Shown here: positions 1 through 64,000 of the stretch, piece after piece
How positions within the stretch are numbered: the stretch's first letter is position 1
Layout: each line of letters starts with the position of its first letter
NCBI RefSeq assembly: GCF_003390325.1
Contig: NZ_QUOK01000001.1
Location: forward strand, 310,001-374,000
Length of the DNA: 64,000 nucleotides
Direction of reading: 5' to 3'
Source of the DNA: Rhodohalobacter sp. SW132
GTDB taxonomy: Bacteria > Bacteroidota > Rhodothermia > Balneolales > Balneolaceae
Position numbers and translations under genes: made by a program
The notes under the pieces: model-generated
Seen by the model: the letters and a program-made list of their open reading frames with translations, nothing else
The model's database searches: none
What the model was told of the DNA's origin: nothing

Positions 1-1127
1 AATACCATCACCATATAGGCTACCGTAACCCCACCGAGGGATGCGTGATAGTGTGCAGGGATAAGTGTGCTGGAACCGCGTATCATCGCGCCGAGTACAA
101 AGCCGGTGACGGTAAGAAGTGCGCTTACCAAAAATCCATTGAAATAGAGGCTGCGGAACGGATTTTTCTGCTTGTTTAATCTGCTGTAGTGTAGCCAGAT
201 AGCCCTGGAGCCCAGGATGAGATAGATTGTTACGACAGGAAATATGAACCATCTCATCAACTGGGTGTAGCCGCTGTAGTAGAGTTGGTCACCGGTGCCA
301 TTCAATAATAAAATAGGTGACAGCACAGCCGGTACCGCTAAAACGGATAGCAGAATAAAATTCACACGCTTTCCGACGGGTATCTTGCCGGTGATTTTGT
401 AGATCAGAATCAACCACACAGTGAGCATCCCAAGGACATTGGCAAATTGCAGAATGTGACCACCACCCCACATGATCAACTCATAATAGAGCGTTCGATC
501 AATTGTGTTGGATGTCAACATCCAGGAGATCATAAAGGTAAAGATTGCAGCCATAACCACGATGCCGGCGTAACGAATTGCAAGCTGGGCAGCAGGGTTA
601 AAAAATGAGGGCGGCGATTCCGGTTTGGGAATTGAGAAAACAGAAAGATTCCCGGGAAATGTGATAAGGATACCTGCGCTAAATACTAAAAGGCCGCCAA
701 TGAAGACGGGATGGTCAAGTACCGGAATGTAGTTGGCCAGAATGGGTTCGGCTCCCTTGAAAAAGATGGAAGCGATCATAAGAAGTAATCCACACAGGGC
801 AAGCTTTGTACCAGCAGCCATCTGAAGGAAACTTACAGAGCGGTTTAACGAAACATGGAGAACTGAGAGAAACGCATAAAACCACACAACAAGGGCAAAA
901 TCAACATGTAATACCAGAGATTTCCTTGCAAATAGAGGATCTCCAATAAACTCAGCGGTTCCCGGAGTTCGGGCAATAACAATAACAGCTGAAAACAGAC
1001 CGGATAGCAGAAGACTGAATAATCCAATCTTCAGCCAGCTGCGGGAATAGTCCTTTTCTGAAGCCAGAGCGGATGCCTGCCAGATTTCAATCGGTAAGGA
1101 GATCGCTTTTTTTACAATGGGCAGCAT
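1..1127 (-). CDS. Heme-copper oxidase subunit I-like membrane protein (3' end outside window)
   Basis: The frame is open from an ATG at 1127 to the left window edge (375 codons) and encodes a highly hydrophobic protein of about ten membrane segments. Histidines occur in the typical places for a heme-copper oxidase subunit I: LHVDFALVVW near residue 75 (low-spin heme side), WGGGHILQFAN near 220 and HYHASLGGVT near 360. This resembles cbb3-oxidase/NO-reductase-type subunit I proteins that bind haem b and a catalytic metal. The likely role is reduction of O2 or NO at the membrane, but no partner cytochrome c subunit is visible. It diverges from an Rrf2-family [Fe-S] regulator, which fits NO or redox control. 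The exact subtype and the C-terminus cannot be decided from this window. Confidence 0.7.
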   Translation of the reverse strand, partial: MLPIVKKAISLPIEIWQASALASEKDYSRSWLKIGLFSLLLSGLFSAVIVIARTPGTAEFIGDPLFARKSLVLHVDFALVVWFYAFLSVLHVSLNRSVSFLQMAAGTKLALCGLLLMIASIFFKGAEPILANYIPVLDHPVFIGGLLVFSAGILITFPGNLSVFSIPKPESPPSFFNPAAQLAIRYAGIVVMAAIFTFMISWMLTSNTIDRTLYYELIMWGGGHILQFANVLGMLTVWLILIYKITGKIPVGKRVNFILLSVLAVPAVLSPILLLNGTGDQLYYSGYTQLMRWFIFPVVTIYLILGSRAIWLHYSRLNKQKNPFRSLYFNGFLVSALLTVTGFVLGAMIRGSSTLIPAHYHASLGGVTVAYMVMV

Positions 1128-1143
1128 ATTTCCATTATTTCAA

Positions 1144-1175
1144 TAGATGTTTATATCTATAGATACTGATATCTA
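1144..1175. promoter_or_regulatory. Overlapping palindromes, candidate Rrf2 operator
   Basis: The divergent spacer between the oxidase-like gene and the Rrf2 gene carries nested inverted repeats. There is a perfect TAGATA-N4-TATCTA at 1160-1175, a TAGAT-N6-ATCTA pair at 1144-1159, and a self-complementary TATCTATAGATA at 1154-1165 that joins them. A third half-site-like AATAGATAGG lies at 1191-1200. Paired half-sites between a divergent regulator and its probable target are typical of Rrf2/NsrR-type autoregulation. Binding itself is inferred. Confidence 0.45.
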
Positions 1176-1266
1176 TAATATCATCTTCTTAATAGATAGG
1201 CAAGTCTACTAATACTTTTTTTACTACCTTAAACGCTGAATAAAGAAATCAAACGACCACACAAAT

Positions 1267-1707
1267 ATGTTTTTAAACCAGACCTCCCACTATGCGCTTC
1301 GTGCTATGACCGGGCTTGTGATATCAGAAACAGATGAACCGGTGGGTTCAAAAAGGCTGGCTGAAGTGACAAGTGTCCCCTCTCACTATTTGTCAAAGAT
1401 TATGCGTAAAATGGTTAAGGCGGGATATGTTGAATCCAGAAAAGGGCACGGCGGCGGATTTACTTTGAAAGTAGCTCCTGACAAAATTCGAATCATTGAT
1501 GTGTTGAATGCATCCGGATTCGATCTGGAGGATCAGCCTTGTGTATTTGGTTTTGACAGTTGCGGAGATGATAATCCTTGTGCCCTCCATCCCGTATGGA
1601 AGCAATTGAAAACCTGTTTTACTGACTGGTCACATAATACCACCTTAGAGGATATTCGAAGAGAAAGCAGTAAACTGGAGGATGTAAAAAGGTGGGTAAA
1701 AGAGTGA
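1267..1707 (+). CDS. Rrf2 family [Fe-S] transcriptional regulator
   Basis: The product is 146 residues, the normal length of the Rrf2 family (IscR, NsrR, RirA). The N-terminal winged helix-turn-helix is clear (residues 1-65, ending in the typical GHGGGF wing). Three cysteines at 92, 99 and 105 (C-X6-C-X5-C) match the spacing of the [2Fe-2S]/[4Fe-4S] ligands of NsrR and IscR, so the protein probably senses NO, iron-sulfur status or redox through a cluster. The gene points away from the heme-copper-oxidase-like gene, and candidate operator palindromes lie between them. An NsrR-like NO-sensing role is the best guess; IscR-like or other Rrf2 functions are not excluded. Confidence 0.88.
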   Translation: MFLNQTSHYALRAMTGLVISETDEPVGSKRLAEVTSVPSHYLSKIMRKMVKAGYVESRKGHGGGFTLKVAPDKIRIIDVLNASGFDLEDQPCVFGFDSCGDDNPCALHPVWKQLKTCFTDWSHNTTLEDIRRESSKLEDVKRWVKE

Positions 1708-1872
1708 TAATCTCGTTTATAGTATTCATAATTTAGAAGCTTTTGAAGCTATTTCCTTAACCTGCCAAATCAGAATTGACATCGAAGTAGTTCATTAAAT
1801 TTTCAATACCTCAATCAGCCGGATAATGTTTGGTTGATATGAGAAAAGAAATCTTAACCAACCATTTATTTA

Positions 1873-2544
1873 ATGAATCTCAAAAATCAAACCGCCATCG
1901 TAACCGGAGCCAGTAAAGGAATTGGACTGGCGATATCTAAAGCACTGAACAGTGAAGGGGTACAAGTAGCGGGATGGAGCCGTACACCACCCGAAAAATA
2001 CACTAATGATCGATTTACCCATATTGAAGCCGATTTAACGGACGAAGAATCCGTGGAAAGGGCTTGGAAGCATACCAGGGAGAAAGCTGGTGATGAGATT
2101 CCGATTCTGATTAACAATGCCGGAGTAGGCTATCGCGGGGTGATGGAGGAGATGCCATCGGATCGCTGGAGATACCTATTTGACCTGAATGTTCACGGTA
2201 TATTCTATGTATCAAAACGGGTGATATCCGGCATGAAAAAGCGTGAAGAAGGGCATATTATTAATATTGGATCGGGTGCAGGCACCAACGGAATTGCCGG
2301 AATGAGTGCCTACTGCGGCACCAAATATGCAGTTGTGGGTATCACCGAATCGATGCACCTGGAGCTGCGTGATTTTGGTGTGAAAGTTACTTGCCTGTCG
2401 CCCGGTTCCGTTGAGACAAGTTTTTCGGGATCAGATAAAAACAAGCTCATGCCGGAAGATCTGGCTGCAACTATCATCCACATGCTCAAGTGCCCGAAAA
2501 ACTTTCACTACACCGAAATTCAGGTGAGACCTTTGCAGCCGTAA
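1873..2544 (+). CDS. SDR-family NAD(P)-dependent oxidoreductase
   Basis: A 223-residue classical short-chain dehydrogenase/reductase. The dinucleotide-binding TGASKGIG is at residues 11-18, the structural NNAG at 81-84, and the catalytic triad is Ser134, Tyr147 and Lys151 (YCGTK). It is a Rossmann-fold cytosolic enzyme that reduces a carbonyl or oxidises an alcohol; the substrate cannot be read from the sequence. It is slightly shorter than the usual 240-260 residues at the C-terminus, where substrate specificity normally lies. It stands alone between the Rrf2 gene and the LacI gene, with 165 and 286 bp spacers, so no operon partner hints at its substrate. Confidence 0.9.
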   Translation: MNLKNQTAIVTGASKGIGLAISKALNSEGVQVAGWSRTPPEKYTNDRFTHIEADLTDEESVERAWKHTREKAGDEIPILINNAGVGYRGVMEEMPSDRWRYLFDLNVHGIFYVSKRVISGMKKREEGHIINIGSGAGTNGIAGMSAYCGTKYAVVGITESMHLELRDFGVKVTCLSPGSVETSFSGSDKNKLMPEDLAATIIHMLKCPKNFHYTEIQVRPLQP

Positions 2545-2830
2545 AATGAGCCCAGAAATGTGCATCTGCAACTTCATACGGCATATACCAGTTTATGATT
2601 AAGGCCGTATTAAATTTGGGTAATGAGCAATCAAACTACTCAATTTTTGGTGTGAATCATTTATATTCTTTGAGTCCGCACATAGATGGCAGACGAAATC
2701 ATCCAGGCTCAGAAATCAAAAAATGACAAAGCTTTTCGTTTTGTCGCATTAATCATACTTGATAGAATAAAAACAGACTACGTTGGATAGATGATGGCTG
2801 GACAATCAATGAAAATTCCGCCAAAATGTT

Positions 2831-3892
2831 ATGGGTTTTAGAAAAAAAACGACCATTTCTGATATTGCTGATAAGCTAAATGTTACGCCTTCTACGGTAT
2901 CCAGAGCACTGAAAGATCACCCAAGAATTAGTGATCGTACAAAGAAAGCTGTAAGGAAGTTGGTTGATGAGCTTGAATATCAACCTAACAATATTGCTTC
3001 AGCGCTCAGAAACGGGAAAAGTAATATTGTAGGTGTGATGGTTCCCACATCGGATCGAAGTTTTTTCGCATCATTTATCCGGGGGGTTGAAGAGGTTCTC
3101 CGTGATGAAGGGTTTAACCTGATGATATGCCAGTCAGACGACCAGTTTCAAAAAGAGTGTGCGGGGATTGATACATTGATAAATGTTCGGGTAGATGGCA
3201 TAATTGCATCTGTTGCGAAAGAGACCATTGATTTTTCCCATTATAAGAAAATCAAAAAAATGGGAACTCCTTTGGTATTATACGACCGGGTAATTCCGGA
3301 TCTGGGTGTAAACCAAGTCGTATCAGATGATTTTTATGGATCGTATAAAGCGGTCACGCATTTGGCAGAACAAGGCTGCAGAAGAATTGCACACTTTGCG
3401 GGGGAACAGCACATTCATATTTATCAAAACCGATTAGAGGGATATTTGCAGGCGCTTCGTGATCTTCAGATAGAAATTGATGAAGAGATGATTATTGAAT
3501 CTGACCTAATTCGGGAAAGGGACAAAATTATACTCACCGGCAGAGAAATGGCTGATAAGTTAATGAGCATGAATAATCGGCCGGACGGAATTTTTTCATC
3601 CAGTGATTTTGCCGCTATAGGTGCTATGCAGCGATTTATAGAGAAAAATATACATATACCTGAAGAAATTGCGATAACCGGATACAGCAATGACTTTTCG
3701 ACAACCGTTATCGAGCCGGGTTTAACGTCAGTTGATCAGCATACGGTTCAGATGGGGAATCTTGCTGCGGAACAATTTCTGAATCATATCAGGGCAAATA
3801 AAAAAGAATTTTTACCCCGTAAAATATTAGTAAAACCAGAGTTGATGGTGCGTGGATCATCCAGTCGGGTACAAAATGGATCAGACAGTTAG
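2831..3892 (+). CDS. LacI family transcriptional regulator
   Basis: A 353-residue protein with the full LacI/GalR architecture: an N-terminal helix-turn-helix (TTISDIADKLNVTPSTVSRA, about residues 7-26) with the hinge helix after it, then a two-lobed periplasmic-binding-protein-like sugar sensor (about 60-345). The gene converges on the susD-susC operon, and a LacI-type palindrome (GCAAACGTTTGC) sits in front of susC. It is therefore very probably the local repressor of that glycan-import pair, released by a sugar or oligosaccharide. Autoregulation is not obvious: no matching palindrome was seen in its own 286-bp upstream spacer. Confidence 0.9.
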   Translation: MGFRKKTTISDIADKLNVTPSTVSRALKDHPRISDRTKKAVRKLVDELEYQPNNIASALRNGKSNIVGVMVPTSDRSFFASFIRGVEEVLRDEGFNLMICQSDDQFQKECAGIDTLINVRVDGIIASVAKETIDFSHYKKIKKMGTPLVLYDRVIPDLGVNQVVSDDFYGSYKAVTHLAEQGCRRIAHFAGEQHIHIYQNRLEGYLQALRDLQIEIDEEMIIESDLIRERDKIILTGREMADKLMSMNNRPDGIFSSSDFAAIGAMQRFIEKNIHIPEEIAITGYSNDFSTTVIEPGLTSVDQHTVQMGNLAAEQFLNHIRANKKEFLPRKILVKPELMVRGSSSRVQNGSDS

Positions 3893-3970
3893 ACTTTTAA
3901 GTTGCCTTACATTTTTCTTCGAAAAGCCTGAATGTTCCGAGTCGAGTGCTTGCCTTTCAAACTTATCTAA

Positions 3971-4005
3971 ATAAAAAACGGGAGCAGCGTTTAAACTGCT
4001 CCCGT
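3971..4005 (-). terminator. Rho-independent terminator of the susCD operon
   Basis: A 10-bp perfect stem (ACGGGAGCAG, 3978-3987, paired with 3996-4005) with an 8-nt loop. On the minus strand it is followed by a T-rich run (3971-3977), just after the susD stop codon. The plus side lacks a T-run, so termination is mainly for the leftward susCD transcript. Confidence 0.8.
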
Positions 4006-4041
4006 AATAGCTATTTGAAAATTAGTGTTTAGGTCCGGAGA

Positions 4042-5997
4042 TTAATATCCGGGATTTTGATATTCAGCTCTTTCTGCAGAGCTTATCTGAAGCGCATCCA
4101 GCTGGCCTTGCGGGATCGGCCGCAGGTAGTGATGGGGCTGGATATTACGCTGTACGGTTTGTGCTTCGTGATCGCCATAATTACTGCCGGCAATTCGATA
4201 GCTGGAAGCAAATTCCTCCCACTTCTGTGTTCTGATCAGGTCATACCACCGGAATCCTTCAGCAAAATACTCGCGTGAGCGCTCTTCCAGGATATAATCG
4301 ATGTCGATCGTTGCCGGAGTTGCAGCTACCATTTCGGCACTGTTATCCTCGATTCGCTCCTGGTTTTCCTTGTTGTACCATCGCCAGTGACCGGCACGTT
4401 CGCGAATGACATTAATGAGATCACGAGCATCCATACCGGCTGCTGTAGTGGCACCTTGTACCGCAGCTTCAGCTGCGATAAAATAAAATTCAGAGAATTT
4501 TGCGATGTTAAATGGTCGGGTAGTAGCCGCATTCGGTTCACCCAATCCATCTCCGCTGTCGGTGCGGTAGGTTCCGAGCTTCCAGAGCCCCGGATACACA
4601 ATTCTGCTGATGTCTTCAGGCCCAATTACAAAGTCGGACCTTCCGGGTAGTTCACCTGCACCTATATTAGCACCCCGGCTTGGATCTGAAGGATAACTGA
4701 TTGGTGTGTCGGGCTGCTCATCAAGAAACGTCAGAACCGGATCTCCAGCTTGAATTTCCATTAAATTCGCGTTGTAAATAGGTCCGTTAACTTCAGGTGA
4801 TCTGTCAATATTAGATCGGTAGGCGGTAGTGAACGTTCCGTCATAGCGAGAATCATTGGTTTTATCAGCGAAAGTTTCCGTAATCGCATCAATGGTTGGA
4901 GCCATACGTGTCCATGGGCGTCCAAGGGATTGAACCGCTTCACGACGAACAGATTCTATATTCCCATTCCATTCTGTATCAGAAGAGCTGCTTCTGATGA
5001 CCGTGTAGTTCCAGGTCATCATCCAAACCGCAAAGTTATCAGCACCGCCGCCATTACCCCATGTGAGGCTGGCATCGTTGTAGAACTCGCTGGTTTCAGT
5101 TCGGTCAGCATATAAAAGGATTTCGCTATTTCTATCGTTTGGAGCATAGTGTACATCATAAAACGTCTCCTGAAGAGCGTATGGCCCCGGGTTTTCGATC
5201 GCCTCAATGGCTATATCGTATGCTTGCTGGTAATACCAGTTTGCATCATTGCCATCCGGATCAGTCCGGCTGGTTTCAGGATAGGTTGGAATGTTGTTTG
5301 GGTTCTCCAGCCACCATGCGTAGGTGAGGTATGCTTTTGAGAGGTACAGGCGGGCAACATTTTTTGTAACTCCGCCAGTTACTCTTGGGTTATCCGGTAA
5401 ATTTTCAACAGCTGTAATGAGGTCCGGGAAGATGGCCTGTGTATAGACTTCCGGGACTGTGTTCCGCACGGACACGCGAACAGGATTTGAGTTAAATTCC
5501 AGTTCACCGGCTCCCAGATCTAAAGGAACACCGCCGAAGGTTTGAACAAGCTGAAAATAATCAAAGGCACGAAAGAAATTCGCTTCAGCGACCAGCGCTT
5601 CAGAAATTCCATCCACTTCTGAAGCATTTTCAATTACCCCGCTGGCTGTATTAATGGCTTCAAAAGCATTTCCCCATAATACATCAGCGCGGCTGTCTGT
5701 TGCAGTGATTTCTCCCTGGCCGCTAAGATCCATCACCAGGAAGTTCTGATCGGCACTTTGGGCATAAGTTGCCTCATCCGTACCGGTAACACCGGTGTTG
5801 TAGAAATAGGCATTGCCATAGATATACCTCAGATGGGCATACAGTGCGGTTACCCCGCCTCTCACACCCTCTTCGGTTTGAAAGAAACCGGGTTCGTAAA
5901 TACTGCGGGGTTGCTCATTCAGAATATCCGAACATGATACGACTAACAGAAGTATCATGGTCACTCCTAAAATGTATATCGATTTAAACTTTTTCAT
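4042..5997 (-). CDS. SusD/RagB-like nutrient-binding lipoprotein
   Basis: A 651-residue outer-membrane lipoprotein. The N-terminus is a lipoprotein signal peptide with the lipobox VVSC (Cys22 region) followed by SDILNEQP, the standard start of SusD-family proteins. TPR-like helical SusD domains follow, and the C-terminal part holds the family motifs (a LVAEANFFRAFDYFQLV-like helix near residue 140 and ILEERSREYFAEGFRWYDL near 580). It caps the TonB-dependent transporter encoded directly upstream, 11 bp away, and binds the incoming glycan or peptide at the cell surface. It is longer than the roughly 550 residues typical of the family. No glycoside hydrolase gene accompanies the pair, so the substrate is unknown. 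Confidence 0.93.
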   Translation of the reverse strand: MKKFKSIYILGVTMILLLVVSCSDILNEQPRSIYEPGFFQTEEGVRGGVTALYAHLRYIYGNAYFYNTGVTGTDEATYAQSADQNFLVMDLSGQGEITATDSRADVLWGNAFEAINTASGVIENASEVDGISEALVAEANFFRAFDYFQLVQTFGGVPLDLGAGELEFNSNPVRVSVRNTVPEVYTQAIFPDLITAVENLPDNPRVTGGVTKNVARLYLSKAYLTYAWWLENPNNIPTYPETSRTDPDGNDANWYYQQAYDIAIEAIENPGPYALQETFYDVHYAPNDRNSEILLYADRTETSEFYNDASLTWGNGGGADNFAVWMMTWNYTVIRSSSSDTEWNGNIESVRREAVQSLGRPWTRMAPTIDAITETFADKTNDSRYDGTFTTAYRSNIDRSPEVNGPIYNANLMEIQAGDPVLTFLDEQPDTPISYPSDPSRGANIGAGELPGRSDFVIGPEDISRIVYPGLWKLGTYRTDSGDGLGEPNAATTRPFNIAKFSEFYFIAAEAAVQGATTAAGMDARDLINVIRERAGHWRWYNKENQERIEDNSAEMVAATPATIDIDYILEERSREYFAEGFRWYDLIRTQKWEEFASSYRIAGSNYGDHEAQTVQRNIQPHHYLRPIPQGQLDALQISSAERAEYQNPGY

Positions 5998-6008
5998 AGT
6001 TCTGGTGT

Positions 6009-9000
6009 TTAAAATGACAGATTAATTCCTAACAGGAAATTGCGGGTTGCGGGTGCATTTGTCCCTACGGTTAACAAACGCGGCTGATAAGCAGATGTAA
6101 CCGCTGCGTTTTGATCTCCGAATGAGTTTGTTTCCGGATCCAGGCCTGTTTCCCTGTTAAAGGGTGAAAAGAGTACAAATGGATTTTGTACTGTAAAATA
6201 GACCCGGAAATCACGGATTCCTGCATTATCCATCCAGGTTGTATTCCCAAGATTATAACCCAGTGTCATCGTTCTGATTTTCAGGTAGGATGCATCAAAG
6301 TAACCCATGGTGCTTCCATACTTTGGGTTGTCACCGGTGGTGATTCCGCCGGGTGCGGGATAGTTACCGCCCGTGTTTTCTGGTGTCCAGTAATCTACAT
6401 CTACATTATTTCTTCGTCCTGATAATAAATTAAGATATCCGGACGCTGAGTGCAGTGTACTAATCAGAATTCCGCCATTCTGGAAAGCTCCAATCACATT
6501 AAAATCGAAGTTTCTGTACGTAACGCGGGAATTAAATCCACCCTGAAAACGAGGATTAACATCAAGAACCTGGCGATCTTCCGGGCCGATGGCTCTTGTG
6601 GGGGTTCCGTCTTCGTTGTAATCCCCTGTATACTCCACTTTGATCATTCCTGCATTTCCGCCGGGCTCAAGGATGTCTCTGTGAGGATCGTCTTCCTGCC
6701 AGATTCCAATATTGTTATAATCATAAATAACATTGATCGGATTGCCAACAAACCACCAGTTGGACTCATCTCTTTCCTGATCACCTGCGAGTGCTACCAG
6801 TTCATTTCTGTTGGAATAAAAGTTCAGGCCGGCTTCCCATGACCATCCTTCCGGATTTTCAAAGATCATACCATTTAAGGAGACTTCAAGACCCTTGTTT
6901 TGGGTCTCCCCTATATTAGCTGTATAGCTGCCTACTCCAGAAGTGCTTGGAAGGTTTACGCCAAGAAGGATGTCCTTCGTATTGGTAACGTAATACTCCA
7001 CGGTACCAAACAGGCGGTCGTTCCAAAGTGAAAAGTCAACCCCGTAGTTATACGTTTCAGAATACTCCCATCCCAGGTTTTGGTTTGGCAGTTCCGTTAC
7101 ACGGAAACCGGTGACGTATGTGTCATCTCCATGATTATAGGGGCGGGTTCCCAGCCTGCCTAAAGTTGAGTACGGAGCAATGGCCTGATTAGAGGTCTGT
7201 CCATAACCAGCGCGTAACTTAAGCATGGATAAATGAGGAACATTATCCATGAACCCTTCACGGTCTACATTCCACCCAACCGAAACAGCCGGATAGGTAT
7301 GCCATTTTTCTCCATCGGCTAATCTTGAGGAGCCATCCGTACGCAATGTCGCTGATAACATGTAGCGATTATCGTAGGAGTACATTACCCGGCCCATGTA
7401 TGACATCAAACCGCTTACCTGGTAATTCTGGTTACCCGGGTTGATGCTTATCTCACCGTCAGCCTGTCCCAGGTTATAAAACTGAAACGCTTCGTTGGGT
7501 ATATTTCTTGCTGACATAAAAGAAGAGTTGTACCGGCTTTCTTCTGCAGAGAAAAGACCTGTAACCGTTACCTGGTGTACATCCGCAAACTGCTGATCGT
7601 AATTCACGATATTTTCTACTACCCAGTTATAGGTGTGATTATTTCCTACCGATGCGGTCGACTCGGTATTTGGATTTGGACTGTTAATTCCGCTGCCTGT
7701 GAAAGCACCGTTATTTGTTTGTCGATAATCCAGCCCGAAGTTTGTGCGGTAGCTAAGCCCTTCAACCCAGGGAATATCAACTTCTGCGTAAAGTGCGTTA
7801 TATGTAGCGTAAGATCGGGATTCATTGACCCATCGATCTTCCACATCGTCCATAACTTCACGTGATGAGACCCAGTTTTCATCATTCGGCATACGAATGG
7901 TTCGTCTCCTCGACCCATCTTCATTATAGGGACTGGCAATTGGAGACATACTTAACATATTGTAAAGTCCAACCTGAGATCCCTCAGTTAGATTGTAGTT
8001 GTTATTGGAGTTGAAGCCAAAACTAAAATATTCTCCGATTTGCTGGTCTACAGAACCGCGAAGAGATATTCGGTTATATTGCTGAGTTGGAATGACTCCT
8101 TTATTCTGATGGTATCCTCCGCCAAAAGTATAGCTTCCATTGCTTGTACCGCCTGTCACGCCGATATCGTGTGATGTAAGTGCCCCGGTTTGATAGAGAA
8201 GATCCTGCCAGTCGGTATTTACATCGTTTGATTCATCAGCTCCGTTGGTATATTGCCCGGCTGCTTCGCGAAGTGCAACAAAATCTTGTCCGCTCATCAT
8301 TGGGTATGGAGAAAACACAGTAGCGGCTCCATAGTATCCGTTATAAGTGATTTCGGGATCCTGCCCTTCACGCCCTGACTTCGTTGTGATTAAGATAACA
8401 CCGTTTGCGCCGCGTGAACCGTAAATGGCCGTTGCAGAAGCATCTTTCAGGATATCGATACTCTCAATATTATTCGGATTGAGGTCACCAATTGATCCGG
8501 AAAAAGGAATTCCGTTCAGCACAACCAGCGGGTCGTTACTCGCTGTAAGCGATCGGGTTCCGCGAATGCGAATCTGCATTGAAGCTCCCGGCTGAGATGA
8601 GGTTTGGGAAAATTCAACTCCCGGTACCCGGCCTTGAAGTGCCCCGGTAATATTTGATGAGGGGACTTCAGCCATTCGTTCACCACTTATAGATGCTACG
8701 GATCCTGTTACTGATTCCTGCCGGACAGTTCCATAACCAACAACAACCAGCTCTTCCCCCATAATTGCCCGGGGTTCCAGGTTAACTTCAATTTCACTTC
8801 TTCCGTCGATGGGAACTTCCTGTGTTTGGTACCCCAAATAGGAGAATACCAAGATATCGTTTTCGTCAGGGGCATTCAGTTGAAAGTATCCATCAATGTT
8901 TGTTGATGTTCCAACAGTAGTTCCCTGAACAACTACGTTGACTCCCGGAAGCGCTTCTCCATCATCTGATGAAAAAACATATCCCGATACTGCATGACTC

Positions 9001-9107
9001 TGTGCCTGGGCCATCGAAACGCCCCATCCACTGATCACCATGATGCTGTTTATTAGCAAAAAACAGACAAAAAGGTTTGTTGAATATTTTGTATTAGATC
9101 TTTTCAT
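6009..9107 (-). CDS. SusC/RagA-type TonB-dependent outer-membrane transporter
   Basis: A 1032-residue outer-membrane transporter. It has a signal peptide (cleavage after about residue 36, AQAQS), a carboxypeptidase-regulatory-like beta-sandwich (HAVSGYVFSSDDGEALPGV) found in SusC proteins, a TonB-dependent plug (VVVGYGTVRQESVTGSVASI, about residues 121-140, with SIDILKDASATAIYGSRGAN near 215-235), a 22-strand barrel, and a terminal aromatic residue (LGINLSF). It imports oligosaccharides or similar ligands with energy from TonB-ExbBD, together with the SusD-like lipoprotein just downstream. A LacI-type operator lies 68-83 bp before the start codon. The pair is an orphan in this window, with no carbohydrate-active enzymes next to it. 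Confidence 0.95.
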   Translation of the reverse strand: MKRSNTKYSTNLFVCFLLINSIMVISGWGVSMAQAQSHAVSGYVFSSDDGEALPGVNVVVQGTTVGTSTNIDGYFQLNAPDENDILVFSYLGYQTQEVPIDGRSEIEVNLEPRAIMGEELVVVGYGTVRQESVTGSVASISGERMAEVPSSNITGALQGRVPGVEFSQTSSQPGASMQIRIRGTRSLTASNDPLVVLNGIPFSGSIGDLNPNNIESIDILKDASATAIYGSRGANGVILITTKSGREGQDPEITYNGYYGAATVFSPYPMMSGQDFVALREAAGQYTNGADESNDVNTDWQDLLYQTGALTSHDIGVTGGTSNGSYTFGGGYHQNKGVIPTQQYNRISLRGSVDQQIGEYFSFGFNSNNNYNLTEGSQVGLYNMLSMSPIASPYNEDGSRRRTIRMPNDENWVSSREVMDDVEDRWVNESRSYATYNALYAEVDIPWVEGLSYRTNFGLDYRQTNNGAFTGSGINSPNPNTESTASVGNNHTYNWVVENIVNYDQQFADVHQVTVTGLFSAEESRYNSSFMSARNIPNEAFQFYNLGQADGEISINPGNQNYQVSGLMSYMGRVMYSYDNRYMLSATLRTDGSSRLADGEKWHTYPAVSVGWNVDREGFMDNVPHLSMLKLRAGYGQTSNQAIAPYSTLGRLGTRPYNHGDDTYVTGFRVTELPNQNLGWEYSETYNYGVDFSLWNDRLFGTVEYYVTNTKDILLGVNLPSTSGVGSYTANIGETQNKGLEVSLNGMIFENPEGWSWEAGLNFYSNRNELVALAGDQERDESNWWFVGNPINVIYDYNNIGIWQEDDPHRDILEPGGNAGMIKVEYTGDYNEDGTPTRAIGPEDRQVLDVNPRFQGGFNSRVTYRNFDFNVIGAFQNGGILISTLHSASGYLNLLSGRRNNVDVDYWTPENTGGNYPAPGGITTGDNPKYGSTMGYFDASYLKIRTMTLGYNLGNTTWMDNAGIRDFRVYFTVQNPFVLFSPFNRETGLDPETNSFGDQNAAVTSAYQPRLLTVGTNAPATRNFLLGINLSF

Positions 9108-9460
9108 AACATTTCGGTCCCGTATGATTTTGTCATGTTAAGTTTTAAGAGTAGCTGTTGCTACAGTCACATTTGCGCAAACGTTTGCACGATTACAATG
9201 AAAGAAAGGCAAATTTTAAAGTATTCCCAAATAAACTGTAATGGCGATATATATTATTATAGCCCTGTTTGAACAGTATTTACAATTAGAAATGAATTGT
9301 AAGAGCAAAAATGAGCAAAAAAGAAAGGGAATTGAGGCAAAAAGCTATATAAATTTTGAGAATCCCGGGGTTTTTAAAAAATGTAAACAATTTCAACTCG
9401 TTAAAGTTTGAAGTTTATATCACTATCTAAATACCGAGGGATTGGTTCAGTTTTTCCAGA
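9108..9460. other. 353-bp spacer with the susC promoter region
   Basis: This AT-rich gap holds the susC upstream region. The only defined element seen is the LacI-type palindrome at 9175-9190. The part next to 9461 contains no convincing hairpin for the leftward metallophosphoesterase transcript, so read-through from that gene cannot be excluded. Confidence 0.6.
9175..9190. promoter_or_regulatory. LacI-family operator upstream of susC
   Basis: GCAAACGTTTGC at 9177-9188 is a perfect 12-bp palindrome with the central CG of classic LacI/GalR operators; the outer pair 9175/9190 also matches. It lies 68-83 bp before the susC ATG, where a repressor would block a promoter or elongation. The LacI-type gene at 2831-3892 is the obvious partner. 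Confidence 0.75.
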
Positions 9461-10306
9461 CTATTGAGGTGAGTTTATTTTTTGCTCCGAAACTACAGGC
9501 AGCCAACGCCCGTCACTGAACGTAAAGGGTACGGTTTCCGCTTTTACAAATTGGCGAGAGGCTTTTTCCCAGCGACGGACTTCTATCTTAACCCTGTCCG
9601 TTGATACATGAATGACATTAAAGCTGTTGGCTTCATCCCGCAGCCGGTTCGAAACTGCTGTGCCGGCTTGAGCAACTACAATTGATCGGTCGGATGAGGG
9701 ATAAAATGTACGGATTTCACCGGTGTAGCCATGATGAAGATGTCCGGCAAGGAGAAGGTCAACCTTACACTCTTCCAGAATTTTTAAAGCCCTTCCGGCG
9801 CGGCCGACCAATTCTATTTTTTTATCCTCGGCACCTGGTGGAGGTATGAATGGGTGATGTGTGACAACAATTTTAAAGAAAGAATCCGGAATACCGGACA
9901 AAATGGATTCCATTTCTTGTATTTGTTCGGGTGAGATTCTTCCGTTTTTCCAGGTAAGAGATCGGGCCGTATTGATACCAAGGACCGAAAGATTGTTATC
10001 TGTATAACTGGGAAAAAGATCTCCGGTGATATATTTTTTATAGCGGCCAAGAGGGTTCAAAAATCGTCTGAAAATATCAAAAAGCGGGATATCATGATTG
10101 CCGGGAACGTTGATTTGAGGTTTTGGAAGCCGTTCAATAAATCGAGCCGCATCACGGTACTGAGAATTTCGCGCCCGCTGTGTGAAATCCCCACTGTTGA
10201 TTAGCATATCAGGGTTCAGGCGGTTTAGTTCCCGAACAAGGTTTTCGGCAACTTCCTCATCAACCGTTCCGAAATGCAGATCTGAAATATGGGCAATAGT
10301 TTTCAT
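9461..10306 (-). CDS. Calcineurin-like metallophosphoesterase
   Basis: A 281-residue cytosolic phosphoesterase with every metal-binding motif of the calcineurin-like family: DLHFG (Asp9, His11), SGD (near 39), GNHD (near 70-73), a HHP motif (near 155) and GHLHHG (near 200). It resembles the CpdA/Icc group that cleaves cyclic nucleotides or other phosphodiesters with two metal ions; the substrate is not identifiable. Its ATG overlaps the stop of the upstream lipid-kinase gene by 4 bp (ATGA), so the two are co-translated and may act on phospholipid or nucleotide pools together. Confidence 0.88.
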   Translation of the reverse strand: MKTIAHISDLHFGTVDEEVAENLVRELNRLNPDMLINSGDFTQRARNSQYRDAARFIERLPKPQINVPGNHDIPLFDIFRRFLNPLGRYKKYITGDLFPSYTDNNLSVLGINTARSLTWKNGRISPEQIQEMESILSGIPDSFFKIVVTHHPFIPPPGAEDKKIELVGRAGRALKILEECKVDLLLAGHLHHGYTGEIRTFYPSSDRSIVVAQAGTAVSNRLRDEANSFNVIHVSTDRVKIEVRRWEKASRQFVKAETVPFTFSDGRWLPVVSEQKINSPQ

Positions 10307-11196
10307 GGAGTGATAACATTTAAGCTGTTTCGCTCTGTTTTGAACCGAAGAGGGGAACTCAAGAGTACATTTTCACCGTCTATCGCTACCCGAACTTTTT
10401 TTCTTCGGGGGATAACGGTTAATTCATCAAGCAGTTTGGTTTCAAGTGTATCTGTATTGGCCACTCCCCTGGTTGTAATTTGCAGGGCGGTACTGTACAG
10501 TGACCATATTCTTGAGGAAGAAGAAAGACAAAGCCATATTCTGCCGCCATTTAAGGATGTACGCGTAAATCCTGCTTCAATCGAATCACTATACTCATTG
10601 TTACCAACAAACAAAAAAGGAGTGAGTAGCTTCTTTGTTTTTCCGTCGTATTTGATCGTAAGTCTCTTATACGGAATTTTGTTCATTACAACCAATGCAG
10701 CCACGATTTTAGCCCGCCATTTAGACCAACCATGTTTATCTGTTCGAACCTCTCTGTGCCGAACCAGGTCCGGGTACATTCCCAAGGTAGCGTTGTTAAT
10801 GAAATATCGCCCATTTACGTTTCCAAGGTCAACTTTCCGGTAGTTTGGTTGATTCAGAAGAGCAATGGCTTTTTCGGGATCCTCCGGTACGCCAATATCT
10901 CCGGCAAAATTATTTTTGGTACCAAGAGCTAATACAAGAAGTGAGGTATCCGACCCTGCCAGTAATGATGCTGCTGCACTGATGGTGCCGTCCCCGCCCC
11001 CGGCGATAAACAGTTCAACACCGTTATCGATGATTCGCTTCATCTCATCGAAAACTTTTTCCCCGGGAACAATTGCAAGATTTTCGGCATCGACCCGGTC
11101 AGCCAGAAGGCTTCTGATTTTATCCAGCCGTTCCTTCTTTTCAGCAGGGGATAAAATTCCCGAACCTTCATTTAAAACAGCACCAATTTTTTTCAT
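10303..11196 (-). CDS. Diacylglycerol/lipid kinase family protein
   Basis: A 297-residue protein of the DAGK catalytic family (YegS/BmrU/DgkB type). The nucleotide-binding signature GGGDGTIS is at residues 66-73, and the usual N-terminal alpha/beta and C-terminal beta-sandwich lobes can be followed. Such enzymes phosphorylate diacylglycerol or a related membrane lipid with ATP at the inner face of the cytoplasmic membrane. It is translationally coupled to the metallophosphoesterase gene. A CAGGGTG heptamer array begins 108 bp upstream of its start codon, so its promoter is close to or beneath that array. Confidence 0.87.
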   Translation of the reverse strand: MKKIGAVLNEGSGILSPAEKKERLDKIRSLLADRVDAENLAIVPGEKVFDEMKRIIDNGVELFIAGGGDGTISAAASLLAGSDTSLLVLALGTKNNFAGDIGVPEDPEKAIALLNQPNYRKVDLGNVNGRYFINNATLGMYPDLVRHREVRTDKHGWSKWRAKIVAALVVMNKIPYKRLTIKYDGKTKKLLTPFLFVGNNEYSDSIEAGFTRTSLNGGRIWLCLSSSSRIWSLYSTALQITTRGVANTDTLETKLLDELTVIPRRKKVRVAIDGENVLLSSPLRFKTERNSLNVITP

Positions 11197-11303
11197 AGTT
11201 GTGATACTATTGAAAAGGTTACTTGTTTCAAGTTAATTGCGGGTCAGGCTACATCATATTGGATTTTAAGAAAATATAAAGAGGTGAGTTGTAAATTTAT
11301 TTT

Positions 11304-11429
11304 CAGGGTGCAGGGTGCAGGGTGCAGGGTGCAGGGTGCAGGGTGCAGGGTGCAGGGTGCAGGGTGCAGGGTGCAGGGTGCAGGGTGCAGGGTGCAGGGT
11401 GCAGGGTGCAGGGTGCAGGGTGCAGGGTG
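11304..11429. repeat. Perfect tandem array of 18 x CAGGGTG
   Basis: Eighteen uninterrupted head-to-tail copies of the 7-bp unit, followed by a partial unit (CAGG). No spacers are present, so it is a simple VNTR rather than CRISPR. It lies between a flagellin terminator and the lipid-kinase start codon. Absence of mutations between copies points to recent expansion by slippage. Confidence 0.97.
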
Positions 11430-11595
11430 CAGGCAGGAAGTTGACATCGCCTCAACGCAAAGTCAAATTTAATACTAAAAATAGTGCATTATTTTCGAAT
11501 GGTTTTTTTCTGCTCTTTGATGATCACTCATAAAATTTTGAAGTATCCACACTTGGACCGAGAACCCTTGCGCCCTGAACCTTGGACCCTGAAAC

Positions 11596-11630
11596 AAAAA
11601 AAAGCCTCCCGATACTATCGGAAGGCTTTT
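11596..11630 (-). terminator. Flagellin rho-independent terminator
   Basis: On the minus strand an AAAAGCCTTCCGATA / TATCGGGAGGCTTTT hairpin is followed by eight Ts, 30 bp after the flagellin stop codon. The same hairpin follows the third flagellin (14217-14251). Confidence 0.85.
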
Positions 11631-11659
11631 GGAATGTTGATCCATTATGTAATCTGTAC

Positions 11660-12607
11660 TTACCCGAGGAATCCGAGTACAGATTGAGGACCCATATTCG
11701 CTTGTGCCAGTGCAGACGTTGAGGTCTGCTGCAAAATCTGCAGTCTTACAGACTCACTCTGCTCCTTGGCAAAGTCGGCATCCATAATTCTACTTGAAGC
11801 CGAACTGTTGGCGCTGATCGATTGCGAGAGCGTTACTTCACGAATACTCAGCGATGATTGCGTCATACCGATTTCGTTCACTCGCTCATTCATCCCTTCA
11901 ATCGCTGTATCCACAGCGTCGATAAAGCTTCGGAAATCATCAGCCGTAGCTGCATCAAACGACAGACCACCCTGTCCGCCTGTGCCCGCAGCTGTGGCGG
12001 AAATCGCTCCCGATGCCGCTCCTATCTCAGTATCACCACCTGCTGCAAACAACTCACCGATGTTTACCGCTGACAGATCCGTCGTCAGCGTATCGGAAGA
12101 CCGCTCGCCTACCTGGAACGTAAGTGAAAAATCACCGGTATTTGTCGCTGCACCAGAAGAGGCATCTACAGCACCATTCAACAGCTCAGAATCCTGGAAT
12201 ACGGTTTGGTTGGCAACATCATTGATATCTTCGGCCAGCTTCTCAATCTGGGCGCCGATGTATCCACGCTCATTTTCTCCAAGCGTATCGTTGGCTGCCT
12301 GTGTGGCAAGAGCTTTCATTTCGATCAGGCTATCCATAACTGTATCAAAACTTGACTCGGCAATATCAAGAACCGACTTGGCGTCGCCTACATTCTGAAG
12401 CGCCTGCTCCAGGCCGGCAACCCGGCTGTTTAATTTCGTTGCAATTGCATATCCGGCAGCATCATCTTCCGCACGGTTGATCCGGAGACCGGTAGAGAGT
12501 TTCAGCTGGTTGTCAGCAAGGTCTCTGTTGATTCGATTCAGCGACAACTGGGAATCCAGCGACTGAATATTGGTATTGACTCTGTTTAAATCGCCAAAAC
12601 TTGACAT
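11660..12607 (-). CDS. fliC: Flagellin (copy 1)
   Basis: A 315-residue flagellin, the subunit of the flagellar filament, exported through the flagellar type III apparatus. The N-terminal D0/D1 helix (VNTNIQSLDSQLSLNRIN, residues 10-27, then STGLRINRAEDDAAGYAIA) and the C-terminal helix (QILQQTSTSALAQANM, ending SVLGFLG) are well conserved. The central domain is short and rich in Ser, Thr, Ala and Gly (about residues 150-215), which offers O-glycosylation sites. The protein is identical to that of the third flagellin gene. It has its own sigma-28-type promoter and terminator, so it is monocistronic. A 15-copy heptamer array starts 100 bp upstream of the ATG. Confidence 0.97.
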   Translation of the reverse strand: MSSFGDLNRVNTNIQSLDSQLSLNRINRDLADNQLKLSTGLRINRAEDDAAGYAIATKLNSRVAGLEQALQNVGDAKSVLDIAESSFDTVMDSLIEMKALATQAANDTLGENERGYIGAQIEKLAEDINDVANQTVFQDSELLNGAVDASSGAATNTGDFSLTFQVGERSSDTLTTDLSAVNIGELFAAGGDTEIGAASGAISATAAGTGGQGGLSFDAATADDFRSFIDAVDTAIEGMNERVNEIGMTQSSLSIREVTLSQSISANSSASSRIMDADFAKEQSESVRLQILQQTSTSALAQANMGPQSVLGFLG

Positions 12608-12659
12608 GTTATATCACCTTTTGTTTGTTCGTATAATTAAGTTGCATTCGTTAAAAGGT

Positions 12660-12686
12660 TTATCGAAGGCGAAAAGGCGATCTTAA
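12660..12686 (-). promoter_or_regulatory. Sigma-28 (FliA) type promoter of flagellin 1
   Basis: On the minus strand TTAAGATC - 11 bp - TTCGATAA, close to the enteric FliA consensus TAAAGTTT-N11-GCCGATAA. The expected start leaves a leader of roughly 45 nt before the ATG at 12607. The same boxes with the same 11-bp spacing precede the other two flagellins. Confidence 0.75.
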
Positions 12687-12706
12687 ATTTTTTTTAATTT
12701 TTTTTG

Positions 12707-12811
12707 CAGGGTGCAGGGTGCAGGGTGCAGGGTGCAGGGTGCAGGGTGCAGGGTGCAGGGTGCAGGGTGCAGGGTGCAGGGTGCAGGGTGCAGGGTGCAG
12801 GGTGCAGGGTG
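12707..12811. repeat. Perfect tandem array of 15 x CAGGGTG
   Basis: Fifteen uninterrupted copies followed by CAGGCAGGAAG, the same junction as the first array. Its edge is only 20 bp upstream of the -35-like box of the flagellin 1 promoter, so changes in copy number would alter DNA next to the RNA polymerase site. Confidence 0.97.
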
Positions 12812-13001
12812 CAGGCAGGAAGTTTGACATCGCCATCAACGCAAAGTCAAATTTAATACTAAAAATCGCAGATATTTCCAGACTTTCGATATTCACTGCA
12901 GTTCATTCATTAAACTTAGAAGCATTTGACTTACCCCTTGTGCCTTGCGCCCTGCCGGTGCCTTTCCCGGTCCCGGCGAATGCCGGGGAACCTTGAAACA
13001 A

Positions 13002-13034
13002 AAAAAAGCCTCCCTGATCTCTCGGGAGGCTTTT
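13002..13034 (-). terminator. Flagellin 2 rho-independent terminator
   Basis: AAAAGCCTCCC paired with GGGAGGCTTTT around a short loop; on the minus strand a run of seven Ts follows. It lies 36 bp after the flagellin 2 stop codon. Confidence 0.85.
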
Positions 13035-13069
13035 GAATAATGGTACTGTTTATGTGTCAGATTCAGTTC

Positions 13070-14014
13070 TTACCCGAGGAATCCGAGTACAGATTGAGGA
13101 CCCATATTGGCTTGTGCCAGTGCAGAGGTTGAAGTCTGCTGCAGAATCTGAAGCCGAATAGATTCACTCTGTTCTTTGGCAAAATCCGCATCCATAATTC
13201 GACTCGATGCTGCACGGTTGGCACTAATGGATTGAGAGAGCGTCACTTCCCGAATACTAAGTGATGACTGCGTCATACCGATTTCGTTTACACGCTCATT
13301 CATCCCTTCAATCGCTGCATCCACTGCATCGATAAAGCTTCGGAAATCATCCGCTGTTGCAGAATTGAATGTTAACGATCCCTGGCCTCCGGTGCCTGCA
13401 GCTGTTGCTGTAATCGATCCGGCTGTGGCCCCTATTTCATTATTGGTACCTTCAGTAAACAACTCACCGATATTTACTGCAGACAGATTAGTCGTCAGCG
13501 TATCTGTAGATCGTTCACCCACCTGGAAAGTAAGGGTTAAATTACCGGTGTTCGTTGGATTTCCGGCTGAATCTACTGCACCATTCAACAGCTCAGAATC
13601 CTGGAATACGGTTTGGTTTGCGATATCATTGATATCTTGCGCCAGCTTCTCAATCTGTGCACCGATGTATCCGCGCTCATTTTCTCCAAGCGTATCGTTG
13701 GCAGCCTGGGTAGCAAGAGCTTTCATTTCGATCAGGTTGTCCATTACCGTGTCAAAACTTGACTCGGCAATATCAAGAACCGACTTGGCGTCGCCTACAT
13801 TCTGAAGCGCCTGCTCCAGGCCGGCAACCCGGCTGTTTAATTTCGTTGCAATTGCATAACCGGCAGCATCATCCTCAGCACGGTTAATTCGAAGACCTGT
13901 TGACAATCGAAGCTGATTGTTTGCCAGATCTCTGTTAATTCTGTTCAGTGACAACTGGGAATCCAGCGACTGAATATTGGTATTGACTCTGTTTAAATCA
14001 CCAAAACTTGACAT
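13070..14014 (-). CDS. fliC: Flagellin (copy 2, divergent)
   Basis: A 314-residue flagellin that matches the other two copies almost residue for residue in the N-terminal D0/D1 (one or two changes, e.g. ADNQLK to ANNQLR) and in the C-terminal helices. It differs mainly in the central surface-exposed part (about 145-215, where SAGNPTNTGN replaces ASSGAATNTGD) and at ANRAASSR near 280. It therefore packs into the same filament but presents a different variable surface. It has its own terminator and its own sigma-28-type promoter. Overall identity to the other copies is roughly 90 percent by eye. Confidence 0.97.
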   Translation of the reverse strand: MSSFGDLNRVNTNIQSLDSQLSLNRINRDLANNQLRLSTGLRINRAEDDAAGYAIATKLNSRVAGLEQALQNVGDAKSVLDIAESSFDTVMDNLIEMKALATQAANDTLGENERGYIGAQIEKLAQDINDIANQTVFQDSELLNGAVDSAGNPTNTGNLTLTFQVGERSTDTLTTNLSAVNIGELFTEGTNNEIGATAGSITATAAGTGGQGSLTFNSATADDFRSFIDAVDAAIEGMNERVNEIGMTQSSLSIREVTLSQSISANRAASSRIMDADFAKEQSESIRLQILQQTSTSALAQANMGPQSVLGFLG

Positions 14015-14069
14015 GATAATTCACCATTTATTTAGTTGTTCATCTATACAATCTTATAGATATATGGAG

Positions 14070-14096
14070 TTATCGTTACCGAATTCGTGATCTTAA
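14070..14096 (-). promoter_or_regulatory. Sigma-28 (FliA) type promoter of flagellin 2
   Basis: On the minus strand TTAAGATC - 11 bp - AACGATAA. The -35-like box is identical to that of the other flagellins although the surrounding spacer and leader differ, which shows selection on the boxes themselves. The leader to the ATG at 14014 would be about 50 nt. Confidence 0.75.
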
Positions 14097-14144
14097 ATAG
14101 ACTTAAAATTATTTTTTATAAAATTAACATGTTTTTTAGTATTG

Positions 14145-14181
14145 CAGGGTGCAGGGTGCAAATGTTGACGCAGTCAACATT
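14145..14181. repeat. Two-copy CAGGGTG remnant joined to a perfect palindrome
   Basis: Two heptamers (14145-14158) are followed by AATGTTGAC-GCA-GTCAACATT (14161-14181), a hairpin with perfect 9-bp arms. In the two longer arrays the equivalent position holds a related but broken sequence (GTTGACATCGCCTCAAC). This may be the contracted or ancestral form of the array element. Confidence 0.7.
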
Positions 14182-14216
14182 TTGTCACCTGCGCCCTGAA
14201 CCTTGGACCCTGAAAC

Positions 14217-14251
14217 AAAAAAAAGCCTCCCGATACTATCGGAAGGCTTTT
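14217..14251 (-). terminator. Flagellin 3 rho-independent terminator
   Basis: Same hairpin as at 11596-11630, part of the direct repeat: a strong GC stem followed by eight Ts on the minus strand. Confidence 0.85.
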
Positions 14252-14280
14252 GGAATGTTGATCCATTATGTAATCTGTAC

Positions 14281-15228
14281 TTACCCGAGGAATCCGAGTA
14301 CAGATTGAGGACCCATATTCGCTTGTGCCAGTGCAGACGTTGAGGTCTGCTGCAAAATCTGCAGTCTTACAGACTCACTCTGCTCCTTGGCAAAGTCGGC
14401 ATCCATAATTCTACTTGAAGCCGAACTGTTGGCGCTGATCGATTGCGAGAGCGTTACTTCACGAATACTCAGCGATGATTGCGTCATACCGATTTCGTTC
14501 ACTCGCTCATTCATCCCTTCAATCGCTGTATCCACAGCGTCGATAAAGCTTCGGAAATCATCAGCCGTAGCTGCATCAAACGACAGACCACCCTGTCCGC
14601 CTGTGCCCGCAGCTGTGGCGGAAATCGCTCCCGATGCCGCTCCTATCTCAGTATCACCACCTGCTGCAAACAACTCACCGATGTTTACCGCTGACAGATC
14701 CGTCGTCAGCGTATCGGAAGACCGCTCGCCTACCTGGAACGTAAGTGAAAAATCACCGGTATTTGTCGCTGCACCAGAAGAGGCATCTACAGCACCATTC
14801 AACAGCTCAGAATCCTGGAATACGGTTTGGTTGGCAACATCATTGATATCTTCGGCCAGCTTCTCAATCTGGGCGCCGATGTATCCACGCTCATTTTCTC
14901 CAAGCGTATCGTTGGCTGCCTGTGTGGCAAGAGCTTTCATTTCGATCAGGCTATCCATAACTGTATCAAAACTTGACTCGGCAATATCAAGAACCGACTT
15001 GGCGTCGCCTACATTCTGAAGCGCCTGCTCCAGGCCGGCAACCCGGCTGTTTAATTTCGTTGCAATTGCATATCCGGCAGCATCATCTTCCGCACGGTTG
15101 ATCCGGAGACCGGTAGAGAGTTTCAGCTGGTTGTCAGCAAGGTCTCTGTTGATTCGATTCAGCGACAACTGGGAATCCAGCGACTGAATATTGGTATTGA
15201 CTCTGTTTAAATCGCCAAAACTTGACAT
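14281..15228 (-). CDS. fliC: Flagellin (copy 3, identical to copy 1)
   Basis: A 315-residue flagellin whose translation is identical to the gene at 11660-12607, inside the second copy of the direct repeat. It has the same D0/D1 ends, short Ser/Thr/Ala/Gly-rich centre, sigma-28-type promoter and terminator. The difference from copy 1 is the upstream neighbourhood: beyond the T-tract there is no heptamer array, and the next gene upstream is the helicase-PLD gene. Two identical copies give a dosage effect and a substrate for recombination that would delete or re-assort flagellin 2. Confidence 0.97.
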   Translation of the reverse strand: MSSFGDLNRVNTNIQSLDSQLSLNRINRDLADNQLKLSTGLRINRAEDDAAGYAIATKLNSRVAGLEQALQNVGDAKSVLDIAESSFDTVMDSLIEMKALATQAANDTLGENERGYIGAQIEKLAEDINDVANQTVFQDSELLNGAVDASSGAATNTGDFSLTFQVGERSSDTLTTDLSAVNIGELFAAGGDTEIGAASGAISATAAGTGGQGGLSFDAATADDFRSFIDAVDTAIEGMNERVNEIGMTQSSLSIREVTLSQSISANSSASSRIMDADFAKEQSESVRLQILQQTSTSALAQANMGPQSVLGFLG

Positions 15229-15280
15229 GTTATATCACCTTTTGTTTGTTCGTATAATTAAGTTGCATTCGTTAAAAGGT

Positions 15281-15307
15281 TTATCGAAGGCGAAAAGGCG
15301 ATCTTAA
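15281..15307 (-). promoter_or_regulatory. Sigma-28 (FliA) type promoter of flagellin 3
   Basis: TTAAGATC - 11 bp - TTCGATAA on the minus strand, identical to the flagellin 1 promoter, being part of the direct repeat. Confidence 0.75.
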
Positions 15308-15497
15308 ATTTTTTTTAATAAAAAAGTGAAAAAGAAAAAGAGAGAGGTAAAAGCGCCCATATGATGCATTCAAGCTTATTTAGCAAAGTGGAGTTTCTTC
15401 AAATTACAGATTAATGATAGTAAATGGAGGATGACATCTGCTCCTTTTGATAGAGAGATACAATTAATTTAAAGGCTCTTAAAATCAGATAATTGCA

Positions 15498-18400
15498 TCA
15501 ACAAGAAGCTTTTACTCGTTTATCCATATCCCTCTTAAATGCTGTCACCAGTTTTTCAATAGTTTCAGTATGTGAATTATTCTTATTCCAATATACAAGT
15601 GACCGTTCATAACGTTGATATTTATCTGCCTTACTTCGTTGGGCGGAAAGCCAATTAAACGAACCTTCACTTATCAAAAAATGATCGGCACACATCGTTT
15701 TATTATGAAAGTTTTGGGCTACATTAACTGATGCTCCGGCTTCTTTCAAAAGCACTATTCCCTTTTTAGCGGAAGATTTTAATTGAGATTTGCTATCCTT
15801 ATTCAGAAATGCATCCACATAACAAGTCACCTTAATACCACGATTTTTTGCATCCCTGATTAATTCAGGAATCTTATCAGATTGGACCGCATAATCTGTA
15901 ATAAAAGGAGAAGCAATGATAATATGCTTTTGAGCAGACTTAAAACAATATCTTAGAAGCTTGCGATGGCGTTTTAGTTCCGCTATACGTTCAACCGAAA
16001 CTTCAGAGTCAAGCTGTTCATTCTTGATAATTTTATGAGGCTCAATGTCCACCAGTTCATTACCGGAGTCCTCAAATAGATAGGTTGCCAAAAGTCCTGA
16101 GGGATCATTTGTATTATTAGGGTCGAAAATATGCATGTCGCCAAAAACCAGAAAACTTTCCTTAGCCCGGGATACGGCTACATTGAGCATCATCACATCC
16201 TGATCAAAGAAATAACTGCCGGTATGGTTTCGATCATATACAGATGAAAAAATCACCACATCCCGTTCAGCACCTTGAAGGGCATGCACGGTACCCACAG
16301 TTATTTTATCTAATCCATTATTCTTTCCTTTTAAAATCTTTTTAATAATTGTTTTCTGCTCCCTAAATGGCGTAACAACGGCTATTATATCTTCTATACA
16401 TTGTTCATCAGACTTATTTATTAAACGTGTTTTATTCTTTGAGATCCAATCAGCAACAGTTTGGGCCTCCTGTTCGTTGTAGCGACTGGCGCTATTGTCT
16501 CTTTGTGACATACCCTGAACATGAGCAAATCCAAAACGTGGTAAGTGGCATGATTCCCCGCTCTTCCGTTGAGGCTGAAGCTCACCATGGTATACAAGTT
16601 TATTACAGTAGTCGATTATTTCCGGCACACACCGCCAATGTTCCGAAAGGAACATCCCACCGACATCAATATTCTCTAACTTATATGGACTGCTTTTTTG
16701 AGCAACTCTCATTACGCTTCCGCCATAGGTTGTTATACCCGCTTGCTTAAGTTGCTGATAGGCATAGTCATCAAAGCTGAGTGTATTTACTGCATTTTCT
16801 TTGTCCAATTATTTTACTAACACCCCAAATCGGTTGTATTTGGCTCGTATCTCCTACAACCAATGCTTTCCTGGCCAGTGCAAAGCCAGCTCCTCCAATT
16901 TCCGGAGAAACCTGACCTGCTTCATCTACGATAAGCAGATCAGCAAAATTTATCAGCGGATCATTGACACTATCTGCATAATGGCTGAAATACTTGGGAA
17001 GCATATAAAAGGTGCTTACAAAACATGGGGTTAATTTGGCATAACGAAGCCATTTTTTTTCTGTGTCTTTTTTTGAGTAGTTTTTGTTCTGTTTTAAAAA
17101 ATCCTCCATTTCCAAAAGCCACCGACCTTCCCAATAATGAATGGCATATAGAAACATCTTATGTCTAATTTGCGAATCGAGAAGTTTTAGATCCCTGTCA
17201 TTCTCACCATCATTATAAACTTTGATATTCTGTTTAAACCAAGAATTGATTTTCAAAAGTAGTTCTTTGTACTCTTTTAAAGCTGAAAGAATTTTATCAG
17301 CATTCTTCTTTTCTTTAAATATACCCTGGCTCGTTTCAAAAAAATATGCTAGTAGTTTATCATGCGATGTGGAATTTTCTTCGCTTGGTGTCCAATAGCT
17401 ATCTTTAAAAAAGAACTGATTATGAAGCTTGATCTCATTCCTGAACCGGGGAACTACCGTACCCAACCAACGAATATAAAACGGGAGTCCTTTATAGCTT
17501 TCCTTCCATTCTTCCCTAACAGAATTGAGATCATCTAACTTTCTGGATATATCAATAACTTCTTTATCTGCCGCATTAATTTTAGCCGTTATAACCTCAA
17601 GTTCTTTATCAACCTGAAACTGATTCTCAATCACGCTTGCCGGATCTTCATCCGTAAATTGATTTTGTTTATGTAATAACATTTCCCCTTCTTCAAGGGT
17701 CTTATACATTTTCTGTAATTCTGTATGGAGATGGCTTTTAATCTCCCCGACGGATGAGAATGATTGGCTAAAGTATTGTAGTGCCTTCTCACAGAACACT
17801 TTTTTTGCCCTATCAAGAAAGGGTTGATTTTCAATTTCGCCAGGAAAGCCTTTGCCTGAGAAACTGGTTTTTAGCACCCCTTCCTCATTATCACTTTTCA
17901 GTACTTCGTTTGAAGGACAATATAATGCGAAACTTGAAACCGGCTCCGGCAACCAACGATTTACGAGGATATCAGGATGCACATCCCCTTCAAAACTTTG
18001 AATTATGTTGGTAATAGCCTGATTATTTGCTGATGACGCCAAGATTACTGGTGGCTCTTCATTGGCAAGGGCTTTTTCAACAAATAGATGTGCCACTATG
18101 CCTTGAAGAAGTGTTGTTTTACCTGTTCCGGGAGGCCCATTCACTGCCAGTATTTCTCCATCTTTAAGCTCACTAAAATGGTGCAGTGCCTGACGTTGCG
18201 AATCTGCTAAGGGGTTATCTCCCTTCATTTGACCCATATGAGATGTAAGCTCCTGCTTTATACGTTGCTCACTTATCTCTTTTCTTTTATTACCTGGGGA
18301 GAGATCACAGAATGAATTCAATAATTCGTTAGATTCATTTTCATCAATAAGATGATTGTATAATTGAATAATAGATTCATTTGCTCCAGATTTCACACCC

Positions 18401-19101
18401 GAATCAAGTGCAATGTAGGCATTCTCATCAAGTATGAATTCCTCACCTCCAAATGTAAAATGCTCTACCTCGTTTCCGTTGATATTTAATGCAAATGTAT
18501 CAGCTGATGCGAAATGCTTTAAAAAATTGATCCCCCATTCGAAATAGCTGCTCCACTTAAGGTCTACATCTACAGCTGGATTCTTCGCTGTATATTCTTC
18601 TTCTTCAGAAGTAGTTCCCAACAGCTGCTCTTTTTTTTGCTTCGAAGTGGAACTTTCGGCAAATAAATAATCACGGTCAATCCAAGGTGAAAAGTCACCA
18701 TCTGCAATTAAATTTCCAGACTGTTCAAGCCTGGCCGGTATCCAGAGAGGTATTAAGGAATTTTTTACTTTATTCTGTTTCCTTTTGTTTTTAAGAAGCC
18801 TTCGGAAGGGACAGATAAGTACCGGACAGAACATTGGCTCATCGTCTGCATCAAAGGTATGAGTTTCAGTTTTTTTATCGCTGCCATCTTTATCTTTTAA
18901 TTCTGAGCGATACTTATGAAATAATTTCTCAGTGATGCTATGATTTACTTTGCCTTCTGTGATTTCTTTGAAAGAAATTTTTAAAGCATTTTTAAAATAA
19001 GAATAAGAATTTACCTTCCTGCGTTCTGCTTCTAATAATGAATTTCTGAGATATCTTAGAACGGTATGACTGCTGTTCTTCTTCCTATCTATAATTGGCA
19101 C
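15498..19101 (-). pseudogene. COG1112-type SF1 helicase with C-terminal PLD nuclease, frameshifted (Mokosh type II-like)
   Basis: Two abutting frames form one gene of about 1200 codons. Frame 1 (19101-16771, GTG start, 776 residues) carries an N-terminal VLRYLRNSLLEAERRKV-type region, Walker A GPPGTGKTT near residue 320, a long insert, and the Walker B variant DEAG near 725. Frame 2 (16808-15498, apparent TTG start) continues with helicase motifs (SEHWRC, VGTVHALQGAERD, NVAVSRAKE) and a PLD-like domain containing SPFITD and one HxK-x4-D motif (HNKTMCAD). Near 16805 the minus strand reads ATTGGACAAAG; one G fewer restores I-I-D-K-E-N across the junction. Helicase plus PLD in one chain is the architecture of Mokosh type II (MkoC) anti-phage proteins. 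It may be a pseudogene, a sequencing error, a phase-variable site or programmed slippage. Confidence 0.75.
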
Positions 19102-19465
19102 TTTTGATATTATTTTTATTAAAACCTTGATTCCCAGATTTTCTGGTTGATATTTGTGCCAGTTTCTTCATTATTAAATCAATAGAATGAACATCAAACT
19201 TTTCTGCCATCCATCAAACCAACTACAATCCCTCCTTCTGAAGTTGGAAACTTGCATTAAATCTCCTCGAATTTATTTTGATCTATGGACTTAAATTGAC
19301 AGATCAGTCCTCAATAATCACATCCGCGGCAAAAAATGAGAAATGATGATTGATATTGTTTTCGGAATAATTATATCCAGGTTGATTGAATTTAGCTTTG
19401 TTTGAACAATGTGTTCTGAATGAAACTTCCCCTTTTTATAGGTTCCAATATCCCACACTACCCTT
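19102..19465. other. 364-bp AT-rich spacer between glycan operon end and helicase gene
   Basis: It separates the last gene of the glycan operon from the helicase-PLD gene. I see no strong terminator hairpin and no convincing promoter. A 41-codon leftward frame (19085-19210) overlaps the helicase start but has no recognisable features. Confidence 0.5.
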
Positions 19466-20230
19466 TTACTCAAAATTAACTTCAGAGGCTATTTTCAGAT
19501 CTTTTATGTTATCAACCTCAAACCATCCTCTTTGAATCGAAACATACGTGACCTTAGAGGTTTGAGATAGAAAATTAAGCAGGTCGGTCATGTACGTATT
19601 TTTGAGTTCGCGTCCGGAATTCCAGGTGTCAGCTATGCAGGCCGAATCATCTTTACAACTGTAGTATGCTTTCTTCATGATATCACACCCTTTGGCCGAG
19701 AATTTCATCAACCCTGTAAATTGCCCATCTATTTCTTTCGTGGAATTCGCTTTTTGACCAAGACTCTTTACCTGGTTATTCGGCCCCGTGACAAATGTCT
19801 CTGCATCTGACAGCGGATCTCCACAACGCTTATTCCAATATTGCTCCCAGAGTTCATCTGAGGCCAAAACGATATCTTCTTTGCTGTCTAATACTTTTTT
19901 CAGCACTTTTTTCGAATAGATAATATCTCCGTATGCAACTATAACTTCTCTATTAAATTCCTTTTCTGCACACATGAGGCTGTAGACCATATTTGTTGAA
20001 TCAAAATCAATATTTATTACTTTTTTTATTCTCGGATCCTGAATCTTCTCTTCTTTATACCCGGCCACTACTGTAATATCTACAATGCCATAAGAGTTTA
20101 AGGTTTCAATTTGCCATTCAAGCATTGGTTTTCCATTTACTTTAACCATGCATTTGGGGACATCATCAGTAAGTGGGCGGAGTCGTGTTCCTTGTCCTGC
20201 TGCGAGAATTATTGCTTTTGCTGAACTCAT
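19466..20230 (-). CDS. Sugar/glutamine-phosphate nucleotidyltransferase, probable CTP:phosphoglutamine cytidylyltransferase
   Basis: A 254-residue nucleotidyltransferase (GT-A-like fold). The nucleotide-binding ILAAGQGTRLRP is at residues 8-19, a PKCMVKVNGKPMLEW lysine region follows, YGDIIY carries the metal-binding Asp near 97-102, and GWFEVDNIKDL is at the C-terminus. LicC-like cytidylyltransferases have this form. The gene is the last of a run translationally coupled with a glutamine-amidotransferase-like hydrolase and a PEP-synthase-like kinase. In Campylobacter the same trio (Cj1416, Cj1417, Cj1418) makes CDP-amidate, and this would be the Cj1416 counterpart, joining CTP and glutamine phosphate. 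The fold is certain; the substrate rests on context. Confidence 0.75.
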   Translation of the reverse strand: MSSAKAIILAAGQGTRLRPLTDDVPKCMVKVNGKPMLEWQIETLNSYGIVDITVVAGYKEEKIQDPRIKKVINIDFDSTNMVYSLMCAEKEFNREVIVAYGDIIYSKKVLKKVLDSKEDIVLASDELWEQYWNKRCGDPLSDAETFVTGPNNQVKSLGQKANSTKEIDGQFTGLMKFSAKGCDIMKKAYYSCKDDSACIADTWNSGRELKNTYMTDLLNFLSQTSKVTYVSIQRGWFEVDNIKDLKIASEVNFE

Positions 20231-20901
20231 GTTTTCTGACTGGCATTAAAAATTTTTGAAAATAAAAAAATGTCTTCTTCTCTGAATGAAGTATATCGTT
20301 CGGGATGCCACATCATACCAAAAATTGGATGTGAATTGTGACGAACAGCTTCAGCTTCATCCTTGTAACGGCCGGCAACCACTATCTCTTCAGGCAGGTC
20401 ATCAATCAAGATTCCTTTACGATGATAAGAATTGCAGGATCTTTTATCGCCGAAAATATTGGAAAAGTGTTGTTCTAAAAAAGAAACCTCATGCTCTTTC
20501 GCTACATGTATTCCCGGCTCAACATCGGAAAGCTTTCCACCAAAAAAGGTGCATATTAATTGCATTCCCCGGCAAATTCCGATCACCGGTTTCTGGTTGG
20601 TAACAGCCCATTGAAGTAACTCGGTTTCGGTTTTATCTCTTTCTATGGCAACATCTTCTTTCATTAACAAATCGAGATCATCACTTTTATTTTCCGAGAC
20701 GTTGTTGCCACCTGAAAAAATGACCCCGTCTAATTGCAAGTGATCTGTATAATCAATTGGGCTTGATATTGCATTGGGTATTGGATAGAGCTGGATACCA
20801 ATCTTGGATGCAAATGCATACCAACTTTGGTCCAGGACATCTCGTCGTTCATTTACCTTTTCTTCATATACAACCCGCTGCGTTATACCAATTCGTTTCA
20901 T
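20227..20901 (-). CDS. Class I glutamine amidotransferase-like hydrolase, probable gamma-glutamyl-CDP-amidate hydrolase
   Basis: A 224-residue class I GATase/gamma-glutamyl hydrolase fold (PuuD-like). The catalytic triad is Cys110 in GICRGMQ, His199 and Glu201 in WHPER, and the SGGNN loop is at residues 63-67. No synthetase domain is fused and no amidation partner is encoded nearby, so it is a stand-alone hydrolase. It overlaps its neighbours by 4 bp on both sides, between a PEP-synthase-like kinase and a nucleotidyltransferase. That order is the signature of the phosphoramidate pathway, where Cj1417 releases glutamate from gamma-glutamyl-CDP-amidate to give cytidine diphosphoramidate. A generic gamma-glutamyl-GABA hydrolase is the alternative, but it would not explain the coupling. 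Confidence 0.78.
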   Translation of the reverse strand: MKRIGITQRVVYEEKVNERRDVLDQSWYAFASKIGIQLYPIPNAISSPIDYTDHLQLDGVIFSGGNNVSENKSDDLDLLMKEDVAIERDKTETELLQWAVTNQKPVIGICRGMQLICTFFGGKLSDVEPGIHVAKEHEVSFLEQHFSNIFGDKRSCNSYHRKGILIDDLPEEIVVAGRYKDEAEAVRHNSHPIFGMMWHPERYTSFREEDIFLFSKIFNASQKT

Positions 20902-23900
20902 CCCAATACACGTATTTGTTTATTGGCACAATTCAATTCTACCTTTTCTGCCTTTTGCAGCCTATCAAAAAGTTCTTCTCCACATCCAATAGCTGCAGGC
21001 AGTCCAAATTCAGCACAGCGAATCGTCATGTGAGACGCAGCACCACCATATTTGGTAATCAACCCTTTTATAGGGTGCAAGAATATCCAATCATAACCCG
21101 GATCTGCACCTTCTGTAAGCACAATTTTACCAACAAGTTCTTCTTTAGAAGAAATCTCTGATAGTTTACAAATAGCAGATGTCACCGATTTAGTACTTAC
21201 ATAATTAGGCTCTGCTGAATTATGTTCAATTATATCCAGATCATCGGGTGATAAAATGATTTGAGGGGTCTCAATTTTATTCGAATCTTCGTGCCAGGTT
21301 CTTCCATCCTGCACTTTTTGTTTTATGTATAGAACCGGTTCCCGTGCAATAGTTTGTGTATTCAGCCGTAAAATATCTTCTACAAATAAGTACGACATAT
21401 CCTGCCTAGTAAAACCATGATGAAATCCCCATTCTGTAATCAATGTGAGCACGGCGTCCAGGTTTTTGGTGAATTGGAATTTAGCGTATTCCCTTGCCGC
21501 TGTAGCCTTGCGAATGAATTCCAATAATTGAGGGGCACTAAACTTCATTTCCATCGTTTCAATTTCCTGCTCTATCCTGGCCATTGTTTTTTCAGAAAAT
21601 AACGTTGATGAGGCCTCTATACTCTTGATTGCTGGCTGATTTGTTGCTCTTTGCGAAGATTCCAACGGAAAATAATATTCCGGCTTTTCCCTATAACTAA
21701 ATGTTGTGATATCGTAACTTCCCGGACGCAGATGGCCAAATTCATTCAAAAAATCTTCTCGCGATAATTTGCCCGCCAGAACAAGATCCATCTTTTCTAC
21801 CAGTTCTCCGGCAACAGTCTCAATTGTATTTAAATACTGATCTTTCTCTGTTTTTGTTATGGCGCCTTTAGCAACCAATCCTTTCATCATAGAGGATGCT
21901 ATAAACCCATATCGTGCCATAATGGAAAATGGAATGGTTCCAAAGTTTATGCAATCATCAATCAGAATATTAATAATTGACGGGATCTCATCGATCTCAT
22001 AATTCTGTTGGAGTAACTTTTCTCTTCGCGGATTTAATTTTTCGGTCTCTTTAATGAGTTCATCCACCGATAGAGTATCCCCAACTACAGCCTGCTCTGT
22101 TAGCTGATGCAAACCAGATTTGAGTTCATTGATCTCTTCGTTCGTAAATCCTGCATCAATAAGCCTTTGAAGGTGGTGATCGATATCCGGGCTAAAGCAT
22201 GTAATGGCAATATCAAACTCGATCTTATCATGAAGATGTGGATTCTCTTTCAGCCTTTGGACGTAATGATTTATAAGTTTTTCGGAAAGCTCGGGTGAAA
22301 GATCTTTAGGAATTAGATTATTGAAACTATTCCTAACATCAATATATGGATGCCCGCCAATGCTAAACATGAGTTTTTCCGGGGCCGGATCGTGATATCC
22401 CATTTTGCCCCGGGCAACTCGCCACGCAGAATCGGTAATCAAATATTGGTATAACGAAATATCTAAAGGCTTTGGGCGCACTCCAATCATTTCAGCCGGA
22501 TTCCAATCAGGCATATCCGCCAAAAGTGTATTCTCACCATAGATATGAGGATATGGTTTACATCGCGATTTAATCTTTCTTTTGGCTTCCTCTACCCTGC
22601 TATGAAAATCTTGCACCTCTCTTAGCCCGGTGTGAGTGGTGATGGGCCGTACCTGAACAACATACAGCACACCGGAGGTACTAAGTACGAATTCAATATC
22701 GAGCGAGGAATAGCCGGTTATAGATTCCAACTCCTCAACGGCCTCCGTTATTTTTTGCAGTCGTAAATCATTGGGGCGCTTTTGTCCATTTTTATAGATC
22801 AATATAGATCGGGAATCTCCTGTGCTCCCTGATGTCACCGTATCTGTTCTGTTTGATTGATCATCATAATTGATCAGAATATAGGGGGTCCCATTTTCCA
22901 AATGTCTGGTGAAAGCCACTCCGCTCATTTCAACATCTGTAATAAATGGTTGTACCAATACCTGATTCTCAGGATTATACGTTCCGGAACCATTGGATCG
23001 AAAGCCGCTTATCACTTCTTCCACGGCTGAATCTAACATCTTTGGCTCCCCAGCCGAAACTCCTGCAACACTAAGAAAAGCCCCGGCTTGGGATGAATCC
23101 CATGAATCTTCTTCCAGAGAACTGCTTCTAACGATTAATTCATGTCCCTGAAACCGATGTTGTATATCTTTAATAATGGTTTCTGAGTTGTGCTCCCAAT
23201 ATTTTAATGGAAAATGAATCTGGTCGGTAACCACAGATTTTTTCACAAACGGTCGAATTCGCTCTAACGTCTCTGCTTTGGTACCAAATATGAAATGGGC
23301 AAGATCTTCATGAGAATCCAGTTCGGCCCAGTCTCCACTGTGATCAAATAAAGTGAGCTCGAATTTATTTTTATCCTTTAAATAGATCAACAAATCGGTC
23401 AGGCTTCCCTGGTCATTCAATCCCGATTGTTTCTGGCCTACAAATATTTCATACAAATCCCGGACAACATGCTCTTTCAAATACATCAACCCCGAAAACT
23501 GTGCATTTGCCGCTTCAGGTGATATGTTTTGCCGGCCTACCTTTTCAGCTGTTCCGTTTGAAGAGATTACTTTCTCGGCACGGTATTGCAGCTCAGGTGA
23601 TGTAAGCCTTTCCCTCCAGTTTTTATCCACTCCGATTAAAACCGGTGACTGATTCTGCAGAAGTTCTTGAAAAACAGATGGGCGAAAGACTGTATCCGCA
23701 TACATAAACATCAGATCCCCTCCCTGCCAGTTTTCCATCGCATACCTGAGTGATCCCAACACATGGGTACTCTCCCACCTGGGATTAATCGCATAATGTA
23801 TTTGTGGATACTCCCGTATAATTTTCTCGATCTGATACCCCCCAACAAATGAGATCTGGTCGTATGCAATTCCGGCTTCACTTAAACCATAAAGAGTCCA

Positions 23901-24026
23901 GTCCAAAACTTTATGTCCGCGAACCAGCCTCTCCAGAATAGGCTGAGAATGATCTGAATAAAGCGAACTTTGTGTACGTGCTGCACCAAATATAAAAACC
24001 TGCATTTTGCCCCGTGCCTTATTCAT
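20898..24026 (-). CDS. Nucleotidyltransferase-like domain fused to PEP-synthase-like kinase, probable L-glutamine kinase
   Basis: A 1042-residue fusion. Residues ~8-245 are a nucleotidyltransferase-like domain that shares landmarks with the separate enzyme downstream (MYADTVF, NAQFSGLMYL, SLTDLLIYL, GDWAELDS). Its GxGTRL loop, however, is replaced by FGAARTQSSLYSD, so it may be inactive or altered in specificity. Residues ~260-470 are a PPDK/PEP-synthase ATP-grasp domain (RSSSLEEDSWDSSQAGAF, VEMSGVAFTR, QVRPITTH). After a helical middle region the C-terminal phosphohistidine domain has GGAASHMTIRCAEFGLPAA with catalytic His999. Campylobacter Cj1418, a glutamine kinase, has the ATP-grasp and His domains; together with the two downstream genes this points to phosphorylation of the glutamine amide. 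The ATG overlaps the upstream stop by 8 bp. Confidence 0.75.
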   Translation of the reverse strand: MNKARGKMQVFIFGAARTQSSLYSDHSQPILERLVRGHKVLDWTLYGLSEAGIAYDQISFVGGYQIEKIIREYPQIHYAINPRWESTHVLGSLRYAMENWQGGDLMFMYADTVFRPSVFQELLQNQSPVLIGVDKNWRERLTSPELQYRAEKVISSNGTAEKVGRQNISPEAANAQFSGLMYLKEHVVRDLYEIFVGQKQSGLNDQGSLTDLLIYLKDKNKFELTLFDHSGDWAELDSHEDLAHFIFGTKAETLERIRPFVKKSVVTDQIHFPLKYWEHNSETIIKDIQHRFQGHELIVRSSSLEEDSWDSSQAGAFLSVAGVSAGEPKMLDSAVEEVISGFRSNGSGTYNPENQVLVQPFITDVEMSGVAFTRHLENGTPYILINYDDQSNRTDTVTSGSTGDSRSILIYKNGQKRPNDLRLQKITEAVEELESITGYSSLDIEFVLSTSGVLYVVQVRPITTHTGLREVQDFHSRVEEAKRKIKSRCKPYPHIYGENTLLADMPDWNPAEMIGVRPKPLDISLYQYLITDSAWRVARGKMGYHDPAPEKLMFSIGGHPYIDVRNSFNNLIPKDLSPELSEKLINHYVQRLKENPHLHDKIEFDIAITCFSPDIDHHLQRLIDAGFTNEEINELKSGLHQLTEQAVVGDTLSVDELIKETEKLNPRREKLLQQNYEIDEIPSIINILIDDCINFGTIPFSIMARYGFIASSMMKGLVAKGAITKTEKDQYLNTIETVAGELVEKMDLVLAGKLSREDFLNEFGHLRPGSYDITTFSYREKPEYYFPLESSQRATNQPAIKSIEASSTLFSEKTMARIEQEIETMEMKFSAPQLLEFIRKATAAREYAKFQFTKNLDAVLTLITEWGFHHGFTRQDMSYLFVEDILRLNTQTIAREPVLYIKQKVQDGRTWHEDSNKIETPQIILSPDDLDIIEHNSAEPNYVSTKSVTSAICKLSEISSKEELVGKIVLTEGADPGYDWIFLHPIKGLITKYGGAASHMTIRCAEFGLPAAIGCGEELFDRLQKAEKVELNCANKQIRVLG

Positions 24027-24921
24027 AAATTGGATTTTTTACCTCTTTATTATCGTACCAATTCTGCAATTCATTAAGCAGGTCTATCTCATCACGATTT
24101 AGAATAGATTGATAAATACCAATGTTCTTAACAGAAATCCCCGGATCAAAATACCGAAGCGATGCAGTATGTGATTCACTCTTCACATTTAGAAAGTTTT
24201 CAATTTTTCTCTTTATCTCTTCATAATGGTTAACGAGCTTCTCAAACCCAATATGAATAACTTTTTCCGGGCCATGTGCTTCCAATATCTTGTCTGCCCA
24301 ATTAATTCGGGCTTTCAGTGTATCTATTTGAAATTTTACAGCACCCATCCTGTCCCCTCCGTAAATATCAGCTGTCGCAGACCTCATATGTTTAAATAAA
24401 TGTCCCTGCCTAATAATCTCTGCCATTTGATCTTTTGGAGATCTGTAAACTATAATCATCTTATACGGACTAAATACTTCAGGCCAAACCTTAAAGTGTT
24501 GTCCAAGAAGAAGAGGCTGATCAAAAACTACCCATTTCGCATTTCCTCCATATATCGACCGAATAGTATCAATCCACAATTTTGCTTCTTGCAAATTATG
24601 CTGATGGTCACCTTTTTTTAAACTTCTATATAACTGGGTCAATGCCTGAAGCCGTGATAAAGATTGTTTCAACGTATGTTTATCAATATCACTGATGCGA
24701 CTGTTTAAATTTTTAATTTCTTTTAAACTATTCCCAAGCAGCGTTTCAATTTTTGACGGGTAGTATTTGCTAATCCTTTTTTCCAAATGATCTCCAACCA
24801 GTCCCGGCCTTCTAAATTCATCGAACTCTCCGGGAACAAAACCGGTCCCTTCATATTCTTTTAAAAGGTCCGTAACAGCACTTGAACCTGACCACAAAAG
24901 CCCATTTATCAAAACATTCAT
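24019..24921 (-). CDS. P-loop sulfotransferase-like protein
   Basis: A 300-residue protein with an N-terminal P-loop (INGLLWSGSSAVTDLL, residues 4-19) like the 5'-phosphosulfate loop of sulfotransferases, and a later MIIVYRSPKDQMAEII segment near residue 155 like the 3'-phosphate-binding helix. Sulfotransferases use PAPS, a 3'-phosphorylated nucleotide carrying a transferable group. In the phosphoramidate pathway the activated donor is 3'-phospho-CDP-amidate, which has the same logic, and this gene overlaps the putative glutamine kinase by 8 bp. It could be the phosphoramidate transferase, a true sulfotransferase, or, less likely, the nucleotide 3'-kinase. No PAPS-synthesis genes are visible nearby. 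Confidence 0.6.
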   Translation of the reverse strand: MNVLINGLLWSGSSAVTDLLKEYEGTGFVPGEFDEFRRPGLVGDHLEKRISKYYPSKIETLLGNSLKEIKNLNSRISDIDKHTLKQSLSRLQALTQLYRSLKKGDHQHNLQEAKLWIDTIRSIYGGNAKWVVFDQPLLLGQHFKVWPEVFSPYKMIIVYRSPKDQMAEIIRQGHLFKHMRSATADIYGGDRMGAVKFQIDTLKARINWADKILEAHGPEKVIHIGFEKLVNHYEEIKRKIENFLNVKSESHTASLRYFDPGISVKNIGIYQSILNRDEIDLLNELQNWYDNKEVKNPIYE

Positions 24922-25006
24922 ATCATTTATAAAATCTTATTGAAATTTTATCAAAAGAAGCCTGGTTAGATGTGCTAAGCAGGCTCTTTTAATCCACTAA
25001 TTTGGT

Positions 25007-25798
25007 TTAATGTTGATTGAATTTGTTTATGGCTTGCGGTAATAAAGCATCATGCATGAAATAATACGTTTTACCTTCTGAATGCTGTTGCCGGGTTGTC
25101 TTCCAGTAAGCCGGGTCGGGGATATTATGGAACAATGAGCCCAGTATTTCAGCCCGAAAGTGTGGATCCACATAGTTGATAAGAAGTTTCTTTGCAGCCT
25201 TTAAACCCATTTCTCGAAAGTCAACTTCAAAACTTGGTAACAAGTGGCTTCTGGTATCGATGATGTCACCTGTATCAATTCCTTCATTCATAAAAAAGGC
25301 ACTCATTCCAATTATGTCGTGCACTAATGTACTCCACAGAAACCCATCTGCCCCTTTAACATTTGGAACTTCTCCAGGATGGATGTGAATAAAGCGTTTT
25401 CCACAATTCAGAACATCTTTTCTGAGTATCCCCCCGCCACAAAAAATAATGTATTGTTCTGACGTGTTCTCCAGAAACGTAATGAGGATCTCACCATTAA
25501 TATTATCGATGGTTAACGTGTCGTATTCCCATCCTATAGAATTGAGAGTGTCTTCAGTGGAAAGGGTCAGATCTCCGGTAAACAAACTTTTTGCTTTTAA
25601 AGCAGAATTGATTGCAGAAGCAATCCTGGAGAATTCAGATGTAGTTAATTCTTCAATTTTATTTGAATAGCTACTGTTCTGCCATCTCAAAAGTAATACC
25701 TTCGATGGTCTCAACCCTAACCTGTGTAATCTATACAGGTATGCTTTCGTAATATTGTGGGCAGTTGCAAGTAAAAGTACATTCTCCAATCTCTTCAT
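25007..25798 (-). CDS. Formyltransferase-domain protein (methionyl-tRNA formyltransferase-like)
   Basis: A 263-residue protein with the formyltransferase fold. The conserved FIHIHPGEVPNVKGADGFLW (residues 136-155, His140) and GIDTGDII (Asp175/Asp178) correspond to the catalytic His and Asp of 10-formyltetrahydrofolate enzymes. It is shorter than methionyl-tRNA formyltransferase and lacks its C-terminal tRNA-binding domain, which is usual for enzymes that N-formylate amino sugars. In this operon an amino-sugar substrate, such as the product of the aminotransferase at 27377-28495, is plausible. The usual catalytic Asn before the His is not evident (GGGIL stands there), so altered chemistry is possible. 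Confidence 0.7.
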   Translation of the reverse strand: MKRLENVLLLATAHNITKAYLYRLHRLGLRPSKVLLLRWQNSSYSNKIEELTTSEFSRIASAINSALKAKSLFTGDLTLSTEDTLNSIGWEYDTLTIDNINGEILITFLENTSEQYIIFCGGGILRKDVLNCGKRFIHIHPGEVPNVKGADGFLWSTLVHDIIGMSAFFMNEGIDTGDIIDTRSHLLPSFEVDFREMGLKAAKKLLINYVDPHFRAEILGSLFHNIPDPAYWKTTRQQHSEGKTYYFMHDALLPQAINKFNQH

Positions 25799-25802
25799 GA
25801 TA

Positions 25803-26130
25803 TTAAAAATTGATTTGGGGCAGTTCCATATCGATCAGATCCCCAATTTTTAAAGCTGTATTGTAGAACCGTACATCTTTTTGGATATATGCCAGAAGAC
25901 AAAAGCTAACCGCTAATTGGCTATATATTTCTTTACCTAATTCTTACTTTTGTTGCCGGTTTCGAAAGCTCATCGTCGTAACCGGTGTACAACTTTTTAT
26001 TGATCTCAAATTTTCGCATCAGTTTTTCAAGAAGATTGCTGTTCAAGCTGTCTTCAACCTGAATAGCTGGGATTATATCTTTGATTCTAACCTTTATTTG
26101 CCTCCCGCTCTGATCGCAGACTTTATGTAT
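25803..26130 (-). pseudogene. Decayed gene remnant between the formyltransferase-like and CDP-glycerol-transferase-like genes
   Basis: Two short minus-strand frames without start codons read as the tail of one lost gene. The first is open from 26130 to the stop at 25933 (containing VEDSLNSNLLEKLMRKFEI and LYTGYDDELSKPATKV). The second is open to the stop at 25803 (ELGKEIYSQLAVSFCLLAYI, RFYNTALKIGDLIDMEL). One added base near 25940 would join them in frame. The first frame begins inside the 3' end of the upstream gene, as coupled genes in this operon do, but its 5' part is missing. I do not recognise the family. It is the only non-compact junction of the operon apart from the 85-bp gap at 24922-25006. 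Confidence 0.4.
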
Positions 26131-27380
26131 TTAATTATATTTTCGGATGCTGTAAAACCATCATTATCTTTTAAATACTCTGCTACAAACTGATGTCGCT
26201 GTGCTTGCATAACATCCTGTTTATTTAAAATCTGATCATCGATAAATTGAATTATTTCTGATGATCGATGGGCATGATAGTGTTGTTCAAAAGCCTTTTT
26301 ACCAAACTCGTGGAGCCGGCCAGATACGTTTTCATCACGCAATAAATAGAGAGGTGGCTTTGATGTTGACAAATACTCAACCATAAACGAAGAGCAATCG
26401 TGAATCAGAGCATCGGAGGTCAAAAACAAGCGGGTATAACCGGACTGTTCCAGCAAACCATTTTCCAATTTCTTCCAAAAATCATAATATGCATTTGTTC
26501 TTTCCTTACCCCATTCTTCATCCTTATAGAGCTTTTCTTTTAGCATTGGATGAGGTTTAAATGCTATTTGAATACGATCTGAATACTCCAGTGCAATATC
26601 CTGAAATACTTCATAATATTGTTTGAACGTAGAGTAGTCGAGGTCCTGTCCCTGCCCTTCAATCGTGTGATGCGGCGCCCATATTATTCGTTTATGATCC
26701 TTTAAAGGCCAGGGATCAGAATCATCGTTATCTGATGGATACAAAAAATCATCCAGTGGGGGATACCCGCTTACCACTACGTTATCCCCTCCATTTCGGG
26801 CATACATTTGAGCATACTGCTTATGAACTTCCGTCTCATAAAAATTACGCCATACCAGGTTGTGAAACGGACCATCATAATTTTTCTCTTCTTTTCCATT
26901 GGTGGTAAAAAAGTAAGGGACGTAGCAAGAGAGTGATTCAGTATAATGATGCAGTCGATATTCGTCCCTTGTGTAATCAAAGGGGACGGAATAAAAAACG
27001 ATGTCAGGATTCAGCGAACTCTTGATGTCTATCCAACGGTCATTCTCTTCATCATAGGTTTTAATGGCCTTGTATCCTTTCGACTGTATTTCTTCGAAGG
27101 TAACATTCATTTCCTCCAGCATATATTCACTACCTTCCCGCAAATAAGGACACACAAATACCACCGGCTCAAAAAACGGATCCTGCTCCATGAGCTGATA
27201 AAGTCGATTGTACTTCCAAACAGCTCTATGAATGACCTGAAAGCCTACGGTAATCACAGATTTATTTTTCAGCCTATCTAACACCTTGCAATAACGTTTT
27301 CTGTAAACCTTCATACGTTCTTCTACCGGTTCATCAAATATACTCTTTGCTTTCGCAGCCACCATTGCTTGTTGTGTCAT
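26094..27380 (-). CDS. CDP-glycerol glycerophosphotransferase-like (GT-B) transferase
   Basis: A 428-residue GT-B-fold protein whose C-terminal half carries the landmarks of the TagB/TagF family: WAPHHT near 225, AFKPHP near 270, and TSDALIHDCSSFMVEYLSTS near 325-345, equivalent to the SD-SS-xxxD/E donor-phosphate site. These enzymes transfer glycerol-phosphate, ribitol-phosphate or related CDP-linked phosphoalcohols to glycans. The N-terminal half (about 1-200) is diverged. It is coupled by 4 bp (ATGA) to the aminotransferase gene upstream. With a CDP-linked phosphoramidate route in the same operon, its donor could be a CDP-activated group; this is inference. Confidence 0.72.
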   Translation of the reverse strand: MTQQAMVAAKAKSIFDEPVEERMKVYRKRYCKVLDRLKNKSVITVGFQVIHRAVWKYNRLYQLMEQDPFFEPVVFVCPYLREGSEYMLEEMNVTFEEIQSKGYKAIKTYDEENDRWIDIKSSLNPDIVFYSVPFDYTRDEYRLHHYTESLSCYVPYFFTTNGKEEKNYDGPFHNLVWRNFYETEVHKQYAQMYARNGGDNVVVSGYPPLDDFLYPSDNDDSDPWPLKDHKRIIWAPHHTIEGQGQDLDYSTFKQYYEVFQDIALEYSDRIQIAFKPHPMLKEKLYKDEEWGKERTNAYYDFWKKLENGLLEQSGYTRLFLTSDALIHDCSSFMVEYLSTSKPPLYLLRDENVSGRLHEFGKKAFEQHYHAHRSSEIIQFIDDQILNKQDVMQAQRHQFVAEYLKDNDGFTASENIIKYIKSAIRAGGK

Positions 27381-28495
27381 ACCTTCACCTCCACGGTTTG
27401 ATAACTGCCCACTGCTTTAACCACTTTTTGAAGCTGTTTTTCATCCAAAACCGGGCTGATAGGCAGACTCACAACTTCTTTGTGCATCTGATTTGTGATG
27501 GGAAGATCACATTTATGCAACTCCGGGTATCCCTCCTGTTCATTAGGTGCAATGGGATAGTGGATGGAAGCCTCCACACCCTCCTCTTTCAAATGTCTTA
27601 TGAACTCATCTCTGTTTTTAACCCGCACCACGAATAAATGCCATACATGGGAAGCTTCATCTTTACATTTCGGGAGTTGCACTTCAGGATTTGAAATATT
27701 TTGCAAGTAAAAATTCGCAACCTCTTTGCGCTTCCTATTATCTGCATCCAACCCTTTCAGTTTAATGCGGAGTATGGCAGCCTGAATTTCATCCAAGCGA
27801 CTGTTAAAACCTTTGTACTTATACTTGTACTTCGTCTCACCGCCATAATTACTCAGTGCCCGACAACATTCGGCAAACTGAAAATTGTTGGTGCAGATCG
27901 CTCCACCATCACCCATTCCTCCCAGGTTTTTTCCCGGATAGAAACTAAACGCTGCTGCATCACCCAAACTACCAATTCGTTTTTCTTCATGATATGCCCC
28001 ATGAGCCTGGGCTGCATCCTCAACGAGCTTTAGGTCATATTTCCCACATAATTTACCGATTTTTTGGGAATGGGCATTTTGGCCGTACAGATGCACAATC
28101 ATAATAGCCTTTGTCTTACCAGTAATCTTCTTCTCTATCTGGTTGGGATCAATGTTATAGGTTTCAATATCGGGTTCAACCAGTACTGGTTTTAACCGGT
28201 TTTCCGTAATAGCCATAATTGAGGCAATAAAGGTGTTGGAGGGAACAATCACTTCATCTCCCTCTTCCATCTCTCCCATCACCATATAGGCCTGCAAGAT
28301 AATGCGCAACGCATCCAGTCCGTTTCCCACTCCTACCGTATGCCCCACGCCGATGTAGTCTGCATATTCCCTCTCAAACGCACCTACTTCTTTTCCCAAG
28401 ATGTACCAGCCAGACTTGACAACTCTTTTAATAGCATTTTCTATATCTTTTCCATATGGCTCATTAATATTTTTTAGATCCAAAAATTTAATCAT
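27377..28495 (-). CDS. DegT/DnrJ/EryC1/StrS sugar aminotransferase (FdtB/QdtB-like)
   Basis: A 372-residue PLP-dependent nucleotide-sugar aminotransferase. The PLP lysine is Lys189 in FSFYPGKNLGGMGDGG; VEDAAQAHGA near 158-167 and the GVGNGLDALRI motif near 55-65 are also typical. I place the start at 28495 (MIKFLDLKNINEP), which gives the family's normal N-terminus and an 8-bp ATGATTAA overlap with the upstream acyltransferase gene. The frame is open further upstream but encodes nothing conserved. Next to FdtA-like ketoisomerases it should aminate a dTDP-3-keto-6-deoxyhexose at C3, giving dTDP-Fuc3N or dTDP-Qui3N. Confidence 0.88.
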   Translation of the reverse strand: MIKFLDLKNINEPYGKDIENAIKRVVKSGWYILGKEVGAFEREYADYIGVGHTVGVGNGLDALRIILQAYMVMGEMEEGDEVIVPSNTFIASIMAITENRLKPVLVEPDIETYNIDPNQIEKKITGKTKAIMIVHLYGQNAHSQKIGKLCGKYDLKLVEDAAQAHGAYHEEKRIGSLGDAAAFSFYPGKNLGGMGDGGAICTNNFQFAECCRALSNYGGETKYKYKYKGFNSRLDEIQAAILRIKLKGLDADNRKRKEVANFYLQNISNPEVQLPKCKDEASHVWHLFVVRVKNRDEFIRHLKEEGVEASIHYPIAPNEQEGYPELHKCDLPITNQMHKEVVSLPISPVLDEKQLQKVVKAVGSYQTVEVKV

Positions 28496-29252
28496 GGTTC
28501 TTCCATTTATCATAACCAATTCCTTCCCATGGCATGCCTCTTTCAAAATTATAAGGCCATGGATAGTGACTATTTTCATCTTCTCTTGATTTAATTTCTC
28601 GTACATCTTTGACAATTTTTGCTGGACTACCAATTGCCAATTTGTAATCACCAATATCCTTGCCAACTAAACTTCCAGCACCTATCAAACAATGTTTTCC
28701 AATTTTAATATCTGGTAGTAACACTGAGTAGACTGCTATCTGAGTATAATCATCCACAGTGGGTCCCATACATAAATCTGAGGGCGGGGTTGGATCATTT
28801 GTAAAAACAACGTAAGGATATATGAATACATAATTTCCGATTTTTGATTCCTGTCCAATATGTACGTTGCTATGAAGCCATGTATAATTCCCTATTTCCA
28901 GTTTTCCTTGTAAATCACATAAAGTTCCTATTCTACAGTTATCACCAATTACTGATTCTTCCCTTATTGTTACTCTATGTCCTGTAGAGAGATTTTTTCC
29001 TATTTTACACCCACAATAAATTATGCTTTTACTTCTTATCAATGCTCCTTCGCCGATAAAAGTTGTAGCGTTTACATATTCCTCATTTGTGTAGTAATCA
29101 TTTATTGGCTCTCCAATTGCACAACCATCTGCAACGATAGAGTTATCACCTATATGAGCATTATCATAAATGGAAGAATTATCCCCAATTTTTACATTTT
29201 TACCTATTTTGGCTTTATCACTAATGAATACATTTCTACCCTCGAATTTCAT
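28488..29252 (-). CDS. Left-handed beta-helix acyltransferase (sugar N-acyltransferase, FdtC-like)
   Basis: A 254-residue hexapeptide-repeat protein. Imperfect [LIV]-G-x4 repeats run from about residue 8 to 230 (KIGKNVKIGDNSSIYDNAHI at 15-34, later IGKHCLIGAGSLVGKD and AIGSPAKIVKDV), the left-handed parallel beta-helix of trimeric acyltransferases. Enzymes of this type acetylate or acylate the 3-amino group of dTDP-3-amino-3,6-dideoxyhexoses, which is the step expected after the aminotransferase encoded directly downstream. Base composition is noticeably AT-richer than its neighbours, which suggests recent acquisition. Confidence 0.82.
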   Translation of the reverse strand: MKFEGRNVFISDKAKIGKNVKIGDNSSIYDNAHIGDNSIVADGCAIGEPINDYYTNEEYVNATTFIGEGALIRSKSIIYCGCKIGKNLSTGHRVTIREESVIGDNCRIGTLCDLQGKLEIGNYTWLHSNVHIGQESKIGNYVFIYPYVVFTNDPTPPSDLCMGPTVDDYTQIAVYSVLLPDIKIGKHCLIGAGSLVGKDIGDYKLAIGSPAKIVKDVREIKSREDENSHYPWPYNFERGMPWEGIGYDKWKNHD

Positions 29253-29269
29253 ATCTAATACCTCACTTA

Positions 29270-29734
29270 CTAATTAATTTCTTTGAATTTTAAATACCCA
29301 TCTTTTTTTCTGATATAATCATATTCATCATACAAAGACGAAGCCAACACCAAACAAGTTGCCCCGGAAGAAAAATTATCCAGTTCACGCCATAAACCCG
29401 GCGGCAAATACAAGCCGTAATAGGGCTGCGACAAACTGTAGGTTCTTTTGGTAGTACCATCATCCACTTTTATTTCAAAGCTGCCGCTTACCGCCACAAA
29501 AAGCTGTTCTAACTCTTTATGAGCATGGGCCCCTCTTCCTTCTCCACCGGGAATGTCGTACAGGTAATACACTCGTTTAATTTCAAAGGGAATAATCCCT
29601 CCTCCATTATTGATAGGAGTTATATGCCCCCCTTGAGTTTTCAATTTAGGCAAGTCGAGAAGTGTACAGTCATATACAGAAGTGTTTTTTGCTTCTTCAA
29701 TTTTTGATTTGGTTTTGGATATCACATCAAACAT
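29270..29734 (-). CDS. WxcM/FdtA-like dTDP-sugar 3,4-ketoisomerase (paralogue 2)
   Basis: A cupin-fold protein of 154 residues when started at 29734. That start gives an 8-bp ATGTTTGA overlap with the upstream gene, like other junctions here; a longer frame begins at 29755. It has the FdtA/QdtA/WxcM motifs: IPFEIKRVYYLYDIPGGEGR, GAHAHKELEQLF (active-site histidines), SGSFEIKVDDG and YYGLYLPPGLWREL. The family converts dTDP-4-keto-6-deoxyglucose to the 3-keto isomer used by the aminotransferase encoded downstream. Its intact HAHKELEQ motif makes it the better candidate of the two paralogues for the active isomerase. Confidence 0.85.
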   Translation of the reverse strand: MFDVISKTKSKIEEAKNTSVYDCTLLDLPKLKTQGGHITPINNGGGIIPFEIKRVYYLYDIPGGEGRGAHAHKELEQLFVAVSGSFEIKVDDGTTKRTYSLSQPYYGLYLPPGLWRELDNFSSGATCLVLASSLYDEYDYIRKKDGYLKFKEIN

Positions 29735-30128
29735 ATAGCCCCTGATAGGTTTCAAAATTTCTTATGTAATCCTCTTCTGAATAGATATGATCTGATGCGT
29801 GAAGCGACAGAGAGTTGGTAGAAAAATTCTCCAGGTGCCTCCAATTTTTAGCCGGCACAAATAGGCCATAATAGGATCGGTTAAGGTGAAATTTTTCTTT
29901 TCTACCGTTAGGATGAGTTACCACCACATCAAAACTTCCGCTCAGTGCAACAATAAATTCTTGCTGATTGTAATACGCATGCCCGCCGCGTGTTTCTCCC
30001 CCGGGAACGTCATAGGTCCAGAATACCCGCTCTATTTCAAATGGAATCTGGTTTACATCTTCGAAGAACGTGAGATTACCACGTGGGTCTTCCATTTTTG
30101 GGAGATTGATGATTTTAACCAAACTCAT
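29727..30128 (-). CDS. WxcM/FdtA-like cupin (paralogue 1)
   Basis: A 133-residue cupin of the same family as the next gene: [28 protein letters not shown] and [18 protein letters not shown]. The catalytic segment reads [11 protein letters not shown] where functional ketoisomerases have GAHAHKxLxQ, so one active-site histidine is missing. It may catalyse a different isomerisation (QdtA versus FdtA stereochemistry), act as a partner subunit, or be inactive. Tandem WxcM-like pairs occur in other O-antigen clusters. It overlaps rfbA by 14 bp. Confidence 0.8.
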
Positions 30129-31002
30129 GGACCACCTCCTTGATTAATAAATTCTCCAGGTATTTCCCATATCCGCTTTTTTTGAATTCTTTTGCTGATT
30201 GCATTAGCTCGTCGTCCGAGATCCACCCATTTCGCCAGGAGATCTCCTCCGGACAGGCTATTTTCATACCCTGCCTGTTTTCGATGATCTGAACAAACTG
30301 TGCTGCCTCCAGCATCGCCTCATGCGTACCTGTATCCAGCCAGGCATATCCCCGGCCTAAAATCTGTACTCTAAGCAAACCCATGTCGAGGTACGCATTG
30401 TTTACCGAAGTAATCTCAAGCTCTCCCCGATCAGAAGGCTCCACATTTTTGGCGATTTCAATTACCTGATTATCGTACATATAGAGCCCGGTTACCGCGA
30501 GGTTACTTTTTGGATTCTCCGGTTTTTCTTCAATGGATATTGATTTACTGCTTTCGTCAATTTCTACCACACCAAACCGTCCGGGGTCTTGTACCTGATA
30601 GCCAAAAACAGTGGCTCCGTTCAGGGTTTTTACACTTTCTTTCAGTTTAGAAGAGAATCCTTGCCCATAAAAAATATTGTCACCCAGCACTAAACAGACA
30701 TCTTCATTGCCTATAAAATCTTCGCCTATGATGAAGGCTTGAGCCAAACCATCGGGCGATGGCTGTACTTTATAGCTGAGATGAACTCCCCAGCAGGAGC
30801 CATCTCCCAGTAATCGCTGAAAAGAAGCCGAATCCTCAGGCGTTGTAATAATCAGAATATCACGTATACCCGCCAGCATTAATACCGATAGCGGGTAATA
30901 GATCATCGGTTTATCGTAAACAGGCATCAACTGTTTAGAAATCCCTTTTGTAACCGGATACAACCGGGTTCCGCTTCCGCCTGCTAAAATGATTCCTTTC
31001 AT
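30115..31002 (-). CDS. rfbA: Glucose-1-phosphate thymidylyltransferase
   Basis: A 295-residue RmlA/RfbA enzyme that makes dTDP-glucose from dTTP and glucose-1-phosphate, the first step of dTDP-deoxysugar synthesis. The N-terminal [11 protein letters not shown] (residues 8-18), [19 protein letters not shown] (24-42), [11 protein letters not shown] and [19 protein letters not shown] are all canonical. The dTDP-glucose 4,6-dehydratase (RfbB) that must follow is not in this window, so the pathway depends on a copy elsewhere. It starts 3 bp after the giant glycosyltransferase gene ends. Confidence 0.95.
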
Positions 31003-31004
31003 AA

Positions 31005-34000
31005 TTAACGGGCTTTGTCAAGTACGGTTAACAGTCGCTGAGTATAGCTATCAACACTAAAATCTCTTTTAATGATCTCCCGGCCATGGTCAGCAATTTT
31101 TTGAATATCAAGGGTTGAACTCTGTAAGTGATTGGCAAGACCTTCTCCATCTATTCCAACAAATGAGATCCCTTTATCTGCACCAAAAACCTCATCTAAT
31201 AGTGAAGAGTAGTCAGAAATTATAGCCGCTCCACTGGTCATTGCACTCCGTACTCGGCCGTGAACTACATCAGGATAAGTAGGATTGGAATTCAGCACCT
31301 GTTTGGATTGCAGATAGAGCTGATCCAGACGATCATTGCTTACCTCGCCAATCCAGTTGATATTCTTGTTTTTAAGTTTTGGAAATAACTTTTTCAGTTC
31401 AGCTGAAGCCGTGATCACAATTTTCTTGTCGGAATCAATGTGTTTTAACCCATTGAGTAATCGAATTCTTCGCTCTTTTCGAATATGCCAATCTACTGTA
31501 CTTACAACCGAGAGCCATGCCTGGTCTTCCTTGCGTTGTACTCCCTGAAACTCATAATCTACACCTGTATGTTCTTTCAGTTTTTGCAAAAAGATTTCGA
31601 AAACACTCCCTGAATAATCAGTTAAAGCAGATTCATACATATCCAATCCAACTTTCTTCGCCTTATTTCCAAACCTGGACAAATCTTTAGAAATCGTTGT
31701 TTGATTGGCTACATGTTTATGAAGCCCAAGCGGGACTAATAGTTCTATTTCACGATCCTGCGTTAAGGGCACTTTTTTAAGCGAGGCATTATTTGTGATA
31801 GCAGGTAGCCTGTCTATAACCTTAACTTCATTTTTACCTTTAAATATCAGATCATACTCATTTTTAATCGACTTACAGCCGGTTATGAGTGTTACATTTT
31901 TACCTGCGTTGTGCAACCTGCTCCACATGAATTGGGTGTAGGGATGATCCCCAAGGTAGCCAGTCACCTTCTTATCCAGAAGATCGTACAAATTCCCATT
32001 CAGATTCATATCTGCCTGAACACGTAAATCGTATCCCATAGCCCCTGAATAGATTGCCACGGTAGGATCTGCTGAAGCCTTAACTAATTCTTTCACATAA
32101 TTACCTTCCTGAGCACAAACGAAATCAGTACTGAAGCCTTGATCTCTAAAACTTTTCGATAAACGCTGTGCAAATTTAACATGTATTCCATGTGCTCCTC
32201 CCTTAATACCCGGCAGAACCAAAAGAATCTTTTTCAGTTTACCAGATCTATCTTTAGCATTACCGATAGTTTCAAATCTATTTGGTTCAGAATTTGAGTC
32301 AATAACTTCTTCTGATACACCCTGTATACTTTCGATATATTTTTCCGGAGCTATACTCCGTTTGGTTAGTTCTATCACCTCCACATTCCCCTCCAACAAC
32401 TCCAGCATCTTCTTCTCCTGCGAACCACTCAGGTAGGTGCTCAGATCCTTTAGTGAGATCCACGCCTCTACAGTTCGGACGGTGAGCCAGTTTTTAAATT
32501 CTGTTTTGATCTCTGTGCGGTCCTGTTCCAGCAAGGGGGGCAGAAATGGAAGTTTCACCTCCATGTTTTTCTGGCCCAGCTTGGTGGTTTCCATCAGTTT
32601 TTGCATCACCTCTACCGCTTGTCCCCGCTTGCCGAGAGCATTGAGTACGCGTGTAAGTGTAAATGTCACCTCGGCACCATTCTCTCCACTGTTGTAGAGC
32701 TGAACAAGCTGTTGTGCGGCTGCAAGCAACCAAACCCCTTTTCGGCTGCGGCTCTCTTTGTTGCCGACTTCCTCTTTTTCCGCTGCACAGAGGTAGTTAA
32801 GTGCCGACAGATAGGTTTGATTTTGCGGTGACAGGCTCTTCTTCTCCCAATCTGCCAGGATATGTTTGGCCCATGGGAATTCACTGATCACACCTTTCCA
32901 AACCCCGGCTTCGGGTTCTTCCGGTGTATAACTTTCATCATGAATCCATCCTTTTTCGGATAACTCCTGAATGGTTTCCGGCTTTAGCGCGATCAGGTTC
33001 TGCAGATAAGGATCAAGCCCTGTAGCCGCTTCAAACGGTGTGAGCAGCCTGGGCCCCGGAATGTATTCATATAGTGTGTATCCCAACTCACTGAATTGAT
33101 CAACAAAAGCGGAATTGTTCTTACGATTTTCTCCCATCGCAAGAAGAACCACCGGGCTGTTTTCACTCAGAACCGTTTTGGCACCTTCGATGGCAGCGGC
33201 TTCGTGGCCGTTCAGATCCAGTTTTACCAGATCGATCTTGGGTTCCCCTTCAAACGCCCACCAGCTGTCGAGCGTAATCGCAGAAACCTTGTTTTCACCA
33301 TTTTCATACAGACGATTCAATTCAGGTGTTTCTCCCTCAATCCAGGATCGTTTTCCCGGTTTATTGGAGATAGCTTTTCCGAGCACAGTCAGGTTTTGAA
33401 ACCCATTTTCAATCTTACTTGTCTCCAGATAGTGTCTGGAGAGATCACCCGGTTCAAATGCATACACATGACCCGTTTTGCCAACAACTTTGGCTGCCGG
33501 CAGAGCGTACACTCCAAAACATGCACCTGCATCCACTACGTTCATCCCTTCTTTGAGGTATTCACGAACAAAGTCGTGCTCGGTTTCGTACCACTGTTCC
33601 TGTTCCAGAAAGACGTAAGGAGTCAGCAGTTTCAGGTCGGGAGGCGTGCAGACCGTTACGCCATCTTTTGTTTCAATTTTATAAATCTCGGGCTGAGACG
33701 TTTTTTCTTCAGGCTTCTCAACCTCTTCGTTCAGGTTATTCACCTTAGAATGGCCATTTGCTGATCCATTCCGGTGAACCCCATTTTCCGCAAGAGATGA
33801 TTGCAATTCATCACTATCATCCGAGTCGGCCCGAATTTCTGCTTCAAGCTGATCAAGCTGCTTCAAGAGATCATCTGAATTATCCTTGCCTTTAGATATT
33901 TCGGTGATTTTATTCAGATCTTCACCCGAAATCGGTTCAATATCAATATGATCTTTCCAGTTCTCTTCTCCCTGCTCATATCCATCTACCCACTGATTCC

Positions 34001-36041
34001 AAACAGCGCGCATCGCTTTACCAAGATGGGCTCCGAAGCGTTTTCCATCGGTCAGGAGTGAATTTTCTACTTTTTCGCGGAGACTATTTCTGAGTTCAGT
34101 AAGTGCATCAAGATCTGTAGTAAGTTCCACAATTTTATCAGCGTACTGCTCCCATGTATCCACGACAAGGTCAGGAAGACCGGCGTTGATCAGGTGAGTC
34201 GTGGAATGGCGACCCGCAAATGTCGGCCCCGGTTTGGTTACCACAGGAACGCCCATCCAGAGCGCCTCGCAGGTAGTGAGCCCGCCTGAGTACGGCCAGG
34301 GGTCGAGGGCAATATCTACTTCATTATATTTATCCAGAAGCTCATCGTGGGGTGAAGCGCCTTCAAAAATCAGTCTTTCCCTCTCAATTCCACATGTCTT
34401 CATCGTTTCGATGATACGTTCGCGCAAGGCTTCTGTATCGTACTGCTTACTCTTCAAAAAGAGGCGGCTTTCAGGAACACGGTTCATCACATCGGCCCAC
34501 TGCTCTAAAATTTCATTATTTACTTTTGATGGATTGTTGAAACATCCAAACGTGATATATCTATTCTTCTTTGCGGGCAGCTCTTTCACATCCGGCGCAT
34601 ACTCCGGCGGCATGAAGCAGATATAGTCATCCGGCATCCGCACCAATTTTTCGGTGTAAAATTCCTCTTCGCCTTTTGGCGTCTCATAATGGTCTGTCAG
34701 AAGGTAATCGACCGACTTCAGACCGGTTGTATTAAACAGTCCTCCCACCCATTTTATAATGATCGGCGCCGGTTCAAGCGCAACGGTTTTCAGGCGCGTA
34801 TCTGCCGAGTGGCCGGAAAGTTCGACCAGGATATCGATCTCATCCTCGCGAATCATCCGCGCGATCACTTCATCGTTATAGCCAATTACCGGCTGCCATT
34901 TTGTTGCTACTTCATGAATTCTTTTCGTTATCTGATCATACTTATTGTTTGCAGTGTAGCAATAGACCTCAAACTGGTCCAATGGCAGATTTTCAAGCGC
35001 TTTTGTAATCATCCATCCAACTGGGTGCGTTCTGAATCCACCGGAAATGAATCCAAGGCGAAGTTTTTTGTCGCGGCTCATATCAAACGGAACAGGCCGT
35101 TCCGGATTCTCTTTCGGTGCAAAGTGCTGATCCCACAACGTATGCGCCTCAAAAATCTCCTCACGAGTGCGTTCGGGATTGTAATGAATACCCATCAAGT
35201 AATTTGAAAGCGATTCAAAGGAGTCTGGCTGATCTTCAAAGGCAATCATATAATGCTTTTCTGATTCATCAAACCGGCCAAGCTCCTGCAGGCAAAGCGC
35301 GTAGTTTACACGAATACCACCTACCTTCGGGAAATCCTTAACCAGTTTTTCATACAGATCAATAGCACTATCATAGTTGCCGATCAGCTTGTAGTGTTCA
35401 GCCAGAGAAACCCGGGCCAGAAGGTGAAGAGGCTCATCGTTTAATACCGTATATATATGTTCTTCGGCTTCTTCAAATCGCTTCACTTTTTGCAAAACGC
35501 CGGCCCTGGCCAGATGTGCATCATGAAAATTCGCGTCCACCTTTATAGCAATATCAAACAGTTCTAAAGCCTTATCTATATCTCCCTGATCATTATATAT
35601 TTCCGCGATGCGATAGGCTACACTTGCACTTTTGGGATCCAGCTGGTTAGCTTTTTGAAAGCATTTCAGAGCTTCATCCAGCTTTGCCTGTGCACGGTAG
35701 ATTGATCCAAGATGCAGCCATCCTTTAAAAAAATCCGGCTTCTTTTGCAGTGCTGTTTTTTCGAATTCTTCCGCCAGTTCAAAATTCTCGAGATTAAAAT
35801 AACAAAGGGATATCGAATGGTGGGTTTCTGGCTGATCAGCCCCCTGTTCCACAGACTCATTCAAAAAACCAAGTGCCGTTTGATACTCCTTTTTCTGTAA
35901 AAAGGCGATTCCGCAGTAATGATATACCGGCCATGGTGCATTTTTTCTTTTCACAAGAGGCTGCAATACTTTCATCGCCTCATCCGGATTCGGTTTCTCT
36001 TGGTTCAGTAACGCCTGGGCACGGGCAAGTTGTAGTTTCAA
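31005..36041 (-). CDS. Giant TPR-OGT(GT41)-FkbM methyltransferase-glycosyltransferase fusion
   Basis: A 1678-residue protein. Residues 1-290 are TPR repeats. Residues ~325-680 are a GT41 O-GlcNAc-transferase/SPINDLY domain with its hallmarks: [16 protein letters not shown] (catalytic His), [26 protein letters not shown], and [19 protein letters not shown] with [14 protein letters not shown]. An acidic linker follows. Residues ~820-960 are an FkbM-type SAM methyltransferase ([31 protein letters not shown]). Residues ~960-1260 are helical and unassigned. Residues ~1270-1678 are a GT-B domain ([38 protein letters not shown]). GT41 enzymes glycosylate Ser/Thr of proteins, so flagellin is a natural target given the neighbours. 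It heads the leftward glycan operon. Confidence 0.9.
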
Positions 36042-36093
36042 AACAGTTCGGTTTGATCGGTTAAATGTTCCGCAATTCTTTCAATCCATCTAT

Positions 36094-36109
36094 TACAATG
36101 ATTGTGCCG
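36094..36109 (-). promoter_or_regulatory. Sigma-54-like -24/-12 site before the glycan operon
   Basis: On the minus strand CGGCAC-AATCA-TTGTA, against the consensus TGGCAC-N5-TTGCA. The GG and the spacing fit; the -12 GC is GT. It would start transcription about 40 nt before the giant glycosyltransferase ATG. A sigma-54 activator gene is 3.5 kb away. Confidence 0.35.
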
Positions 36110-36531
36110 CATGATGCTTTATCCTTTAAGGGCTCTCCTAATCGGCTCTTGCACTCTTTCGCATCTATATTGAAATGGTTCGATCAGGTATTGATCATTG
36201 ATTGAACGACATATTTTTCCACCTCTGACAAAAATTTTCCGCTATTGAGCCTGCCCTGTCACGTTGCGCTCACTTTATCCGGTTTGACGATTCACCATAT
36301 CAAGCCGGTTCATCACTATTCTGATTTTTATCTGGTTTGATGATTGTTCCCTCCCTTTTTACATACCTGATCTACCTGATCTATAGGTACTCTCTCCCAT
36401 CCTTTATTTATTGACACCACGGTTGCTGCCGATAACCAGACTATGGCAATTGGTTGTTCAATCCTTATATCAAGCAGCTAAACAGCATTAAAAGAGAAAT
36501 ATTATAAGTTTCTCATAAACCCTTAACCTGC

Positions 36532-36558
36532 TTAATCTTTTTTTCACTAAGACGATAA
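36532..36558 (+). promoter_or_regulatory. Sigma-28 (FliA) type promoter of fliS-fliD
   Basis: TTAATCTT - 11 bp - GACGATAA on the plus strand, the same box layout as the three flagellin promoters. It would give a leader of about 33 nt to the ATG at 36599. Late (FliA) expression of filament chaperone and cap genes is the rule in flagellar systems. Confidence 0.65.
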
Positions 36559-36598
36559 ATGGATCAAACAGTGGGTTTTCCACTATTTATATGAACTT

Positions 36599-36934
36599 TT
36601 GAAAAATAACATGCGTAATCCACAACTTGTATATCAGCAGCAGTCCGTAAAAAATGCATCACCTCTCCAATTGGTGGTTAAGATGTATGATCTGGTGATT
36701 CAAGCCACCTATCGCGAAGATGAAAAGAAGATACGAGACATACTGTCAACGTTGATCACTGGCCTGAATTTCGATTATGAACCAGCAGACCAGTTATTCT
36801 CCCTCTATAGATATTGCCAGGGACTGGCCAGAAAAGGAGAGTTTAGTGAGATTAGAGATGTACTTGAACCATTGCGCGATACCTGGCAGGAAGCTGCAAG
36901 TCAGGGTAATGCGGCTGTTACAAAACAAGGGTAA
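36599..36934 (+). CDS. fliS: Flagellar export chaperone FliS
   Basis: A 111-residue helical protein with the FliS pattern: an N-terminal NPQLVYQQQSVKNASPLQLV (residues 7-26) followed by VVKMYDLVI, as in the NxYxQxxVxxAsPxqLvxmLYDgxI signature. FliS binds the C-terminal helix of flagellin in the cytoplasm and prevents premature polymerisation before export. It is first in an operon with fliD, behind a sigma-28-type promoter. The start may instead be Met5 (36611). The second half is less conserved than in the family; the length fits. Confidence 0.82.
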   Translation: MKNNMRNPQLVYQQQSVKNASPLQLVVKMYDLVIQATYREDEKKIRDILSTLITGLNFDYEPADQLFSLYRYCQGLARKGEFSEIRDVLEPLRDTWQEAASQGNAAVTKQG

Positions 36935-36976
36935 ATGTTTACCCGTATTAATCACCGGGATCTTAATTAGTCAACC

Positions 36977-38380
36977 ATGAATTCAGTTCAAAATCTTTTT
37001 CGAAGTAATAATCCTTACGAAAAGTTTGTACAGCAGCTCGTACAGCTCGAGAGCCGCCAGAAACTACAGCTTGAAGCTCAGCATAAGGATCAGAATGAAC
37101 GAAAAACTGCCCTCGGAGATGTCAGTGCATCGATCTCAAAATTCATCAACCAGATAACGGAATATGAAAACCCCGATAGCGGTGCGTTTAAGCCCTTAAA
37201 AACTTCATCTTCTAATGAAAATGTTGTACGCGTAAATTCTGCGGCCGGAGTTGACAGGCCATCAAATTTCAACATTACAGTTGACAGGCTTGCAAGTAAT
37301 GATATTGCACTTAGCCAATTAATGAATGGTGATGATTATGATCTCGCAACACAGGGTGCTGGATCTGTTACAATTACTATTGGCGACAAAACGGAAACGA
37401 TTACCGTAGAAACACAGCGTGAAAATGTAGATGGGGTAATGGTAGACAAGACCAATAGCGAAATTCTTGATTCGTTCGCTGCTGCCATAAGTGAAACATT
37501 TGGGGAGGAAGCCCGGGCAAACGTGTTCCAGGTGAACAACAACCAGGTTCAGTTTTCGATGCAAAGCCTGCAAACCGGATTCGACAACAGAATTCAGATT
37601 GATGGCGCTTCTGGTGTACTCGCTGAAGTTACAAACACGATGACCAAGTTGGTACCTGAAGAAGAACTAAATGCACTGTTCACGATTGATGGCGTTACAT
37701 TTGAAAGGAGTGAAAATATGGTTGATGACGCCATTGATGGTCTTTCATTTTCACTATTGAGCAGCAGTACTGAAACCGTGCAGATGTCCGTACAGCGTGA
37801 TCTTGATGAAGCGCGTTCAAACATTAATGAGTTCATATCCTCTTTTAACGATATGAACAAAAAGATCCGTGATCGAACGTTTATTGACGGTGATAATAAT
37901 TCCAGGGGACCACTGAGAAACATGCGGTCGATACGCAGTTTAACGCTGAACTTGCGACAAACTGCCCTTCTGCCGATGGAAGGCGCAGAACCTGGCCAAC
38001 TGTCACGATTATCTGAAATGGGTATTAGTTTTCAGAATAATGGAACGATGATTATTGATGATGAGGATTTGCTGAACGAAGCTTTGGAACAGAGACCTGA
38101 CGAGATTGCCGAACTATTTAGCAGCGAATCATCACCCATCGCCCAGATGAAAAATCAGGCAGAGGCATTTACAAAATCGAACGGAATTATTTCTTCGCTC
38201 GAAGACGGAGTGGATCAGACGATCCGAAGACTGGATACACGGATCGCACAGCAGGAACGATACCTGGAACAGTTTGAAGATCGTCAACGCGAAATTTTCA
38301 ACAATCTCCAGCAGGTGATTGAACGGGGCGATGCCCAGTTTCAGCAAGTGATGAGTTTCCGCCAGTCAATGGGATTCTAA
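36977..38380 (+). CDS. fliD: Flagellar filament cap protein FliD (HAP2)
   Basis: A 467-residue hook-associated protein 2. The N-terminal FliD_N domain starts with NPYEKFVQQLVQLESRQKLQ, unusually without the usual long glycine/serine lead. The middle domain carries VDRPSNFNITVDRLAS near residue 95 and a FTIDGVTFERSENMVDDAI motif near 235, as in all FliD proteins. The C-terminal coiled coil (IRRLDTRIAQQERYLEQF and QFQQVMSFRQSMGF at the end) is typical. FliD caps the growing filament and promotes flagellin folding outside the cell. It follows fliS by 42 bp in the same late operon. Confidence 0.92.
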   Translation: MNSVQNLFRSNNPYEKFVQQLVQLESRQKLQLEAQHKDQNERKTALGDVSASISKFINQITEYENPDSGAFKPLKTSSSNENVVRVNSAAGVDRPSNFNITVDRLASNDIALSQLMNGDDYDLATQGAGSVTITIGDKTETITVETQRENVDGVMVDKTNSEILDSFAAAISETFGEEARANVFQVNNNQVQFSMQSLQTGFDNRIQIDGASGVLAEVTNTMTKLVPEEELNALFTIDGVTFERSENMVDDAIDGLSFSLLSSSTETVQMSVQRDLDEARSNINEFISSFNDMNKKIRDRTFIDGDNNSRGPLRNMRSIRSLTLNLRQTALLPMEGAEPGQLSRLSEMGISFQNNGTMIIDDEDLLNEALEQRPDEIAELFSSESSPIAQMKNQAEAFTKSNGIISSLEDGVDQTIRRLDTRIAQQERYLEQFEDRQREIFNNLQQVIERGDAQFQQVMSFRQSMGF

Positions 38381-38415
38381 CGAAACTTTATCGAGCCATT
38401 TTCTTTAAATAAATT

Positions 38416-38775
38416 ATGAATAACGTGCAGAAACAACTCGACGAGCTTATACAGAAAAGCAGTTCTATTTTAAACGAGCTCAAAAATGAATCTCCCTCTA
38501 TTGAGAGGATCCGGGAAACGCTGGATCTGCGGGAGTTAAATATTGAAAAACTGGGCATGATTGCATCCGGTTTTCGAATGGATGAACTCAATGAGAACCA
38601 ACAACAGATCATCCGGGAACAGTTCGACCGCTTTGCAGATCTTCATGAACAGATTGAAACGGCCTTAAAAGATGAGCTGATAAGGAGCCGGGAGACCCTT
38701 ACGTCCGCAACAAGACAACGCAAAGCCGAACAGAAATACCATGTGTTGGAAAAGCCCGACATAACACATTTTTAA
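38416..38775 (+). CDS. Small helical protein, possible FliT-like flagellar chaperone
   Basis: A 119-residue, highly charged, almost entirely helical protein without signal peptide or membrane segment. Its position directly after fliD (35 bp) is where FliT, the export chaperone of the FliD cap, lies in many bacteria, and size and helical character agree. No specific FliT motif can be pointed out, so the name rests on position. The alternative is a FlgN-type or unknown flagellar chaperone. Confidence 0.5.
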   Translation: MNNVQKQLDELIQKSSSILNELKNESPSIERIRETLDLRELNIEKLGMIASGFRMDELNENQQQIIREQFDRFADLHEQIETALKDELIRSRETLTSATRQRKAEQKYHVLEKPDITHF

Positions 38776-38796
38776 AATTTAAAGACAGTCACAGTC

Positions 38797-39156
38797 ATGG
38801 ATATCAAAAATATTTCAAACCACTTGAATAATAACGTGAATGGTAAAGGGCCTGCGGAAAATGGCAGCGTCTCAGCAGACAAAAAAACTTCTGCAAATGA
38901 ATCAGCAAACAATGTTTCCGATAAAGTTACTTTCGGAAGCTATCACACAAGTAAAAGTGAGGAACTGTTTGCGCGAATAGAACTTGAAAAACTAAATCAA
39001 TCCTCTTTCGATAAATTGAAAACAATGAAGTCAAAAATTTCAGAATACCAGGCAGCAAAGGAAGTTTCTGATAATGCCGCAAATGAAACCGAAATCGGCA
39101 AACTCTTGAACAACCCGGAAGTTTGGGGTGAAATCGCCGATAAAATCATCGGGTAA
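38797..39156 (+). CDS. Small late-flagellar-operon protein, possible FlgM-like anti-sigma factor
   Basis: A 119-residue protein. The first about 45 residues are polar and low-complexity (Asn, Ser, Lys, Glu), probably disordered; the rest is helical and ends in LLNNPEVWGEIADKIIG. A disordered N-terminus with SDKVTFGS and a helical C-terminus ending in an IA-x-x-I pattern is reminiscent of FlgM, which holds FliA inactive until secreted, but the similarity is weak. It is last in the fliS-fliD operon and is followed by a strong terminator. It could equally be an unrelated flagellar protein. Confidence 0.35.
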   Translation: MDIKNISNHLNNNVNGKGPAENGSVSADKKTSANESANNVSDKVTFGSYHTSKSEELFARIELEKLNQSSFDKLKTMKSKISEYQAAKEVSDNAANETEIGKLLNNPEVWGEIADKIIG

Positions 39157-39499
39157 CGATCTCAAAACATTCTTTTATAAACTGACTGACTGTAAACCCG
39201 CCCGGCAGCTATTCCTGGCGGGTTTTTTTGTGCACTTCATTCCATTCCTGACTCTTCCGCCGCCATTCCTCTCTCCTTTTTGTTTATTTTCAGTTTAAAT
39301 TTGATTAGTTTTTTAATTAGCCTTTATTAACATTACCCTTAGCTGTACCAGACACCCCATTTCAGCATCAGAAGGCTGGGAGATTTACTATTTTGAAGTA
39401 GACACACCTGAATACTTCACCTATCTGTCAAATTTATGATTATCACTGAAACTGAACCCTTGCTGTTCAGCACCTCAAAATTGATATAAGTTTAATTTT
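39157..39499. other. 343-bp spacer after the fliS-fliD operon
   Basis: It begins with the operon terminator (39194-39229) and leads into the sigma-54 response-regulator gene. No sigma-28-like or sigma-54-like boxes were found before 39500, so this regulator is probably made from a housekeeping promoter. Confidence 0.6.
39194..39229 (+). terminator. Rho-independent terminator of the fliS-fliD operon
   Basis: AAACCCGCC (39194-39202) pairs perfectly with GGCGGGTTT (39217-39225) and is followed by a T-run to 39229. Confidence 0.9.
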
Positions 39500-40921
39500 A
39501 TGAAAGGAAAAATTCTACTGCTCGATGATGACAAGCTTTTGCTCGGTTTTATGGATGAGCACCTTTCATTGAACGATTTCGAGACGGTGGCTTTTGATAA
39601 CCCGGTAAAAGCTACAGACTATCTGAAAGAGAATGAGGTAGATTTGGTCATCACCGATGTGAAAATGAATGAGATGACCGGAGATGAAATCCTCGCTTTC
39701 GTAAATAAACATCATCCCGATACAGGGGTTATCATGATCACCGGCTTTGGAAATATTCAGCACTCGGTGAATGCACTTCGCAAAGGAGCTTACGATTACA
39801 TCACCAAACCGTTTAAGGCGAAAGAGATCATTTTCCGTGTGGAACGATATTTCACCACCGATCCGGATGACGCAGGACCGGGGAAGCCATCAAAAACCAA
39901 ACAGGTTCCACGGAAAAAAGAGCTTGAAAAAACGGAGCATGTCAAATATCTCAAAAAAGAGGAGCTGGATGATGAGATGAAATTTGTGGGGAATGATCCG
40001 AACATCAAAAAACTGACCCGCATCCTGCCAAAAATCGCCCAAAATGATGCTCCCATCATGATCCAGGGAGAGAGCGGAACGGGTAAAGAGGTTTTTGCTC
40101 ACCAGATTCATGCCAACAGCAACCGCGCAAAAGCACCCTACATTAAAATCAACTGCGCCAATCTTCCTTCCGAATTGGTGGAAAGTACACTTTTCGGTCA
40201 TAAGAAAGGGGCGTTTACCGGTGCGATCGAAGACCGTAAAGGAGCGTTTGATGAAGCCAGCGGAGGCACTCTTCTGCTTGATGAAATCACAGAAATTGAA
40301 ATTAAAGTGCAGGCCAAACTGCTCAGGGTTCTCCAGGAGAAAGAGTTTTACCGGGTGGGCAGCCAAAAACCAATCTCAGCCGATGTCCGGATCATTGCCA
40401 CATCAAACCGAAATATCGGGCAGGCAATTTCCGACGGTTCGTTCCGCGAAGATCTTTACTACCGATTGAACGTATTTCCGATCTCCATCCCCCCACTGCG
40501 CTATCGTAAAGGGGATATTCCGCTGCTGGCCAATCACTTTGTAGACCGCTACAGTAAAAAATACAACGTGGGCGAAAAGGTCATCAGCGATGAACTGATG
40601 GACTACCTGATGAACCAGGAGTGGCGGGGCAATGTGCGTGAGCTCGACAATAAAATTCATCGCGGCGTGATTCTGTCGCACGATAGCAAAGAGATCACCA
40701 CCGAACATATCGACAATCAGCTTTTCTCTAACGTTGATGATGAAATCGGCCGGGAAGTACTTTCTGATCTCCCCCTCATGTCGATCGAAGATATGGAGCT
40801 GCATATGATCAAAAAAACGCTTGAACATACACAGGGAAACCAGAAAGAGGCTTCAAAACTGCTCGGTATCTCTGATCGTACTATCCGGAACAAGCTCAAA
40901 AATCTGGATGAGGATTCCTGA
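39500..40921 (+). CDS. Sigma-54-dependent response regulator (NtrC/FlrC family)
   Basis: A 473-residue activator with three domains. The REC domain (1-120) has phosphoacceptor Asp53 in LVITDVKM and the acidic pair Asp10/Asp11. The AAA+ domain (~165-395) has Walker A GESGTGKE near 190, the sigma-54-contacting GAFTGA near 236, GGTLLLDEI (Walker B) and a GNVRELDN sensor region. The C-terminal Fis-type helix-turn-helix (~430-470) contains EASKLLGISDRTIRNKL. When phosphorylated by a histidine kinase not present here, it would drive open-complex formation by sigma-54 RNA polymerase. Its place between flagellar operons suggests control of middle flagellar genes, as FlrC/FleR do. Confidence 0.9.
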   Translation: MKGKILLLDDDKLLLGFMDEHLSLNDFETVAFDNPVKATDYLKENEVDLVITDVKMNEMTGDEILAFVNKHHPDTGVIMITGFGNIQHSVNALRKGAYDYITKPFKAKEIIFRVERYFTTDPDDAGPGKPSKTKQVPRKKELEKTEHVKYLKKEELDDEMKFVGNDPNIKKLTRILPKIAQNDAPIMIQGESGTGKEVFAHQIHANSNRAKAPYIKINCANLPSELVESTLFGHKKGAFTGAIEDRKGAFDEASGGTLLLDEITEIEIKVQAKLLRVLQEKEFYRVGSQKPISADVRIIATSNRNIGQAISDGSFREDLYYRLNVFPISIPPLRYRKGDIPLLANHFVDRYSKKYNVGEKVISDELMDYLMNQEWRGNVRELDNKIHRGVILSHDSKEITTEHIDNQLFSNVDDEIGREVLSDLPLMSIEDMELHMIKKTLEHTQGNQKEASKLLGISDRTIRNKLKNLDEDS

Positions 40922-41271
40922 CCTTAGGTACCCATAGGTTTATCAGTAAGAAGGGATCTGTTAACTTTTTACTTGAGATCTATTGATAATGTCTTTTCTA
41001 AATGTAAAAAAGCGTCTGTGTAGGTGTATAAAAGCGGAGTTTATACCATACATAAAATCAATCCCCATCATTTCTTCGCAGAGGATCGCGGATTGAATCG
41101 CTGAGTTCCGCTGATAGGCTACTGTCCATATATCGCAACTCGGCGGAGTACTTTGCGCAAATCTGCGAGAATAAAAAATCTAAATCATGTATATCGAAGT
41201 ATTGACAGATTAGATTTCAGCGTTTTGGACAGTTGTGAAATCTAACTAAAATTTTTAGGCCAGATAAGCCC
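40922..41271. other. 350-bp spacer with an inverted repeat and degenerate GC-rich patches
   Basis: No gene is seen between the convergent response regulator and TPR genes. It contains TAGATTTCA-N16-TGAAATCTA (41211-41244), an AT-rich hairpin of 9-bp arms without a clear T-run, and patches around 41075-41170 (TTCGCAGAGGATCGCGGATT, GCGCAAATCTGCGAGAA) that look like remnants of dispersed intergenic repeats. Confidence 0.55.
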
Positions 41272-42612
41272 TCAACTCGCAATCAGCTTGCGCGCCCGTT
41301 CAATGCGGTTGGTTTTTGTAAACGTTACAATCAGCCGCCTCCTGTATTCCGGGTTATCGGAATAGGCATCATACAGCTCTTCATAAATCTCGGATGCGTA
41401 CTGATACCAGCCGTTGTTCATAAACAGGCTCATGTAGTCGTTGAGCTCTGCAGTCTGACGCCCGCTCAACTCGCCGGGAAAATCTCCATCAAACATTGCT
41501 TCAAAGTAGAAAATTGCCCGTTCCCGTTTTTCAAGCTCGATGGAAAGCATCAAAAGCTGGCGAAGAACATCGGTCTCCACTTCACCCCGTGCATCGGAAT
41601 AGATCTCTTCGTAATAGGCGAACGCTTCCTCTTTGAATCCGGCTTTCATCGCCAAATCACCCAGCCGGGTGAGCGTTTCCGTTTCGCCGATGGCAATATC
41701 GAACGAGGATCGTGTGGTGGTGTCGAAGTGTTGATGGTACTCTTTCAACACATTATAGGCATCGCCCCATTTTTTATTCAGCTGGTGGATCCGGAACTGG
41801 ATCAGGTAGGGAACCCGCTGGGCCGGCTCCGCTTCGATCGATTTTTCTGTCAATTGCAAGGCTTTTGGCCATTTGTACTGCTCGGTATAACAGCGGGCAA
41901 GTCCGTTTACGGCCCCCAGGCGATCGAAAGGCAGCAGTTTTTCGGTTTTTAACACTTTCCGGTACTGTGCCGATGCCTGCACATAATTCCGTTCATCCAT
42001 CAGGCGCTCGCCCTGCAGCAGAAAGACTTTTGGAGAGACATTTTTCACCGACATCTCTTCAAGCGGATCGATCGAGATAAGGCCATCCCCTGTTCGATCC
42101 AGAATCAGCGGCCGGTCGTACAGGTGAATTCCGTTTTCCATGATGTATGCCGTGCTGTCGGGCAGGTGCCGGCCAGCGAACGGTGATTCAGCATCTGAAT
42201 GCACCAGGCGTACCTGGTATACATTCTTTTCCGACTTTTCATCTTTCCGGCTGATACTTGCCGGAACCCACGTTTTCGGGTCGAGATCGTTCTGTTCAGG
42301 AATCAGATAAAAACGTATATCCTCGCCCTGCTCCAAAAAAAGGACCCACTCCCGGTTTGATTTTACCAGAAGCTTGTTCCAGGCATCTGCTTTTCCCATC
42401 ACTTCGGGATCGTATGAATGCCATGCTATAGATTGCTTTAAATATTCGGGCTTTTTACCCGCAGATAGTATTGTTAGTCCGGCAAACCGTTCGGCAAGCC
42501 GCTGTAATTTTTCGTGATTTACGTCCGCTGTATTCGAAATGTGCAGAACACAATCGATCCAGGAGTAATCGCGAATATACTCCCCGTTTTGTTGAAAATT
42601 TTCTGAAGCCAT
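41272..42612 (-). CDS. Degenerate GT2-like domain plus TPR repeats, possible glycosylation protein
   Basis: A 446-residue cytosolic protein. Residues ~15-130 have the layout of a family-2 glycosyltransferase start (YSWIDCVLHISNTADVNHEK, then a KADAWNKLLVKSNREWVLFL segment as in GNARNxxLxxAxGeyvlfLD), but the DxD is replaced by EQGED. From about residue 195 to the end it is TPR-like helical repeats (YVQASAQYRKVLKTEKLL, FDRLGAVNGLARCYTEQYKW). Such GT2-TPR proteins occur near flagellin and surface-glycan genes. It lies 84 bp downstream of flgL on the same strand and may be co-transcribed with it. Its catalytic competence is doubtful. Confidence 0.6.
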   Translation of the reverse strand: MASENFQQNGEYIRDYSWIDCVLHISNTADVNHEKLQRLAERFAGLTILSAGKKPEYLKQSIAWHSYDPEVMGKADAWNKLLVKSNREWVLFLEQGEDIRFYLIPEQNDLDPKTWVPASISRKDEKSEKNVYQVRLVHSDAESPFAGRHLPDSTAYIMENGIHLYDRPLILDRTGDGLISIDPLEEMSVKNVSPKVFLLQGERLMDERNYVQASAQYRKVLKTEKLLPFDRLGAVNGLARCYTEQYKWPKALQLTEKSIEAEPAQRVPYLIQFRIHQLNKKWGDAYNVLKEYHQHFDTTTRSSFDIAIGETETLTRLGDLAMKAGFKEEAFAYYEEIYSDARGEVETDVLRQLLMLSIELEKRERAIFYFEAMFDGDFPGELSGRQTAELNDYMSLFMNNGWYQYASEIYEELYDAYSDNPEYRRRLIVTFTKTNRIERARKLIAS

Positions 42613-42696
42613 AGTTTTTCCCCGGTAGTGTTAATTCTCTCAGGTGAGAGTAAATCAGACTGCAGGCAGCTGATCAATTATTTTTCTTCTCTTAAA

Positions 42697-43590
42697 TTAA
42701 ATGTAGTGCAGCAGTGAGTTATTGAACATGGTGCTGTGAACCGCCATGGCTGATTCAAACGCAACCTGAATTCGCTGGAGTTCAGAAAATGATTGAGCGT
42801 AATCGGCGTCAACAAGCTCACTCACATCCGATTTTTGATAAATTCTTGCAGATTCATACTGTTCGAAGATATACTCCATCCGGTTGATGTTACTGCCCAA
42901 GCGAGAGTTGAGCGTCACCACATGCTCTATTCCGCTGTCGATATCATCAATCATCCCGCTCAGTACTTCCCTGTCATCATTTCGAAGTGCCTGCTCGATG
43001 TTTCCAAGAATTTCAAAAAGATCTCCCGCTTCCGTATCACGGAGTTCAGTGCCGCTCACGCTCAAATCCAATTTCACACCATCCGCTACTGATACCGTTG
43101 GTGCAGTGTTATTGCTGTTATTTTCCACTCCACCCGGAGCTGCCGCCTCCTTTTCAAATGGTTTTTCTGCACTGTTGGTGCCTGCAAAAAGAAATCGGTC
43201 ACCGGAGCTGCGGTTCAGCGTAAACACCATGCTGTCGCGGATACCGGCGATTTCATCTGCCATGTTACCGCGTACTTTTGCATCTGCGGAGTCGTTTGCT
43301 CCCTGAGTTAAAATCTGTTTGACGTCGATCAGACGATCGATTGTTTCATCGAGCGCTTCCTGCGCCTGGCGTCCCTGCCGAAGGCCGCTGCTGATATTTT
43401 TCTGATACTGCTCTTCTTTGCGAATATTCTCCTCAATAATTCGGCTTCGCTGGAAAGACGTAGGATCGTGCGATGGAACGCGAACGTCCTTCCCGCTGGA
43501 AAGAGCCGATTGCACACTCCCCAGTTCAACGCGGTTTTTATTGATATCCCGCATAAAGTTGCCGAAAAGTATTTTCTGTGTAACTCGCAT
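42697..43590 (-). CDS. flgL: Hook-filament junction protein FlgL (HAP3)
   Basis: A 297-residue flagellin-like protein. The N-terminal D0/D1 helix (MRVTQKILFGNFMRDINKNR, LSSGKDVRVPSHDPTSFQR) and the C-terminal helix (VDADYAQSFSELQRIQVAFE) are clear. DRFLFAGTNSAEKPFE near residue 135 is the FlgL signature (FxGxxxxxxPF). FlgL joins the hook to the filament together with FlgK, whose gene ends 3 bp upstream. Length is normal for the family. Confidence 0.95.
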   Translation of the reverse strand: MRVTQKILFGNFMRDINKNRVELGSVQSALSSGKDVRVPSHDPTSFQRSRIIEENIRKEEQYQKNISSGLRQGRQAQEALDETIDRLIDVKQILTQGANDSADAKVRGNMADEIAGIRDSMVFTLNRSSGDRFLFAGTNSAEKPFEKEAAAPGGVENNSNNTAPTVSVADGVKLDLSVSGTELRDTEAGDLFEILGNIEQALRNDDREVLSGMIDDIDSGIEHVVTLNSRLGSNINRMEYIFEQYESARIYQKSDVSELVDADYAQSFSELQRIQVAFESAMAVHSTMFNNSLLHYI

Positions 43591-43593
43591 AGT

Positions 43594-44952
43594 TTACCTC
43601 ATAACGCTTAAGAGTGTATCGTACATATCCTGTGCGGCGGCCATCACTCGCGCGGCCCCCTGGTAGGCATTTTGATATTGAATCATCAGGCTGAGCTCTT
43701 CATCCACATTCACACCTGCTTCCTGCTCCTGCTGTATCTCCAGCATATTAATTTCAGAATCGCGAACTTCAATGCTCGATCGCAGCTCACTCAGGTTACT
43801 CCCCGGTGTGCTGATCAGGTTTACGGCATAGTCCACAATCCGTCGCCCCCCGATGATCGGCTCACTTCTCAGATCGGCAATCTGTGCGGCAATTTCCCCG
43901 TTCCCGGCTTCGCCAGCTATTGCGGATGCAGCGATGTGATTCGCATTCCCACGTATCGCTTCGTTCACCTGAATGTTGGATGCATCTGTGAATTCAGAAT
44001 TGAAAAAGTTTCGTGCGGTATCGTCTTCCAGACCAAAACCCTGGCTGTGAATCGCATTAAATTCGTTCACAACGGTTGATGCAATATTGTTGAGCTGATC
44101 TTTCAGATTTGGGATTTCATCCTCGTACATCTGGATTTCAGCGCCCAGTTTTCCGCCTTGCGGATCGATAATCTTACCGCTGTCGAGGCGAATGCCAACT
44201 GATTTATTGACGTCATTTATTTCGGGTCTCAAAACCGAAGCTTTGTTTTCATCCAAAACCATAACTCCGCCGATACGAATCTGAAGTGCGCCTTTCTCCG
44301 TTACCTGGCTTTCAAAATCCACGAGTCCGGCAAGCTCTTCCAGTTTCTGTACCTGGATATCGAGACTGGCGTGATCCGGTTTACCGGATGATTCACCCTG
44401 CGTGATCGATTTGTTCAGACCTTCCAGGTCACTCAGCAGATGGTTGATATTTGATGTTGTTGTAACAACTGAATCTTTTACCAGGTCGCTGGTGCGGTCT
44501 ACGTTCCGGCTGATATCGGCGAGTTTGCTGGTAAGCTGCTCCGCCTCGGTGATGAGCGCATTACGGACCGTCAAATCCTGCGGATCGGCTGAAAGCTCGG
44601 AAAAAGTGTCAAACACTCTGCCGATTCTCATATCCAGATCACCTCCCGAATCGGAGGCCATAGACGCCTCAAGCTGATCAAAAATTTTCGCCTTCTCCTT
44701 CAGAAAGCCCATATCCTGACGTTTTTCATTCATCAGAACATCGGTCATTTCATTCCGCATACGGGTAATGGTGGTGATGTTGACTCCCAGCCCCGAGTGA
44801 AACCCGGTTTTCTGCATCCCTACGGGAGATTTATCCACCCGCTGGCGGGTATAGCCCGGTGTATCGGCATTAATAATATTGTTGGATGTAACCGCGAGCG
44901 AACGTTCCGCTGAACGAAGGCCGCTTTTAGAAATCTCTAAGAGTGTTCTCAT
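43594..44952 (-). CDS. flgK: Hook-filament junction protein FlgK (HAP1)
   Basis: A 452-residue axial protein. The N-terminus has the rod/hook family start, with GLRSAERSLAVTSNNIINAD and TPGYTRQRVD, and the C-terminus has LSLMIQYQNAYQGAARVMAAAQDMYDTLL. The middle FlgK domain is present with STVVNEFNAIHSQGFGLEDD. FlgK is the first junction protein laid on the hook. It is shorter than the 550-residue enteric FlgK because the surface-exposed D2/D3 part is reduced. It lies 2 bp after the FlgN-like gene and 3 bp before flgL. Confidence 0.95.
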   Translation of the reverse strand: MRTLLEISKSGLRSAERSLAVTSNNIINADTPGYTRQRVDKSPVGMQKTGFHSGLGVNITTITRMRNEMTDVLMNEKRQDMGFLKEKAKIFDQLEASMASDSGGDLDMRIGRVFDTFSELSADPQDLTVRNALITEAEQLTSKLADISRNVDRTSDLVKDSVVTTTSNINHLLSDLEGLNKSITQGESSGKPDHASLDIQVQKLEELAGLVDFESQVTEKGALQIRIGGVMVLDENKASVLRPEINDVNKSVGIRLDSGKIIDPQGGKLGAEIQMYEDEIPNLKDQLNNIASTVVNEFNAIHSQGFGLEDDTARNFFNSEFTDASNIQVNEAIRGNANHIAASAIAGEAGNGEIAAQIADLRSEPIIGGRRIVDYAVNLISTPGSNLSELRSSIEVRDSEINMLEIQQEQEAGVNVDEELSLMIQYQNAYQGAARVMAAAQDMYDTLLSVMR

Positions 44953-44954
44953 TC

Positions 44955-45461
44955 CTACACTTCCTGGTTTATGGCTACGCCTGAACGGACTTCTGATTTC
45001 TGGCCGCTGGGGCTGTAATGACTATTTTTATTATTGAACAGGCTGTAAAATGAATGCATAAGGTTAGCATTCCGGTTCAGCGCAAACTCAAGCAGATCCA
45101 CAAGCTGCTCATTTTTCCGCTGCAGCAATTTTGTGTTCTGGGAAAGTTCAATCTTCCATCGCTCAATCTGTTCTGCCTTATCCGGAAACATGCTTTTAAG
45201 ATTGGTAAGCGTAATTTCCGAATCTTCTCCGGTCAAATTTTTTCGGAGTTCGTCCAGAAAAGCACGTTCATGTTTTTTATACACGCCCTGAATTTCTGAC
45301 TGCTTTTCCGTCAGTTCTTCAATTTTTTGGGGAGATGATGAAATAATCGCCTGGATCTGCTCTTCCATCACATAAATGAGCTGTTCTGATGTGGTTTTCA
45401 GACTTAATACGAGTGAATCGAGCTGCTGAATGGGTTCTGTATAGGTCGTGTGAGTTTGCAT
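44955..45461 (-). CDS. flgN: FlgN-type export chaperone
   Basis: A 168-residue helical, coiled-coil protein without a signal peptide. Size, charge pattern (long helices such as LVLSLKTTSEQLIYVMEEQI and IEELTEKQSEIQGVYKKHER) and position immediately upstream of flgK and flgL fit FlgN, the chaperone that holds FlgK and FlgL for export. Sequence conservation in this family is low, so context carries much of the call. The last 15 residues are polar and probably flexible. Confidence 0.75.
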   Translation of the reverse strand: MQTHTTYTEPIQQLDSLVLSLKTTSEQLIYVMEEQIQAIISSSPQKIEELTEKQSEIQGVYKKHERAFLDELRKNLTGEDSEITLTNLKSMFPDKAEQIERWKIELSQNTKLLQRKNEQLVDLLEFALNRNANLMHSFYSLFNNKNSHYSPSGQKSEVRSGVAINQEV

Positions 45462-45476
45462 GATTATATATAAAAA

Positions 45477-45794
45477 TTAGATGTTGCTCTTCTTTTGGTC
45501 CGATGAGGATGACTGGTCCCAGTATTGCGTTACCAGGTCGGCCATTCCAAGTTTTCGTTGTGCTGCAAGTTCACCTGCAAGAGCATCCGTGATAAACTCA
45601 CGATACAGACTGTTCGACTGACCCATTCCACTGCCATTATCGGACATCTTGAAGGAATCTTTAGTCATCTCATTCACAAGGTGGCGTGCAAAAATCTCCT
45701 CAAAATCGGTGGCAGCCTGTTCCTTCCGGATCTCATCCGAACGGTTTTGGCTCACCTGGTTTTGAGCGATGTTTAAAAAGTTTTCAATATTCAT
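45477..45794 (-). CDS. flgJ: Rod-binding protein FlgJ (N-terminal type)
   Basis: A 105-residue protein that matches only the N-terminal rod-binding domain of FlgJ: ATDFEEIFARHLVNEMTKDS and SLYREFITDALAGELAAQ, the usual FExxF/L...M and Y.dml..qla patterns. The C-terminal muramidase domain of enteric FlgJ is absent, as in many non-proteobacteria, so a separate peptidoglycan hydrolase must open the wall for the rod. It follows flgI in the ring/rod operon. Confidence 0.88.
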   Translation of the reverse strand: MNIENFLNIAQNQVSQNRSDEIRKEQAATDFEEIFARHLVNEMTKDSFKMSDNGSGMGQSNSLYREFITDALAGELAAQRKLGMADLVTQYWDQSSSSDQKKSNI

Positions 45795-45845
45795 CTATTT
45801 AATCTTTGATTTATCGATTTGAGAGTCCTTCAAATGCCTCAAAAT

Positions 45846-47000
45846 TTACATCACTATTAATTTTCCGCGCATAGCGCCGGCCTGTTCAACTGCCTGAAAA
45901 ATGGAGATGATATCCCTTGGGCTGAGGCCGAGTGAGTTCAGCGCGCCGGATAGTTCCTGAACGGTTGTATTCGGTTCAAGCAGAAGTGTCTGCGCCGACT
46001 CCTCACTAATTCCAACTTCCGGTACGGGAACCGCGATGGTTTCACCGCCGGCAAACGGCTGGGGCTGGCTCACGAAGGGCGTTACCTGCGTGCGCACCTG
46101 GATGTTTCCGTGAGCGATCATCACATCATCAATTACAATTTTTCCGCCGGCAACAATGGTTCCCGTTCGTTCATTTATCACCACACGGGCAGGCGTATCC
46201 ACCTGGATCTCTTGTTCCAGCACGATGCTTGTAAAAATGTTCATATTGCCTCTGTCCCGAAAAGCTTCCGGCCACTCCACCCGAACCAGGCCGGCGTGGT
46301 GCACGTAGGCCAGGTCTTCATCGAATGTTTCGTTAATGGTCTCCACAATACGGCGTGCATTGGTGTAATTCGGGTCACGCAGCACAAGCCCCAGAGGCTG
46401 GTCCGTATCGTGAATATGTTCGTTATTTCCCTCTACAAGTCCTCCGCCCGGAATGGTTGCCGTGAGCGTCTGATTTCTGGACACCCTGGCGCCGGGAATT
46501 TCTGCTGTAATTCCGCCAACAATAAGAGCCCCCTGCGCTTTGGCAAAAACCTCATCGTTACTGGGATCAAAAAGCGGAGTCTGCAAAAGCACACCGCCCT
46601 GAAGACTGCTGGCATCACCCAATGATGAAACGGTTACATTAATTTCACTTCCCGGTGCGTGGTAAGGCCCCACTGATGCGGTAACCATTACCGCCGCCAC
46701 ATTTCGGGTTCGAAGCCGGTCGGAATCTACATTGATTCCAAAATTCTCAAGCATGTTTGCGATCGACTGCACGGTAAACACGGCACCCCGGCTGCTAATG
46801 GTTCTATCACCGGTCCGGTCGAGGCCTGTAACCAGTCCATAACCAATCAGCTCTTTACGCTGTGCGTGCTGAATTTCTACAAGATCTGTAAGTGGTGTTG
46901 TCTGCGCAATCAACTCTTCTGCGGTCAATAGAAAAGAAAGCATCACAAGAAGGAATGCGGCGCCACGGCCAGAGATGAATGTTCGATTATTACGTTTCAT
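45846..47000 (-). CDS. flgI: Flagellar P-ring protein FlgI
   Basis: A 384-residue periplasmic protein with a signal peptide (about 1-33, LLTAEELIAQTTP). Canonical FlgI motifs are seen: RKELIGYGLVTGLDRTGD, MLENFGINVDSDRLRTRNVA, GSEINVTVSSLGDASSLQGG and NERTGTIVAGG, with a C-terminal LNSLGLSPRDIISIFQAVEQ. FlgI forms the bushing in the peptidoglycan layer. Together with FlgH and FlgA it shows a diderm envelope. Length is normal. Confidence 0.96.
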   Translation of the reverse strand: MKRNNRTFISGRGAAFLLVMLSFLLTAEELIAQTTPLTDLVEIQHAQRKELIGYGLVTGLDRTGDRTISSRGAVFTVQSIANMLENFGINVDSDRLRTRNVAAVMVTASVGPYHAPGSEINVTVSSLGDASSLQGGVLLQTPLFDPSNDEVFAKAQGALIVGGITAEIPGARVSRNQTLTATIPGGGLVEGNNEHIHDTDQPLGLVLRDPNYTNARRIVETINETFDEDLAYVHHAGLVRVEWPEAFRDRGNMNIFTSIVLEQEIQVDTPARVVINERTGTIVAGGKIVIDDVMIAHGNIQVRTQVTPFVSQPQPFAGGETIAVPVPEVGISEESAQTLLLEPNTTVQELSGALNSLGLSPRDIISIFQAVEQAGAMRGKLIVM

Positions 47001-47020
47001 GCGTATCTATTTCCGATTGA

Positions 47021-47641
47021 TTAGTTCAATATGATGGCTGCGCCGAGTGCTACACCTACTCCGCCGAGCACAACCCGGCGAATCAGTCCGCGGCGTTTGG
47101 TGAGTGACTTCACTGCCCCTTCCTGCTGATAGCTGATATTGGCATTGGCCACCCGGTATGAAAGCACACGGTTCTGGCTGTCCACATCCCGGGAACGCAC
47201 GGTACCGGTCAGATTCATTTCGTGGGTCTCGCCGTTAATTTTGGTGATTCTTGTTCCCTCCACGATCAAATCGCCGCTGGGTGTGATTTCAACAATCTGA
47301 ACACTCATCAAACCTTCGAGCAGCTGACGCTGACTGGACAGATTTCTCTCATCCGATCCGTAGTTCACGCGGGCGTCTGATCCAAAGGTGGGTTCAAACG
47401 GAATAAAATTACCGGAAACTGACCCTGAGGCACTGCCATTTGCGTTGGAAGAAGTCCTGGCATCAGCGGTGGAGCTTCCCGAAATATTTTCTGTTAAAAT
47501 GATGGTGATGATATCGCCCACCTGTCCCGCTTTCACATCGCTGAAAAGAGAATGTTGCGCCATTGCTGCGGGCGCTGAAAGAAGTAAAGCGGTGAAGATC
47601 ACCGCGGTGAACATCGTTACTTTTACTGAGTTCTTATCCAT
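47021..47641 (-). CDS. flgH: Flagellar L-ring protein FlgH, atypical (no lipobox)
   Basis: A 206-residue L-ring protein. The core is conserved: SLFSDVKAGQVGDIITIILT, a SSNANGSASGSVSG spacer, LMSVQIVEITPSGDLIVEG and GTVRSRDVDSQNRVLSY. Typical FlgH is a lipoprotein anchored by an N-terminal cysteine. Here the signal peptide ends AAMAQHS with no cysteine, which predicts signal peptidase I cleavage. The C-terminus instead carries a hydrophobic stretch (VVLGGVGVALGAAIILN) that could be the membrane contact. The start overlaps the end of flgA by 19 bp. Confidence 0.92.
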   Translation of the reverse strand: MDKNSVKVTMFTAVIFTALLLSAPAAMAQHSLFSDVKAGQVGDIITIILTENISGSSTADARTSSNANGSASGSVSGNFIPFEPTFGSDARVNYGSDERNLSSQRQLLEGLMSVQIVEITPSGDLIVEGTRITKINGETHEMNLTGTVRSRDVDSQNRVLSYRVANANISYQQEGAVKSLTKRRGLIRRVVLGGVGVALGAAIILN

Positions 47642-48378
47642 AATGCTATCCCCGGGCCGCTAACTCTGCCCACGTATCGTTTTCGTGTATCTTTATTGTA
47701 AATGATAATCTCTTCATCCTGAGCCCCGCTTTGACGGGCTTCTGCTTCCATCTCAATTCTCACTCCGTTCTGCTCAAAAATCAGCCGGATGACGTCGCCC
47801 GCCTCAACAAGGTATTCACTGGTGATATCGGCGTAGCGCACGGGCTGGCCGTTTGCGAGTGTCCTGCGAACGGTTTTGCCGTCCAGATCGTGAACTGAAT
47901 CCACAAGCTGCCCGCGGTCGTTCGGGACATTCACCCATCGCATATCGAGGTCGTTTTCTGCGATCCTTTCACCGCCCGGAATTCGGCGGTTTGCCACCGG
48001 GAGTTTTCGTTCGGTGTCGACAAGAAGCTGGATCTGTGCTGATCGCAACTGGTTACGGTCCATATATGAAACCGTGAAATTTGTGTATCGCTCAATGCCG
48101 CCTTCGGGAGTAACCGACCGGATCTGGCCGCCATCAACCCGCTGCAGGCTTCCCGGAATCCATCTCGGCGAGAGACTGAAACGGTACCGCTCCATGTCGT
48201 ATATCTCTTCGATCGACCGGAGCGCTTTTTCAACAATCACATCCTGAGAATCAGATATTCCAGCCTTATCCGGGCTCAATATAGCAAGGGCGGAATGTTG
48301 TGAATAGTTCACCTCCGTTCCGTCTTGAACTGTTTGATAAACCGGCATCAGGCTAAATAGAATCATCAGGAGAATCAC
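47623..48378 (-). CDS. flgA: Flagellar P-ring assembly chaperone FlgA
   Basis: A 251-residue periplasmic protein with an N-terminal hydrophobic signal (MILLMILFSLMPV). The C-terminal SAF/ChapFlgA domain is clear: NRRIPGGERIAENDLDMRWV, DGKTVRRTLANGQPVRYADI, LVEAGDVIRLIFEQNGVRI and YNKDTRKRYVGRVSGPG. FlgA assists FlgI assembly into the P ring. It lies between flgG (7 bp upstream) and flgH (19-bp overlap). Confidence 0.9.
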   Translation of the reverse strand: MILLMILFSLMPVYQTVQDGTEVNYSQHSALAILSPDKAGISDSQDVIVEKALRSIEEIYDMERYRFSLSPRWIPGSLQRVDGGQIRSVTPEGGIERYTNFTVSYMDRNQLRSAQIQLLVDTERKLPVANRRIPGGERIAENDLDMRWVNVPNDRGQLVDSVHDLDGKTVRRTLANGQPVRYADITSEYLVEAGDVIRLIFEQNGVRIEMEAEARQSGAQDEEIIIYNKDTRKRYVGRVSGPGIALWIRTQ

Positions 48379-48385
48379 GGTGCGA

Positions 48386-49180
48386 TTATCGTTTGATCTG
48401 GTTTGTCATTGACATCATATCTTCGGCGGTTTGAACCATTTTTGAGTTGGTTTCATATGCCCGCTGAGCTTCAATCAGCCGAACCATTTCGTTCACAATG
48501 TCTACGTTCGACTGCTCCAGGAATCCCTGGCGAATCACGCCAAAACTCTCCATTCCGGGGTTTCCGTAAAACGGCATTCCCGATGCTTCGGTCTCGGCAA
48601 AAAGGTTATCACCGCGAGCTTCGAGGCCGCCCGGGTTCACAAATTTTGCCAGTTCAATCTGCCCCAACTCAATCACAGCGCCATCTCCGGCCATCTGTGC
48701 CGTTACAATACCGTCCTGTGAAATTTCTACAGCGATGGCATCCTGTGGAATTTCAATCTGATCTGCCAGCGGGAGTCCGGAATTGTTCACCATCATGCCG
48801 GTAGAATCGCGGTTGAAATTTCCATCACGCGTGTAGGCCATTGAACCGTCGGGCATCTCCACCTGGAAAAATCCGGATCCGCTAAGTGCAAGATCAAGCG
48901 CGTTACCGGTTTCCGTAACGGAACCCTGCATAAAGTTTCTGATCGTTGCTACTGCGCGTGAACCGTGGCCGATCTGCAGCTGAGGGCCATCATTCGAGAC
49001 CCGGTTTGCTGAAGATCCGTGCTTTGATGAAGCTACGTTTTCGTAAAACAGATCCTGAAACGCAACGGTTGTTCGCTTATACCCCGTGGTGCCAACGTTG
49101 GCCAGGTTATTCGCGATGTTGTCTACCGATTTTTGCTGGGCACTCATTCCAAGTGCACCTGTTGTTAGTGCTCTAAACAT
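48386..49180 (-). CDS. flgG: Flagellar distal rod protein FlgG
   Basis: A 264-residue rod protein with the full FlgG pattern: ALTTGALGMSAQQKSVDNIA and NNLANVGTTGYKRT at the N-terminus, FFQVEMPDGSMAYTRDGNF near residue 100, GDNLFAETEASG near 195, and the C-terminal LEQSNVDIVNEMVRLIEAQR with YETNSKMVQTAEDMM. FlgG forms the distal rod that passes through the L and P rings. Length is normal (about 260). It follows flgF by 23 bp. Confidence 0.96.
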   Translation of the reverse strand: MFRALTTGALGMSAQQKSVDNIANNLANVGTTGYKRTTVAFQDLFYENVASSKHGSSANRVSNDGPQLQIGHGSRAVATIRNFMQGSVTETGNALDLALSGSGFFQVEMPDGSMAYTRDGNFNRDSTGMMVNNSGLPLADQIEIPQDAIAVEISQDGIVTAQMAGDGAVIELGQIELAKFVNPGGLEARGDNLFAETEASGMPFYGNPGMESFGVIRQGFLEQSNVDIVNEMVRLIEAQRAYETNSKMVQTAEDMMSMTNQIKR

Positions 49181-49203
49181 ATGTTACCTGTCTGTTTTAG
49201 TGA

Positions 49204-49944
49204 TTAAAATCTTCCGAGTGTGGTTGTCGCCTGTGCAAGTGTTTCGTCTGTGGTTCGCATGGCGCGCTGCTGGGCTTCGAACATTTGTGAATTTTTCATC
49301 ATGTCAACCATTTCGCTCAGCGGCTCCACATTCCCTTTCTCGTAAAAACCCTGCATGACGTTGCTGTTTCCCGATACTTCTACAAGAGAATTTGGCGGAG
49401 CTGAAAAGTAGTTGCCACCCTTACGCTCCAGATTAGACGGATCGTTTACATCCACAATTCTGAGTTTGTCATACACTTCGTCGTTCAGACGAATGGTGCC
49501 GTCTTTCGCTACTTCCAGCTTTGCGCCGCCATCATCACGGCCGATCGCCTGGAAATATTCCGGAATATGGACTGCTCCTCCCGAACCGATTACATTTGCT
49601 CCCTGGCTGTTTCTCAGGTAGCCGTCTGAATCAATATGGAATCGCCCGTCACGGGTCAGAAAGGTTTGTCCGTCTTCCTGGACGGCAAAAAAGCCGCTGC
49701 CATCAATTCCAAAATCGAACGCATTTCCTGTTGGCTCGAGAACGCCCTGCTGCAGGTTAATCTGCTGCATAGGCACGGGTTTTGTAACCTGACGGCCATC
49801 TACCTGTTCGGTGATGAGCCGGTGAAACATCTTACTCCCTTTATATCCGGGTGTATTGATGTTGGCAAGGTTATCCGCAGTGTTATCCTGTGCTCTTGTG
49901 AGCATCTGCATAGCCTGCATCTGAGCCTGAAATCTGTCGATCAT
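49204..49944 (-). CDS. flgF: Flagellar proximal rod protein FlgF
   Basis: A 246-residue rod protein, paralogous to FlgG: AMQMLTRAQDNTADNLANIN and TPGYKGSKMF at the start, FFAVQEDGQTFLTRDGRFHI near residue 88, and FYEKGNVEPLSEMVDMMKNS at the C-terminus. It is the first gene of the leftward flgF-G-A-H-I-J-N-K-L operon, behind a sigma-54-like site. The FlgF/FlgG distinction follows from gene order and from the shorter length. Confidence 0.9.
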   Translation of the reverse strand: MIDRFQAQMQAMQMLTRAQDNTADNLANINTPGYKGSKMFHRLITEQVDGRQVTKPVPMQQINLQQGVLEPTGNAFDFGIDGSGFFAVQEDGQTFLTRDGRFHIDSDGYLRNSQGANVIGSGGAVHIPEYFQAIGRDDGGAKLEVAKDGTIRLNDEVYDKLRIVDVNDPSNLERKGGNYFSAPPNSLVEVSGNSNVMQGFYEKGNVEPLSEMVDMMKNSQMFEAQQRAMRTTDETLAQATTTLGRF

Positions 49945-50035
49945 TATGCTATCTTTTTATATGGGTCTTATTTATTTGCCGTCTGATGCACTCCGCTTTT
50001 GAGCAGGCGCATCAGGATGATACACGGGGTTACTC

Positions 50036-50051
50036 ATCAAATTCTGTGCCA
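50036..50051 (-). promoter_or_regulatory. Sigma-54-like -24/-12 site before flgF
   Basis: On the minus strand TGGCAC-AGAAT-TTGAT. The -24 box is a perfect match and the GG-N10-G spacing is right; the -12 doublet is GA instead of GC. It would start transcription about 80 nt before the flgF ATG. Confidence 0.45.
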
Positions 50052-50352
50052 CGAGCTGTATCCCGGCTCATCTCCCAAATCCCAGTTGCACAGAAAACAG
50101 GCTTCATCAGTATTGAATCACGATTATCACGCCTATAAACTTTTTATGATTCATGGTTTGTGCGCAGATTACTGTCGCATACTGAATCTGCTTCAACTTT
50201 CCGCGGATGCAGAAACTTTTTCCTGATTTGCGGAAAGAGCGGACCTGACGGCTCGTAATACCTGATGGAAATCTTTTCCTCCCGATGGATGATTTATCCC
50301 GCTCCGGCACCCATCGCACCTCTCCTGGAGCCTGCTGCGCGGCGTTCATCTG

Positions 50353-50368
50353 TGGTACTGTATTTGAA
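50353..50368 (+). promoter_or_regulatory. Sigma-54-like -24/-12 site before flhB
   Basis: TGGTAC-TGTAT-TTGAA on the plus strand. Spacing fits; the -12 doublet is GA, the same deviation as in the flgF site. The leader would be about 20 nt to the flhB ATG at 50402. Confidence 0.35.
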
Positions 50369-50401
50369 AGGAGTACGTGCAGATGATCCATTTGAATAGT
50401 T

Positions 50402-51478
50402 ATGTCTGACCAGAAAAGCGACCAGGAAAAAACCGAGGAACCCACGCAGCGCAAGCTTGAAAAAGCTCGCGAAGAGGGGAATGTTAGCGTAAGCAAGGAG
50501 GTATCCTCCGTGATGCTGATGGTAGTTTCTATTATGGTTTTTGTGGGATCCGGCGGGTTTATGTACGGAAAGCTGGAGCAGCTCTTCGAAACTTTTTTAA
50601 TCAACTCCGGCACTGCGCTTGAAAATGAAGAGCACGCCATGGAGTACCTCGAACAGGCGATGTGGCTCGGTTTTGAGATGATGGCCCCGGTCCTGGTTGT
50701 ACTTATGGCAACCGCCCTTATTGTAAACGTGGCCCAGACCGGTGCTGCATTCAGCACAAAGGCAATCCAGCCGAAAGCGAGCAAGATCAACCCGGTAAAC
50801 GGAATCAAAAAAATCTTCTCGATGAAGGGCGCCGTAGAGCTGGTCAAGGGATTTTTAAAGCTCTTCATCGTTTGCATCGTGGTTTATTATACGGTACGAA
50901 ATGACATCAATCATTTCCTCTCATTTGTGACCAAACCGATGAGTTACAGCATTGCCGAATCGGGAACGTATGTGCTGATGTTTGTGGGGCGGATCCTGGC
51001 GGCGCTCTTTATCCTGTCTATCGCAGATGCCGTCTACCAGCGGTTTCAGCACAGAAAAGATCTGCGGATGACCAAGCAGGAAGTGAAAGATGAGTACAAG
51101 CAGACGGAGGGAGATCCGCACGTAAAAAGTCAGCGGAAAAAAATGGGGATGTCGTTCAGGCAGCGAAAACGGCTCGACCACGCCGTACTCAACTCCGATG
51201 TTGTGGTCACAAACCCTACTCACTTTGCCGTAGCCCTGAGATACGACCCGGATAATAGCGACGCTCCCGTGGTGATGGTGAAAGGGCAGCGGCTGAAAGC
51301 TCTGCGAATTAAAGAGCTCGCAAAACATTATGGCATACCAATTGTAGAGAACAAGCCGGTGGCACAGGCGCTTTTTGCCACCGCCGAGGAAGATGAGTAC
51401 ATCCCGGCAGATCTTTATAAAGCTGTAGCTGAAATTCTCGGCTACGTCTACAAACTGAAGAATAAATCAAAAGTATAA
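50402..51478 (+). CDS. flhB: Flagellar export switch protein FlhB
   Basis: A 358-residue export-gate component. The N-terminal cytosolic start is DQEKTEEPTQRKLEKAREEG; four membrane segments lie between about 35 and 215; the cytoplasmic domain has the autocleavage motif Asn271-Pro-Thr-His274 (VTNPTHFAVAL). Cleavage there switches export from rod/hook to filament substrates. It is the first gene of the rightward flhB-flhA-flhF-flhG-orf-fliA operon. Confidence 0.96.
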   Translation: MSDQKSDQEKTEEPTQRKLEKAREEGNVSVSKEVSSVMLMVVSIMVFVGSGGFMYGKLEQLFETFLINSGTALENEEHAMEYLEQAMWLGFEMMAPVLVVLMATALIVNVAQTGAAFSTKAIQPKASKINPVNGIKKIFSMKGAVELVKGFLKLFIVCIVVYYTVRNDINHFLSFVTKPMSYSIAESGTYVLMFVGRILAALFILSIADAVYQRFQHRKDLRMTKQEVKDEYKQTEGDPHVKSQRKKMGMSFRQRKRLDHAVLNSDVVVTNPTHFAVALRYDPDNSDAPVVMVKGQRLKALRIKELAKHYGIPIVENKPVAQALFATAEEDEYIPADLYKAVAEILGYVYKLKNKSKV

Positions 51479-51487
51479 CATCAGCTG

Positions 51488-53605
51488 ATGGCAGGTACAG
51501 GTAAAGGATTTAGTTTTGACACAATGAAGGGGATGTTTTTTCAGACGGATGTTCTGATTTCCTCAAGCATCATCATGATTCTGATGATCATGATTGTCCC
51601 CTTCCCGGCATCGCTGATGGACTTTTTCCTGGCACTGAGTATATCGCTCTCGCTGATTGTCCTCCTCGTTGCCTTCTACACGCTGAAACCGCTCCAGTTT
51701 GCCGTATTCCCCGGTATGCTGCTGATCCTCACTCTGTTCAGGCTCTCCCTGAACGTGGGTACCACCCGCCTGATATTAAGTGAAGGCTATGCCGGGTCCG
51801 TTATTGAATCGTTTGGTGGTTTTATCGTAAGGGGAAATTTTATTATCGGGATCATTATGTTCTCGGTGCTGGTGATTATCAACTTTGTGGTGATTACCAA
51901 AGGTGCCACACGTATTGCAGAGGTGGCCGCACGATTTACACTCGATGCCATGCCGGGTAAACAGATGTCGATTGATGCCGATCTGAGCGCAGGACTGATT
52001 ACCGACCAGGAGGCGAAACAGCGCCGCGAAGAAATTTCACGTGAAGCGGACTTTTACGGGGCGATGGACGGTGCGAGTAAATTTGTTCGGGGGGATGTCA
52101 TTGCCGGCCTTCTCATCACATTTATCAATATTATAGGCGGCCTGATTATCGGGACCGCACAGCAGGGAATGGGCCTTGCCGAAGCGGCCGAACTTTACAC
52201 GCTGCTGACCATCGGCGACGGCCTGGTATCGCAAATCCCCGCCCTTCTGATCTCCACTGCTGCCGGTATCATTGTATCGCGGGCAGCATCTGAAGGAAAC
52301 CTTAGTGAAGAGATGACCGGACAGGTTCTTGGCAATCCAAAAACCGTAATGATCGGTGCCGTTTTTATCTTTTTGATTGGTGCTCTCCCCGGCCTCCCGC
52401 TGATTCCATTCTGGACGATCGGCTTCATCTTTGTTTTAATCGCATACACCAAGCACAAAACTGAGACAATTGAACAGATTGAATCGGATGAACAGCAGAT
52501 AAAACAGCTTAAAGGTGATGCCGAGGCGGAAGATAAAGTAGAAGATTACCTCCTGCTCGACACGCTGGAACTGGAAATCGGCTACAGCCTGATCCCGATG
52601 GTAGAGAAGGAACAGGGCGGCGATTTGCTGGAGCGGATGACATCACTCAGAAAGCAGCTTGCGGCCGAACTCGGCATTATCATCCCGTCTATTCGAATTC
52701 GCGACAACGTTCAGCTTGATGCCAACCACTACGTGATCAAAATGCGCGGAATCGTACAAGGCGAAGGTGAACTGCTGCCGGGCTACCATCTCACGCTGCT
52801 GCCGGCCGACTTTAAGCCCGATATCCAGGGAATTGAAACCAAAGACCCGACCTTCGGCATGGATGCCATCTGGATCAGCGGAAAAAATAAGTCACAAGCG
52901 GAAAAATATGGTCTTTCTGTGATTGAAGCAGGTGCGGTTATCACCACACATTTGATGGAAGTTCTGAAGAAAAATGCCCACAAACTGGTTGATCGCCAGA
53001 TGGTGCAGCGCCTGATTGACAATATTAAAGAGAATCATCCTGCACTTGTGGAAGAGCTGATTCCCGACGGATTAAAAATTGGCGACATCCAGAAGGTGCT
53101 CAAGCGGCTGCTGCGTGAGCGTGTTCCTGTAAAAGACCTGGTTACGATTCTTGAAACACTTGCTGATCACTGCCAGAAGACCAACAACACCGATGTACTG
53201 AACGAGTATTGCCGTGCAGCCCTCGCAGAAACGATTACGCGTCAGTTTGCTACCGATAGTAATGAAGTGGTGGTTGTGATGGTAGATTCAAACCTTGAAT
53301 CCCACCTGATCGGCCAGGCACAGCAGGGAAGCCTCAATTCCAATACGCTGGGTCTTACACCCGATATGGTTGAGCTTCTTTATCAAAATGCGTCGAAGGT
53401 GTTCGACTCCATGATTCGCCAGGGATACGATCCCGTACTGCTCACATCACCGGTCCTCCGGTTCACCCTGTTCGAGTTTCTGGCACCAATTTTGCCAGAA
53501 TTGAATGTGTTGTCATACAATGACATCAGTTCTGATGTACAGTTTAAAACGTTTGACAGAATTAAGATTCAGCAAGCCGAAATTGAACAGCCTACACCCG
53601 CATGA
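51488..53605 (+). CDS. flhA: Flagellar export gate protein FlhA
   Basis: A 705-residue protein of the FHIPEP family. The N-terminal half has about eight membrane segments with the signature loop FRLSLNVGTTRLILSEGYAG near 80, the conserved RFTLDAMPGKQMSIDADLSA near 150-170 and RREEISREADFYGAMDGASK. The C-terminal half is the cytosolic nonameric ring with PDGLKIGDIQKVLKRLLRE and VPVKDLVTILETLADH. It couples proton motive force to export. Its stop overlaps the flhF start by 4 bp. Confidence 0.97.
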   Translation: MAGTGKGFSFDTMKGMFFQTDVLISSSIIMILMIMIVPFPASLMDFFLALSISLSLIVLLVAFYTLKPLQFAVFPGMLLILTLFRLSLNVGTTRLILSEGYAGSVIESFGGFIVRGNFIIGIIMFSVLVIINFVVITKGATRIAEVAARFTLDAMPGKQMSIDADLSAGLITDQEAKQRREEISREADFYGAMDGASKFVRGDVIAGLLITFINIIGGLIIGTAQQGMGLAEAAELYTLLTIGDGLVSQIPALLISTAAGIIVSRAASEGNLSEEMTGQVLGNPKTVMIGAVFIFLIGALPGLPLIPFWTIGFIFVLIAYTKHKTETIEQIESDEQQIKQLKGDAEAEDKVEDYLLLDTLELEIGYSLIPMVEKEQGGDLLERMTSLRKQLAAELGIIIPSIRIRDNVQLDANHYVIKMRGIVQGEGELLPGYHLTLLPADFKPDIQGIETKDPTFGMDAIWISGKNKSQAEKYGLSVIEAGAVITTHLMEVLKKNAHKLVDRQMVQRLIDNIKENHPALVEELIPDGLKIGDIQKVLKRLLRERVPVKDLVTILETLADHCQKTNNTDVLNEYCRAALAETITRQFATDSNEVVVVMVDSNLESHLIGQAQQGSLNSNTLGLTPDMVELLYQNASKVFDSMIRQGYDPVLLTSPVLRFTLFEFLAPILPELNVLSYNDISSDVQFKTFDRIKIQQAEIEQPTPA

Positions 53606-55167
53606 TACTTAAGAAATTCTTAGGGAAAACAATCGACGCCGCCAAGAAAAGCGCGCAGCTAATGTATGGAGATGACTTTGTGATTCTCGACAGCAATAGC
53701 GACGACAGTAAAGGCAATGCCGGAATTACGGTTGCTGTAGGCAAGAAAGAGAATGCGAATGAGGAGCAGAACCCGAACGACAGGCATCAATCTGCATCAC
53801 GTGAACAAAAACAGAACGGGAATGGTGTGAGCTTTGAACGAACCCTGGACCAGGCTGCCGAGTCTTCGGTCAGTAAAAACCTGGAAAATCTGCGGCGATA
53901 TGCGGAAAAAAATGCACCTCTGAATGGAAAAAATATCGGTTCGGATGAGGAAGATTCCGAATCCGAAAACCGATCAGAAAAAAAATCTGAAAAAACTGCG
54001 TTTACTCCGGGCGGATCAAAACCGGGCAAACTTCAGCAGAATGGGCAGGGCGTTTACAGCCGTGCGAATGTGAGATCATCTTTCTCACAAAACACACAGA
54101 ATAACAGAAGCGACGACAGCAGAAAAGAGATCCCGGAAACAGAAGAATCTTCTGCCCCCCGACAGACTTTTACCCCGACACCAGCGGCTGAATCACGGAA
54201 ACCTGAAGAAAACAGCCTGCTTTCGAAATTTGATAAGTCGGGCCCGAAAATCAACCGCACGACAAATACCTCTACCGTGCCGTCATCTAAACCGCGGCGT
54301 GAGGAGCGCGAGATTACCGCACTCCACAAACGGTTTGATAAACTGGAGGCCCTGCTCGATTCATCACTAATCAGTTCCAACCTGGATTACGCTTCGCATC
54401 CTGCGTTTCAGCAGCTGGTACAGACCGGGATCAGCACAAGCGTGGTTGCCGGCTGGTTCAGCGAGATCATCAAAGAGGGAATTGACCCCTATGATCAAAC
54501 CACCATTTTTATGTCAAAATTGTCTGGCATCATTCGCGAGGCAATCCGCTGTGAAACCGATCGCAAAACACAAAAGTACCTGCTCTTTGCCGGGCCATCC
54601 GGATCGGGGAAAACCCATTTAATCATGAAGCTGACCCAGCACCCCGATTTTATGAAGCAGAAGAAAATTGCGGTTGTATCGATGGCTCAGTCATCCCCCG
54701 ACATGCCGTATTACACTATCCTCGAGCCGTTTTGCCGGGATCATGACATTCCTTTTTACAGCGTAACCACCGGTGTTGACGTAACCGAAATGCAGGAAGA
54801 GTGGGAAGAATATGATCACATTTTGATCGACACTCCATCCATCAGCACGCAGCAGGAGAACTCCTTCAGGCGATACTGGAAAATGCGTCAGGTTTTCGCA
54901 TCGGTAAAACCGCTGGAAGTTCACTATGTGGTGAATGCATCACTCAACAAATTTTATTTCAAAGAGTCATCGGCCGTCAACCACCCGCTGCAGCCCGATT
55001 ATATCGCCATCACGCACCTGGACGAAGTTTCCCAGTGGGGACCCATCATTCCATTTATGAAAGAGATGGGGTGTCCGTCGCGGTATGTAAGCAATGGCGA
55101 AACGCTGCCTGACAGCCTGCACAGGTTCGACCCTACCTGGTTTGCTCAAAATGTGCTTAAAAACTGA
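53602..55167 (+). CDS. flhF: SRP-like GTPase FlhF, diverged GTP-binding motifs
   Basis: A 521-residue protein. Residues ~1-230 are a basic/acidic, low-complexity region rich in Ser, Asn, Glu and Lys; a helical N domain follows (DKLEALLDSSLISSNLD and on). The NG GTPase domain has G1 AGPSGSGKTH near 333. The G3 element is DTPS where FlhF/Ffh have DTAG, and G4 is THLDE where TKLDE is usual. FlhF sets the position and number of polar flagella with FlhG. The altered G3/G4 residues may lower GTP hydrolysis or change specificity. Position between flhA and flhG is diagnostic. Confidence 0.88.
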   Translation: MILKKFLGKTIDAAKKSAQLMYGDDFVILDSNSDDSKGNAGITVAVGKKENANEEQNPNDRHQSASREQKQNGNGVSFERTLDQAAESSVSKNLENLRRYAEKNAPLNGKNIGSDEEDSESENRSEKKSEKTAFTPGGSKPGKLQQNGQGVYSRANVRSSFSQNTQNNRSDDSRKEIPETEESSAPRQTFTPTPAAESRKPEENSLLSKFDKSGPKINRTTNTSTVPSSKPRREEREITALHKRFDKLEALLDSSLISSNLDYASHPAFQQLVQTGISTSVVAGWFSEIIKEGIDPYDQTTIFMSKLSGIIREAIRCETDRKTQKYLLFAGPSGSGKTHLIMKLTQHPDFMKQKKIAVVSMAQSSPDMPYYTILEPFCRDHDIPFYSVTTGVDVTEMQEEWEEYDHILIDTPSISTQQENSFRRYWKMRQVFASVKPLEVHYVVNASLNKFYFKESSAVNHPLQPDYIAITHLDEVSQWGPIIPFMKEMGCPSRYVSNGETLPDSLHRFDPTWFAQNVLKN

Positions 55168-55174
55168 TATCCAT

Positions 55175-55972
55175 ATGAGAATGAATAACCAAACAGAAGG
55201 ACCATTTGTACTGTCTGTGATCAGCGGCAAAGGCGGCGTTGGCAAAAGCATGACCAGTGTAAACCTTTCGGAGATGTTAACCCTAATCGGTTTTAGTGTG
55301 GCGCTGATTGATGCCGATATCGGCCTTTCCAACTGCGCCACTCTGCTGAATGAGCAGGTGCACGGAAGTGTGGCCGGCTGGATCCGCGGAGAGAACGGAC
55401 TGGAAGATCTGCCGCAGGATGCCGGCGGAATTACACTGATCACCGGTTCTGATGATCCCGCGCACCATACATTTGATCCCGACCTGATGGTAGATGCACT
55501 CGACCAGATTGTGAGCCATCTCTCGGCAGATTACGACTTTATTATTATCGACACACCGGCGGGAGCGGGAGAAATGACTCTCTGGGCGCTCGACCGTGCC
55601 CATGTTGGCACCATAATTCTTGTGGATGAGCCTACCGCCATTTCCGATATCTATCGCCTCTGCAAATATGTGTACTCCATCGACCCGGGGTTCAACTTTG
55701 CCGCGGTGGTCAATTTTGCTGATGACGAGGAATCAGCCGAAAGCACCTGCAAGCGATTCAACCATATTCTCGATTACTTTTTGAAAAAGCAGGTGAATTA
55801 CCTGGGCTTTATCCCTGCAAGCATTGCGGTAAAAAATTCAGTGAAAGATCAGCAGACGCTGCTGCAGTCGAACCCAGGCGACCCGATACTCGATGAACTG
55901 CGCTTTATCGCAGAAAATGTAGCCGGCATGGCAGGTAAAGTGCCGCAGCGCGCAGAGAAACCAGTTTTATAA
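55175..55972 (+). CDS. flhG: MinD-like ATPase FlhG (FleN/YlxH)
   Basis: A 265-residue P-loop ATPase of the ParA/MinD group. The start at 55175 is chosen because the frame upstream lies inside flhF. The deviant Walker A is SGKGGVGKSMTSVNL, the switch is DADIGLSN, and IIDTPAGAGEMTLWALDRAH follows. A C-terminal amphipathic membrane-targeting helix is not obvious. FlhG counts flagella by antagonising FlhF and, in pseudomonads and vibrios, the sigma-54 flagellar activator, which is relevant because such an activator is encoded at 39500. Confidence 0.92.
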   Translation: MRMNNQTEGPFVLSVISGKGGVGKSMTSVNLSEMLTLIGFSVALIDADIGLSNCATLLNEQVHGSVAGWIRGENGLEDLPQDAGGITLITGSDDPAHHTFDPDLMVDALDQIVSHLSADYDFIIIDTPAGAGEMTLWALDRAHVGTIILVDEPTAISDIYRLCKYVYSIDPGFNFAAVVNFADDEESAESTCKRFNHILDYFLKKQVNYLGFIPASIAVKNSVKDQQTLLQSNPGDPILDELRFIAENVAGMAGKVPQRAEKPVL

Positions 55973-55990
55973 TTACAAAGACAGAAAATC

Positions 55991-56224
55991 ATGTTAATCC
56001 GACTTATTACAGTGATCTCTCTTTTCAAATTTATGTTGCTTCTGATAGCCGGAAGCAACCCGGATGTTGCTCTCTACAGAAGTCTCATAGTTTTTATGAT
56101 CCTTTTTACAGTGGTGTACCTGGGAATTTTTTTCCTGAACATCATTCAGAACAACTCCAATATAGAAGAATCCACTGTGCCCGGCATGAAGGAAAATAAG
56201 TCAAAAACCAAAGAAGAGGGGTAG
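55991..56224 (+). CDS. Small two-TM membrane protein in the flhF-flhG-fliA operon
   Basis: A 77-residue protein with two hydrophobic segments (ITVISLFKFMLLLIAG, residues 6-21, and SLIVFMILFTVVYLGIFFLN near 31-50) and a charged tail (KENKSKTKEEG). It lies 18 bp after flhG and 2 bp before fliA on the same strand, so it is translated within the operon. No family is recognised. Position suggests a role tied to flagellar number or to FliA, but nothing in the sequence proves it. Confidence 0.65.
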   Translation: MLIRLITVISLFKFMLLLIAGSNPDVALYRSLIVFMILFTVVYLGIFFLNIIQNNSNIEESTVPGMKENKSKTKEEG

Positions 56225-56226
56225 AT

Positions 56227-56991
56227 ATGAGTAACTTATCGCTACAGGAAATCGTTGATTCATTTTGCAAGCATCCGGCACCGGGGCTTCGAAATTCAAT
56301 CATCAGTAAATCGATGCCGCTGATTCGCAGCATCATCGGAAAAATTAACCGTCCCGATCAGCCGCTGACACAGCGCGAAGATCTGGAAAGTGCGGGGATC
56401 AGCGGATTGATCCAGGCACTCGACACGTACGACTGCTCGAAAAATATCCAGTTTAACACGTTCGCCTACTACAGAATCCGTGGCAGTGTGATCGATTACC
56501 TGCGAAAAATTGACCAGCTTCCGCGTAAACAGCGTAAGAATTATGGTCAGGTTCAGGAGGTAATCCAGAGAAAATCGCAGGAGCTTGGCCGTATGCCAAG
56601 TGAGGATGAAGTGGCCAGTGCACTCGATATGTCTCTGGATGAGTATCATCAGCTTCTGACGTATGTTCAGCAGCGAAATGCACTTTCACTGGACAACACT
56701 TTTGATGAAGATTCCGGCACCTATTATGAAATCCATGCTGATCCGGATAGTGTAACGCCCGATCACAATATGGAGCGTAAAGAAGTTGCCGAAAGCCTGA
56801 AGAAAAAAATCGGGCAGCTTGATGAGCGCGACCGTCTGATCTTAACACTCTATTATTATGAAGATATGACCATGAGTGAAATTGCGCTATTGCTTGAACT
56901 TTCAGAAGCGCGGATCTCACAAATCGTCGGTAAGCTCCTTATTCAGCTTAAGCAGGATCTTATGCACGAGGAGGTGTTCCAAAGCATCTAA
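56227..56991 (+). CDS. fliA: Flagellar sigma-28 factor FliA
   Basis: A 254-residue sigma-70-family factor of the FliA group. Region 2 has DLESAGISGLIQALDTYD and QFNTFAYYRIRGSVIDYLRK; region 3 has QVQEVIQRKSQELGRMPSED; region 4 has LILTLYYYEDMTMSEIALLL then ELSEARISQIVGKLLIQLK. It directs RNA polymerase to late flagellar promoters; TTAA-N15-17-CGATAA-type sites are found in this window before the three flagellin genes, fliS and the small gene after fliA. It starts 2 bp after the small membrane-protein gene. Confidence 0.95.
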   Translation: MSNLSLQEIVDSFCKHPAPGLRNSIISKSMPLIRSIIGKINRPDQPLTQREDLESAGISGLIQALDTYDCSKNIQFNTFAYYRIRGSVIDYLRKIDQLPRKQRKNYGQVQEVIQRKSQELGRMPSEDEVASALDMSLDEYHQLLTYVQQRNALSLDNTFDEDSGTYYEIHADPDSVTPDHNMERKEVAESLKKKIGQLDERDRLILTLYYYEDMTMSEIALLLELSEARISQIVGKLLIQLKQDLMHEEVFQSI

Positions 56992-57045
56992 CCCGTGTTA
57001 CAGAGTCACAGAGCCAAATCTTAATAAAGTCTAACGCCCCGGCGA

Positions 57046-57123
57046 TTCAGTTTGCCTTGATTGGACCGATAATATGATTATACTTATCGCAGTAAGTTAA
57101 TCATAAAGATTTTGCTGCGATCG
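57046..57123 (+). promoter_or_regulatory. Two sigma-28-like promoters after fliA
   Basis: The first is TTCAGTTT-N11-ACCGATAA (57046-57072), the best match in this window to the enteric consensus TAAAGTTT-N11-GCCGATAA. The second is TTAATCAT-N11-TGCGATCG (57097-57123), resembling the fliS promoter box but with an altered -10 end. Both point at the small gene starting at 57174. Confidence 0.5.
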
Positions 57124-57173
57124 TAAGTCAGCGTTTGATTAGGCGATCACCAGCAATAGCATGAAATAATGTT

Positions 57174-57416
57174 ATGGCTCTTATATCAAAAATATCGAGA
57201 TTAAACCGTATCCCGGAGCTTCTGAATAAAAAAAGAGATGCAGAAAGGGATGCCAAACAACGCAGGGAGAATGATGCCCGTCGACCCGTGTTTTCGCTGA
57301 ACGAACGCCCATCACGCAAACGCTCCCAGGAGATTTCCGGGGCAGAAGTGTTTCGCATTCAGACCGCTAAATCCCTTCGCGAAGGAATCGGCCGAAATGT
57401 AGATCTTTTCGCTTGA
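57174..57416 (+). CDS. Small basic protein behind sigma-28-like promoters
   Basis: An 80-residue, very charged protein (many Arg, Lys, Glu) that starts with a helical ISRLNRIPELLNKKRDAERD and ends EGIGRNVDLFA. No family is recognised. The plus strand is preferred over an antisense frame (57128-57358) because it follows the fliA operon in the same direction, its composition is protein-like, and sigma-28-like boxes lie 50-130 bp upstream. It may be a late flagellar or motility-linked protein. Confidence 0.5.
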   Translation: MALISKISRLNRIPELLNKKRDAERDAKQRRENDARRPVFSLNERPSRKRSQEISGAEVFRIQTAKSLREGIGRNVDLFA

Positions 57417-57605
57417 AAAGAAGTTTCGTCTTTGATAGATGTATCAAACCCACATCAATTATAAGATTGAACTGAAGTACAATTCAATCATCTTATCAGT
57501 TTAACCAACGTCATTGCGGGCATCGACCCGCGATCTCCCATCATCGGTAAACCGACATTTTTCCATTCACGCTCAAAACTCTCCTTTTCCCTTCATTAAA
57601 ATCTT

Positions 57606-58085
57606 CTACAAATTCCCCGTCTCGACTTCAACAACCGGCTGATATTCTACCGGGAAAGCACAGGAGTTGGCAATAAAACATTTTTTACCGGCCTCTTTAT
57701 GCAGCTCAATAGCTTTCTGCTGCTTTTCGGCCGACTGTATTTTCACTTCTGGATGAAGCGTTACATTCACAAACTTTCCGCTGCCATCCGGCTGCTCCTC
57801 CATTTTTCCCATGGCCTCATCCCGATACTCCGTCACGATAATGTCATGTACCGAACAAAGATGCAGATACCATAACATATGGCACGCTGAAAGTGAAGCC
57901 AGGAAGAGATCTTCCGGGTTATGCTTTTCCGGATCACCCCGAAACTGCGGATCAGCACTTCCATTCAAATCCGGTTTTCCCTCCACTTCTACCAGGTGAT
58001 CGCGGCTGTAGGCCCTGTAACCCGAAGTTCCATTTCCAAGATTTCCGGTCCAGACAATGTTTGCCCGGTATGCATGCTGTTTCAT
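57606..58085 (-). CDS. OsmC/Ohr family protein
   Basis: A 159-residue OsmC-fold protein. Peroxidatic and resolving cysteines are in SACHMLWYLHL (near residue 70) and in NSCAFPVEY (near 143), matching the OsmC pair that reduces organic hydroperoxides. The N-terminal NGTSGYRAYSRDHLVEVEGK is the subfamily start seen in YhfA/OsmC-like proteins. It is a cytosolic thiol peroxidase and probably unrelated to motility. Its start overlaps the stop of the GNAT-DinB gene by 4 bp. Confidence 0.88.
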   Translation of the reverse strand: MKQHAYRANIVWTGNLGNGTSGYRAYSRDHLVEVEGKPDLNGSADPQFRGDPEKHNPEDLFLASLSACHMLWYLHLCSVHDIIVTEYRDEAMGKMEEQPDGSGKFVNVTLHPEVKIQSAEKQQKAIELHKEAGKKCFIANSCAFPVEYQPVVEVETGNL

Positions 58086-59032
58086 CTGTTTTTCCTGTTT
58101 TGAAATTGAGATCGGTTTCGCTGTATGGAATGATAGTGTGTATGATTTTTATAATAGAGCAGCCATTCGGTCAGTGTTAATTCTCCATTTATTTCGTGGA
58201 TGATTGTATTGCTAAACTGATCCGGCTCAAGTGCTGTCAGCAGCCGGTAGTTTGCGATTCTCAAATGTGAAAAAAGTTCGATTGCTTCTTCCCATGGACG
58301 GTAATCACCCAGGATTTTATCGGTCCATACATCCTGATCCCAATCAAACACATGCTTTCCGGGCTCAGCAACAAATCGCCTCAGCCGCACATAATTATTC
58401 GCTTCGCTGTCGGCGAGGTGAGCAATTTGCTGATGAACAGACCAGCTTTTTTCATCCGGGCGATAATGGAGTTCCTCCGTTTTAATGGTGCTCAGCAGAT
58501 TTTTAAGAAGTTCAGGAGCGGCACCATACTCTTCAATCCAGACGTTCCGTTCCTTTGTTATAAAATCTGTTTTCAAATATTTTTCCATTGCGGTGGAACA
58601 CCTGCAGTCCCGGCTTTTGTAAAATGGCGTTTCGGTGAATCCAAACCTGCGGTACAACAGAAATGCAGGGCGAAGTTTCAGCGGATCGGTAAAAAGCACC
58701 ATCCGGCCGGCATTCATTTCCAGGGCTTTTTGGATAGCGGCGTTCATCAGTTTTGTCCCGATTCCGTTTCCCCTGGCAGATTCCTGCACCGCCATTTTAG
58801 TCAGCTCAAGATCATCGTTCAGCGGTTTCAGGGCTACAACTCCAACCGGAGTGCCGTCCAGTTCTGCCGCCAGAATCGCCCCGCCCTTCTCAATGATCTG
58901 TTCAACAGGGTATTTCAGAACGTTGATATCTTCATCACTGCAGCCAAAATCTTCCAGCCAAGACATATTTAAATCGCAGAAAGCATTTCCGTGCCGGCCG
59001 GCATCAAACGGTACAATGTTGGGTGTTTCCAT
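58082..59032 (-). CDS. GNAT acetyltransferase fused to DinB-like domain
   Basis: A 316-residue two-domain protein. Residues 1-155 are a GNAT N-acetyltransferase with the acetyl-CoA loop AVQESARGNGIGTKLMN (near 82-98) and the end motif LYRRFGFTETPFYKSRD. Residues ~165-316 are a DinB/YfiT-like four-helix domain with HQQIAHLADSEANNY and YKNHTHYHS, which supply the typical three metal-binding histidines. DinB-like domains are often metal-dependent thiol-transfer enzymes. Fusion to GNAT is uncommon, and coupling to an OsmC gene suggests a thiol or stress role. The substrate is unknown. Confidence 0.82.
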   Translation of the reverse strand: METPNIVPFDAGRHGNAFCDLNMSWLEDFGCSDEDINVLKYPVEQIIEKGGAILAAELDGTPVGVVALKPLNDDLELTKMAVQESARGNGIGTKLMNAAIQKALEMNAGRMVLFTDPLKLRPAFLLYRRFGFTETPFYKSRDCRCSTAMEKYLKTDFITKERNVWIEEYGAAPELLKNLLSTIKTEELHYRPDEKSWSVHQQIAHLADSEANNYVRLRRFVAEPGKHVFDWDQDVWTDKILGDYRPWEEAIELFSHLRIANYRLLTALEPDQFSNTIIHEINGELTLTEWLLYYKNHTHYHSIQRNRSQFQNRKNR

Positions 59033-59265
59033 GATCTGTTTTTGATTTAACTGTAATTGGTGATCTAAATTCTGTGATCAGCTAAACTGCTGATGTATTA
59101 TTTGAAATAGGTCATAAAATAGATCGATCAAACAACGAGCCTTATTTTTTTACCTCGAGGACACGATGGCGCGAAGGATCACGAAGAAGAATTTATGATT
59201 TTAAAACATTTCGTGAAACCATCGTGTTTTCGTGAATTCTCCGGGAAGTGATCACGCAGAAAAAT

Positions 59266-59308
59266 CCCCTCCCCGAAGGAATCGGGACCATGTGTGGCTT
59301 GAGAGGGG
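59266..59308. repeat. Left arm of a long inverted repeat
   Basis: The sequence from CCCCTCCCCGAAGGAATC to GGCTTGAGAGGGG matches the reverse complement of 59780-59820 with only a few differences (GACCATGTGTGG against GATCAAGTGTGG; TTGAG against TCGAG). The arms are about 41 bp and about 470 bp apart. Confidence 0.85.
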
Positions 59309-59779
59309 AAATGGATTTGAAAACTGCGGAACGCAGATTTTCAAACCGAGGGGTGTGTTGATAGGGTAAGAAGCCATAATACTGCTACAGTTTTATCAAG
59401 GCTCCGGGGAACACACCCCTGAATACCCTCTCGAGAGGCTGTGAGAATTTACCCTCTCATTTGAAGGCATTTATTATTTTTTAAGGTATGAAAGCTTGTA
59501 TTGAAGCTCCCCTCCCTATCAAGTCCCGTTAGGGCGCGATAGGGAGGGGACGGGGGTGGGTAAGAAAGTCTGGGAGCTGAGAAAATTCACAATCAAATAT
59601 ATGAGCCATTTATTTTTACCACGAAGGCACAAAGTCACGAAGATACACGAAGTTTAATAGAATCAAACAAATCCAATTCGTGAATCTTCGAGCCCTCGTG
59701 GCTTTCCCCTGGGGATCCCTTGCGGGGCGTGGTGAATTTTATAATTCTCAATACGTATTGATACGTTATTTTCTCACAT

Positions 59780-59820
59780 CCTCTCGAGCCACACTTGATC
59801 CCGATTCCTTCGGGGAGGGG
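59780..59820. repeat. Right arm of a long inverted repeat
   Basis: The reverse complement of this segment matches 59266-59308 nearly base for base. The two arms bracket most of the gene-free spacer, as if delimiting a small non-coding element or the footprint of a lost mobile element. Confidence 0.85.
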
Positions 59821-59911
59821 ACTTTATGACTGTCGCTTCAAATACAGTGTGCCAGCTGGTGACACTATGCTGATTGCGATTGTTGCTTAAGGTAGATTTG
59901 AATAGCTGAAT

Positions 59912-60697
59912 TTAAGGCATCGGCATCATCAAACCGACAAACTCTTCCAGGAAATCGAACATTCGGGTGAACATCATTTCGAACGCTACCGGCAGATAAG
60001 GTGCTACGAGATAGAGCAGGATAAACCCGGTCCCGATTTTAATCGGCAGCGCGATAAACATAATATTGGCCTGCGGCATGATGCGGGCAAAAATTGCGAG
60101 TGAGAGGTCAATCAGAAAAAGAACAATCAGAAAGGGCGCCGTGATCTGAACGCCAATCACAAACAAGTACGTGGCAAGTTCAAGCATGAACGGACCGGCA
60201 AGCTGAATCTCCGCCTGCTGAAGCGGCACGAGTTCAAAACTGTGCACAAGCGCATTCAGATAAATTTTTTCTCCGTCAATTGAGAGGAAAACCAGTACGG
60301 CCAGCATGTTGAAGAGATTACTGACAATCGTGCTCTGCTGCTGGGTCATGGTGTCGACCATACTGGCAAAACCGAGCGCGATTTTAAGACTTATCAGGCG
60401 CCCGGCAAGTTCAAGACCGGCAAAAATAATCTGCCCCACGAGTCCCAGTGCCGCACCAACAAGAATTTCGATAATAATGGCCGTGAGCAGGAAAAGCGCG
60501 CCGGAATCGGTATCGATCAGAACGTTCTGGGCCGGAACTACCGGGTAGAGCAGAACACTGGTGATCAGGGCAAAGAAGATTTTAACCTGGGCGGGAAATG
60601 CAGCTGAGCTGAAGTACGGAGCGGTAAGCATCAGGCTGCTGACCCTCACAAAAATAAGGAAGGAAGCCAGTATGTAATCTACAGATAAGATTTCCAT
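59912..60697 (-). CDS. fliR: Flagellar export apparatus protein FliR
   Basis: A 261-residue inner-membrane protein with six or so membrane segments. Family landmarks: FLIFVRVSSLMLTAPYFSSA near the start, FPAQVKIFFALI, GLELAGRLISLKIALGFASM near 92-111, and IMPQANIMFIALPIKIGTGF near 205-225. With FliP and FliQ it forms the export gate core. It is the last gene of the fliM-N-O-P-Q-R operon, 48 bp after fliQ. Confidence 0.95.
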   Translation of the reverse strand: MEILSVDYILASFLIFVRVSSLMLTAPYFSSAAFPAQVKIFFALITSVLLYPVVPAQNVLIDTDSGALFLLTAIIIEILVGAALGLVGQIIFAGLELAGRLISLKIALGFASMVDTMTQQQSTIVSNLFNMLAVLVFLSIDGEKIYLNALVHSFELVPLQQAEIQLAGPFMLELATYLFVIGVQITAPFLIVLFLIDLSLAIFARIMPQANIMFIALPIKIGTGFILLYLVAPYLPVAFEMMFTRMFDFLEEFVGLMMPMP

Positions 60698-60745
60698 GTT
60701 AATTCACCTGATACTGCAAACCGATGTTTCGGCTTCCGTGCATTT

Positions 60746-61015
60746 TTAATTTGCGATCTGGGGTACGAAGTCGAAAATGCGCTGCATAAAATCGATCGCA
60801 AACTGAAGCATAAAACCGAACAAAAAGAACAGGATAATTACTACCACGATCATTTTTGGTACGTAACTAAGCGTCATCTCCTGGATTGATGTTGCTGCCT
60901 GGAAGATGGCGATTGTCAACCCTACCACAAGCGCACCCGTTAAAACCGGGGCAGAGAGCACAACAACGGCCATCAGCATCTCCTGAAGCCAGTAAATTCC
61001 GGTATCAATATTCAT
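60746..61015 (-). CDS. fliQ: Flagellar export apparatus protein FliQ
   Basis: An 89-residue protein with two membrane segments, the normal FliQ size. APVLTGALVVGLTIAIFQAA and TSIQEMTLSYVPKMIVVVII are canonical family motifs. Four copies wrap around the FliP-FliR gate. It sits between fliP (59 bp) and fliR (48 bp). Confidence 0.96.
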   Translation of the reverse strand: MNIDTGIYWLQEMLMAVVVLSAPVLTGALVVGLTIAIFQAATSIQEMTLSYVPKMIVVVIILFFLFGFMLQFAIDFMQRIFDFVPQIAN

Positions 61016-61074
61016 ACTATCTCGGGTTTTATTTGGCCGGGCAATTCTCTTTTGATTTGCATCCGGCCGTTTCG

Positions 61075-61899
61075 CTAATTAAAACTTCTTACCATCGACT
61101 GTACCAGCAGGTACCAGCCGTCGGTCAACACAAAGACAAGGATTTTAAACGGCAGCGACACCAGAACCGGTGGCAGGAAGATAATTCCCATCGCCAGAAG
61201 AATTGAAGCCACCACGAGATCTATCACCATAAACGGCAGGTAGATCATAAACCCGATCTGGAATGCGATCCTAAGCTCACTCATCACAAAAGAGGGCACG
61301 ACCACAAAAAGGGGCAGATCCTCGATGCTATCCACAGTTTCTATTTCAACCATATCCATAAAAAAGAGCAGATCCTGGTTGCGGGTCTGTGCAACCATAA
61401 ACTCCTTCAGTGGCACAGCGGCCTGGACCAGTGCTTCCGCCTGGGTCATCTCTTCGTTGATGTACGGCTGGATGGCCAGTTCGTTCACCTGGTTAAATGT
61501 CGGCATCATAATAAAAATCGTAAGAAACAGCGCAAGGCCGATCAGTACCTGGTTTGGCGGCGATTGCTGCGTTCCAAGCCCCATCCGCAGGAAAAAGAAT
61601 ACCACGATGATACGTGTAAAGCAGGTCATCATGGTGATGAACGCGGGGCCGAAGGATAGTACGGTAATGAGAATCAGAGCCTGGATGGCCAGGGAGAAAT
61701 CTTCTGCTTCTCCGCCGATAGAAAGATCGATCTGCGGCAGCGCCTGCAATATCACCGGAAAATTCACCGAAAACGTTGGTGAAACCGCGCCCGCCATCGA
61801 CATTGCATACGCACCGGCCGGAAAAGCGGCGAATAGCAATCCCATCAGCATAAACGCTTTTGAAAATCTGGATTTTAATATCAGCGTGATAAACTTCAC
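61075..61899 (-). CDS. fliP: Flagellar export apparatus protein FliP
   Basis: A 274-residue membrane protein with a cleavable signal-like N-terminus (FAAFPAGAYA). Landmarks are SFGPAFITMMTCFTRIIVVF, LRMGLGTQQSPPNQVLIGLA and the C-terminal SILLAMGIIFLPPVLVSLPF then KILVFVLTDGWYLLVQSM. Five copies form the export pore with FliR. Its start overlaps the fliO stop by 4 bp. Confidence 0.97.
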   Translation of the reverse strand: MKFITLILKSRFSKAFMLMGLLFAAFPAGAYAMSMAGAVSPTFSVNFPVILQALPQIDLSIGGEAEDFSLAIQALILITVLSFGPAFITMMTCFTRIIVVFFFLRMGLGTQQSPPNQVLIGLALFLTIFIMMPTFNQVNELAIQPYINEEMTQAEALVQAAVPLKEFMVAQTRNQDLLFFMDMVEIETVDSIEDLPLFVVVPSFVMSELRIAFQIGFMIYLPFMVIDLVVASILLAMGIIFLPPVLVSLPFKILVFVLTDGWYLLVQSMVRSFN

Positions 61900-62450
61900 T
61901 TTTTCTCTCCTTTAAATAACTTGTAAAAAGTGGATTCTTCGCGGGGCTCTTCCTGTTCTACTTTTTCGGTCCACTCATCCCTGCTGTATCGATGAAGCAG
62001 GTTAACGGAGCTTCCGGTAATTCCCATCACCCAGATTTCGTTATTAATCTCTACAATTTTAAGCTGGGCCCCCTGCCCAAGCGGATGTCCGCCGATTTCA
62101 TTAAAACCGGATTGTTTTGTCGATTTCCCTGATCCGTTTGTTCTCGACCAGAACCAGACCAGCGCAAGCATCCCGATGAGAATTACGAATGTTGTGAAGG
62201 CGTTAAAAAAGATGCTCGGGCGCTCGGATTCGGTTCGCTGAGGCCGGCCTTCATTTTGTGTAATTGCGGGCCGAAGTGAGTCGGACTGGGTATGCACCGC
62301 TTGTCCGGGACCTTCCATATCCCCGCGGAAATCCATCCGGGAGACCATGATCAGCCACAGTACGAGTAATACGGCGGCAAAAATGAGTACAATTTTGAGA
62401 ATCTGTTTGGGATCTGTCGATGAGGACGACAGATAGTTTTTTATATCCAT
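61896..62450 (-). CDS. fliO: Flagellar export accessory protein FliO
   Basis: A 184-residue protein with two membrane segments (LKIVLIFAAVLLVLWLIMVS near 18-37 and FVILIGMLALVWFWSR near 93-108). A short FliO-like cytosolic domain follows (LKIVEINNEIWVMGITGSSV), of the kind that normally stabilises FliP. Most FliO proteins have a single membrane segment, so the extra one is unusual. It overlaps fliN by 1 bp and fliP by 4 bp. Confidence 0.85.
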   Translation of the reverse strand: MDIKNYLSSSSTDPKQILKIVLIFAAVLLVLWLIMVSRMDFRGDMEGPGQAVHTQSDSLRPAITQNEGRPQRTESERPSIFFNAFTTFVILIGMLALVWFWSRTNGSGKSTKQSGFNEIGGHPLGQGAQLKIVEINNEIWVMGITGSSVNLLHRYSRDEWTEKVEQEEPREESTFYKLFKGEKK

Positions 62451-63445
62451 TATTGTAATTTGGCTATTCGCTGTCGTGTGGTCACCAGGTTTGCAATTCG
62501 AACTCCAAAATGTTCATCGATCACCACCACTTCGCCCTGGGCTATGCAGTGACCGTTCACGAGAATATCCACCGGTTCACCGGCCAGTTTTTCAAGCTCA
62601 ATTACCGATCCTTTTGCAAGCTGCAGAACTTTACCGAGCGGCAGTTCGATACGGCCCAATTCCACAGACACATCCATCTCCACATCTTTCAGGAGATCCA
62701 TACTTCGGCTGTCGCCATTATGGTGGCCATTTCCGTTGGATGATTCATCAAAATCTTCGAACTCAATATGGCTTCCGGAAATCACATCTTCCATGGAGCC
62801 TATCTCCTCCATCTCTTTGGCTTCTACGGGAGAAAAATCTTTTTCTAAAGGATCCGGTTTTTCTGCAGGAGCTTTTTTATCGGCTTTGGCGGATTCTTCC
62901 TGTTTTGGAGCCTCTTCTTCCGCCTCCGGCTCTTCTTCTGCCTCGATAGCTTCCGGATTTCCAACCAGGAAAGCGGCCCGCACATTTTCATCGGCAACAC
63001 CTTCAATCTCCATTTTAGCGAAGAAATACTCGGTGTGGGCCAGCAGTTTTTCAACTTGTGGATGTGTGAGTACCTGCATCTCCCCGGGCTCAGCTTTCTG
63101 CCCGTTCTGTTCAATTCTCTTGATAAGAGTTGCCGACAATTCCGATGAGAATTTTTTCAGCAGGTCCCGGGTAATCTCGTTGTTTTTTTTCTCCTCAACA
63201 CCAAGCATAATACTGGAAAGCAGTCCGTACCACTCCTCTTCGAGTACAATCAGGCAGTCTGCATTATTTTCCTGGTCTCGGGTAAACAGGAAAATATCGG
63301 TTTTTTGTGCGGTATCGAGTACCGATTGTTTCTCCAGCACTTCGGAGGATACGATCTCAATGTGTGTCTCTTCAAGAAGCACAGACGTCAAAAATTTCTC
63401 AACGTCCGGCAAATATTTCTGAAATTCTTCTTTCCAGTTTTCCAT
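62450..63445 (-). CDS. fliN: Flagellar motor switch protein FliN with long N-terminal domain (FliY-like)
   Basis: A 331-residue switch protein. Only the last ~80 residues are the SpoA/FliN domain: VSVELGRIELPLGKVLQLAK, GSVIELEKLAGEPVDILVNG and GEVVVIDEHFGVRIANLV. Residues ~1-165 form an alpha/beta domain like the CheC/FliY/FliM-middle family (LIVLEEEWYGLLSSIMLG and on), joined by an acidic Glu/Ala/Lys-rich linker (~166-235). FliN usually has about 130 residues; the extended form resembles FliY. A CheC-phosphatase ExxN motif is not evident. It sits in the C-ring that reverses the motor. Confidence 0.88.
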   Translation of the reverse strand: MENWKEEFQKYLPDVEKFLTSVLLEETHIEIVSSEVLEKQSVLDTAQKTDIFLFTRDQENNADCLIVLEEEWYGLLSSIMLGVEEKKNNEITRDLLKKFSSELSATLIKRIEQNGQKAEPGEMQVLTHPQVEKLLAHTEYFFAKMEIEGVADENVRAAFLVGNPEAIEAEEEPEAEEEAPKQEESAKADKKAPAEKPDPLEKDFSPVEAKEMEEIGSMEDVISGSHIEFEDFDESSNGNGHHNGDSRSMDLLKDVEMDVSVELGRIELPLGKVLQLAKGSVIELEKLAGEPVDILVNGHCIAQGEVVVIDEHFGVRIANLVTTRQRIAKLQ

Positions 63446-63447
63446 AT

Positions 63448-64000
63448 CTATACTAATTCCTGTTCGTTAATTTCTTCTATGATTTCAAATATTTTAATAG
63501 CTTTTCTTCCCTGAATTAACCCGGGATATGCGACCATTTTCTGAACGTTATTGATTCGAACTTCCAGGGGCTTATCGGTTCGCTGGTTCAGTGGAATGGT
63601 ATCCCCTTCTTTCAGATCGATGATCTCATTGATCGTTAGCCGTGTGGTTCCGAGCAGTGGCTGAACCCGGACTTTTGCGCTCATTAATGTTCGCTGGTAC
63701 GATTCGAATTCTTTGGGATTGAGTTTTTCCGTGCTTCCCTGGCTTCCTTTCCGTAAAACAGATTCCTGCATTGCATCTTTCAGAAGGCTGTAGGGATAGG
63801 AGATCTGGAATTCCGTTTGTGCCGTACCATTATCGATGATGAATTTTGCGACTATGGTCGGATCAACCGACATCAAATGGATATTTTCCGGCTTGCTCTC
63901 GTAGGTGGCTGAATTGATGTGAAAGTCCATGTAGGGTTCCCATGCCGTAACAATCTCGCGATTCACATTTTTCATGATCCGGGAAATGATTTTCTCCTCG
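63448..64000 (-). CDS. fliM: Flagellar motor switch protein FliM (5' end outside window)
   Basis: The frame is open through the right window edge; 184 C-terminal residues are visible. They hold the end of the FliM middle domain (VNREIVTAWEPYMDFHINSA, SYPYSLLKDAM) and the C-terminal SpoA domain (AKVRVQPLLGTTRLTINEII, DLKEGDTIPLNQRTDKPLEV, YPGLIQGRKAIKI). FliM is the CheY-P-binding C-ring protein; its CheY-binding N-terminus is outside. An internal ATG at 63975 is not the start because conserved coding continues upstream. It ends 2 bp before fliN. Confidence 0.93.
   Translation of the reverse strand, partial: EEKIISRIMKNVNREIVTAWEPYMDFHINSATYESKPENIHLMSVDPTIVAKFIIDNGTAQTEFQISYPYSLLKDAMQESVLRKGSQGSTEKLNPKEFESYQRTLMSAKVRVQPLLGTTRLTINEIIDLKEGDTIPLNQRTDKPLEVRINNVQKMVAYPGLIQGRKAIKIFEIIEEINEQELV

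Follow-up and report, generated by a model that had tools for sequence, protein, structure and literature searches.

The perfect seven-base arrays of the flagellin and lipid-kinase cluster are best explained as slippage-prone, expanded arms of intergenic heptad hairpins that are dispersed over the whole genome, with their position next to flagellin genes being incidental; we put the probability of this explanation at roughly two thirds. Members of the family occupy the spacers between genes, with CARGGNN on one strand and NNCCYTG on the other, often directly after a stop codon or terminator and before the leader or promoter of the next gene, and their facing arms can fold into long imperfect hairpins. 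Replication slippage would occasionally lengthen and homogenise an arm, giving the mutation-free runs of 18 and 15 units, and most arms would remain short, heterogeneous and constrained at five of the seven positions. We infer a passive or hairpin role of the heptads: if they have any role, it would most likely be that of hairpins with a flexible sequence, located in spacers or where transcripts end. Their proximity to flagellin would then reflect the flagellin duplication, which multiplied such spacers, and not flagellin control.

The window (the stretch of 64,000 nucleotides of Rhodohalobacter sp. SW132 that was analysed) contains genes for a lipid kinase of the diacylglycerol-kinase type (10303-11196, Pfam DAGK_cat), for flagellin 1 (11660-12607) and flagellin 2 (13070-14014), and for flagellin 3 (14281-15228), which is identical to flagellin 1, has no upstream array and was not named in the original prediction. 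Three CAGGGTG arrays lie on the forward strand: 18.6 copies that form the long arm in the spacer between flagellin 1 and the lipid kinase (11304-11433), where the non-coding strand is the G-rich one, 15.9 copies upstream of flagellin 1 (12705-12815) and a two-unit array of 2.3 copies upstream of flagellin 2 (14143-14158). As originally described, none of them contains a mismatch; the chance expectation from sequence shuffles was 0. The mutation-free copies fit recent slippage, read here from the sequence of one assembly. The distances to the start codons, predicted as about 100-130 bp, measure 107 bp for the lipid kinase, 99 bp for flagellin 1 and about 130 bp for flagellin 2, and the gap between the 15-copy array and the flagellin -35-like box, claimed to be 20 bp, is 19 bp.

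The proposal that these arrays belong to a repeated element, consisting of array, spacer and a degenerate companion on the opposite strand, was borne out for all three. The companion arms lie on the reverse strand and comprise four CARGGNN units at 11566-11593, adjoining the terminator-like hairpin of flagellin 1, three units at 12936-12956, and the arm of the third element at 14190-14214 (heptads 14194-14214). The flank of about 53 bp that the arrays were said to share accompanies the first two (11431-11482 and 12813-12866, both forward, 96% identity) and is absent at the third. The reverse strand also has putative terminators, a hairpin with a T run for flagellin 1 (11596-11630), read directly from the sequence, and a hairpin with arms at 13004-13014 and 13024-13034 for flagellin 2 (13002-13036). 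The terminator-like hairpin of a flagellin spacer is followed directly by the companion arm, and the long array lies on the non-coding strand, facing the promoter of the next gene. A central hairpin, AAATGTTGAC-GCA-GTCAACATTT, is located between the arms of the third element (14160-14182, assigned to neither strand). Hairpins of the form GTTGAC-loop-GTCAAC occur at just two sites of the genome, 14164-14178 of the window (G000:C1:324164-324178) and G000:C5:346134-346149, both with heptad arms on either side. Furthermore, a REP-like hairpin (CCCGGCATTCGCCGGGACCGG...) stands beside heptads at three loci, namely at 12953-12988 of the window, near the array of L031 and near position 5110 of L107.

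Compared with dinucleotide shuffles, the inverted pairs fold better, with z from -2.6 to -8.9 overall. Within the window z was -3.1 for 12700-12990, -4.2 for 11300-11600 and -3.2 for 14138-14216; elsewhere it reached -8.9 (L109) and -5.2 (L114). The C-rich strand of the first array folds by itself with a z of -9.1.

CAGGGTG is one variant of a heptad family, CARGGNN, in which positions 1-5 are nearly invariant and positions 6-7 variable. Seven loci of the 5.08-Mb draft genome carry three or more perfect CAGGGTG units, two in the flagellin cluster and five elsewhere (9, 10, 5, 3 and 17 perfect units), the latter neighboured by unrelated genes. Three consecutive CARGGNN units gave 100 overlapping matches genome-wide versus 5 for the reversed pattern, these genome-wide statistics being built on pattern searches and sampled stretches of a draft of 45 contigs. 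We counted the units between two in-phase CARGG anchors, which bias the count somewhat, and excluded homogeneous CAGGGTG runs. Of the units counted, 35 of 41 in the own genome and 58 of 60 in relatives matched CARGG; positions 6-7 varied widely and position 7 was almost never C. Neutral slippage followed by mutation should leave variation at every one of the seven positions, so that a constraint or a copying rule would appear to act on five of them. The CARGG constraint points beyond slippage alone, to selection or a copying rule, and in this respect counts against the explanation that we favour. The arrays show the features of heptameric repeats, with a seven-base tandem unit, perfect or heterogeneous, at many loci; they are found as convergent inverted pairs or singly, and many single arrays have no partner. 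For the window, L109, L110 and the rpsI-rpsB locus, no Rfam family reached the gathering threshold, and a literature search for the literal repeat found nothing. A perfect eight-copy array of another unit, CAGGGGA, is located 11 bp from a stop codon at G000:C1:610282-610335 (L106, 2783-2836).

The arrays are frequently placed right behind genes. Among 30 intergenic arrays at the sampled loci, 11 start no more than 10 bp behind a stop codon that is read on their G-rich strand, compared with 1.75 expected from random placement within the same gaps (ORFs called heuristically), and none of 2000 simulated placements reached 11. On the C-rich strand only 1 of the 30 starts within this distance. Some arrays, the long ones of the window included, do not adjoin a stop codon, which counts against the explanation that we favour.

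Comparison with relatives showed that the sites, and the units that occupy them, change. In the rpsI-rpsB spacer, CARGGNN/CCYTGNN hairpins are placed between the rpsI stop codon and the conserved rpsB leader in the own genome, in three congeners and in one other genus (G012). All five fold (z -2.6 to -3.6), and the differences between G001 and G002 in the central stem keep the pairing, a weak indication given the few sequences. Most of the other relatives compared have no heptads in this spacer, and two have different ones at the same place, TATCGGT-TATTGGT-TATCGGT in G014 and ATTCGTT-ATTCGTT-ATTTGTT in G033. At the stop codon of DAHP synthase, a pair of CARGGNN arms is found in congener G002, one of them with 7 perfect units and the other beginning at the stop codon, where the own genome has a plain hairpin; here presence and absence are seen, at a divergence too high to read a target-site duplication. 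Taken together, the two spacers indicate that the elements are gained and lost at orthologous sites. The rpsB leader itself (CACACATACRCAGCGACC...GATTAGCG...GACCTGTGTAGAGGACTAACTC; L155, G000:C9 about 182200-182450) is conserved family-wide with paired ends, and it had no Rfam match in the own genome.

The original prediction regarded the array as a phase-variation-like VNTR whose copy number may tune flagellin expression. Slippage would add or remove units in front of the promoter, and kinase expression would be tuned along with that of flagellin. This reading, which we hold to be very unlikely, draws on long perfect arrays prone to slippage, on the location of one of them 19 bp upstream of the sigma-28-like promoter of flagellin 1 (TTTAAG-N16-CGATAA, 12660-12687, reverse strand) and on a neighbouring gene that encodes a surface structure. 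However, the identical flagellin 3 keeps the same sigma-28-like promoter (15281-15308, reverse) without any array upstream, flagellin 2 has only 2.3 units, 47 bp from its own sigma-28-like promoter (14070-14097, reverse), and five of the seven loci that carry at least three perfect units have unrelated genes as neighbours. The sigma-28-like box is also present at many flagellins of relatives, and at the flagellin loci retrieved from them we found no heptad pairs except a single one in L144. Array-free flagellin 3 and the array-free loci of relatives thus imply that flagellin control does not include the array as a conserved component, and on these grounds we rejected flagellin-specific regulation as the main reading. 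Moreover, the array is placed ahead of the -35-like box and not within the core promoter, and the 16-bp spacer between TTTAAG and CGATAA is constant in 3/3 flagellins, so that promoter spacing is unaltered by the array; the unit number shifts neither this spacing nor a reading frame, as it does at contingency loci. The seven-base arrays are probably not an on/off switch of flagellin; a G-rich tract of this length may nonetheless exert some regulatory effect from 19 bp upstream of the promoter. The lipid-kinase orthologue in G002 (49% identity) also has no upstream array, but its gene context differs and it provides no clean empty-site test. A literature search on flagellin, phase variation and heptamer together found nothing, and the case cautions that a striking array next to a surface-structure gene need not mean a phase switch.

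A different function would follow if (GGGTGCA)n formed G-quadruplexes that affect local transcription or replication. The 18 and 15 GGG tracts of the two long arrays would allow it, and GGGAATC heptamers form quadruplexes in vitro (PMC4692102), so that this reading could apply to the perfect arrays alone, the only members with conserved quadruplex-forming G tracts. As an account of the family it is improbable, since the constraint is on CARGG, common CAAGG units break the three-G tracts, and G tracts are absent from the heptads that relatives carry at comparable sites. The frequency of CAAGG units means that the repeats fit the kind of heptameric intergenic repeats and not the sub-kind of quadruplex repeats. 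Descent from a miniature inverted-repeat transposable element, with the heptads as ends of a mobile element, would account for the inverted arms, for presence and absence at orthologous sites and for the 53-bp flank common to two loci, and the arrays resemble a tandem repeat inside a MITE (PMC4596501). We nevertheless rejected it as highly improbable: neither a core nor ends are shared by the copies, a genome-wide search with the 53-bp flank gave just two good matches and the GTTGAC hairpin has just two sites, many arrays have no partner, and spacer and arm lengths vary at every locus. It is least credible of all that the unit number or the identical flagellin duplicate as such were assembly artefacts. 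The draft consists of 45 contigs, the longest arrays (about 120-130 bp) are near the typical short-read length and not one of the 1130 bp of the duplicate differs, but arrays of several lengths occur with distinct flanks on five contigs, and a congener carries a 7-unit array. The doubt on this score is limited to exact unit counts, the assembly being a draft.

Copy A of the duplicated segment (11569-12698) holds flagellin 1, the 91 bp that precede it and a portion of the companion arm; copy B (14190-15319) is the counterpart with flagellin 3, the two being 100% identical over 1130 bp. One boundary of this duplication falls within the companion arm and hints at an exchange between heptad elements, by recombination or gene conversion, or else at an effect of the assembly.

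Separate reports describe tandem heptamers from Xanthomonas, cyanobacteria, Beggiatoaceae and Bacteroidetes, none with a known function. According to earlier work summarised in PMC4679880, heptamers outnumber the other long simple repeats in most genomes, and polymerase slippage was suggested as the cause. Closest in overall organisation are the GGGAATC and GGGGA(C/T)T repeats of Xanthomonas and Nostoc, for which Rehm et al. (2015, PMC4692102) considered phase variation unlikely. Like the repeats described here, they are intergenic and dispersed, have a partly conserved unit and inverted pairs, and form perfect as well as heterogeneous arrays (2-26 units); those of Xanthomonas also lie near stop codons when the repeat is on the coding strand, and upstream of genes when it is on the non-coding one (PMC4692102). 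The unit differs, being CARGGNN here, with an unconserved three-G tract and CAAGG common. The TAACTGA direct repeats (MacGregor 2015, PMC4679880) are likewise intergenic heptamers with a patchy distribution among relatives, occur also in Bacteroidetes, and have AACYRAT relatives in the host's family of genomes. In contrast to CARGGNN, the Beggiatoaceae copies lie just upstream of start codons, are rarely inverted and have another sequence (PMC4679880). Both sides of the P6b stem of the Nostoc trnL intron consist of degenerate heptads, either TDNGATT or NNTGAGT, of which NNTGAGT has five fixed and two free positions as in CARGGNN; the two motif classes interchange at one site with similar structure, which makes this the nearest parallel to rpsI-rpsB (PMC4476775, PMC3488679). 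Unlike our family, P6b is a single locus within a group I intron and not dispersed between genes. BrickBuilt, the MITE of Porphyromonas gingivalis with a minisatellite, resembles the elements in its intergenic tandem-repeat body and inverted ends, but its unit is 23 nt long with defined leader and tail subunits, whereas CARGGNN has no common core or ends (PMC4596501).

What is added here is the measured constraint with five fixed and two free positions, the strong tendency of arrays to abut stop codons, and orthologous sites with differing units (rpsI-rpsB), and with such comparative data the question of why the unit is seven bases long becomes testable. One speculative answer, which we consider unlikely, is that the 7-base periodicity and not the sequence is conserved: post-stop hairpins whose heptad (CARGGNN, AACYRAT or others) switches between relatives at one site, much like the two P6b motif classes, would be made and kept by one shared process or constraint that works in steps of 7 nt, for example polymerase-linked copying or a repeat-binding protein. 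Intergenic tandem repeats in about 392 kb sampled from the family had period 7 in 16 segments versus 9, 0, 2 and 1 for periods 5, 6, 8 and 9, short periods passing the threshold by chance more easily. Three consecutive AACYRAT units occur in 19 of 98 relatives and three CARGGNN units also in 19 of 98, with just four genomes common to both. A scan of named genomes located exact CAGGGTG arrays at 46 loci spread over many phyla, a considerable share of them inside heuristic ORFs; CAG-type heptads arise widely, and this has no bearing on common descent. Two exact CAGGGTG arrays in Neolewinella lie shortly after stop codons. Several loci of the relative G031 (L119, L120, L121) carry a repeated palindromic module (ACCTCCAAGCGTGCGAAGCACCTTGCAGCGTCCGG) that has heptad arrays as its flanks.

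Follow-up and report, generated by a model that had tools for sequence, protein, structure and literature searches.

A tandem flagellin locus with identical outer transcription units in Rhodohalobacter sp. SW132, probably kept similar by recombination

The window analyzed here, a 64,000-nucleotide stretch of the Rhodohalobacter sp. SW132 genome, carries three separately transcribed flagellin genes in tandem that are probably kept similar by recombination among their units (concerted evolution), the outer units having become identical through one recent copying event. That event would have copied a whole 1130-bp transcription unit, either by gene conversion or by duplication followed by rearrangement, and older, smaller exchanges would also have reached the middle gene (fla2) and the intergenic arrays. 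The agent would presumably be homologous recombination.

Layout of the locus and its exact repeat

In this free-living bacterium, whose genome groups with Balneolaceae, three genes for the flagellar filament follow one another, and the first and third are exact copies. The genes, their putative signals, the repeat copies, and the neighboring heptamer arrays are as follows.

11660..12607, reverse strand: fla1, flagellin of 315 aa; open reading frame (ORF) with Flagellin_N (3.8e-32) and Flagellin_C (6.3e-16)
13070..14014, reverse strand: fla2, flagellin of 314 aa with 90% protein identity to fla1; ORF with Flagellin_N (7.7e-33) and Flagellin_C (1.3e-15)
14281..15228, reverse strand: fla3, flagellin of 315 aa; ORF with DNA identical to fla1
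12660..12685, reverse strand: sigma-28-type promoter-like site of fla1 (TAAG-N-CGATAA), from a motif search
14070..14095, reverse strand: sigma-28-type promoter-like site of fla2, from the same kind of search
15281..15306, reverse strand: sigma-28-type promoter-like site of fla3, likewise
11595..11631, reverse strand: intrinsic terminator of fla1 (the same in fla3 at 14216-14252); hairpin and T run, from sequence and fold of 11570-11670
13000..13035, reverse strand: intrinsic terminator of fla2, from sequence and fold of 12980-13075
11569..12698, reverse strand: repeat copy A (terminator, fla1, promoter), identical to copy B
14190..15319, reverse strand: repeat copy B (terminator, fla3, promoter), identical to copy A
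11304..11433, forward strand: array 1, a perfect heptamer array (CAGGGTG, 18.6 units), from a repeat scan
12705..12815, forward strand: array 2, a perfect heptamer array (TGCAGGG, 15.9 units), from a repeat scan
14142-14160: short heptamer array

Both fla1 and fla2 belong to Flagellin_N (PF00669; 111.7 and 113.9 bits, cut-off 26.6) and Flagellin_C (PF00700; 58.9 and 57.9 bits, cut-off 23). Genome-wide, Flagellin_N matches four places: the three genes and positions 43174-43560 of the window, which lie inside an ORF matching FlgL.

Sequence self-comparison gives a direct repeat of 1130 bp with zero differences (11569-12698 and 14190-15319; offset, 2621), the copies being separated by 1491 bp that hold the third flagellin gene. 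A first-pass annotation had described the outer units, between 11569 and 15319, as identical down to promoter and terminator, and had proposed a base-level alignment as the check; that alignment shows no difference over 1130 bp, the two outer coordinates are the exact repeat borders, and both signals lie inside the repeat. Because it encloses a promoter-like site and a terminator hairpin, the repeat amounts to one whole transcription unit. Its length rules out a chance origin, and since the copies agree at intergenic and synonymous positions as well, selection on the protein was rejected as the explanation. The same annotation's expectation that recombination between the repeats would remove fla2, one identical copy, and an array follows from the geometry: the locus should be able to lose 2621 bp in this way, comprising fla2, one of the identical copies, the 15.9-unit array, and the small array.

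The TAAG-N-CGATAA site stands 52 to 55 bp before the start of each of the three genes, with the spacing of sigma-28 promoters, whose consensus we take to be of this form. It occurs upstream of 56 of 80 flagellins from this genome and its relatives, a set that includes a few from duplicate records (shuffled mean, 0.8; maximum, 4). Apart from this site, the upstream regions of fla1 and fla2 could not be treated as homologous, their local alignment being no better than that of shuffles (31% of shuffles equal). Judged by these signals, all three genes are presumably expressed, and since every unit carries a sigma-28-type promoter and a terminator of its own, two flagellin types would be made, one of them from two identical genes. 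The arrangement likely serves to supply more filament protein and a mixed filament; a dedicated switch is without support.

Relative to fla1/fla3, fla2 differs in 116 of 314 aligned codons (86 synonymous and 30 amino acid changes), and 21 of the 30 amino acid changes fall in alignment columns 146-230 (hypergeometric P, 2e-7). In the alignment with the best solved flagellin, residues 10-151 and 216-315 are covered but the part between them is not; that central part is presumably surface-exposed. The suggestion that fla2 differs mainly in a surface-exposed center is thus borne out for protein changes, with exposure itself a presumption, but not for synonymous changes, which are spread more widely.

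Exchange among the units and competing accounts

Three stretches identified by sequence comparison record likeness that cuts across the order of the units.

13752..13858, reverse strand: 107-bp tract of fla2 identical to fla1 (12345-12451) and fla3 (14966-15072)
11430..11483, forward strand: flank of array 1, common to 12812-12867 and absent from the unit 3 gap
12812..12867, forward strand: flank of array 2, common to the array 1 flank

Codons 53 to 87 form a 35-codon run without synonymous change between fla1/fla3 and fla2 (reached in 0 of 20,000 permutations), against synonymous differences at 86 of the 284 codons that code for the same residue. Compared with fla1, each of 70 full-length flagellins of relatives (27 loci) has 10 to 24 synonymous changes in these codons, and therefore the run is not simply a matter of constraint. 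In a tree of 72 distinct full-length proteins, fla1/fla3 and fla2 are sisters (support, 100/99). Paralogs closer within than between species, a mark of concerted evolution, are what these sister rows present, and the 35-codon run supplies another, an excess of identity tracts at synonymous sites.

Unit 1 is itself a mosaic. In its gene, promoter, and terminator it agrees with unit 3, but in its array and the next ∼55 bp it agrees with unit 2. Between the two array flanks there are two single-base indels and a last-base mismatch in 56 columns, and the likeness of the unit 1 and unit 2 gaps ends after the ∼55-bp flank; for both reasons, the array flanks and the 1130-bp repeat do not look the same age. 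Homology ends abruptly at both ends of the repeat, and the ∼85 bp adjoining it (11484-11568) match nothing else in the genome apart from a short and weak similarity in the fla2 gap; these observations fit no simple single event and do not reveal the direction of copying. One simple duplication is not enough to explain this mosaic.

Recent independent duplication can also make tandem genes alike, and a fresh tandem segmental duplication is a possible, though doubtful, account: the segment from array through fla2 and gap to fla3 would have doubled and one fla2 copy would then have been lost, with no gene conversion. The A-B-A order and the similar array flanks of units 1 and 2 are in its favor. 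Against it, the flanks carry two indels and an end mismatch in 56 columns, compared with no difference in 1130 bp, and the 107-bp tract of fla2 would still need a separate exchange. If fla2 had been lost cleanly, the gaps downstream of fla1 and fla2 should be identical, but their likeness stops at ∼55 bp. It is unlikely, though conceivable, that the assembled copy number is instead wrong. The window lies in a 1.1-Mb contig of an assembly of 45 contigs (5.08 Mb), and the graph U1-R-U2-R-U3 can be resolved with a single U2-R, with several, or as a population in which a deleted chromosome is mixed with other forms. An exact repeat of 1130 bp exceeds usual short-read inserts, and the only 16S match is on a separate contig of 5407 bp, the outcome expected of collapsed rRNA repeats and a sign that this assembly may have merged long repeats. 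Because the rRNA operon stands by itself on that 5.4-kb contig, the assembled count of tandem units is provisional; the contig does not fix how many U2-R units there are, nor whether a deleted form is mixed in. Against a miscounted repeat, its four different unique borders leave only a linear path with at least two copies, provided that all are on one molecule; the contig also continues to 1.1 Mb, and the sequence of fla2 and of the borders is ordinary and unique. Flagellin copy numbers are nonetheless unsafe in short-read assemblies of this group.

We consider it very improbable that the locus is a contingency locus, in which flagellins would be switched by deletion or recopying between the repeats, or by heptamer number before fla1, as a way of evading phages, grazers, or other enemies. 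The differences between fla1/fla3 and fla2 in the protein center would suit such a role, as would the position of array 2, which precedes the promoter-like site of fla1 by ∼20 bp but does not precede that of fla3. In Campylobacter jejuni, the tandem genes flaA and flaB (95% identity) are reported to recombine, and the available part of that study proposes that this serves variation; in the same part, however, phage escape mutants were found to lack flaA/flaB recombination (PMC5126078). Here, moreover, no alternative forms of the locus were seen, deletion would be irreversible, and the arrays belong to a genome-wide intergenic family. Recombination among the units, with one recent copying event, remains our preferred reading.

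Heptamer arrays and the palindrome

A further feature lies at the left border of repeat copy B.

14145..14198, no strand: heptamer palindrome around GTTGAC-GCA-GTCAAC, its last nine bases being the start of repeat copy B; RNA fold, −36.4 kcal/mol (z, −5.56)

The left repeat border thus falls in heptamer-related sequence, at the 3′ foot of this palindrome, and in copy 1 a perfect heptamer array lies 6 bp from the right border. The only other GTTGAC/GTCAAC core in the genome (halves 1 to 12 bases apart) is at C5:346134-346149, also between heptamer tracts, and that place holds in addition 29 bp that resemble the left end of the repeat at 90% identity. Since a reversed control pattern gave three matches, there is no over-representation of the core as such. 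The heptamer CARGGTN defines a dispersed intergenic family, its three-unit pattern having 74 matches in the genome (58 forward and 16 reverse, overlapping ones counted) against none for the reversed control. A degenerate form of the pattern is present in 9 of 58 genomes, this one included, among them all four of the genus, and several tracts begin 0 to 11 bp past a stop codon. These tracts resemble the TAACTGA heptamers of Beggiatoaceae, Cyanobacteria, and Bacteroidetes in being dispersed intergenic direct repeats; according to the available part of that work, the TAACTGA heptamers lie mostly just upstream of start codons (PMC4679880), in contrast to the position past stop codons, and the CARGGTN unit, seen here. 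Our literature search on heptamer repeats in this group found no paper.

The border in heptamer-related sequence had been taken by the first-pass annotation as a hint of how the duplication arose. The border and its coincidence with the palindrome foot stand; the causal part is not established, being drawn from one junction in a gap that is largely heptamer-like. None of 42 flagellin stretches of relatives (35 distinct and seven repeat records) has a tract of at least three CARGGYN units, and perfect period-7 tracts are absent from 20 relatives' flagellin stretches except for a 2.9-unit run of other sequence in L170. Relatives exchange flagellin sequence without such tracts, which shows that the arrays are not needed for exchange, and we rejected heptamers as its general driver. 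A role for heptamers at the breakpoint, resting on the one junction, is possible. It is improbable, in our estimate, that heptamer palindromes are preferred break sites, at which a long hairpin of inverted heptamers around GTTGAC-GTCAAC, cut or stalled in replication, would initiate the copying of a neighboring flagellin unit and a dispersed intergenic family would thereby set conversion borders in the genus. This possible, unproven link to heptamer palindromes is the main interest of the locus; if true, conversion borders set by palindromes would tie a repeat family to the homogenization of a gene family.

Flagellin loci of relatives and known systems

A match to fla1 occurs in 22 of 58 genomes, this one included, and is lacking in 36, among them all three same-genus genomes searched (90%, 74%, and 89% complete). 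Relatives that bear flagellins often have them in tandem, with up to six full-length genes per stretch. Neighboring flagellins share an exact tract of 852 bp in Fodinibius roseus (L045), whose genes have 6 differences in 993 bp, and exact tracts of 371 bp in F. salsisoli (L046), 317 bp in L170, and 310 bp in L166. Starting from 111 flagellin-like ORFs, we retained 73 full-length rows from nonduplicate records for run tests and the 72 distinct full-length proteins for the tree. The run test reached p ≤ 0.01 in 18 of 84 within-locus pairs (19 with another random seed), in 12 of 20 relatives' loci; the other 8 loci have no significant pair. Among different-locus pairs, 4 of 150 (sampled from 365) reached this level in a first control. 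Because these pairs were more diverged, a second control of 105 pairs was matched for synonymous divergence, and 7 reached p ≤ 0.01, four joining contigs of one genome and three joining closely related genomes; the run test is therefore not perfectly specific. No 1130-bp exact unit was found in the relatives' stretches compared, a view limited by contigs that end inside flagellins. As a sign of collapse, such contig ends (7 of 20 genomes by hand count, against 3.4 expected from rounded contig numbers) proved too weak.

Invertible flagellar phase switches of the Salmonella type have inverted repeats around a promoter together with a recombinase gene. In the present locus, the long repeats, the class that was scanned, are direct and on one strand, and the ORFs of at least 60 aa between them are only flagellin genes and frames overlapping flagellin genes or arrays. 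Nor is this a Campylobacter-type sigma-28/sigma-54 pair, in which flaA has a sigma-28 and flaB a sigma-54 promoter; the same sigma-28-type site precedes all three genes (the scan covered sigma-28-type sites). The locus does resemble Campylobacter jejuni flaA/flaB in having highly similar flagellins in tandem (the comparison drawing on part of PMC5126078), and differs in having two fully identical copies with a divergent third gene between them.

Copying between neighboring genes is an established route by which such families evolve, and this locus, an ordinary case of that kind, documents recurrent exchange among tandem flagellins in Balneolota. Our literature search found nothing joining flagellin with Balneolaceae; with Balneola, the matches include an all-phyla flagellin survey. 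As in the tandem fla genes of Alteromonadales, members of another phylum, the flagellins are more alike within species than between; independent duplication is left open there, in the available part of the report (PMC6053082), whereas the synonymous-free tract and the mosaic favor exchange here. Stenotrophomonas maltophilia likewise has three flagellin genes in tandem, fliC1-fliC2-fliC3, which the accessible part of the source describes as one operon with 67 to 82% protein identity (PMC8998449), in contrast to the present locus, where every gene is preceded by a promoter-like site and followed by a terminator and two of the three are identical.

Genes between the flagellins and fliD

Features in this region, all on the minus strand, are as follows:
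15498-16808 and 16771-19101, minus strand, pair of ORFs that overlap each other, both with domain matches
19466-36041, minus strand, sugar-modification-like gene set between the flagellins and fliD
31005-36041, minus strand, 1678-aa protein with domain matches

The upstream ORF of the overlapping pair matches AAA_11/AAA_30 and the downstream ORF AAA_12 and PLDc_2; the two look like a single helicase gene broken by a frameshift or sequencing error. The sugar-modification-like set encodes nucleotidyl transferases, a DegT aminotransferase, a hexapeptide transferase, and formyltransferase-like, sulfotransferase-like, and PPDK-like proteins, and its candidate role is perhaps flagellin glycosylation. 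The 1678-aa protein carries TPRs, Glyco_transf_41, an FkbM methyltransferase domain, and one more glycosyltransferase domain, and this pairing of TPRs with glycosyltransferase domains brings to mind Caulobacter FlmG, a flagellin glycosyltransferase (PMC7591256).

Flagellins in the genus

The window genome holds a full flagellar cluster. No flagellin match was found in three other genomes of the genus (G001, G002, and G003); flagellin loss in these is not proven, because the genomes are 74-90% complete.

Heptamer tracts and a second compound element

Seven tracts of the CARGGTN heptamer start 0 to 11 bp past an ORF's stop codon, a raw count among 30 tracts listed, in which L181 duplicates L141. 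They lie in the stretches L145, L146, L147, L148 (two), L180, and L188, the last following a short ORF (129 aa). L146 also contains a second compound element:
L146, around 2058-2230 (contig C5 of the window genome, G000), sequence pattern of heptamers, then a GTTGACAATCGTCAAC core, then inverted heptamers

What the first reader, a model, noticed from the sequence alone, without database searches (positions are those of the whole stretch)
15498..19101. Mokosh type II-like helicase-PLD protein broken by a single extra base
The architecture (COG1112 helicase plus C-terminal PLD) matches the single-protein Mokosh type II anti-phage system. Frame is lost at one G near 16805; removing it gives a continuous 1200-residue protein. 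Both halves otherwise look intact, so the lesion is very recent, erroneous, or regulatory. It lies between flagellins and a glycan island, both of which concern phage receptors.
Basis: partly seen in the sequence, partly recalled or inferred. Interest (0 to 1): 0.6.

Follow-up and report, generated by a model that had tools for sequence, protein, structure and literature searches.

The report
Broken copy of phage-defence gene mkoC
A gene for a known kind of bacterial anti-phage protein (a helicase joined to a nuclease, Mokosh type II) is interrupted by a one-step change of reading frame in this genome, most likely a recent loss of an acquired defence gene rather than anything new.

Summary
Two minus-strand frames (16771-19101, 776 aa; 15498-16808, 436 aa) overlap by 38 bases, one step out of frame. 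They match the PADLOC MkoC profile end to end (positions 4-716 and 732-1130 of 1136): one Mokosh type II protein, with SF1 helicase motifs and a PLD nuclease motif present. Of 107 related loci, 97 carry both halves in one frame; one is split, at a different place. Family spacing and conserved residues pin the break to one codon boundary, 16803-16809, between the two RecA domains. Intact homologues exist, none close (best 36% identity). The gene is GC-poor for its surroundings, unmatched in 243 other genomes of its class, and absent from the same junction in one relative. A screen of 304 kb of this genome found no other broken gene, so a general assembly problem is unlikely; an error at this one base cannot be excluded. 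A regulatory frameshift is not supported. The stop in the overlap is CTT TGA, as in RF2's frameshift, but lacks its other elements. Verdict: probably recently inactivated mkoC; ordinary.

The parts
16771..19101 (-). 5' part of mkoC: N-terminal region and RecA1 helicase domain (776 aa as read)
   Evidence: ORF; PADLOC MkoC positions 4-716, E 2.3e-173; Pfam AAA_11
15498..16808 (-). 3' part of mkoC: RecA2 helicase domain and C-terminal PLD nuclease domain (436 aa as read)
   Evidence: ORF; PADLOC MkoC positions 732-1130, E 4.6e-145; AAA_12 and PLDc_2; AlphaFold2 model pLDDT 84.6 matching Upf1 RecA2 and Nuc 1byr in the PDB
16803..16809 (-). codon boundary where the reading frame changes
   Evidence: Family spacing and the conserved Asp (78 of 82) and Asn (79 of 82) after motif III
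16771..16808 (-). 38-nt overlap of the two frames
16771..16776 (-). CTT TGA: stop codon of the first frame in the core of an RF2-type +1 slip site, without the Shine-Dalgarno-like element or the following C
   Evidence: the host's own prfB has AGGGGGTATCTTTGAC; chance rate in this gene 27 of 1191 positions
18112..18138 (-). Walker A, GPPGTGKTT
   Evidence: invariant in A1; present in 97 of 97 continuous homologues
16912..16926 (-). Walker B, DEAGQ
   Evidence: 95 of 97 homologues
16831..16854 (-). motif III, GDTSQIQP
   Evidence: 97 of 97 homologues
16629..16643 (-). motif IV region EHWRC; the conserved Arg (second-half residue 59) is kept, the neighbouring Arg is Trp here
   Evidence: PDB alignment to QYRM of helicases; R59 invariant in 37 sequences
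16164..16184 (-). motif VI, NVAVSRA
   Evidence: pattern in 80 of 97 homologues
15684..15707 (-). PLD active-site motif HNKTMCAD (HxK(x)4D)
   Evidence: 43 of 45 PLD-bearing homologues

Best explanation
This is a horizontally acquired mkoC gene, encoding the single-protein Mokosh type II anti-phage system, that was recently knocked out by a one-base change of reading frame between its two RecA domains. Shown: the two halves of one MkoC, the pinned frame change, intact catalytic motifs, continuous homologues, foreign composition and patchy distribution. Inferred: an intact MkoC would act as an Upf1-like SF1 helicase that engages phage nucleic acid and brings a PLD-type nuclease onto it. As the sequence stands, translation stops after RecA1. 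The product lacks RecA2 (so no complete ATPase or helicase) and lacks the nuclease, and the defence is off. The absence of further decay means the loss is young.
For: MkoC profile matched end to end in two frames. 97 of 107 homologue loci are continuous across the point. Break pinned to one codon boundary by conserved residues and spacer length. Helicase and PLD motifs kept; substitutions at conserved sites no more frequent than in homologues. GC 37.9% against 44.4% for the window. Only 1 of 244 genomes of the class, its own, has a match. In relative G259 the flagellin and nucleotidyltransferase genes face each other without mkoC between them. No other frame break was found in 304 kb (262 coding-like ORFs) of this genome, so a general indel problem in the assembly is unlikely. 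No second MkoC in the genome: the other two hits are partial, one helicase and one PLD protein.
Against: No reads and no second isolate were available, so a local assembly error is not excluded. With no close homologue (best 36% identity) the lesion cannot be dated and no selection test could be run. The genome is a draft of 45 contigs. The frame-break screen would miss breaks of other shapes. Only one relative (G259) shows the comparable junction.
Confidence: 0.62

Rival explanations
1. Sequencing or assembly error: the living strain has a continuous mkoC and a working Mokosh type II system.
For: Everything but the frame looks intact. An analysis of 1106 genomes expects isolated frame breaks validated by BLASTp to be sequencing errors rather than genuine indels (PMC3711429, section 29 read). 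Draft assembly of 45 contigs.
Against: The site is not a homopolymer run. A screen of 304 kb found no other break, and the five next-best candidate pairs showed no shared Pfam family. Estimated completeness is 98.06%.
Confidence: 0.27
2. Recoding: ribosomes slip +1 at CTT TGA in the overlap, as in prfB, and make some full-length MkoC with 11-12 altered residues in the RecA1-RecA2 linker.
For: The first-frame stop is CTT TGA and a +1 slip there enters the second frame. The host itself carries the classic site in prfB. Chance of CTT TGA being the first stop met is 2.3% in this gene (27 of 1191) and 0.6% in 32 neighbouring genes (76 of 13409).
Against: No AGGGGG-like element upstream and T, not C, after the stop, with a second in-frame TGA following at once; both elements are nearly universal in prfB (PMC12421855, passages). 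Flavobacterium johnsoniae is reported there to shift poorly even at the full prfB motif. The slip would replace the conserved Asp and Asn of the linker. The homologues are continuous. With a wider set of slippery codons the chance rate is 12.8%, and the match was noticed after the fact.
Confidence: 0.06
3. The two products are made separately and reassemble into a split helicase-nuclease.
For: The break lies at the boundary of the two RecA domains (Pfam AAA_11 / AAA_12). The second frame opens with TTG and has an ATG at its residue 33.
Against: None of the continuous homologues has this arrangement; the only split one among 107 loci (L112) breaks elsewhere and out of frame. The second half starts without a clear ribosome-binding site, though such sites are little used in the host's likely relatives (recalled).
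Confidence: 0.03
4. Phase variation: the frame is switched reversibly.
For: The break is a single-step frame change in a defence gene.
Against: There is no repeat tract or homopolymer at the pinned site and no inverted repeat flanking it in the repeat search.
Confidence: 0.02

Closest known systems
Mokosh type II (MkoC, PADLOC PDLC03924)
   Same: End-to-end match to the profile; helicase then PLD nuclease; same motif order.
   Different: Interrupted between the RecA domains; deeply divergent from all sampled members (best identity 36%); its activity is unknown.
Mokosh type I (MkoA + MkoB)
   Same: Helicase and PLD parts with weak matches: MkoA E 5.8e-23 and MkoB E 1.2e-12 in the second half.
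   Different: Far weaker than MkoC; no separate MkoB gene was seen among the nearest neighbours scanned.
Upf1/SMUBP-2-type SF1B helicases
   Same: Second-half fold and motifs match Upf1, Sen1/SETX and IGHMBP2.
   Different: Those lack the PLD domain and are not defence proteins.
PLD-family nuclease Nuc (1byr)
   Same: The C-terminal domain of the model matches it (target TM 0.72, 21% identity); one HxK(x)4D motif.
   Different: Nuc stands alone; here it is fused to a helicase.
RF2 (prfB) programmed +1 frameshift
   Same: CTT TGA core; +1 direction.
   Different: No Shine-Dalgarno-like element, no C after the stop, not conserved in the family.

Membership tests
Mokosh type II (MkoC) | matches the MkoC profile over its whole length | tested here: met
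   Positions 4-716 and 732-1130 of 1136, in two frames
Mokosh type II (MkoC) | one continuous polypeptide with helicase and PLD | tested here: not met
   Two frames as the sequence stands. Filed therefore as a disrupted mkoC gene, not as a working system
Mokosh type II (MkoC) | SF1 helicase motifs (Walker A and B, III, VI) | tested here: met
Mokosh type II (MkoC) | C-terminal PLD domain with HxK(x)4D | tested here: met
   PLDc_2 E 8e-10; HNKTMCAD; fold match to 1byr
Mokosh type II (MkoC) | protects against phage | not testable with these tools
   needs a bench test
RF2-type programmed +1 frameshift | CUU UGA slip core | tested here: met
   16771-16776
RF2-type programmed +1 frameshift | Shine-Dalgarno-like AGGGGG three bases upstream | tested here: not met
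   sequence; the host's prfB has it
RF2-type programmed +1 frameshift | C after the stop codon | tested here: not met
   T follows
RF2-type programmed +1 frameshift | frame change conserved in the family | tested here: not met
   97 of 107 loci continuous; the one split locus breaks elsewhere

The most novel reading that the evidence does not exclude
The frame change is tolerated because ribosomes slip +1 at the CTT TGA in the overlap, so that the cell makes mostly a helicase-only fragment and a little full-length nuclease. Release-factor level would then set the dose of a potentially self-harming defence nuclease, a prfB-like control of an immune protein.
Probability: 0.05. Interest if true: 0.6.

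Novelty: new member of a known kind. Interest (0 to 1): 0.2.

Why it matters
It is a clean example of an acquired defence gene caught just after (apparent) inactivation, and a reminder that profile-based defence counts can report two 'hits' where no working protein is encoded. If the slip-site reading were true, it would link translation termination to the dose of an immune nuclease; the evidence is thin.

Tried and rejected
Second lesion at motif IV: the window reads HWRC where aligned homologues read HRRC/HRRS, which first looked like loss of the catalytic Arg. The PDB alignment puts the Upf1-type Arg at the next residue, which is kept and invariant in 37 sequences, so this was rejected.

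Ancestral programmed frameshift at CTT TGA: rejected, because the family's Asp and Asn lie upstream of that site in the second frame. Transcript slippage and phase variation: no run or repeat at the site.

Close relatives for dating or a selection test: none by nucleotide search of plasmids (10 records, at most 6% of the query in the rows listed), by protein search of phages (3 records, none covering 80%), or by single-protein scan of genome contigs (0 of 6 candidate stretches).

The MkoC profile run over 394 phylum genomes matched 257, but it also rang in 10 of 14 control genomes. It is not specific at that threshold and I did not count it. Promoter scan: 17 sites against 14.6 in shuffles, uninformative. 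Literature search for 'MkoC' alone returned unrelated matches in the rows shown; no mechanism paper for Mokosh turned up in the listings.

Second-half fold: predicted from 37 aligned second-half sequences. I had 37 PLD-bearing references besides the window and gave 36 of them, leaving out L097.

Full report
Observation. Two minus-strand frames lie at the stated place: 16771-19101 (776 aa) and 15498-16808 (436 aa), overlapping by 38 nt in different frames. The first carries AAA_11, the second AAA_12 and PLDc_2. Both match one PADLOC profile, MkoC, over consecutive stretches (4-716, E 2.3e-173; 732-1130, E 4.6e-145; length 1136). MkoA and MkoB match much more weakly, and no NCBIfam model passes its cut-off among those shown. 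Papers describe Mokosh type II as a single protein, MkoC, with an RNA helicase part followed by a nuclease part (PMC10740426 and PMC10013915, passages). The original report by Millman et al. 2022 is known to me by recall and by citation only.

Where the frame changes. I collected 107 related loci from whole genomes, plasmids, genome contigs and viral contigs. In 97 of 107 both halves lie in one open frame. One is split, three match only the first half, three only the second, and three neither. The 97 include one exact duplicate (L006 and L072), a 1709-aa outlier (L136), and two whose PLD end is lost or in another frame (L041, L116). The split one, Xenorhabdus lircayensis L112, breaks in an A6 run before motif III, in the other direction, so it is a separate event. 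In 82 of 97 homologues the linker after motif III could be parsed: Asp is at position 9 in 78 of 82 and Asn at position 12 in 79 of 82, and the commonest spacer is 37 aa (39 of 82). The window's first frame gives positions 1-8, and its second frame gives Asp 9, Asn 12 and a total of 36 aa. That pins the change to 16803-16809. Intact copies exist in other genomes, but none is close: best identity 36% over 945 columns, with the window on a long, weakly placed branch (FastTree).

Is the rest intact? Walker A and B, motif III, motif VI and HxK(x)4D are present. At columns invariant among 12 homologues the window differs at 5 of 78; one of these arises from merging the two frames, so 4 are real, while the homologues themselves differ at 0-13. 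A Trp beside the motif IV Arg looked alarming, but the Arg itself is kept. A model of the second half (mean pLDDT 84.6, pTM 0.64) matches the Upf1 helicase core and, at its end, the PLD nuclease Nuc (1byr, target TM 0.72). The break lies between the two RecA domains, so the first product alone should not be a complete ATPase (inference from SF1 helicase architecture).

Origin and setting. Only 1 of 244 genomes of the class, its own, matches the first half at E <= 1e-10. Among 58 nearer relatives the only other matches were weak (E 1.1e-4 to 4.7e-4). GC is 37.9% against 44.4% for the window. In relative G259 the same order, flagellin genes then nucleotidyltransferase, amidotransferase and the large PEP-utilising enzyme, has a 1.3-kb stretch of short frames in place of mkoC; those frames match no Pfam family. 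In a second relative, G428, the glycan genes continue into other genes instead. The reading is that mkoC came in sideways at a variable junction. No other defence model stands out among ten neighbours scanned; a calcineurin-like phosphoesterase gives a weak PDC-S10 match.

Error or mutation? A codon-usage screen of the window and 12 further stretches (304 kb, 262 coding-like ORFs) listed 32 adjacent pairs. Of the pairs with the strongest signs of an unbroken reading across a frame change, five besides mkoC were checked against Pfam and none shared a family. The screen is rough and would miss other shapes. The genome is estimated 98.06% complete. A survey of 1106 genomes expects isolated, BLASTp-validated frame breaks to be mostly sequencing errors (PMC3711429, sections 28 and 29), so I keep error at about one in four.

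Recoding? The first-frame stop reads CTT TGA T. A +1 slip there would enter the second frame, and this host uses the classic AGGGGGTATCTTTGAC in its own prfB. But the upstream element and the C after the stop, nearly universal in prfB (PMC12421855, passages), are missing, a second TGA follows, and the slip would lose the family's conserved linker residues. CTT TGA would be the first stop met after a like frame change at 27 of 1191 positions of this gene and 76 of 13409 in 32 neighbours. I noticed it after the fact and count it as a lead only.

Conclusion. A disrupted mkoC, most likely a recent real loss of an acquired defence gene. Ordinary in kind; interest low.

Noticed in passing
L006-L008, L051-L131: Of 97 continuous MkoC-like proteins, 52 end after the helicase (mostly about 960-1030 aa) and lack the PLD domain, and no separate PLD frame was found in the DNA held around them apart from L116's own. 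Tenacibaculum loci here are of this kind, while a Tenacibaculum genome is reported to carry Mokosh type II (PMC10013915, passages; that genome was not examined). The PADLOC model may over-call the system.
   Followed up: partly
L112:4848-8380: Xenorhabdus lircayensis carries another frame-broken mkoC, at an A6 run just before motif III, unrelated to the window's break.
   Followed up: partly
L041, L116: Two further mkoC genes (Ochrobactrum plasmid, Rhodobacteraceae MAG) have lost or shifted their PLD end; broken copies may be fairly common.
   Followed up: no
L045, reverse strand near 2520-2590: The host's prfB has the full canonical programmed frameshift site AGGGGGTATCTTTGAC.
   Followed up: yes
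window 19466-24026: Nucleotidyltransferase, glutamine-amidotransferase-like protein and a 1042-aa protein with PPDK_N and PEP-utilizers domains form a conserved block next to the flagellins in relative G259; 7 of 92 family genomes (own included) match the large protein.
   Followed up: partly
window 11660-15228: Three flagellin-sized genes in tandem; the two read in full (13070-14014 and 14281-15228) are near-identical in sequence.
   Followed up: no
L131-L134: MkoC-like proteins occur on predicted viral contigs; 14 viral-contig loci encode relatives, and three of these (L132-L134) have the PLD domain in one continuous frame.
   Followed up: no
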